Origin: a virus
Virus record (IMG/VR): IMGVR_UViG_3300013103_000050
Span: 1-27,329 of that record
Strand: one strand, 5' to 3'
DNA: 27,329 nt
Each line of letters starts with the position of its first letter. Position 1 is the first letter of the stretch. The position numbers were made by a program, and so were the translations under genes. The notes beneath the pieces were generated by a model. It was given only the letters and a program-made list of their open reading frames with translations, searched no databases and was not told where the DNA came from. Positions 1 to 27,329 of the stretch are shown here, one piece after another.

Positions 1-2
1 AA

Positions 3-647
3 TTCACACAAGATGATATGGATAATGGTTATATACCATTACCTGATTCAATTATATATGTTGATGGTGTTCTTGATGGTGGTATCATGGGTAATTTATT
101 ACAACCTATGGGTGATCCAAGAGCAAGTTGGGTCGGATTTAATCCTTTTGTAAATGGTATGATTGGTACTGGAAATAATCCAAGTGCAACATCAAGTACA
201 AATGATCATGGTGGCGGTGGTGGTAATTTTGGTATTAGTGATTTTTTCCTAACAATGAATAATCTTGAAATGATGGGGGACATGTTAGGTACTAATGATC
301 ATCCAATTCAATTTAATAGACACACTCATAAAGTACATTTAATTAATAATTTCATTGCCACATTTGAAGCTAAGGTTGGAAATTTTATAGCATTTAATTC
401 ATTGAAATCATTAGATCCGGAAGAATATAATGATGTGTATAATGATAGATGGTTAAAAGAATATTTAACATATTTAATTCAGCGTAATTGGGGTGCTAAT
501 TTACGCAAATTTGGCGGTATACAACTTCCAGGTGCTGTTGATTTGGATGGTGAAAAACTATACGATGATGCACAAAATGTACTTGAAAGATTGGAAGAAG
601 AAATGTTAGATAAATACACATTTCCACCATTACCTGAATTTGGTTAA
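3..647 (+). CDS. 13: Neck protein gp13, 5'-truncated by the window edge
   Basis: Head-completion (neck) protein of the T4 gp13 family, which with gp14 forms the collar that seals the filled head and receives the tail. The frame is open to the first base, and the first in-frame ATG (18) falls inside the motif TQDDMDNGYIPLP, which is internal in the family, so the true start lies upstream. About 215 residues are visible against about 309 in T4 gp13. The C-terminal block is the best match from memory: YNDRWLKEYLTYL, then KFGGIQLPGAVDLDGEKLYDDA, then an acidic helix and a terminal PEFG, parallel to T4 YNNRWVKDYATAL, MMLPGGVTIDGQRL and the terminal ILVG. A Gly/Asn/Ser-rich loop with five glycines in a row (about residues 60-75 of the visible part) looks like a surface loop. 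The stop overlaps a tiny ORF starting at 647. Family assignment is firm; the N-terminal part is unseen. Confidence 0.88.
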   Translation, partial: FTQDDMDNGYIPLPDSIIYVDGVLDGGIMGNLLQPMGDPRASWVGFNPFVNGMIGTGNNPSATSSTNDHGGGGGNFGISDFFLTMNNLEMMGDMLGTNDHPIQFNRHTHKVHLINNFIATFEAKVGNFIAFNSLKSLDPEEYNDVYNDRWLKEYLTYLIQRNWGANLRKFGGIQLPGAVDLDGEKLYDDAQNVLERLEEEMLDKYTFPPLPEFG

Positions 648-688
648 TGGGTAGAAAAAGGGCTATTATGTATCAAAATGGGGGTTAA
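647..688 (+). CDS. Minicistron 1 in the gp13 to metalloprotease gap (13 codons)
   Basis: The gp13 stop codon overlaps an ATG (TAATG) that opens a 13-residue frame, MGRKRAIMYQNGG, closed by TAA at 686-688. That stop in turn overlaps the ATG of a second minicistron. An internal ATG at 668 has an AGGG ribosome-binding site at 659-662. The first ~20 bases are nearly repeated at 688. It may be a coupling device, a decayed duplicate of the ribosome-binding region of the next gene, or chance. No function can be assigned. Confidence 0.3.
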   Translation: MGRKRAIMYQNGG

Positions 689-726
689 TGTGTATAAAAA
701 GGGCTGTTATAGATGTTGAAGTTTAA
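688..726 (+). CDS. Minicistron 2 overlapping the start of the metalloprotease gene (12 codons)
   Basis: The frame MCIKRAVIDVEV starts on the ATG that overlaps the preceding minicistron's stop and runs out of frame past the ATG at 713. Its 5' part repeats that of minicistron 1 at DNA level (shared core AAAAAGGGCT followed by A/G and TTAT) and at peptide level (KRA followed by I/V). The AGGG inside it, at 700-703, is the likely ribosome-binding site for the gene at 713. It could serve only as that leader. Whether it is translated is unknown. Confidence 0.25.
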   Translation: MCIKRAVIDVEV

Positions 727-1474
727 ACAATTTTTAGTAGAAAAGACTTTTAGATTAGGTCAAGATGTTGATATGATCTATAAGAATTATTTTGCCAAAT
801 ATATGAAAGATATTAGAAGTGATAAATGGGATGGTAGATTTAAAGTAGAGGTCATATCATCTGCTTTTTTAAAATCGGCTGATTCTAAAAAAGCACATAA
901 ATTAAATCCAATTCACATTGTTATGAATAGTAAAAATGAATCTGGAAATTTTTATAATCCTATTAGTAAATATATATCATTAAAAATTAATGATAATGCT
1001 TTGGAAATATTAAAGCAAGCTAATATGAATTTTAATGATGCAGGTGAGTTGCTTTCTGGTCGAAAAAAAGAATGGATGAATGATTTATCTGAAAATAGAA
1101 TAAAGGGTACAATTTATCATGAATTATCTCATTGGATAGATGATTCAATTCACAATCAACATATTGAAAAAATGCTAATAAAAGCACATGAACCTGGACA
1201 TCGTGATGTTTTAAAACAAGGGTCTAAGGGTGTCAATTCTTCTTATTATGAGATTAATGCTCAGGTACATGCAGTAAAACAAATTAAAAGGCAAATGTCT
1301 AAATCTAAATATGATTCTTTAACATTTGATGAATTGGTTGCTGGTTCGTCTGCTTTAACCACAATGACCAATTTAAATAAAGATGCTGGATCATATGATC
1401 AATGGCGAAAAGATTTATTAAAAAGACTATCAAGAGAAAAATTGTTAGGAAAGAGCATGAAATTTAAATTTTAA
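713..1474 (+). CDS. Putative zinc metalloprotease, possibly packaged in the capsid
   Basis: A 253-residue protein with the zincin motif HELSH at residues 136-140 (two His ligands and the catalytic Glu). A candidate third ligand is E180 in YYEINAQVHA, the spacing and E-x-x-A context seen in gluzincin-like peptidases. No signal peptide or membrane segment is visible. The N terminus MLKFKQFLVE resembles the ten-residue capsid-targeting peptide of T4 internal proteins (a basic/aromatic start ending in F-x-x-E), which gp21 cleaves after Glu. The same F-[IL]-x-E-K-T pattern recurs in the gp68-like protein here. This suggests, as an inference, that the protein is loaded into the prohead and cleaved. 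It lies between gp13 and gp14, where T4 has no gene. The ribosome-binding site AGGG (700-703) is nine bases before ATG. The C-terminal ~50 residues are basic. The substrate is unknown; it could also be inactive and structural. Confidence 0.6.
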   Translation: MLKFKQFLVEKTFRLGQDVDMIYKNYFAKYMKDIRSDKWDGRFKVEVISSAFLKSADSKKAHKLNPIHIVMNSKNESGNFYNPISKYISLKINDNALEILKQANMNFNDAGELLSGRKKEWMNDLSENRIKGTIYHELSHWIDDSIHNQHIEKMLIKAHEPGHRDVLKQGSKGVNSSYYEINAQVHAVKQIKRQMSKSKYDSLTFDELVAGSSALTTMTNLNKDAGSYDQWRKDLLKRLSREKLLGKSMKFKF

Positions 1475-1481
1475 TAAATAG

Positions 1482-1489
1482 TATAAATT
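1482..1489 (+). promoter_or_regulatory. Possible late promoter (TATAAATT, 7/8)
   Basis: One mismatch from the T4-type late octamer, in the short gap before the gene at 1510. The gap also carries an AAAAGGAAAAG ribosome-binding region. The sequence is AT-rich, so a chance match is quite possible. Confidence 0.3.
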
Positions 1490-1509
1490 AACTTAAAAGG
1501 AAAAGAAAA

Positions 1510-2001
1510 ATGGGAAATATTTTAACAACAAAAGAACTTGGTGAATACAGACAAATGATTATTGATGAATTGGCTGGTGATCCAATGATTGATGGTGCAA
1601 CATTGGAAGCATTGGTTGATGTTTATGATGTGGCAAAATATGTCGAACGTTTAAATCACGTTGTTGATAATATCAAATCTACTCACAGTTTAAACAATGT
1701 TACTGGTGGTGAATTGGATGTTGCTGTAACTGTTTCAACTGCTGGTACGGGTTATGTTGAAGGTGCTACTTATCCGGTTGCTGGTGTATCTGGTGATGGT
1801 GGTGTAATGACTATTCTTACCGTTGATACTGGTGGTGAAATCTTAACAGCCGAAGTATCAAATGTTGGTATTGGTTATGATACTCCAACTGTTGATTTAA
1901 CAGGTGATGGTGATGGTCTTGGTGTAGTTGCTTTAACTGCTGGTGCAATTACTGCTCTTGATCAATCTACTGTTTTGGATGATATGTTAGCGTCTGTTTA
2001 A
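1510..2001 (+). CDS. Small virion-type protein with GG-x-GY repeat domain
   Basis: A 163-residue protein with no firm family name. Residues 1-65 are helical and acidic (for example ELGEYRQMIIDELAGDPMIDG). From about residue 66 it turns into a Gly/Thr/Val-rich beta repeat: STAGTGYVEGATYPVAG, then a strand with TVDTGGEI, then VSNVGIGYDTPTVDLTGDGDG. The same unit type, GxGY-x(5-8)-V-x-[IL]-[TS]G[DG]G-x-G, is repeated several times inside the sheath protein at about 7171-7860. Such repeats are common in large virion proteins of marine myoviruses and are thought to be small surface domains. Its place between gp13 and gp14, with a good ribosome-binding site (AAAAGGAAAAG), suggests a late structural protein, perhaps a neck or head decoration. 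It is not part of the T4 core set. The function is inferred from position only. Confidence 0.6.
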   Translation: MGNILTTKELGEYRQMIIDELAGDPMIDGATLEALVDVYDVAKYVERLNHVVDNIKSTHSLNNVTGGELDVAVTVSTAGTGYVEGATYPVAGVSGDGGVMTILTVDTGGEILTAEVSNVGIGYDTPTVDLTGDGDGLGVVALTAGAITALDQSTVLDDMLASV

Positions 2002-2009
2002 TAGAAATT

Positions 2010-2041
2010 CCCTATTGTTATAAATAATAAAAACAATAGGG
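2010..2041 (+). promoter_or_regulatory. Hairpin hiding the gp14 ribosome-binding site, with late promoter in its loop
   Basis: A perfect 10-bp inverted repeat, CCCTATTGTT (2010-2019) and AACAATAGGG (2032-2041), has a 12-base loop. The right arm contains the AGGG of the gp14 ribosome-binding site (ATG at 2049), so RNA read through from upstream should have that site paired. TATAAATA lies at 2019-2026. With T4 spacing, transcription from it would start near 2032, after the left arm, giving an mRNA that cannot form the hairpin. T4 genes e, soc and 49 use this layout to restrict translation to late transcripts. Confidence 0.75.
2019..2026 (+). promoter_or_regulatory. Late promoter upstream of gp14 (TATAAATA)
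   Basis: Exact match to the T4 late-promoter octamer, recognised in T4 by gp55 with gp33 and the gp45 clamp. It sits in the hairpin loop, 30 bases before the gp14 start. Confidence 0.75.
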
Positions 2042-2048
2042 ACATTTC

Positions 2049-2696
2049 ATGGCTGTAAACCATTATTTAAATTTATACAAGAATAAACCAGAACAACAAT
2101 TAATTGAAAATCTAACGATTGAAGCAATTAAGTTTTATGGTATGGATCTACAATATATTCCAAGAGAAACACTTGAACGAGATCCTATTTTTGGTGAAGA
2201 TGTAAGAACTCAATTCACATCCAATTACTTGATAGAAATGTATCTTGAAACTGTTGATGGATGGGGTGGTGATGGTAACATGCTTGCCAATTTTGGTATG
2301 ACTATTAAAGATACCGCTACATTGGTATTATCTAAAAGAAGATTCCAAGAAACAATTCCCGAAAAAGTAAGACCATTAGAAGGTGATCTTATTTTCATTC
2401 CTATGTCCAATTCTTTATTGGAAATCAATTTTGTTGAACATGAAAATCCTTTTTATCAATTAGGAAAAGTATTCACATACAAATTAACCGTAGAAAACTT
2501 CACATATAGTCATGAAAACTTTGATACAGGTCAGGCATCTATTGACAGAATTAATAGTGATTTCTCATACTCAGAAACTATGGATGAAGCTGATAATGAA
2601 GAAATTCAGGAAGAATCTGATTTAATTGTGATAGAAACTGAAAACCCTAAAGATGATTTTGAAAATAATAAAGACAATTTCCCATTTGATTTTTAA
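2049..2696 (+). CDS. 14: Neck protein gp14
   Basis: Head-completion protein of the T4 gp14 family, partner of gp13 in the neck. It is 215 residues long, against 256 in T4. Recognisable blocks in order are YGMDLQYIPRETLERDPIFGED (T4: [20 protein letters not shown]), NFGMTIKDTATLVLS, EGDLIFIPMSNSLLEINFVE, and ENPFYQLGKVFTYKLTVENFTYSHE. The acidic C-terminal tail (about residues 175-215) is shorter than in T4. The protein is soluble and acts at the portal vertex after packaging. Translation is probably limited to late transcripts by the hairpin at 2010-2041. In T4 gene 15 follows directly; here an endonuclease gene has been inserted between them. Confidence 0.93.
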   Translation: MAVNHYLNLYKNKPEQQLIENLTIEAIKFYGMDLQYIPRETLERDPIFGEDVRTQFTSNYLIEMYLETVDGWGGDGNMLANFGMTIKDTATLVLSKRRFQETIPEKVRPLEGDLIFIPMSNSLLEINFVEHENPFYQLGKVFTYKLTVENFTYSHENFDTGQASIDRINSDFSYSETMDEADNEEIQEESDLIVIETENPKDDFENNKDNFPFDF

Positions 2697-2700
2697 TTAT

Positions 2701-2708
2701 TATAAATA
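2701..2708 (+). promoter_or_regulatory. Late promoter at the endonuclease start (TATAAATA)
   Basis: Exact late octamer between the gp14 stop and the endonuclease ATG at 2714. T4 spacing would put the transcription start at or next to that ATG, so RNA from this promoter would have almost no leader. It could instead serve mainly gp15 downstream, being the promoter that preceded gp15 before the endonuclease gene arrived. Confidence 0.6.
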
Positions 2709-2713
2709 TATGT

Positions 2714-3463
2714 ATGAATTATACTGTATATCAAACAACAAATATTGAAACTGGAAAAATTTACATTGGGTGTCATAAAACCCAGATCCCAAATGATGAA
2801 TATTTGGGATCTGGGAAACATTTAAAAAATTCAATAAAAAAATATGGTAAAGAAAATTTCACGAAAGAAATATTATTTAACTATGATAATGAATTTGAAA
2901 TGTATGAAAAGGAATTTGAAATAGTTGATGAAAATTTTATATGTAGACAAGACACATATAATATTGTTTTGGGTGGTTGTGGTGGCGGTCATTTAGGAAT
3001 GAAACACTCCAAAGAAACAAAAAATATAATGAAATATAATAATTTAGGAAATAAAAACCCTTTTTATGGAAAACACCATAATAATGAATCTAAGAAAAAA
3101 ATATCAAATACCCATAAAGGAAATCAATATAATTTGGGGAAATCGAGATCACAAAAAACTAAAAATAAAATATCCAAATCAATGAAAGGTTTATCCAAAT
3201 CACAAAAAACTAAAAATAAAATATCAGGTGAAAATAATTACAAATTTTCTGGATATTGGGTTACACCAAATGGAAACTTTATTACACTCAAAGAGGCATC
3301 ATTAAATATTGGTTCATCTTCACTTATTATGAACTGGTGTAAAAATTCAAATAAAATCATATCAAAAAATAATATTGGGAAATCTAAATATCTTCAATCA
3401 TTAAAAGATTATCCATTGGGAAAAACATTTAATGATATTGGATTTTCATTTATTCATAAATAG
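2714..3463 (+). CDS. GIY-YIG homing endonuclease (Seg-like)
   Basis: A free-standing homing endonuclease of 249 residues. The N-terminal GIY-YIG nuclease domain (about residues 1-95) begins YTVYQTTNIETGKIYIGCHK, then has DEYLGSGKHLKNSIKKYG and a Glu-rich helix (EFEMYEKEFEIVDE) holding the metal-binding Glu. Next come NUMOD3-type DNA-contact repeats rich in G-x-K-H/S-[SN]-x-E/K-T-K (GMKHSKETKNIM, NPFYGKHHNNESKKKIS, GLSKSQKTKNKIS; about 95-175). The C-terminal ~75 residues resemble a NUMOD1/HTH-like recognition segment (GNFITLKEASLNIG). The architecture is that of I-TevI and the T4 Seg proteins. Such enzymes cut a related genome and spread their own gene and flanks. No Shine-Dalgarno precedes the ATG, and a 14-bp perfect hairpin lies at codons 23-34, both of which suggest low or controlled expression. 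It is more AT- and Lys/Asn-rich than its neighbours, as expected of a mobile gene. Confidence 0.9.
   Translation: MNYTVYQTTNIETGKIYIGCHKTQIPNDEYLGSGKHLKNSIKKYGKENFTKEILFNYDNEFEMYEKEFEIVDENFICRQDTYNIVLGGCGGGHLGMKHSKETKNIMKYNNLGNKNPFYGKHHNNESKKKISNTHKGNQYNLGKSRSQKTKNKISKSMKGLSKSQKTKNKISGENNYKFSGYWVTPNGNFITLKEASLNIGSSSLIMNWCKNSNKIISKNNIGKSKYLQSLKDYPLGKTFNDIGFSFIHK
2781..2815 (+). repeat. 14-bp perfect inverted repeat inside the endonuclease gene
   Basis: CCCAGATCCCAAAT (2781-2794) and ATTTGGGATCTGGG (2802-2815) with a 7-base loop. This is a strong hairpin for such AT-rich DNA, with seven G:C pairs, and it lies within the conserved nuclease domain. There is no U-run, so it is not a typical terminator. 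It may slow translation, attenuate transcription or be a protein-binding site. Confidence 0.8.
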
Positions 3464-3484
3464 TTATTATATAAGGAAATTTAA

Positions 3485-4279
3485 ATGAAAACCCCATTTT
3501 ATCATAATACCATAAGAAAGATTGTAATAGTTTTTGGTACATTATTTAATGAATTATCTATCAATCGTGAAGATCGTAATGGAATATATCAAGAAATTCC
3601 AGTGCCTATTTCATATATGACAAAGGAAAAATTCATTGCAAGAATTAATAACATCCAGCAACCTGGGGATGAAAAAATAACAATTGAAGAAACCTTACCT
3701 AAAATGTCTTATGAAATGACAGGTATGCGTTATGATAGTGCAAGAAAAGAAAATACTGTTCAAAAAATGCGTTCAAAAGAAAATGATGATTTATTCATGT
3801 TTCAAAGAGTGCCATATAATATAGAATTTACACTGAATATAGCCACACGTAAAATTGATGATAGTTTAAGGATTGTTGAACAAATTGTCCCCTATTTTAC
3901 ACCCGAACTTACATTAAAAATAATTGATATGGAACCATTGGATATCAATACAAATATACCAATTACATTGAGTGATACTAATTATGAAATTGATAGTCAA
4001 GGTGTATTTGATGATAGAAGAACCGTATTTTGGTCATTGACATTTACTGCACAAGCGTATTTGTATGCCAATTATAGAGACAATTCAATTATTAGAAAGG
4101 CTAATGTTAATATGAGAGATTTAGAAAGTGGTGCATTTTATGAACGTGTAATTGCTGAATTAGATCCAATTAATGCAAACAGCAATGATGATTATGACGT
4201 TAAGGTAACTATTGATAATGAAGAAGAAAATACTATACCTAATACAACGGGTGAAGATACGGAGATTGATATACAATGA
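3485..4279 (+). CDS. 15: Tail sheath stabiliser / head-tail joining protein gp15
   Basis: Tail completion protein of the T4 gp15 family, a ring that caps the tail tube and sheath and docks on the neck. It has 264 residues against 272 in T4. Matching blocks: FYHNTIRKIVIVFGTLFNELSI at the N terminus (T4 FYNSSFRRYATLMGDLFSNIQI), PVPISYMTKEKFIARIN (T4 VPITYASKEHFMMKLN), ETLPKMSYEMTGMRYD, VPYNIEFTLNIATRKIDDSLRIVEQIVPYFTPELTLKI, and DDRRTVFWSLTFTAQAYLY. The C-terminal ~40 residues are acidic and low in conservation. The ribosome-binding site AAGGA is about eight bases before the ATG. The stop overlaps the gp16 start (ATGA at 4276-4279), indicating translational coupling. Confidence 0.93.
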   Translation: MKTPFYHNTIRKIVIVFGTLFNELSINREDRNGIYQEIPVPISYMTKEKFIARINNIQQPGDEKITIEETLPKMSYEMTGMRYDSARKENTVQKMRSKENDDLFMFQRVPYNIEFTLNIATRKIDDSLRIVEQIVPYFTPELTLKIIDMEPLDINTNIPITLSDTNYEIDSQGVFDDRRTVFWSLTFTAQAYLYANYRDNSIIRKANVNMRDLESGAFYERVIAELDPINANSNDDYDVKVTIDNEEENTIPNTTGEDTEIDIQ

Positions 4280-4701
4280 AAAATAAAATAGATGATTTTT
4301 TTGATATGACTGATGATGTTCAAAATGAATTAGATGAAGTTGAAAATAAAGAAATTGATATAATTGAAGTTGAACCAATTATTCATCATCCAAGTATTAA
4401 AGAAAATGCATTAGATGATTATAATGCAACCCGTGAATCAATGAAAACAATGATCACTAAGGGTACGGTTATGATTGATGATTTAATTGCAGTTACCAAA
4501 GAATCAGAAAGTCCGAGAGCATATGAAGTATTATCCGGATATATGAAAACATTAACTGATATGAATAAAGCATTGATGGAAATTCACAAAGATACGAAAG
4601 AGATTACAGAGGAAAAAGAGCAAAAACAACATCAAGAAAATAATAGTTATGTGTATGTAGGTTCAACTGAGGATCTACAAAAAGAATTGGAGAATGACTA
4701 A
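4276..4701 (+). CDS. 16: Terminase small subunit gp16
   Basis: A small acidic helical protein of 141 residues (T4 gp16: 164) directly upstream of the large terminase, overlapping gp15 by ATGA. Position and size identify it; sequence features are weak. The centre (about residues 50-110), with TRESMKTMITKGTVMIDDLIAVTKESESPRAYEVLSGYMKTL and then ALMEIHKDTKEITEEKEQ, has the heptad-like coiled-coil character of T4-type small terminases, which assemble as rings that regulate the gp17 motor and help choose the packaging start. Both ends are acidic and probably disordered. The stop overlaps an ATG (TAATG) that opens an eight-codon frame running up to the gp17 start, so the two terminase genes are probably coupled. 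Confidence 0.85.
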   Translation: MKNKIDDFFDMTDDVQNELDEVENKEIDIIEVEPIIHHPSIKENALDDYNATRESMKTMITKGTVMIDDLIAVTKESESPRAYEVLSGYMKTLTDMNKALMEIHKDTKEITEEKEQKQHQENNSYVYVGSTEDLQKELEND

Positions 4702-4727
4702 TGAGTGAAGGTTCAGAGGGCTTTTAA
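4701..4727 (+). CDS. Eight-codon frame bridging gp16 and gp17
   Basis: The frame ATG...TAA, encoding MSEGSEGF, starts on the gp16 stop overlap and ends immediately before the gp17 ATG (4728). It contains the GAGG that is the likely gp17 ribosome-binding site. It would keep terminating ribosomes moving to gp17. More likely a spacer than a functional peptide. Confidence 0.2.
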   Translation: MSEGSEGF

Positions 4728-6374
4728 ATGGCTCAGATAAACAATTTTTATAATGGTAATCCAAAACTAAAAAAAGCTGGAATTAAACAACCATATACAA
4801 AAGAACTTAAAGCGGAATATAGAAAATGTCGTGATGATATTATATATTTCACAAAGAAGTATTGTAAAATCGTGTCCTTAGACGAAGGATTAGTTAATTT
4901 TGAATTAAGAGATTATCAAGAAAGATTATTAAATGATTATTCAAATAATAGGTTTAATATTGTCTTAACATCAAGACAAACTGGTAAAACTATTACAACG
5001 GCCGCATTTTTAATACATTATTTAGTATTCAATGGATATAAATCCGTGGCATTGGTTGCAAATAAAGCAAAAACTGCCAGAGAAATTTTACATAGAATGA
5101 AAAGGATGTATGAAGGATTACCATTTTTCTTACAACCTGGGGTTGTGGAATGGAATAAATCAAGTGTAGAATTGGGTAATGGGTCAACTGTTGTAGCAGG
5201 ATCAACAACATCTGACACTATTCGTGGATTTTCATTCAACATGGTTATGGTTGATGAAGCTGGGTTCATTGATGGATTTGAAGATTTTTATACATCAACA
5301 TATCCTGTTGTATCATCTGGTAAAGAATCAAAGATTATTCTAATATCTACTCCAAATGGAATTAACCTTTTTTATAAATTGTGGAAAGAGGCGAAATTGG
5401 GACATAATACCTTTCATCCGTCAAGGGTAGATTGGTGGGAAGTTCCACATTATGATGAAGCATGGAAAACTGAAACCATTAAAAATATTGGTCAAAAAAG
5501 ATTTGATCAGGAATATGGTAATAAGTTTTATGGTTCAAGTGGTACATTAATTGATGGTAATAAACTTGAATTACTTACATGGGTTGATTCATTAGAAAAT
5601 GATGATGAAAATTATAACGAATATAATGAACCAGAAAAAGGACATAATTATGTTATAACTGTTGATCCATCTGAGGGTGTTGGTATAGATTCTAGTGTTT
5701 GTAATGTTATGGATATTACAGAATTTCCATATAAACAGGTTGCAGTATATAAAAATAATTTAGTTCCTGTATTATTATTGCCTGAAATTGTCATACAATT
5801 AGCACATAAATTCAATATGGCATATGTATTAGTGGAAACAAATAGCATTGGAGCACAAGTAGGATCAACGATATATTATGATTATGAATATGATAATATT
5901 ATTACATCTGCTATTAAATATGGTGATAATGAATTAGGTATATCGAGTAAGAATTTAGATTTTGGGTTAAGAATGACAAAAAAATCTAAATTGATAGGAT
6001 GTTCAAACTTAAAACAATTGATTGAAAGTGATAAATTAGAAATTCAAGATTTTGATACAATCGAAGAACTTAATACATTTTCCAAAAAAGGAAAGAGTTA
6101 TGAAGCAGAAGAAAATAAGCATGATGATATAGTCATGACATTAGTTTCATTTGCTTGGTTGACAACACAAGATTATTTTTCTGATTTATTCAATGTTGAC
6201 GTAAAACGAGAAGTATTGAATAAAATGAAGGGAGATATGAATATGCCAATGAATGTTGGGTTCATGCCTGATCATAATCCTGAATTACCAACTGATATCT
6301 ATGTTCCTGATTATGGTATCAATAATCCAATGAATTCACAAAATGAACTAAATATACCATTTGATCAATGGTGA
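4728..6374 (+). CDS. 17: Terminase large subunit gp17 (packaging ATPase and nuclease)
   Basis: The DNA-packaging motor and headful nuclease, docked on portal gp20. It has 548 residues against 610 in T4. The ATPase half has Walker A SRQTGKT (82-88), Walker B MVMVDEAG with D176 and E177, and coupling motif ISTPNG (206-211). The Q-like region upstream is FELRDYQERLL (58-68). The nuclease half is RNase H-like, with acidic residues D313 in ITVDPSEGVG, E370 in VLVETNSIG and D466/D467 in KHDDIVMTL. These are the three metal-binding positions of the T4 enzyme, so both activities look intact. The short N terminus and C-terminal tail account for the smaller size. No intein or intron is present, although T4-like terminase genes are known insertion targets. 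Confidence 0.97.
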   Translation: MAQINNFYNGNPKLKKAGIKQPYTKELKAEYRKCRDDIIYFTKKYCKIVSLDEGLVNFELRDYQERLLNDYSNNRFNIVLTSRQTGKTITTAAFLIHYLVFNGYKSVALVANKAKTAREILHRMKRMYEGLPFFLQPGVVEWNKSSVELGNGSTVVAGSTTSDTIRGFSFNMVMVDEAGFIDGFEDFYTSTYPVVSSGKESKIILISTPNGINLFYKLWKEAKLGHNTFHPSRVDWWEVPHYDEAWKTETIKNIGQKRFDQEYGNKFYGSSGTLIDGNKLELLTWVDSLENDDENYNEYNEPEKGHNYVITVDPSEGVGIDSSVCNVMDITEFPYKQVAVYKNNLVPVLLLPEIVIQLAHKFNMAYVLVETNSIGAQVGSTIYYDYEYDNIITSAIKYGDNELGISSKNLDFGLRMTKKSKLIGCSNLKQLIESDKLEIQDFDTIEELNTFSKKGKSYEAEENKHDDIVMTLVSFAWLTTQDYFSDLFNVDVKREVLNKMKGDMNMPMNVGFMPDHNPELPTDIYVPDYGINNPMNSQNELNIPFDQW

Positions 6375-6406
6375 GTTAAGAACGAAAAAATACTAAATAG
6401 ATAAAA

Positions 6407-6414
6407 GATAAATA
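6407..6414 (+). promoter_or_regulatory. Possible late promoter upstream of gp18 (GATAAATA, 7/8)
   Basis: A single mismatch at the first base of the late octamer, in the 70-base gap before gp18. That gap also carries a strong AAGGAG ribosome-binding site about nine bases before the ATG. Sheath is needed in large amounts, so a promoter here is plausible. Confidence 0.4.
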
Positions 6415-6444
6415 ATATTTAATTGAATAGGAAGGAGAATACTA

Positions 6445-8877
6445 ATGGGATTTCAATTATCTCCAGGTGTTAATGTTAGTGAAGTTGATTTAACAGGATT
6501 TGTACCTGCCGTTGGAACAAGTGGTGGTGCTTTTGTTGGTCAGTTTGAGTGGGGTCCAGTATTGGATTACACCACACTAGAAAATAAGAAATTATTACAA
6601 AAGTGGTTTGGTAAACCAAATGATGTAAATTACCGTGATTGGTTTTCATGTTCAAACTTTTTGGATTATTCAAATAATCTGAATATTGTTCGTGTAGTCG
6701 ATGATGCGGTTGCTTTAAATTCTGATGTTGTTGGAACAGGTATTTTAATTAAAAATTCAACACATTATACCGAAGTTTATGGTACTCCATTGGGAGATGC
6801 TTCATTTATGGCATCAAAATATCCAGGATCAAAAGGTGATACCATTCGTATAATTGTTATTGATAATAACACATATGATGAAGTTGCTTTGGATTATGGT
6901 GATGTTTTACCAAATAAACCAGAAACAAGTGATTATGTTAGAAATGTTGGTGGTGAAAATGATGAAGTACATATTTTAGTTTTAGATACATTAGGTAATT
7001 TTACTGGTGTTCCTGGAGCAGTTCTTGAAACTTATGAATTCTTATCAAAAGCTAGTGATGCTGTTGATTTAGACGGTAAACCAATTTTTTATGGTAGTGT
7101 TTTAAACAAAGAATCAGAATATGTATGGTTCTTAGAAGTTCCAGATAGTGCAGATCTTGCCGTTGGTGGATCAATTCAATCAATCAGTCTTATTGATGGT
7201 GGTGATGGTTATACTGTTGCTCCCGCAGTTGTTATTACTGGTGATGGTTCAGGTGCTACTGCTACTGCTGTTTTAGCAAGTACAGGTGAAGTTTGGGATG
7301 ATGTTATCATTACTCTTAATGATCGATATGCAATTGCTCCAACAATTACTGTAAATGGTGATGGTTCAGGTGCTCTTGCTACTGCTGTTTTAACAAGTGA
7401 TGGTGAACTTGATTCAATTACACTTTCAAATGGTGGAGCAGGATATAATGTTGGTGATACGATTGCCGTAACAGGTGATGGTGTTGGTGCAACTGCTGAG
7501 GTTGGTTCTGAAACTGGTAATGTAATTGATACAATCATAGTTACAAATGCAGGGTCAGGTTATACAACTATTGTAATCGATCCGGATACTACTTCTGGTG
7601 GTGGATCAGGTGGTGTTGCTACTGGTAATCTTACATTTGAAGTTGATGTTGTAAATATCACAAATGGTGGTTCAGCGTATACAAGTGCTACAATCGCATT
7701 TAATAGTGGTATTGCTACTGCTACCGTTACTGTTCAATTTGCAGTTGATGCTGTAAATATTGTTGTAAATGGTTCAGATTATATTGATGGTACAACTGTT
7801 GTTGATATTGCTATTGAAAATGGCGTTCAAGCTACTGGTACTGCCGTTGTAACTCCAGGAGCAGATTATGATGCTATTTGGAATACCCCTGCTTTAAACA
7901 GTAAATATCAATCACTAGCAAGTGCTTGGGATAAACAATTTACAGGTGGTGTTGATTCAGCAAATGTTGATGAAAGTGCATTAATTGAAGGTTGGGACAT
8001 GTTCCGAAATTCAGAAGTTGTTGATGTATCATTACTTATTATTGGTGATGCTGGTGAAGGTATCGGTCCGAATTCACATACAACTGTTGTTAAACATGTA
8101 GTTGAAAATATTGCAAGTTGGAGAAAAGATTGTGTTGCATTTTTCAGTCCAAAATATTCAGATGTTGTTAATCAACCCGAAACGTTAGCGGTAGAAAATT
8201 GTGTTAATACACGAAACAATGTCAACATTTCAAGTTCATACGGATTTATGGATAGTGGTTGGAAATATCAATATGATGTTCACAATGACAAATATCGTTG
8301 GATTCCATTAAATGCTGATATGGCTGGTGTTTGTGCTCAAAGTGATTTAGCCCGTGATCCTTGGTGGAGTCCTGCTGGATTTAATCGTGGACAGATTAAA
8401 AATGTTATTAAATTAGCATTAAATCCAAATAAGGGAAATCGTGATGAACTATATCAATCGAATGTAAATCCGGTTGTATCGTTTGTTGGTGAGGGAGTAT
8501 TACTATATGGTGATAGAACTCAATTAGCAAGACCAAGTTTATTCCAAAAATTAAACGTTCGTAGATTGTTTATTGTACTTGAAAAAGCGATTGCAAGATC
8601 TGCCAAATATCAATTATTTGAATTCAATGATGCATTTACAAGAGCACAATTTGTTTCACAAGTTGAGCCATATTTACGTGATGTTCAAGGTCGTAGGGGA
8701 ATTAATGATTTCCGTGTAGTGTGTGATGAAACTAATAATACAGGCGAAGTAATTGATCGTTCTGAATTTGTTGGTGATATTTACATTAAACCAAATAACT
8801 CAATTAATTTCATTCAATTAAACTTTGTTGCGGTTCGTAATGGTGTTGATTTTGATGAAATCGTTGGTAAATTTTAA
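6445..8877 (+). CDS. 18: Tail sheath protein gp18 with a large repeat insertion
   Basis: The contractile sheath subunit. The N-terminal domain starts SPGVNVSEVDLTGFVPAVGTSGGAFVGQFEWGP, as in T4-like sheaths. The conserved C-terminal assembly domain runs from about 515 to 810, with WGP-type and DPWWSPAGFNRGQIKNV (638-654), NVNPVVSF..GEGVLLYGDRT (673-691), NVRRLFIVLEKAI (704-716) and the terminal AVRNGVDFDEIVGKF. At 810 residues it is about 150 longer than T4 gp18 (659). The excess is explained by a Gly/Thr/Val-rich insertion at about residues 243-472 (nt 7171-7860) of tandem units such as LIDGGDGYTVAPAVVITGDG, LSNGGAGYNVGDTIAVTGDG and VTNAGSGYTTIVI. These units resemble the domain in the protein at 1510-2001. 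The insertion replaces or extends the protruding, surface-exposed sheath domain and probably decorates the outside of the tail. Confidence 0.95.
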   Translation: MGFQLSPGVNVSEVDLTGFVPAVGTSGGAFVGQFEWGPVLDYTTLENKKLLQKWFGKPNDVNYRDWFSCSNFLDYSNNLNIVRVVDDAVALNSDVVGTGILIKNSTHYTEVYGTPLGDASFMASKYPGSKGDTIRIIVIDNNTYDEVALDYGDVLPNKPETSDYVRNVGGENDEVHILVLDTLGNFTGVPGAVLETYEFLSKASDAVDLDGKPIFYGSVLNKESEYVWFLEVPDSADLAVGGSIQSISLIDGGDGYTVAPAVVITGDGSGATATAVLASTGEVWDDVIITLNDRYAIAPTITVNGDGSGALATAVLTSDGELDSITLSNGGAGYNVGDTIAVTGDGVGATAEVGSETGNVIDTIIVTNAGSGYTTIVIDPDTTSGGGSGGVATGNLTFEVDVVNITNGGSAYTSATIAFNSGIATATVTVQFAVDAVNIVVNGSDYIDGTTVVDIAIENGVQATGTAVVTPGADYDAIWNTPALNSKYQSLASAWDKQFTGGVDSANVDESALIEGWDMFRNSEVVDVSLLIIGDAGEGIGPNSHTTVVKHVVENIASWRKDCVAFFSPKYSDVVNQPETLAVENCVNTRNNVNISSSYGFMDSGWKYQYDVHNDKYRWIPLNADMAGVCAQSDLARDPWWSPAGFNRGQIKNVIKLALNPNKGNRDELYQSNVNPVVSFVGEGVLLYGDRTQLARPSLFQKLNVRRLFIVLEKAIARSAKYQLFEFNDAFTRAQFVSQVEPYLRDVQGRRGINDFRVVCDETNNTGEVIDRSEFVGDIYIKPNNSINFIQLNFVAVRNGVDFDEIVGKF
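7171..7860 (+). repeat. Degenerate tandem GG-x-GY repeats within gp18
   Basis: About six to seven imperfect protein-level units, each roughly 30-40 residues: N-G-G-[AS]-x-Y, a strand, T/N-G-D-G-x-G-A-x-A-x-A, a strand. DNA copies are diverged, but GGTGATGGTTCAGGTGCT recurs at 7241 and 7357, so part of the array is recently duplicated. Confidence 0.75.
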
Positions 8878-8890
8878 TAAGGAGTAAGTA

Positions 8891-9415
8891 ATGGGAATTG
8901 GAGTTAATGAGTTTATAGCCAACTTTGAACATGGTGGTTATAGACCAAATTTATTTAAGGTATCAATTGCAAGTCCATTTATGGTTAATGCTACCAAATC
9001 ATCATACTTGTGTAAGTCAACAAGTTTGCCACCTAGTAATTTAGGTTTGGCAGATGTGTCTTATATGGGTCGTAAGATTAAGATCGCTGGTGATAAGGAG
9101 TTTCCATCATGGACAACTGATTTTTATGAGGATAACGATATGGTAAATCGTAAATCTTTTGAATATTGGTTATCAAAAATTTCAGCACATGAAGCTAATA
9201 CTGGTTATATTAAACCAAGTGAGTATTATGCTACTATTGTTTTGGATTTATTGAGTCATGAAACTGGTAATCCGGTTAGAACGTATAAACTAATTAATGC
9301 TTTTCCAACAGAAGTTGGTGAGCTGGCATTAGCATATGATTCTAATGATACAATTGGTGAATTTTCGGTAACATGGGAATTTAACTATTGGACAGTAAAC
9401 GATATTGATATTTAA
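8891..9415 (+). CDS. 19: Tail tube protein gp19
   Basis: The inner tail tube subunit, 174 residues (T4 gp19: 163). Characteristic start: VNEFIANFEHGGYRPNLFKVSI, then CKSTSLPPSNLGLADVSYMGRKIKIAGDKEF, FPSWTTDFYEDNDMVNRKSFEYWLSKI, and a C-terminal AFPTEVGELALAYDSNDTIGEFSVTWEFNYW. This is the single beta-barrel fold shared with other tube and Hcp proteins. Ribosome-binding site AAGGAG ends about six bases before the ATG, 13 bases after the sheath stop, so it is co-transcribed with gp18. It is followed by a strong terminator. Confidence 0.95.
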   Translation: MGIGVNEFIANFEHGGYRPNLFKVSIASPFMVNATKSSYLCKSTSLPPSNLGLADVSYMGRKIKIAGDKEFPSWTTDFYEDNDMVNRKSFEYWLSKISAHEANTGYIKPSEYYATIVLDLLSHETGNPVRTYKLINAFPTEVGELALAYDSNDTIGEFSVTWEFNYWTVNDIDI

Positions 9416-9430
9416 AATCAAGTAATATAA

Positions 9431-9459
9431 AAAGGGTAAATTTTGGTTTACCCTTTTTT
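9431..9459 (+). terminator. Rho-independent terminator after gp19
   Basis: Stem AAAGGGTAAA (9431-9440) and TTTACCCTTT (9447-9456) with a 6-base loop, ending in a six-T run. It closes the sheath-tube unit and is followed at once by a late promoter for gp20. Confidence 0.88.
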
Positions 9460-9464
9460 ATATG

Positions 9465-9472
9465 TATAAATA
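9465..9472 (+). promoter_or_regulatory. Late promoter upstream of gp20 (TATAAATA)
   Basis: Exact late octamer six bases after the T-run of the preceding terminator and 30 bases before the portal ATG at 9502. It restarts transcription for the portal-core-protease unit. Confidence 0.8.
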
Positions 9473-9501
9473 CTTCTATAACAATTTGAAATAGGTTTAC
9501 T

Positions 9502-11028
9502 ATGGAATTATTTGGCTGGAATATAAAGAAAATCGTTGGGAATAACCCAAAGGGTACTACATTTGTACAACCCCATAAAGAAGATGGGGCAATTGAGATC
9601 CATAATCAAGATGGATTTGCAAGTCAAAATGAACATATTATCAATCTGGATAATATTCCTACTGATGATTACAATTTAATTGTAACATATCGAAATTTAG
9701 CATTAAACCAATATATTGATGAAGGTATTCAAGAAGTTGTAAATGAAGCAATCATTCCGGATAATTTTGCCGATATTGTAAGTTTAAATCTTGATGCTAT
9801 TGAACCATCAATACTTTCTGAAAAAATGAAAGAAAGGTTAATAGAAGAATTTGATGAAATTTTAAGATTATTAAATTTTAAAAATGATGCATATGGATTA
9901 TTCCAAAAATGGTATATTGATGGAAGAATTTATTTCCATAAAATGATCGATAAGAATAAAATTAAAAAAGGTATTACACAATTAATGCCTATTGACCCAT
10001 TGGATATTAAATTAATCCGTGAGGTTAAAAGTACAACAACTGACGCTGTTCCTCTATATAAAACAGAAGATATAAACGAATATTATATTTATGATAAATT
10101 GGCTATTAAAAGTAAAAATAGCTATGCAGATACAAGTGCTGTTAAGATTGCCAAAGAAAATATTACATATGTAACATCTGGATTAGCTTCTTCTGATGGT
10201 TTGGTTATTTTAAGTTATTTGTATAAATCTATTAAACCATTTAACAATTTAAAGATGATGGAAGATTCTTTAATTGTTTATCGTGTAAGTCGTGCTCCCG
10301 AAAGACGTATTTTTTATGTTGATGTTGGTTCTTTACCAACTGGTAAAGCTGAACAATATTTAAAAAATGTTATGGATAAGTTTTCTACTAAGATTACTTA
10401 TGATGTAAATACTGGTGCTATTTCAAATCGTAAAAACTATCAATCAATCATGGAAGATTATTGGTTACCAAGACGAGAAGGTGGAAAAGGAACAGAAGTT
10501 TCAACACTACCTGGGGGTCAAAACTTGGGTGAATTGGAAGATGTTAATTACATGAAAACCAAATTATATAAGTCTTTGGGTATTCCATTATCAAGATTTC
10601 AAGATGATAGTGCATCATTTAATTTAGGTAGAACATCCGAAATTACAAGGGATGAATTAAGATTCAATAAATTTGTTAATAGACTGAGAGTTAAATTTTC
10701 AGGATTATTTGAAGATTTATTAAGAACCAATTTAATTTTAAAACAAATAATTGAACCAAAAGAATGGGAAAATATTGTTCAGGATATTAAATATGTTTAT
10801 AACGAGGACAATTATTTTGCCGAGTTAAAAGAAGTTGAAATACTTCAAGAACGTATGAACACTTACGAAATTATAAATAATAATGGAGTAATAGGAAAAT
10901 ATTTATCTAATGATACCGTTAGAAAAACTGTATTGAAACAAACACAGGAAGAAATGGAATATGAAGATAAATTGATTGAAAAAGAAAAAACTGTAAAACA
11001 ATATCAACCAAAAGAAGAAGAATTTTAA
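9502..11028 (+). CDS. 20: Portal protein gp20
   Basis: The dodecameric portal at the unique head vertex, which initiates prohead assembly and carries the packaging motor. It has 508 residues against 524 in T4. Family blocks: YRNLALNQYIDEGIQEVVNEAII (about 56-78), FKNDAYGLFQKWYIDGRIYFHKMID, PIDPLDIKLIREV, APERRIFYVDVGSLPTGKAEQYL (RAPERR near residue 264), and GGKGTEVSTLPGGQNLGELEDV..MKTKLYKSLGIPLSRF. The last block is the most conserved stretch in marine T4-like portals, the region targeted by g20 diversity surveys. The C-terminal ~25 residues are a Glu/Lys-rich tail. A TATAAATA at 10872 lies within the coding sequence and may be a promoter for the genes that follow. No obvious Shine-Dalgarno stronger than AATAGG precedes the ATG. 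Confidence 0.96.
   Translation: MELFGWNIKKIVGNNPKGTTFVQPHKEDGAIEIHNQDGFASQNEHIINLDNIPTDDYNLIVTYRNLALNQYIDEGIQEVVNEAIIPDNFADIVSLNLDAIEPSILSEKMKERLIEEFDEILRLLNFKNDAYGLFQKWYIDGRIYFHKMIDKNKIKKGITQLMPIDPLDIKLIREVKSTTTDAVPLYKTEDINEYYIYDKLAIKSKNSYADTSAVKIAKENITYVTSGLASSDGLVILSYLYKSIKPFNNLKMMEDSLIVYRVSRAPERRIFYVDVGSLPTGKAEQYLKNVMDKFSTKITYDVNTGAISNRKNYQSIMEDYWLPRREGGKGTEVSTLPGGQNLGELEDVNYMKTKLYKSLGIPLSRFQDDSASFNLGRTSEITRDELRFNKFVNRLRVKFSGLFEDLLRTNLILKQIIEPKEWENIVQDIKYVYNEDNYFAELKEVEILQERMNTYEIINNNGVIGKYLSNDTVRKTVLKQTQEEMEYEDKLIEKEKTVKQYQPKEEEF
10872..10879 (+). promoter_or_regulatory. Possible internal late promoter (TATAAATA) in the 3' end of gp20
   Basis: Exact octamer, about 160 bases before the gp67-like gene. 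It lies in coding sequence that encodes an Ile/Asn run, so AT-rich coding could produce it by chance. Confidence 0.35.
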
Positions 11029-11040
11029 GGGGATAAAAAT

Positions 11041-11178
11041 ATGAGCTATGTAGACAACGTAATAAACAAAAAACCAGAAGAATTTAAACATGATGTAATT
11101 GCAACAATCAAAGAAAAGATTGGTGGATATATTGATTGGCGTAAAAATCAAATTGCAAAGGAACTATTCAAAAAATGA
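11041..11178 (+). CDS. 67: Small prohead core protein, gp67-like
   Basis: A 45-residue frame between portal and the gp68-like gene, starting MSYVDNVINKKPEEFKHDVI and ending QIAKELFKK. It has a strong ribosome-binding site (AAGGGG) eight bases before the ATG, and its stop overlaps the next start (ATGA, 11175-11178). Position is exactly that of T4 gene 67, whose product (80 residues) is a prohead core protein needed for head shape. Distant T4-like phages have short proteins here ending in an amphipathic helix, as this one does. Sequence alone is too short to prove homology; position, translation signals and the helix pattern support it. Confidence 0.7.
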   Translation: MSYVDNVINKKPEEFKHDVIATIKEKIGGYIDWRKNQIAKELFKK

Positions 11179-11600
11179 TTTCATATAAAGAGTTCAATGA
11201 AGATTTATTTGAAGATCTAAACGATGAACGATTATTTGACATCATTTTAGAAGAATATGAAGATGATGATTTATTATCGGAAGATGATACAAGTTTCATC
11301 ATGGAATATTTAGATTCAAATGAATTTGAAAACGAAGAATTTATTGCCGAAAAAACTTATTTAAAAAAGGTTTTGGGTGGTGGTAGACGTATTCGTAAAA
11401 AAGATACACGTAAATTAAAATCTTTACAGTCTGATGGTAAGGGTGGTGTTAAAAAACTATCTGCTGGAAAACGTCATAAACTAAAAAAACAAGCTAAGAA
11501 AGCATGGAAGAAAGGTGGTAGACGTTCGGCCTCTGCTAAAAAACGTGTAGCTAAAAAGACCAAGAAAACACAACGTAAAAAAGGTGGTACAATCTCATGA
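11175..11600 (+). CDS. 68: Prohead core protein, gp68-like, with very basic C-terminal half
   Basis: A 141-residue protein in the gene 68 position (T4 gp68 is about the same length). It overlaps its neighbours on both sides by ATGA. Composition is sharply split: residues 1-58 are very acidic (ILEEYEDDDLLSEDD), then comes FIAE (56-59), then residues 60-141 are extremely Lys/Arg-rich (GGGRRIRKKDTRKLK, KKAWKKGGRRSASAKKR). FIAE followed by K resembles a gp21 cleavage site, F-x-x-E at P4-P1. Cleavage there would remove the acid half and release an 82-residue histone-like basic peptide. Inference: a core protein that becomes a DNA-binding internal peptide after maturation, or whose acid half masks the basic half until then. 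Confidence 0.75.
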   Translation: MISYKEFNEDLFEDLNDERLFDIILEEYEDDDLLSEDDTSFIMEYLDSNEFENEEFIAEKTYLKKVLGGGRRIRKKDTRKLKSLQSDGKGGVKKLSAGKRHKLKKQAKKAWKKGGRRSASAKKRVAKKTKKTQRKKGGTIS

Positions 11601-12247
11601 TTTTAATGCGAGAAGAATTTGAAGATATTCAATCAAATATCATAACAGAAAGTGAAGGTAAAAAGACAATGTATATTGAGGGTGTATTTATGCAAGATAC
11701 ACTTAAAAATAGAAATGGTCGTGTTTATCCAAAAAGTGTTATGTCTCATGCGGTAAAACAATATAATGAGAAATATGTACAAAAACATAGATCATTGGGC
11801 GAATTAAATCATCCTACACAAGCAACTGTTAATCCTGAAAAAGCATGTCATTTAATTACACATTTAAAAGAAGATGGTAATAATTGGATTGGTAAAGCGA
11901 AAGTTTTAAATACTCCAATGGGGTCAATTGTTAAAAATTTGATTGAAGATGGTGTTCAATTAGGTGTTAGTTCAAGAGGTTTAGGTACTGTAAAAGAATC
12001 TAATGGTTCTAATGTTGTACAAAATGACTATTGGATTTCCGCTGTTGATACTGTATTTGATCCATCAGCACCAGATGCATTTGTTAATGGTATCATGGAA
12101 AACAAAGAATGGATTTTTGAAAATGGTGTATTAGTTGAACAAGATATTGAAAAAATTCAAGATGAAGTTAATATCCTTGTACACAAAAGACAGTTCAATG
12201 AAGATGCTATGGAAAAAATATTCCAAAAAGTCATTACAAATATATAA
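11597..12247 (+). CDS. 21: Prohead maturation protease gp21
   Basis: Serine protease of the herpesvirus-assemblin fold that digests the scaffold and trims capsid proteins after assembly. It has 216 residues against 212 in T4. Catalytic candidates: H72 in LGELNHPTQATVNP and S125/S126 in LGVSSRGLGTV, both in their conserved contexts. IEGVFMQDTLKNRNGRVYPKSVM near the N terminus and VDTVFDPSAPDAFV (150-163) are further family blocks. The start at 11597 overlaps the gp68-like stop by ATGA; an ATG at 11606 (residue 4) is an alternative. It sits between core and scaffold genes, its usual place. Likely substrates here are gp22, gp23, the gp68-like protein and perhaps the metalloprotease at 713. Confidence 0.95.
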   Translation: MILMREEFEDIQSNIITESEGKKTMYIEGVFMQDTLKNRNGRVYPKSVMSHAVKQYNEKYVQKHRSLGELNHPTQATVNPEKACHLITHLKEDGNNWIGKAKVLNTPMGSIVKNLIEDGVQLGVSSRGLGTVKESNGSNVVQNDYWISAVDTVFDPSAPDAFVNGIMENKEWIFENGVLVEQDIEKIQDEVNILVHKRQFNEDAMEKIFQKVITNI

Positions 12248-12250
12248 TTT

Positions 12251-12258
12251 TATAAATA
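12251..12258 (+). promoter_or_regulatory. Late promoter upstream of gp22 (TATAAATA)
   Basis: Exact octamer four bases after the gp21 stop and 47 bases before gp22, whose ribosome-binding site is AGGAGAAATT. It gives separate, stronger expression of scaffold over protease. Confidence 0.75.
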
Positions 12259-12304
12259 TATAAAATATATAAAAATAATTAATTATTATTAGGAGAAATT
12301 AACA

Positions 12305-13075
12305 ATGCCAAAATTATTCACAGACGAAGATAAAACAATTCTTTTTGAAGGTGTTGATATTGCTGATGATAATCAAAATGAATTCATGGTTAAAATGGAA
12401 TCAATGATTACATCAAAGGTATCTGAATTAAAAACTAAATTAAATGAAAGTTTTGAAGCTGAAAAAGATGGAATTTTAGTATCACACAAAAAAGAAATCA
12501 CAGAAGATATGGAAACAAAAATTGATTCATACCTTGATTATGTGGTTGAAACTTGGGTAGAAGATAACGAAATTGCTCTGGATGCAGGTATCAAAAGCGA
12601 AATCTTAGAAGGATTTGTTTCAGGTCTGAAAGATCTATACGAAGATAATAACATTAACCTTGATGAAGAATCAATTGATGTTGTTGCTAAAGCTGATGAA
12701 AAAATCAATGAACTACAAGGTGATTTAGCCGAATCAATTACTAAAATTGGTGAACTTAAAGAATCAATTGAAGATTTCAAACGTGGAATTATTATCGACA
12801 AATATTCAGACGGTTTAACTGAATCACAGATCGAAAAATTGGATACACTTGTAGAAGGTATTGAATTTGGTTCTGATGAAACATTCAATGAAAAAGTTAA
12901 AATCATCCGTGAGTCTTACTTCAAAGAAGAAAAAGATGATGATGATGATGATGGAGACAAGGATGATGATGATTCTACTGACTTGAAAAAGAAAAAGAAA
13001 GAAAAAGTAGATGAAGCGATAAAACTTGAATCTTTGAATGAAGATTACATTTCAAAATTAGCAAAACGCTTATAA
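12305..13075 (+). CDS. 22: Prohead scaffold (core) protein gp22
   Basis: The main internal scaffold on which gp23 assembles, later degraded by gp21. It has 256 residues (T4: 269), is acidic and almost wholly helical with coiled-coil potential (about residues 20-200). In the middle it has WVEDNEIALDAGIKSEILEGFVSGLKDLYEDNNINL, the most conserved segment of T4-like scaffolds (W-x-E-x-N, E-x-F-x-x-G-x-x-x-L-[FY]). A run of aspartates (about 213-226: DDDDDDGDKDDDD) and a Lys stretch follow. The C terminus DYISKLAKRL fits the conserved amphipathic end that binds the shell. Its own late promoter and strong ribosome-binding site fit the high copy number required. Confidence 0.93.
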   Translation: MPKLFTDEDKTILFEGVDIADDNQNEFMVKMESMITSKVSELKTKLNESFEAEKDGILVSHKKEITEDMETKIDSYLDYVVETWVEDNEIALDAGIKSEILEGFVSGLKDLYEDNNINLDEESIDVVAKADEKINELQGDLAESITKIGELKESIEDFKRGIIIDKYSDGLTESQIEKLDTLVEGIEFGSDETFNEKVKIIRESYFKEEKDDDDDDGDKDDDDSTDLKKKKKEKVDEAIKLESLNEDYISKLAKRL

Positions 13076-13086
13076 AAATACGAAAG

Positions 13087-13094
13087 TATAAATA
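13087..13094 (+). promoter_or_regulatory. Late promoter upstream of gp23 (TATAAATA)
   Basis: Exact octamer in the 56-base gap before the capsid gene, with the strong ribosome-binding site AGGAGA about eight bases before the ATG. The transcript may be the most abundant of the block. Confidence 0.82.
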
Positions 13095-13131
13095 ACTAAA
13101 AGATTATAAAAAAAAATTTAGGAGACACAAA

Positions 13132-14343
13132 ATGCCAAAACCATTAAATGTTCTAGTAGAGAACTGGGACGAAGTTATTAACAATGACAAGTTTGAAAAC
13201 ATTGAAGATAACTATAAACAAAAAGTTACTGCTCAGTTACTTGAAAATCAAGTAGCATTTAGTAAGCAAGCAACACTTAACGAAGCCGGAGAACCTATAA
13301 ATAGCGTTGGTGCTGGTGGAGTTGATAACTATGATCCAATTTTAATCAGCCTTGTAAGACGTATGGCTCCAAAATTGATTGCGTTTGACCTATTAGGTGT
13401 TCAGCCTATGTCCGGTCCAACAGGATTAATCTTTGCCATGAAATCACGTTATAACACTCCATCTGGTGATGAAGCGTTTATGGACGAAGCTAACACCGCT
13501 TTCTCTGGTGCTGGAACGCATACAGGTGATGCTCCAAATCCAACTGCAACAGGTACAGGTATGCCTACTGCTGATGCGGAAGGAAGTGATAATTGGAATG
13601 AAATGGCTTTCTCAATCGAGAAATCAAGCGTTGAAGCTAAATCAAGACAGTTAAAAGCTACTTACTCAATGGAATTAGCTCAAGATTTACGTGCTATTCA
13701 TGGTCTGGATGCTGATAACGAATTATCAAATATTCTTTCAACTGAAATCATTTCAGAAATTAACCGTCAAGTTGTTCGTACCGTATATGATGCGGCCGTA
13801 GAAGGTGCTTCTGATACTACCGTTCCTGGAGTTTTCGATTTAGATATTGATGCTGATGGTCGTTGGTCTGTTGAAAAATTCAAAGGATTGTTATTTAACA
13901 TTGAACGTGATGCGAATAAGATTGCTATTGAAACACGTAGAGGAAAAGGTAACTTTATCTTATGTTCTGCTGATGTTGCAAGTGCTTTACATTTAGCTGG
14001 TGCGTTAGACAATCAAGGTAATAAATTAGACAACAACTTAACTGTTGATCCAACTGGTGCTACTTTCGCAGGTGTGTATCGTGGTCGCATGAAAGTTTAT
14101 GTTGATCCATATGCTACAACTGATTTTTATGTTGTTGGTTATAAGGGTGCGAATCAGTATGATGCTGGTATGTTCTATTGTCCTTATGTTCCATTACAAA
14201 AATTGAGCGCAATTAGTCAAGATACGTTCCAACCTATCATTGGTTTCAAAACCCGTTATGGTATGGTTAGTAATCCTTTCACAAGTATTGCTACTGGCGA
14301 GAATGTATACTACCGCAAAGTTGCTGTAACAAACTTACTGTAA
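13132..14343 (+). CDS. 23: Major capsid protein gp23
   Basis: HK97-fold capsid subunit, 403 residues against 521 in T4. The N-terminal ~51 residues are the removable targeting segment. The likely gp21 cut lies after E51 in TLNEAGEP, equivalent to T4 cleavage after E65. Downstream, YDPILISLVRRMAPKLIAFDLLGVQPMSGPTGLIFAMKSRY is the conserved start of the mature protein used in g23 surveys. WNEMAFSIEKSSVEAKSRQLKATYSMELAQDL follows after only a short Gly/Thr loop, so the T4 insertion (I) domain is largely missing, which accounts for the shorter length. The C-terminal half has IGFKTRYGMVSNPF near the end. Codon choice is less AT-biased than in the neighbours, as usual for very highly expressed genes. 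Confidence 0.97.
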   Translation: MPKPLNVLVENWDEVINNDKFENIEDNYKQKVTAQLLENQVAFSKQATLNEAGEPINSVGAGGVDNYDPILISLVRRMAPKLIAFDLLGVQPMSGPTGLIFAMKSRYNTPSGDEAFMDEANTAFSGAGTHTGDAPNPTATGTGMPTADAEGSDNWNEMAFSIEKSSVEAKSRQLKATYSMELAQDLRAIHGLDADNELSNILSTEIISEINRQVVRTVYDAAVEGASDTTVPGVFDLDIDADGRWSVEKFKGLLFNIERDANKIAIETRRGKGNFILCSADVASALHLAGALDNQGNKLDNNLTVDPTGATFAGVYRGRMKVYVDPYATTDFYVVGYKGANQYDAGMFYCPYVPLQKLSAISQDTFQPIIGFKTRYGMVSNPFTSIATGENVYYRKVAVTNLL

Positions 14344-14370
14344 TAATAACAATAATATGTAAGTAATATT

Positions 14371-14403
14371 AAAAGGGTGGCATTTTTTGCTCACCCTTTT
14401 TTT
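14371..14403 (+). terminator. Rho-independent terminator after gp23
   Basis: Stem AAAAGGGTG (14371-14379) and CACCCTTTT (14392-14400) with a T-rich loop, running into a seven-T tail. It ends the capsid unit. The T-rich loop and flanks are typical of this genome's other terminators. Confidence 0.88.
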
Positions 14404-14407
14404 GTTT

Positions 14408-14415
14408 TATAAATA
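14408..14415 (+). promoter_or_regulatory. Late promoter after the gp23 terminator (TATAAATA)
   Basis: Exact octamer five bases after the T-run and 41 bases before the ATG at 14456, which has the strong ribosome-binding site AGGAGAAAT. It gives the small protein its own late transcript. Confidence 0.8.
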
Positions 14416-14455
14416 CTATTACAATGATTAAATAAATATTTTAGGAGAAATTATT

Positions 14456-14878
14456 ATGGCAAGTGCTACAACAAGTGATTTTCAACATCATAGATTTATG
14501 AAGAAAGTCTTTCATGGGATTGATTGGACAGTTTATACTGATATTTTTGTTGCATTATTTTTAACATTACCAAACCTTGCAGGGTCAGGTGGTGCGGAAG
14601 TATCAACAACTGGTACAAACTACACAAGACAATCTGTTCCCGTTGGTGCAGTAAATTGGGATGTTGCAGGATTGGAATACTCTAACGCAAATGATATTAC
14701 TTATGGTGTGCCTAGTGCAACATGGGGAACTATTGTGGGTGCTGGATTGTATGATGCTTCAACAGGTGGTAATTTATTATATACTGCTCCATTGACTACA
14801 TCAAAATCAGTATCGGCTGGTGATGGTGCGCCAAAGATTTTGGCTAACCAATTAAGAATTACAAGAGCCACATGTTAA
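14456..14878 (+). CDS. Small virion protein, probable head decoration or fibre-like
   Basis: A 140-residue protein alone between two terminators and served by its own late promoter, so it is probably made in quantity. The sequence follows a beta-sandwich pattern often seen in small phage structural proteins: YTDIFVALFLTLP, then EVSTTGTNYTRQSVPVGAVNW, then NDITYGVPSATWGTIVGAGLYDASTGGNLLYTAPLTTSKSVSAGD, then QLRITRATC. The central W-G-x-[IV]-x-x-x-G-[LI]-[YF]-D-A-x-[ST]-G-G-N-L-L-[YW] signature recurs in proteins annotated as tail-fibre-like or head-decoration in many phages. Lying directly after gp23 where T4 has the vertex gene 24, it could decorate the capsid. It is not related to gp24 by sequence. 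The role is inferred from position and expression signals. Confidence 0.65.
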   Translation: MASATTSDFQHHRFMKKVFHGIDWTVYTDIFVALFLTLPNLAGSGGAEVSTTGTNYTRQSVPVGAVNWDVAGLEYSNANDITYGVPSATWGTIVGAGLYDASTGGNLLYTAPLTTSKSVSAGDGAPKILANQLRITRATC

Positions 14879-14906
14879 TTTAGATTTTTAAATTAATACA
14901 AAGATT

Positions 14907-14943
14907 AAAAGCCTACAAGTTGAAAGATTTGTGGGCTTTTTTT
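14907..14943 (+). terminator. Rho-independent terminator after the 14456 gene
   Basis: Stem AAAAGCCTACAA (14907-14918) and TTGTGGGCTTTT (14929-14940) with one T:G wobble and a 10-base loop, ending in a seven-T run. Confidence 0.88.
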
Positions 14944-14958
14944 GTTATATTAAATAAT

Positions 14959-14966
14959 CATAAATA
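14959..14966 (+). promoter_or_regulatory. Possible late promoter (CATAAATA, 7/8)
   Basis: A one-mismatch octamer between the terminator and the LamG gene at 14993. As transcription must restart after the terminator, this is the best candidate to drive the long unit 14993 to 27200. Confidence 0.55.
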
Positions 14967-14992
14967 TGTATGTTAATATATAGGAATATGAA

Positions 14993-16729
14993 ATGGCAGG
15001 TTATAAAACAACAGTAAAAAATGATGTACCAGTAAGTTTCCACACATTTGATTTAGATTCCAATTTAGATCATGGTGGACAAATTATTGATGAAATGAAT
15101 TCAAATAAAAATCCAATGTTTACCGTTGGTGATAATTATGAATTAGAATATATATCTTTAAATCCAATAGAACCATCTGATCAACATTCAATTAGAGTTG
15201 CCGAAGTATCAGAACCAAATGGGGATTATTCACCAATATATGCAAACATTCCCCATAATTCAGATTATAATATGGAACAATTTTCTATTGAATTTATTGT
15301 CAAGAAAAAACAAGCAAGTAGAACTGCAAATAATAATGAATGGTATTATAAACATAAATATACTCCATTAGTTAAAAAAGGTTCAAAAATCAATATTTAT
15401 TATAGTGATTTATATAATACAACGGATAGTCTTAAAGCTATTATTGGTGGACGTACTGTAACCCATAGTGAATCTAATAGTTGGCCCCTTTGGAATGTGG
15501 TAAATCATTATGTTTTAACTTATGGTACTGAACAAATAGATGTCAATGAATATAAAATTACATTGAGAATGTATTTAAATGGAAGAAATATTAGTACATC
15601 AACTGCCAATTATTTTGATTCTCCACCAAATGTTATTACAGGTGAACAATGGTTTCTTTTTGGTAATGGTGGTAATAATCCATTAACAGATTATACTACA
15701 GAAGATTTACAATTTGATCAATTTGCTATATATAATTATGTATTAACAAAAGAACAAGTATCAAACCATTATAGAAAAACCAAACAATATGTCGATTTAA
15801 TTAAAACAGATCAACCAACATATTATTGGCGTTTTAATGATACATCATTATTAAATAATACTATATATAATACCGTTGGTGGAATAAATGGTACATATTA
15901 TAATTCTTATGTAAAGGGAAATCCTGGACCCGAACACATACAGGATTCTATGTCAACGTATTTCAATAATGGTGGTACTGGTTATATTTACAATAGTGGT
16001 GGTTCATATAGTAATTATATTCCCATGTTGAAAACAAATCAGAATTATACTGTTGAATTTTGGTTTCAAATTGATCAAAATCATAAAGGTGTTATTTTTA
16101 CATCCCATGAAGATAAACCAAATCATAGAGGTTTAACAGTATATGCAAACTCTAAATTTGAAAATGAAACATCGGGCGTTATTCAATGTAATGAATCAAT
16201 TAAATATCAATTACACTCTCCGGATGGTGAAAACTATACTGATGGTAAATGGCATCATTTAGTATTTAGACGTTCCGGTACTACATTATATATGACCATT
16301 GATGGTAATGTTGTGGATGAAATGATAGCACCACTATTAGGTACAAATGGAGATCCTGGCGGTATTCATTTAATGTCATTAGATCCATATACATATACAA
16401 CGGATGGTAGTTTATCTGAACTTGCTTTATATCAATATGCTATTCAAGATATGCAAATTAATTCACGTTATCATTTTTCAACAAGACATAAAATATTTGG
16501 TTTTACATTATTAGAGGGTCAGGGTGTATCATCTATTGTAAGATTTTATGATAATATTACAGGTGAAAAGGTTGGTGAAACAATAAGTGATTCTACTGGT
16601 GAATATACATTTTATACATACAGTAATAAAAAATTGGATATTGTGGCATTATTACCTGATAACATAACAACACGTTATAGAATTCATGCACCAATAGTTC
16701 CAGCCGAATTTGACGATCCACATCTGTAA
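14993..16729 (+). CDS. LamG / concanavalin-like virion protein (two lectin-fold domains)
   Basis: A 578-residue protein with two concanavalin A-like (LamG/LamGL) jelly-roll domains. Domain 1 (about 60-265) ends in LQFDQFAIYNYVLTKEQVSNHY. Domain 2 (about 275-500) opens with TYYWRFNDTS, has YTVEFWFQI and TDGKWHHLVFRRSGTTLYMTIDGNVVDE, and closes with GSLSELALYQYAIQDMQINSRY. D-x-x-A-[IL]-Y-x-[YQ]-[AV]-L as the last strand is diagnostic. A C-terminal ~75-residue segment (TLLEGQGVSSIVRFYDNITGEKVGE, then DSTGEYTFYTY) resembles a carboxypeptidase-regulatory-like/CNA-B beta domain. No signal peptide. These domains bind glycans in other proteins, so a host-surface-binding or capsid/tail decorating role is inferred. 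There is no T4 counterpart. It leads an uninterrupted run of accessory structural genes, with short gaps or overlaps. Confidence 0.75.
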   Translation: MAGYKTTVKNDVPVSFHTFDLDSNLDHGGQIIDEMNSNKNPMFTVGDNYELEYISLNPIEPSDQHSIRVAEVSEPNGDYSPIYANIPHNSDYNMEQFSIEFIVKKKQASRTANNNEWYYKHKYTPLVKKGSKINIYYSDLYNTTDSLKAIIGGRTVTHSESNSWPLWNVVNHYVLTYGTEQIDVNEYKITLRMYLNGRNISTSTANYFDSPPNVITGEQWFLFGNGGNNPLTDYTTEDLQFDQFAIYNYVLTKEQVSNHYRKTKQYVDLIKTDQPTYYWRFNDTSLLNNTIYNTVGGINGTYYNSYVKGNPGPEHIQDSMSTYFNNGGTGYIYNSGGSYSNYIPMLKTNQNYTVEFWFQIDQNHKGVIFTSHEDKPNHRGLTVYANSKFENETSGVIQCNESIKYQLHSPDGENYTDGKWHHLVFRRSGTTLYMTIDGNVVDEMIAPLLGTNGDPGGIHLMSLDPYTYTTDGSLSELALYQYAIQDMQINSRYHFSTRHKIFGFTLLEGQGVSSIVRFYDNITGEKVGETISDSTGEYTFYTYSNKKLDIVALLPDNITTRYRIHAPIVPAEFDDPHL

Positions 16730-16740
16730 GGATAATTACA

Positions 16741-19700
16741 ATGCCTAATTTATATAAACTAACAATACCAAATACAGAAATTTCAAATGATTTATCTGAT
16801 TTTCCAGTATTATTAAATTTTGATACAACTTCTGGTTCAACTGATATAGATTCAACAGATCTATTTAATCACTTTGCATTTCCGGAAAGTGTTGATGATG
16901 ATTTCACGGGTGAAGATAATACTCAGCCTGATAGTAAATTGTGGATGGATGTTGATTTTGAATTGGATATAGGTGGCGTTACAAATACAATAGCTGATAT
17001 TGAAATATTAAACAATGAACTTAAAATGGATATTATTACTGATATTAGTAATGGTTATATTAGATCTAAATATAAAGTAAGTGGTGATTTTGATGTTCAG
17101 GTTAATTTCAATATACCCAATGGTATTCCAGTTCTAAGCGATAGTTGGGAATTTGGATTACGTTTTATAACAGATAAACACGATCCATTATTATTCCCTA
17201 TCGAAAATTTTACTATGGCAAGATATGGTGGTAGTAACGGTCCGTATTTATTTACTGGTACGGATATTACTAATATTACTGGTGGTAGTAATGATTTAAG
17301 TGGAAAATTAAGACTAACAAGAACTGGAAGTGTTATAACTGGTTATTATTGGAATGGTACTACATGGGTTGGTTTTGGTTCAGGTATTTCAAGTGCTTTA
17401 TCAATAGGATATTTTCAACTTGATATAAGAACGTGGAGTATTGATCATTCAATTAAAGTTGAATATGATAATTTTATTTTAAATTCCGGTAATATTGAAT
17501 GGGATGCAGAAGATTTACCAGAAGATTTAAATTTATTAAAAGTTGAATCACACACAAAACACAATAAAGTAGTTATGGGATTAAATCCATATGCTTATTG
17601 GCGTTTGGGTGAAATAACTGGCACTACTGCTTATGATTTATCTGGAAATAATTATAATGGTGCTATTGATGCTGGTGTTGTAATTAATCAATCCGGATTA
17701 TTAGTTAATGATGTAAATAAATCTATGCGTTTTACTGGTGATGGTATTGATTTTATTGATATTGGATCTGATGAATTAAATCAAGTTTCTATTAGTTGTT
17801 TGGTTAAATTTGAAGATTTAACATCAAATCAAATAATATTTAAAGAGGGTGGAAATGGAAACGGATTTGGTGTTGGTATAGTTGATTCTAAATTAAGTAT
17901 TGGTGTAACCTCAAATTCATCTAATACAAATTGGGGATATGCCACAAGTAATTTATCACTAAATCAAATATATCATATTGTTTGGATCTTGGATGTAACA
18001 AATTCCAAAATTCAAATATATCTTGATGGTGTTTTAATTGTAGATGAAACTGCTGTTATTGGTACTCATGATGGAACATGTAATTGTGCTATTGGAACAT
18101 CTAATTGTTATACGGGGTCATTTCAAAGTGCTCTTAGTGGTTTAGGGAATGATGAACCGTTTATTGGTACTATTGATGAAGTTGCAATATTTAATCAAAC
18201 ATTAAATATTGCAGAAGTTAATGAATTATATAATTCCACATTAGATAACATTATAGAATCATGTTCAATTGAAATTGATAGATGGGATCATAATAACAAT
18301 CAAGCTCAATTATGGGTTAAAGTTCCTTATGTTTATTCAAATGATGATACATTATTAACATTATCTAAAATGGAACACAATTATTCAATATATGTAAAAA
18401 GTTTAAAGCCTGTTGCATATTGGCGTTTAGGTGAATCAACAGGAAGTACAGCTTTTGATGAAATGGGGTCATATAATGGTACTTATATAAATTTACCAAC
18501 ATTAAATCAAAGTGGATTATTAGTTGATGATGGTGATGCTTGTGTTTATTTGGATGGTGTAGATCAAATAATTTCTGCACCATTTATATTTTCGGGTGAC
18601 ATGGATTCAACGGATTTAACATATACATGTTTAGTTAATCTTCCTGCGTTTAATACTTATGGAGCATTTTCTAATCAAGGATTATATAATTATGAATATA
18701 CAGTTGATGCAACGGGTCATGTTGTTGTATGGTATCAAGATGCTACAATAATAACATCAACAAATACATTAACATTAAATGAAACATATTTTCTTACATT
18801 AACAAAAGATGGAACAAGTCATACATTATACATATATGATATTAATGGTTTGGTTGAAAGTGTAAATGTAACTTCAAGTAAAAGTTTTACTTGGGATGAA
18901 ACAAATTTTTTCATTGGTAGCAATGGAAGTTCTAATTATGCTAATGTAAAAATTGATGAAGTTGCCATATTTGATTATGTATTATCATTACCGGAAATTA
19001 CAGAAATATATAATCAATCAATAGCAATAATTCAAAATCATGATATTGGTATTACTGGTGAAAGTCCTGCACAAGATGTATGGACAGAATATACTGCTGT
19101 TTATCATTTAAGTTCAGATGGTGCGGATAGTACAGCAAATGCGTTAGATGGTTCTATGATCAATATGGATTCATCTAATATAATTGATGGTGGAATAGGT
19201 AAGGCATTATCTTTTGATGGTACAACAGAATATATTAATATTCCACATAATGCATTATTTGATTCTGTTGATGGTTATCTTATAGAAAATACAATTAGAC
19301 CATTAACAACATGGAACCCTGTTGATCAAAAATACGCTACAATTATATCAAAAAATGCGGTTTGGGGTACTGCTGGTTTTTCACAAAATTTATATTTAAG
19401 AAATACATCAAATGATGTTAGATTAGAACATTATATGAGGGATGGTGGTAGATTAGTTAATATTTTGGGGACAGGTATAGTAGATTATACTGCTGATTTC
19501 AAATCACATTCATTTGTTTGTACTGCATTAACTGCTATTGATTCATATACAGATTCTTCTATTGATACACAAGATGTTCAAACTCTTGTAACATCATATA
19601 ATATGGGGTCAGATGATGTTCATATTGGATTAGGATATAGTGCTGATCCAAATGATGTTGGTTTCAATGGTATCATCCAAGAAGTTAGAATTGGAACATC

Positions 19701-20187
19701 AAGTAAACCTGTTGAATGGATAACAGCAAATGATCAAAGTATAAAAGATACTTTGATTATATATGAAAATACACAATTTAGAACAATTTCCGGAACCATA
19801 ACAGAAAGTTTTGATGTTGTGAATTGGTTGGCAAGAGCATGGTTAATGAGTGATGGTTCATTGTCTGCCGAAGAAATTACATCAAGTGGCACATTTGATT
19901 TAACTATTCCATTTGAAAGATCTGATACACATATGGTAACCGTATCGCCTATAATTGGGGACAGTTGGATAGAATCAAATATCACATTATTGGACGATTT
20001 GGTTTTTCCAACTAATCCAACAACAATACCATATTATTATAAATGTATTATTGCAGGTATAACCGGAACAAGTGAACCAACATGGACAGTTGGAAATGGT
20101 GATCAAATTACAGATAGTGGTGTAACATGGGAATTAGTAGAAGGAATGATACAACCAATAACTCAATTTCCAGTAATTCCTAGCTAA
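16741..20187 (+). CDS. Large multi-LamG virion protein (DUF2341-like plus three lectin-fold domains)
   Basis: A 1148-residue protein. Residues 1-260 look like a DUF2341/concanavalin-like start (YKLTIPN, LSDFPVLLNF, then a long jelly roll). LamG domains follow at about 281-505 (NPYAYWRLGE... TIDEVAIFNQTLNIAEVNELY) and 555-760 (KPVAYWRLGE... KIDEVAIFDYVLSLPEITEIY), which are clear tandem duplicates. A third domain is at about 784-1010 (TAVYHLSSDG, then GIIQEVRIGTSSKPVEWITANDQS, as in bacterial DUF2341-LamG proteins). The C-terminal ~130 residues contain ITGTSEPTWTVGNGDQITDSGVTWELV, a small module common near the ends of phage tail and fibre proteins. Likely a receptor-binding or adhesive fibre. 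It overlaps the next start by TAATG (20185-20189). No hydrolase catalytic motif was seen. Confidence 0.72.
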   Translation: MPNLYKLTIPNTEISNDLSDFPVLLNFDTTSGSTDIDSTDLFNHFAFPESVDDDFTGEDNTQPDSKLWMDVDFELDIGGVTNTIADIEILNNELKMDIITDISNGYIRSKYKVSGDFDVQVNFNIPNGIPVLSDSWEFGLRFITDKHDPLLFPIENFTMARYGGSNGPYLFTGTDITNITGGSNDLSGKLRLTRTGSVITGYYWNGTTWVGFGSGISSALSIGYFQLDIRTWSIDHSIKVEYDNFILNSGNIEWDAEDLPEDLNLLKVESHTKHNKVVMGLNPYAYWRLGEITGTTAYDLSGNNYNGAIDAGVVINQSGLLVNDVNKSMRFTGDGIDFIDIGSDELNQVSISCLVKFEDLTSNQIIFKEGGNGNGFGVGIVDSKLSIGVTSNSSNTNWGYATSNLSLNQIYHIVWILDVTNSKIQIYLDGVLIVDETAVIGTHDGTCNCAIGTSNCYTGSFQSALSGLGNDEPFIGTIDEVAIFNQTLNIAEVNELYNSTLDNIIESCSIEIDRWDHNNNQAQLWVKVPYVYSNDDTLLTLSKMEHNYSIYVKSLKPVAYWRLGESTGSTAFDEMGSYNGTYINLPTLNQSGLLVDDGDACVYLDGVDQIISAPFIFSGDMDSTDLTYTCLVNLPAFNTYGAFSNQGLYNYEYTVDATGHVVVWYQDATIITSTNTLTLNETYFLTLTKDGTSHTLYIYDINGLVESVNVTSSKSFTWDETNFFIGSNGSSNYANVKIDEVAIFDYVLSLPEITEIYNQSIAIIQNHDIGITGESPAQDVWTEYTAVYHLSSDGADSTANALDGSMINMDSSNIIDGGIGKALSFDGTTEYINIPHNALFDSVDGYLIENTIRPLTTWNPVDQKYATIISKNAVWGTAGFSQNLYLRNTSNDVRLEHYMRDGGRLVNILGTGIVDYTADFKSHSFVCTALTAIDSYTDSSIDTQDVQTLVTSYNMGSDDVHIGLGYSADPNDVGFNGIIQEVRIGTSSKPVEWITANDQSIKDTLIIYENTQFRTISGTITESFDVVNWLARAWLMSDGSLSAEEITSSGTFDLTIPFERSDTHMVTVSPIIGDSWIESNITLLDDLVFPTNPTTIPYYYKCIIAGITGTSEPTWTVGNGDQITDSGVTWELVEGMIQPITQFPVIPS

Positions 20188-23100
20188 TGGCATATACACC
20201 AAATAACTCATATCAATTCAGTGAATATAATTCACCATCATCATCATTTAATTTTGATTTTGAAATTGAATTATATCCTACTGTCTTATATTCAGGTGAA
20301 GAAAGTGTATTAGATGATTTAAAAATATTTCCATTTTCACCAGAATTACCATTTAATTTTGGTTTATGTGATAAAGAATTAAATTGGGAATACAATAATG
20401 TGTGTACTCACAATAATTCATATACAGGTGAAAATACCTTTATTGAATTCACACAAGATAAAAATTATGAATATAATTTCGCTATATGTGATTTATGGGA
20501 TTATGGTGATGATATTGAATTATCTGAAACATGTGGTATGTTTATTAATACTGGACAAAGTTGTGAATTTGATATTATCACTTTCAAAAATCAAGAATTT
20601 AATTTTGATATTTGTGGTGATGGTAATATTAATGTAAGAAATAAAAATTTAACCAATATTCAACTTGATTATTTAGAACCATGTGAAATCATATATAGAA
20701 TGGAGCCTATTTATTCAGGTGAATCCATTTCAACTGCATTACATATTTCTGGAAAAAATTACCAATTTGATATCACTTTATGTGATAGTGAAACAAATCC
20801 TCAACCAATTGATATAATACCTCACGTATTTTCTTTTAATAGACCGTGGAATTATATATGTTCATCAATAACACTTGATGCTTCTACTGGTGAAAGTGCG
20901 TCTGCTACTATTCTTGGTAGTTTAAAATTACCATTAGATCCTACTTATACAGGCGAAAGTGCCGATTTAACTAATTTAGGTTTAGATATTTCATTCACAA
21001 ACATGAAGGGATATACAGGTGAAGAAGCTGATGTTGATTTCTTTACTAGACCATTTGTTACCTTTGATATTCAAAATCTTTCAGGTGAATATGGTGAAAC
21101 CGATATATATCGTTCAATTTTTATTGGAACAGATATCACTTATACAGGTGAAGAAGTTGATGCTGATATGGAAACTATCGGACCAATTAATCCAATAACA
21201 GATAGTTATACAGGTGAAGAAGTTGATGCTGATTTTGCAATTACTGCAATATTAAACCCATTAATGTATTCCGGTCAAGAAGTTGATGCTGATTTAAAAG
21301 ATGATCCATTAATTGAATTAGAAAATCCAACAATAGATACTGGTGAAGAAGTTGATACTGATTTGGAAATTTTCCAAGCACCAGCATTAACATTGGATTC
21401 TATGTATGGTGGTGAATTGGGGTCAAGTTATTTAAATGTAACTTATGCTTTGAGTTCTATTACTTATACAGGTGAATATGCCGAATTTAGTGTATTAAAT
21501 TTAGATACTGTTTTTGCTGTTGATTATAATACAGGTGAAGAAGCTGATGCTGATATTAAAACAAATTCACCGGATGATTTGGAACCAAATGCTGATAGTG
21601 GTGAATATTCTGATGCATTTGTGGCAACATCATTAGTATTATTCCCTAGAACATATACAGGTGAATATAGTAATGGTGCAATGAGTACAATACCTGCCAT
21701 ATATTTTGCTCCAAAATCATACGCTGGTGAACGTGCTGAAATTGATGAATTAATTGAAGAAACAGAATATTATATTGCTATTGGTGGTGAATATTCTGAT
21801 GCTGGATTATCAAGAGAAATTTCTTTTACACCATATAGTAATTGGACAGGTGAGGAAGTTAAAACAGAAGCACTTAATTTAGAGTTCACTATATTTGAGG
21901 CTAATTCATTAATCAATGGTCAATCAATGAGTGTTGTATTCACAACCATTGCCGGACCTTCACTAGCATTTGATTCTATGTGGACAGGTGAATATGCTGA
22001 ATCTGAGACAGGAATTTTATATTATCCTATATTTATTTTAGATACAATTATCGGTTCACAGGTTATGTATGATGGTTTGGGTGGTGCTGGTGGATTGAAT
22101 TTCTGTACAGATTGTTGTCCAATACCAAATCAATTTGGTGAAAATGATGATCCATTAATTTTTGATGTTAGACCACAAGACAGGGAAGTATGGGGTCGAT
22201 GTGGTCCGGATGAAGATACACAATTCCATACAAGTCTAACGGCTGGAATTAGATTTGAACCTATTGCCTATCATGGTGAATATGTTAAATCATACATAGA
22301 CAAGCAATATATGGCTTTTGGTGAAATGGATGGGTCATGTGATGATGTTCTTGAATTTTGTGAACCATTAGTTTGTATTGATGGAAAAGATAGAGAGGGT
22401 GAGGATTGTGTTCACGATGATTTATATTGGTTATATAATAGAACACCAATTCCAACTAAATTACCAAGGGTTAATGAACTTGAACCTGTTATAACAACTG
22501 GCGAGAGAATTGTTTTATGGTGGGAACCTGTTGATGATTTTGTATCACGTATGGAACAAAAATTCACAGTTGATTTAACACTTCCATCATTGGTGGATAC
22601 TTTTTATACTGGTGAAGATTTTATTATTAGTTTATCGTATGATGAATCTGATTGGAAATATCCATTCAAATTAAATCGTGGTGGAGAACAAGGATACTTT
22701 ACATTTGAAGCTAACGAGAATATGAGATTTTGTCCTGGATATTTAATTCCAAGAGGCGATAATGTTATATTTGATTTTGCTTCTGCAATATTCACAGAAT
22801 GTTTTGGTTATTTTGCTAAAACAGGTGAAATGGTAAAACCTGTTGATTTATTAAGTGAAGCTGGAATGTCTGCGAGAAGTACAAAGAATGGTCAAGTTAT
22901 GAAGTTCTTATTACGAGTGACTGGACCTTGGGAATTAAATTCTACTAATGGACAAAAATTTAGATTTGAGTTATCAACTACTGTTCTTATAAAACCGAAT
23001 AGAATTAAAAGTGGTCAATCTGCATTAGCACATTTATATCGTCCTCCTACATATTGGACTATGGCAAGTGGTGAAATGGCACGTTTAGCACAACTTGACG

Positions 23101-23597
23101 TATCATTGCCTGGAATTAGTTGGATAACCGAAGATGGTTGTATTGAAAATATATTCAACCCATTGACAGAAGATGGTGATATTGATTTAGAGTATGAAAA
23201 CTTTGAACGATGTGTTGAATTTATGCCTTACTTTGGTAAAGTTGAAGCGATATGTGATGATAGTGTTTATATTTATCACGTTATAATAAGACCTGAAATG
23301 ATGGGTAATAATTTTGTAGTTGATAAAATTTCATTTGCAACTGAAAAATTATTTAACTTAGAATGTAATTCAGGTGAAGATGTTTATATTCAAGAATATG
23401 TTGGTGAAGATGGAGCAGAAATTAATGTAGATTTAGAAACATTCCCTGTTATTCCATTAGATGATTTTAAATTAATGGGTACTGGTGAGAATTCATTTTC
23501 TATACTAAATACTACAAATACATTTGAATTTGAATTATATAGTAGTGAAGAAGCTGATGCTATTGTTAATGGTGAATTAGTCTTGGAGTTTGGATAA
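20187..23597 (+). CDS. Large TGE-repeat structural protein
   Basis: An 1136-residue protein of unknown family, probably a fibrous virion component. It carries about 30 copies of a short motif, [YNDW]-[TS]-G-[EQ]-x-[AV]-[DE]-[AT]-[DE]-[LFM], spaced 20-23 residues apart in its most regular stretch (nt 21010-21990; for example YTGEEVDADM, YTGEEVDADF, YSGQEVDADL, DTGEEVDTDL). The motifs alternate with hydrophobic strands. Copies become sparse after about residue 620, where Cys-rich segments appear (FCTDCCPIPNQFGEND; CDDVLEFCEPLVC). The C-terminal third contains further TGE/SGE copies in longer spacing. The whole protein is strongly acidic. No signal peptide or enzyme motif. Each unit probably forms a strand-turn of a repetitive beta rod. 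It overlaps both neighbours by TAATG, so it is made together with the LamG protein and the Cys-rich protein. Confidence 0.6.
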   Translation: MAYTPNNSYQFSEYNSPSSSFNFDFEIELYPTVLYSGEESVLDDLKIFPFSPELPFNFGLCDKELNWEYNNVCTHNNSYTGENTFIEFTQDKNYEYNFAICDLWDYGDDIELSETCGMFINTGQSCEFDIITFKNQEFNFDICGDGNINVRNKNLTNIQLDYLEPCEIIYRMEPIYSGESISTALHISGKNYQFDITLCDSETNPQPIDIIPHVFSFNRPWNYICSSITLDASTGESASATILGSLKLPLDPTYTGESADLTNLGLDISFTNMKGYTGEEADVDFFTRPFVTFDIQNLSGEYGETDIYRSIFIGTDITYTGEEVDADMETIGPINPITDSYTGEEVDADFAITAILNPLMYSGQEVDADLKDDPLIELENPTIDTGEEVDTDLEIFQAPALTLDSMYGGELGSSYLNVTYALSSITYTGEYAEFSVLNLDTVFAVDYNTGEEADADIKTNSPDDLEPNADSGEYSDAFVATSLVLFPRTYTGEYSNGAMSTIPAIYFAPKSYAGERAEIDELIEETEYYIAIGGEYSDAGLSREISFTPYSNWTGEEVKTEALNLEFTIFEANSLINGQSMSVVFTTIAGPSLAFDSMWTGEYAESETGILYYPIFILDTIIGSQVMYDGLGGAGGLNFCTDCCPIPNQFGENDDPLIFDVRPQDREVWGRCGPDEDTQFHTSLTAGIRFEPIAYHGEYVKSYIDKQYMAFGEMDGSCDDVLEFCEPLVCIDGKDREGEDCVHDDLYWLYNRTPIPTKLPRVNELEPVITTGERIVLWWEPVDDFVSRMEQKFTVDLTLPSLVDTFYTGEDFIISLSYDESDWKYPFKLNRGGEQGYFTFEANENMRFCPGYLIPRGDNVIFDFASAIFTECFGYFAKTGEMVKPVDLLSEAGMSARSTKNGQVMKFLLRVTGPWELNSTNGQKFRFELSTTVLIKPNRIKSGQSALAHLYRPPTYWTMASGEMARLAQLDVSLPGISWITEDGCIENIFNPLTEDGDIDLEYENFERCVEFMPYFGKVEAICDDSVYIYHVIIRPEMMGNNFVVDKISFATEKLFNLECNSGEDVYIQEYVGEDGAEINVDLETFPVIPLDDFKLMGTGENSFSILNTTNTFEFELYSSEEADAIVNGELVLEFG
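21010..21990 (+). repeat. Tandem TGE-motif repeats (period 60-69 bases)
   Basis: GGTGAA or GGTCAA codon pairs recur at 21147, 21213, 21273, 21342, 21411, 21471, 21534, 21600 and 21660, giving steps of 60-69 bases. The following GAAGTTGATGCTGAT is conserved at DNA level in three successive copies, so the array has grown by recent duplication. Confidence 0.8.
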
Positions 23598-24682
23598 TGT
23601 CTTGTGAATTGAATGAAAATACAATACCCTTAGATGCTGATATAATATATGAGGGTCATTTGGATGGATTTGGTGATGTTGACACATATTCATTTGATAT
23701 GATTGAGAATGAAACAATTACATTCAAGGTGAATATTGTTAATGATAGTGGTTCAGGTACATTACCAAATGCCACATTAAAATTATTTAAAATATTTGAT
23801 GGTAATGTAATTGATTTAGGAACATCATATTTACAAAGTCAGGTTAATGTATTTAACTATGATGGTGTTGTTGGGGATTATTATTTCTGTTTAGAAAACC
23901 TATATTCTTGTAATTATAGTGTGTTGGTAGAATTCACAGATTATGATGGTATTGTATTCACAAGGATGTATTCTTATTCAGGTGAAGCTATGGATGGTGA
24001 GTGGCCGATTGTTGAAATTCCACCATGCAATCAACCCGTGGCATATGAAATAACAAACGGTAAATTACCATTAGATATATCAAATGAACCGGAAGATTTT
24101 ACATTTGAATCTGCTGGAATTATATATGGAGTTCCTGGAGAACAAGATTGTGAAAGTGATGATGATGAAACACCAAGTTGGAACTGGAAACGATATGATG
24201 ATGAAACCGGAATACATCCACTTGGCAAAGAATATGATTTCATAGTCAGAGCATATTTTATTCAATATCCATACGTTTTTATTGAAAAAGCATTTAAAAT
24301 TTGTGTGTTTAATAATTGGGATTATGATAAACCTGATTTATTAAATCTACAAAGAACCGAATATGATGTTTCATATGTTGAAGTAGAATTACCGGATCAA
24401 TCACCATTATGTCCACCATGTACGGAGACTAAGGAAATTATTACAGAACGTATTATTAATTGGAAAGAATATGATATAGAAGGATTCCTGAAACGTATGG
24501 ACAAACTTATGTATGAAAAACAATGTAAAGTTAGACATGAATTACCTGAACTTGATAACGTTTATCATGAGCCTGAAATTATCATAAAAGAAGAAAAACT
24601 ATGTGATATTTGTCCAGAAGATGAAGAAGAAAAACCATTTGTGTCTGAACCAATTCAATCTTGTCCGGTATGTACAGAATGA
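23597..24682 (+). CDS. Cysteine-rich virion protein upstream of the PAAR spike
   Basis: A 361-residue protein of unknown family. Residues about 15-115 (IIYEGHLDGFGDVDTYSFDMIENETITFKV... GDYYFCLENLYSCNYSV) have the pattern of a bacterial pre-peptidase C-terminal (PPC)-like beta domain. A single TGE-type motif (YSGEAMDGEW, about 134) links it to the preceding repeat protein. Next (about 148-245) comes an Ig-like He-PIG-type stretch (YEITNGKLPLDIS... ESAGIIYGVPGEQD... YDFIVRAYFI). The C terminus is acidic and has paired cysteines (CPPC, CDICPED, CPVC), which suggests metal binding or disulphides. It sits directly before the PAAR gene and probably belongs to the tail tip or baseplate periphery. 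The domain calls are tentative. Confidence 0.55.
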   Translation: MSCELNENTIPLDADIIYEGHLDGFGDVDTYSFDMIENETITFKVNIVNDSGSGTLPNATLKLFKIFDGNVIDLGTSYLQSQVNVFNYDGVVGDYYFCLENLYSCNYSVLVEFTDYDGIVFTRMYSYSGEAMDGEWPIVEIPPCNQPVAYEITNGKLPLDISNEPEDFTFESAGIIYGVPGEQDCESDDDETPSWNWKRYDDETGIHPLGKEYDFIVRAYFIQYPYVFIEKAFKICVFNNWDYDKPDLLNLQRTEYDVSYVEVELPDQSPLCPPCTETKEIITERIINWKEYDIEGFLKRMDKLMYEKQCKVRHELPELDNVYHEPEIIIKEEKLCDICPEDEEEKPFVSEPIQSCPVCTE

Positions 24683-24688
24683 TAAATA
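24681..24688 (+). promoter_or_regulatory. Possible late promoter (GATAAATA, 7/8) upstream of PAAR
   Basis: A one-mismatch octamer overlapping the stop of the preceding gene, 18 bases before the PAAR start. Weak evidence; the same variant occurs before gp18. Confidence 0.3.
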
Positions 24689-24706
24689 AGATAAAGGAGA
24701 ATTACA

Positions 24707-24997
24707 TTGTCGGTTCCAATAGGTAGAATATCGGAAATATGTAGTGGACATCAATGTTATCCACCATCAATTGCTATTTCTGCAAGTTCTAACGTATTTG
24801 CGGAATTACTACCAGTTCACAGAGTTGGGGACAGTTACATACCACATTGCTGTTTAAGTTGTCATGGGATAACAACAGCGAGGGGATCATCATCTGTTTA
24901 TGTAAACGGTAGACCTTCTGCACATATCGGAGCTATGGCGAGTTGTAGTAGTGTAATGATAACCGGAGCATCAACCGTTTGGATTGAGGGATCTTAA
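24707..24997 (+). CDS. PAAR-domain baseplate spike tip protein, TTG start
   Basis: A 96-residue PAAR protein, the sharp cone capping the central spike (T4 gp5.4 role) that first pierces the host envelope. The motif sequence is clear: ISEICSGHQCYPPS at the N terminus, VHRVGDSYIPHCC, GITTARGSSSVYVNGRPSAHIG, and ending SCSSVMITGASTVWIEGS. His and Cys residues (H15, C17, H47, C48/C49, C52, H54, H73, C79) are of the kind that bind the metal ion at the tip. The start is TTG, supported by the AAAGGAGA ribosome-binding site seven to eight bases upstream; no ATG fits. The stop overlaps the gp25 start (TAATG). Confidence 0.92.
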   Translation: MSVPIGRISEICSGHQCYPPSIAISASSNVFAELLPVHRVGDSYIPHCCLSCHGITTARGSSSVYVNGRPSAHIGAMASCSSVMITGASTVWIEGS

Positions 24998-25389
24998 TGA
25001 GACAAACACAAGAAAATTTTTATTCAGATTTAGATTTAACATTTAATACACATCCACTAAACAGTGATATATCCGTATTATTTGATGAAAATAGTATTGA
25101 ACAAAATATGTATAATATATTAATGGCAAATAATGGTGATGCTAAATTTCATCCCGAAAAATGTCTTGGTATTAGGGATATGTTATTTGAACCTATTAAT
25201 ATTATCACAGAAGAACAATTAAGAATAAAAATAACAAATATATTAGAATCGTGGATGCCGAGAATTGAGGTAATACACATTGATGTTGAATCAATTAGGG
25301 ATGAAGGTTATAGAATAACAATATCATACATAACGATAAATATTGTAAATGAACAACAAACTGTATTGTTTTTAGATAGGATAAGATAA
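24997..25389 (+). CDS. 25: Baseplate wedge protein gp25
   Basis: Small lysozyme-like baseplate component (T4 gp25, 132 residues; here 130), placed at the sheath-baseplate interface with gp6. Family blocks: FYSDLDLTFNTHPLNSDISVLFDENSIEQNMYNILMANNGDAKFHPEKCLGIRDMLFEPI, with the conserved N/T-P-L-x-x-D and FHPE.LG segments, then ITNILESWMPRIEV. It sits between PAAR and gp6, five bases before gp6, in the usual order. It is thought to nucleate sheath assembly rather than act as an enzyme. Confidence 0.95.
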   Translation: MRQTQENFYSDLDLTFNTHPLNSDISVLFDENSIEQNMYNILMANNGDAKFHPEKCLGIRDMLFEPINIITEEQLRIKITNILESWMPRIEVIHIDVESIRDEGYRITISYITINIVNEQQTVLFLDRIR

Positions 25390-25393
25390 CAAA

Positions 25394-27202
25394 ATGGGAA
25401 AAAATTTAAAAGTAAACAAACTTGATTTTGATGATATAAAAGAAAATTTAATTGAGTTTCTAAAAGGTCAAGAAAAATTTAAAGATTATAATTTTTATGG
25501 TTCTGGATTTGATGTTATATTAGATTCATTGGCATATAATGCATTTTATATGGGAACGTTTGCTCATTTGTTAGCCAACGAAGCATTTATTGATTCTGCT
25601 AATTTAAGAGAAAGTTTAACAAGTAAAGCCAAATTATTTAATTATATTCCAAAATCATCATTTTCTGCTATTGCTGATGTTAATGTCAAATTAGATATTA
25701 ATGAAGATAATGAACCTGCTGATGAAAAGTTTTTAATTGAACGGGGTGAATTTGCGGAATCCGGTAATAATCTATCAGGTTTAATAAGAAAATTCATTTT
25801 AATTGATGATGTGTATGTTTATAACAAATCAATTGCAACAAGTGGTTTTCTTTATCAGACTGATACACTTGAAATATATGAAGGTGAATATATTACAGAT
25901 CACTTCACAAAAGATATTTCACAAAATTCAACTTGGAACCAAGTATACAGATTAACAGCAAAAGATGTTGATTATCGTACAATAAGAATTAAAGTATATG
26001 ATAGTGATACAAGTAGCAATTATCATACATATAAATTAGCTTCTGATTTTATGTTAATTAATGGCGATAGTCAAGTATTTTTTATTACTACTGATGATAA
26101 AGGGTATTATGAGATATTATTCGGCAATGATGTTTACGGTAAAGCTCTTGAAGATGGAAATTACATTGAAATAACATATGTCGAAAATAAAGGCGAATTG
26201 GGTAATGATGCATCATTATTTGATTATATTGGTAAAGATATAATTGGTAGAGATTTAATGCCTGTTGATGTAACCATCAATACTGAAATGGATTCTGATG
26301 GTGGTCGTGGTGAAGAAACATTAGAAGAACTTAAATACAATGTACCACATCATTATAAACGTCAAAATCGTTTGGTAACTATTGAAGATTATAAGTCTGT
26401 TCTTTTAGCTGAATACAATAATATTCAATCTATTAATGTTTGGGGTGGTGAAGATAATTATCCTAAAGTTTATGGTAGAGTATTTATTTCAATTAAACCA
26501 AAAATAGGTAATATTTTATCATCTAAGGCAAAAGAGAAAATACAAGAAACAATACTACACAAATATAACATTGTTACCATTGATACAACAATTGTTGATG
26601 TTGATTTCTTATACTTAAATTTAACAAATAATACCAAATTTAAACCATTAGATACGGATAAATCTGCTGGTGAAATTGCAAATTTGGTTAATGATACTAT
26701 TCATGATTATGATGATTTTCAAGTATCACGTTTCGATGGTTATTATTCAGATGCTTCTTTATATGAGCAAATATTAAATGCAGATCCATCAATCATTAGT
26801 ACATATAATAATATTACATTAGAAAAACAAACCAAACCATCATTGGAAACTTCACAATCTTATGTGATTGATTTTAATGGTGCGATTTTTAAAAATACAA
26901 TTCTAAGTAATGAATTTACATTTAGAGGATTACCAAGTTATTTTGATGATGATGGTGAGGGTAATATTATAATCCATTATGAAAGTTTAATTGATGGTGC
27001 AAAATATACTTATCTTGATGAATATTTTGGTACAATTGATTATGATACTGGAATATTAAATACTTCCAATATTATTATTGATAATATTACAGATGGTGAT
27101 TTTTTAATTACAACCGCTACACCAATCGAACCTGATTTTTATCCTTTAAGAAATATGAATAGTTATTTTCTTCATCTAACCACTCAAAATACGTTGTTAT
27201 AA
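25394..27202 (+). CDS. 6: Baseplate wedge protein gp6, C terminus replaced by inverted DNA
   Basis: The baseplate wedge core (T4 gp6, 660 residues), whose dimers form the inner ring that transmits the contraction signal. The 602-residue frame starts MGKNLKVNKLDFDDIKENLIEFLKGQEKFKDYNFYGSGFDVILDSLAYNAFYMGTFAHLLANEAFIDSANLRESLTSKAKLFNYIPKS in family style; the central part has GRGEETLEELKYNVPHHYKRQNRLVTIEDYKSVL, the most conserved block. Near the end is GDFLITTATPIEPDFYPLRNM (residues 568-588), as in other gp6 C termini, but the last 14 residues (from about nt 27158) read NSYFLHLTTQNTLL and are antisense to other coding sequence. A fitting ending, IIKINKVSIEVTEYNDNK, is found on the opposite strand at 27271-27327. 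So residues 1-588 look genuine and the listed stop probably is not. Confidence 0.85.
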   Translation: MGKNLKVNKLDFDDIKENLIEFLKGQEKFKDYNFYGSGFDVILDSLAYNAFYMGTFAHLLANEAFIDSANLRESLTSKAKLFNYIPKSSFSAIADVNVKLDINEDNEPADEKFLIERGEFAESGNNLSGLIRKFILIDDVYVYNKSIATSGFLYQTDTLEIYEGEYITDHFTKDISQNSTWNQVYRLTAKDVDYRTIRIKVYDSDTSSNYHTYKLASDFMLINGDSQVFFITTDDKGYYEILFGNDVYGKALEDGNYIEITYVENKGELGNDASLFDYIGKDIIGRDLMPVDVTINTEMDSDGGRGEETLEELKYNVPHHYKRQNRLVTIEDYKSVLLAEYNNIQSINVWGGEDNYPKVYGRVFISIKPKIGNILSSKAKEKIQETILHKYNIVTIDTTIVDVDFLYLNLTNNTKFKPLDTDKSAGEIANLVNDTIHDYDDFQVSRFDGYYSDASLYEQILNADPSIISTYNNITLEKQTKPSLETSQSYVIDFNGAIFKNTILSNEFTFRGLPSYFDDDGEGNIIIHYESLIDGAKYTYLDEYFGTIDYDTGILNTSNIIIDNITDGDFLITTATPIEPDFYPLRNMNSYFLHLTTQNTLL

Positions 27203-27284
27203 ATGAAACAAACGTTGGATATTTATCGTGAGCATATGAAGGTAGTTGACTTGTGATTAATGGGGCAAGTTTATTTATTGTCAT
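27158..27284 (-). CDS. 5' fragment of the gene downstream of gp6 (virion or baseplate type), inverted
   Basis: Reading from 27284 towards lower coordinates, an ATG opens MTINKLAPLIT, then SQLPSYAHDKYPTFVSF, then ITTYFEWLDEENN. The formal frame runs on to a TAG at 27117, but the part beyond about 27158 is antisense to genuine gp6. The pattern L-P-x-[FY]-x(3)-x-[YH]-P-x-F-V-x-F-[IL]-x-x-Y-[FY]-E-W-L is familiar from the N termini of large virion/baseplate proteins in T4-like marine phages. Its start overlaps the stop of the inverted gp6 end, the same tight coupling used elsewhere here. Only about 42 codons are present; the rest lies on the other side of the junction. Confidence 0.65.
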
Positions 27285-27329
27285 TATATTCGGTCACTTC
27301 GATTGATACTTTATTAATTTTAATAATGT
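27271..27329 (-). other. 6: Probable displaced gp6 C-terminal coding segment, inverted
   Basis: On the - strand, codons 27327-27274 read IIKINKVSIEVTEYNDNK, followed by TAA (27273-27271). Placed after FYPLRNM of the + strand frame, this gives a normal gp6 ending: an Asn before a short hydrophobic strand I-x-I-x-x-V-x-I-x-V. The TAA lies inside the first codons of the next gene, whose ATG is at 27284-27282. The segment continues past the window edge. Confidence 0.65.

Follow-up and report, generated by a model that had tools for sequence, protein, structure and literature searches.

The contig and its genes

The window analyzed here covers a virus record from end to end (27,329 bases), so that position 27329 is also the end of the contig. 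Close to this end lies a plus-strand open reading frame (25394-27202, 602 amino acids) that belongs to the T4-like gp6 baseplate wedge family, matching PHROG 219, a baseplate wedge subunit (E = 1.7e-134), and PF21379 (E = 5.4e-19). The frame is broken near its C terminus, and the features around the break are as follows.

25394-27154, plus strand: correct part of the gp6-like baseplate wedge gene, residues 1-587 of 606 (PHROG 219; identity to L006, the reference locus described below)
27145-27155, plus strand: 11-nt inverted-repeat arm TTTAAGAAATA at the join (agreement with the reverse complement of the downstream arm)
27155-27202, plus strand: spurious gp6-frame tail (MNSYFLHLTTQNTLL, stop) made by the join (in 0 of 38 relatives' gp6 C termini)
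27156-27329, minus strand: 174-base segment, reverse-complemented, with its true place directly after 27155; runs to the contig end (L006 5936-5763)
27156-27284, minus strand: first 43 codons of the next gene, baseplate-wedge-like (561 amino acids in L006; PF23786, PHROG 26741, PHROG 17744)
27271-27329, minus strand: true last gp6 residues (IIKINKVSIEVTEYNDNK, stop); gp6 ends this way in L006 and, with few changes, in L002-L005

Scanning of viral contigs returned 58 loci with relatives, six of them close (L006, L002, L003, L004, L005, and L007). At the amino acid level, L006 shows zero differences in the aligned part, L002 is 97% identical, and L003, L004, L005, and L007 are 72-84% identical. 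L006 lies in the 144,243-base contig IMGVR_UViG_3300013099_000017 and comes from the same virus population as the window. Its sample is 3300013099, and the inverted and normal orders described below may stem from different samples. Sample 3300013099 also contains a 17 kb contig (IMGVR_UViG_3300013099_000157, locus L076) that matches window 1-8931 with 4 mismatches. It and the 144 kb contig overlap opposite ends of the window, which thus connects two contigs from a single phage.

The comparison of the window with the 144 kb contig covers 7,983 bases and shows only 11 differing positions, all of them within the 49 bases at 19289-19337. This patch sits in a gene for a LamG-type protein (16741-20187), at about residues 850-866, where the differences change seven residues (GYLIENTIRPLTTWNPVDQKYATIIS versus GYLIETTYKPLTTWNPANQDYITIIS). 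It resembles targeted hypervariation or a recombined patch. An assembly cause is also possible, since the site is 117-165 bases from the end of the 144 kb contig. We found neither a reverse transcriptase (PF00078) nor a template copy in either of the two contigs, which together form an incomplete genome. The window also encodes a 1136-amino-acid protein (20187-23597) in which a YTGEEVDAD-type motif recurs many times in degenerate form; the protein matched no Pfam family. A homing-endonuclease-like gene (2714-3463) is located between virion genes; by eye it has a GIY-YIG-looking N terminus, together with NUMOD3 motifs.

An inverted join inside gp6

The 5,762 bases up to the join (window 21394-27155) are 100% identical to L006 1-5762 in BLASTN, and L006 reads on without a break past the position matching 27155. 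The intact L006 gp6 (606 amino acids) matches Pfam Gp6-like_1st and has the C-terminal end PLRNNIIKINKVSIEVTEYNDNK. The window gp6 is identical to it over 587 residues, to ...DFYPLRN (27154), beyond which the frame gives MNSYFLHLTTQNTLL and then a stop. This agrees with the initial annotation of the sequence, in which the plus-strand frame stops matching its family at about 27157. Positions 27329-27271 of the minus strand encode what is missing, the C-terminal IIKINKVSIEVTEYNDNK and its stop.

The rest of the window matches L006 in reverse. Positions 27156-27329 align with L006 5936-5763 with 1 mismatch in 174 (BLASTN), and the E value of this reversed match (1e-91) excludes chance as the source of the inverted segment. 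Furthermore, the last base of the window, 27329, corresponds to the first base that L006 has after 27155. We confirm that the join is inverted and lies inside gp6, and we place it to the base. The minus strand of the last 172 bases had been proposed to hold the missing gp6 end and the next gene; this content is borne out, with the length corrected to 174 bases.

Eleven bases at 27145-27155, TTTAAGAAATA, are common to the sequence before the join and to the reverse complement of what lies beyond the flipped segment, and the two diverge before these bases. This agreement rules out the earlier suggestion that ATGAA at 27155-27159 is what the two sides have in common. The partner arm, TATTTCTTAAA, is found 174 nt downstream in L006 and is absent from the window. 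Both arms are mere coding sequence, for PLRN and YFL. The repeat is perfect only in the window's own population, being imperfect or missing in L002-L005 and L007. We counted 17 11-bp inverted repeats within 400 nt of each other in 9.8 kb of L006, against an expectation of 5.3 ± 3.0 from first-order Markov simulations. Such repeats are therefore common in this AT-rich genome, above the expectation of a simple model.

Gene order in related contigs

On the minus strand of the window, the gp6 stop overlaps the ATG (27284) of MTINKLAPLITSQLPSYAHDKYPTFVSFITTYFEWLDEENNYS. The L006 gp6 stop likewise overlaps the ATG of a 561-amino-acid protein, with both genes on one strand and in normal order. The full L006 protein matches PF23786 (Baseplate_wedge, E = 3.9e-10), PHROG 26741 (E = 1.5e-63), and PHROG 17744, a baseplate wedge subunit (E = 1.2e-29). 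The sole mismatch in the flipped segment falls in this gene, at window position 27253: the window has C on its minus strand and L006 has G, giving Thr versus Arg. The window state is also present in L002 and L004, which makes this a variant carried by L006.

All six close relatives (L006, L002, L003, L004, L005, and L007) have the un-inverted order. The initial annotation had named two observations that would speak against an inverted join: homologues that share the window's gp6 ending, and a lack of database matches to the minus-strand peptides. Neither was made. Of 38 relatives in which the gp6 C terminus was read, none has the window-type ending, and the peptides were found in L006 and, in order behind gp6, in the six relatives.

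Among the 58 fetched relatives, no inverted ends were found besides that of the window. In a search of viral_contigs (2.9 million contigs), the normal junction was present in L006, and the left inverted junction was not found outside the window's own record, which this search may leave out. An in-place inversion also needs a right-hand junction, in which the reversed segment is followed by TATTTCTTAAA and ATGAATTTAA. This second junction, which the initial annotation had proposed to look for, was found in neither viral_contigs nor the window.

The same block occurs in a more distant phage. Xanthomonas phage X1 (OQ427096) has PAAR, gp25-like, gp6-like, and next wedge genes in identical order, and its gp6 overlaps the next gene by 4 bases. 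Its gp6 is 34.5% identical to that of the window phage, and the next genes of the two phages are homologous (28% identical over 452 residues, E = 6e-53). Phage X1 differs in being without the inversion and in having another host and another genome size.

Origin of the inverted end

We consider it highly probable that the contig end is a fold-back (inverted) chimera and not a biological feature. We infer this artefact, its in vitro origin, and the step responsible from the comparison of contigs, not from reads; what we observed directly is the precise position of the join, the repeat, and the un-inverted order of the relatives. The fold-back is favored because the join lies at a contig end, the relatives are un-inverted, neither inverted junction occurs elsewhere in viral_contigs, the repeat is unconserved, no invertase was found, and an inversion would break two structural genes.

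Under this explanation, the true genome would pass straight from gp6 to the wedge gene behind it. The chimera would arise in amplification (strand-displacing or other), in library preparation, or when such molecules are assembled: a 3′ end halting at ...TTTAAGAAATA could anneal to its 11-nt complement, TATTTCTTAAA, 174 nt onward, and copy back. The product would consist of gp6, the next 174 bases reversed, and gp6 reversed. An assembler would then keep the unique 174 bases and halt where the product re-enters sequence that had already been assembled. The window stops just where the reversed gp6 would begin, and a contig halted on re-entry, with its overlap discarded, would have its last base at 27329. 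A toy de Bruijn graph of the fold-back product alone had boundaries only at 27155 and immediately past 27329 (k 31-127).

Of the chimeras formed in multiple displacement amplification (MDA), 85% are inverted, and priming takes place at complementary stretches that reach 21 nt (PMC1855051, Lasken and Stockwell 2007). The joined parts are most often 250-300 nt apart, with overlaps of 5-8 nt (PMC4595205, PLoS One 2015). The known signature of chimeras from strand-displacement amplification is an inverted join over a short range, with a few complementary bases as primer (PMC1855051, PMC4595205). The window shares with these MDA chimeras the inverted orientation of its second part, the origin of that part from nearby in the genome, and a join at a short complement, here 11 nt and within the range of up to 21 nt (PMC1855051). 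However, 11 nt is on the long side, since most overlaps are 5-8 nt (PMC4595205). Furthermore, MDA chimeras were seen in reads, whereas the window join is in an assembled contig from a sample whose amplification is undocumented; our literature search found no paper on the L006 sample, 3300013099. A comparable fold-back from another library step would look alike.

The closest rival is that some of the phage genomes truly carry a 174-bp segment inverted in place between the 11-bp repeats, as rare recombination damage. A perfect 11-bp inverted repeat marks the exact limits of the segment, which would suit such an event as well. The toy graph also accommodates it: a mixed population with the true inversion produced a boundary after 27329 too, and the contig end, weakened as proof of a fold-back, is therefore not decisive alone. 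Had all genomes carried the inversion, the contig would have run on in the toy graph. However, the right-hand junction is absent from viral_contigs, no relative shows the inversion, and gp6 would lose its last 19 residues and the next wedge gene its first 43 codons. We regard it as very unlikely that a minority of genomes carries a true 174-bp inversion across the boundary of the two genes, made by recombination at the 11-bp repeat.

Less probable still, and in our view barely credible, is a programmed DNA switch in which an invertase would drive phase variation at gp6 and its neighbor. The tail-fibre switches of Mu (Gin/gix) and P1 (Cin/cix) use a dedicated serine invertase, longer specific sites, and alternative functional fibre genes. 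The window resembles them in that a DNA segment takes the opposite orientation between inverted repeats, and an inverted repeat at the join is all that speaks for a switch. No invertase, longer sites, or alternative fibre genes were found in the window phage. The repeat is only 11 bp long and one of the 17 such within 400 nt in the 9.8 kb of L006, it is not perfect in L002-L005 and L007, and just one of the two junctions of a switch was detected, the right-hand one being absent from viral_contigs and the window. The flip yields no alternative protein end, just two broken structural genes. Searches for a resolvase/invertase (PF00239) and a tyrosine recombinase (PF00589) were negative for both the window and the 144 kb contig, an incomplete genome, and positive for most or all control genomes. 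Of the explanations first offered, a real inversion (programmed or not) or a fold-back chimera, the inverted join inside gp6 has held, the fold-back is the favored origin, and the programmed switch is unsupported.

The reading that gp6 truly ends in NSYFLHLTTQNTLL, with the minus-strand peptides a product of chance, draws on a plus-strand frame that is open to the stop at 27202, but it is refuted by the match of those peptides to L006 in all but one residue, by their place in order behind gp6 in six relatives, and by the reversed E value of 1e-91.

Implications

A fold-back at a contig end can be recognized without reads, from an independent assembly, a short inverted repeat, and a halt where the contig would re-enter itself. 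For quality control, 27156-27329 should be trimmed or annotated as reversed, which keeps a truncated gp6 and a false gene order out of records. If the inversion were nevertheless real, it would amount to damage in two structural genes, not to a known kind of switch. The real gene order is PAAR, gp25-like, gp6, and the next wedge gene, an ordinary arrangement, as in Xanthomonas phage X1.
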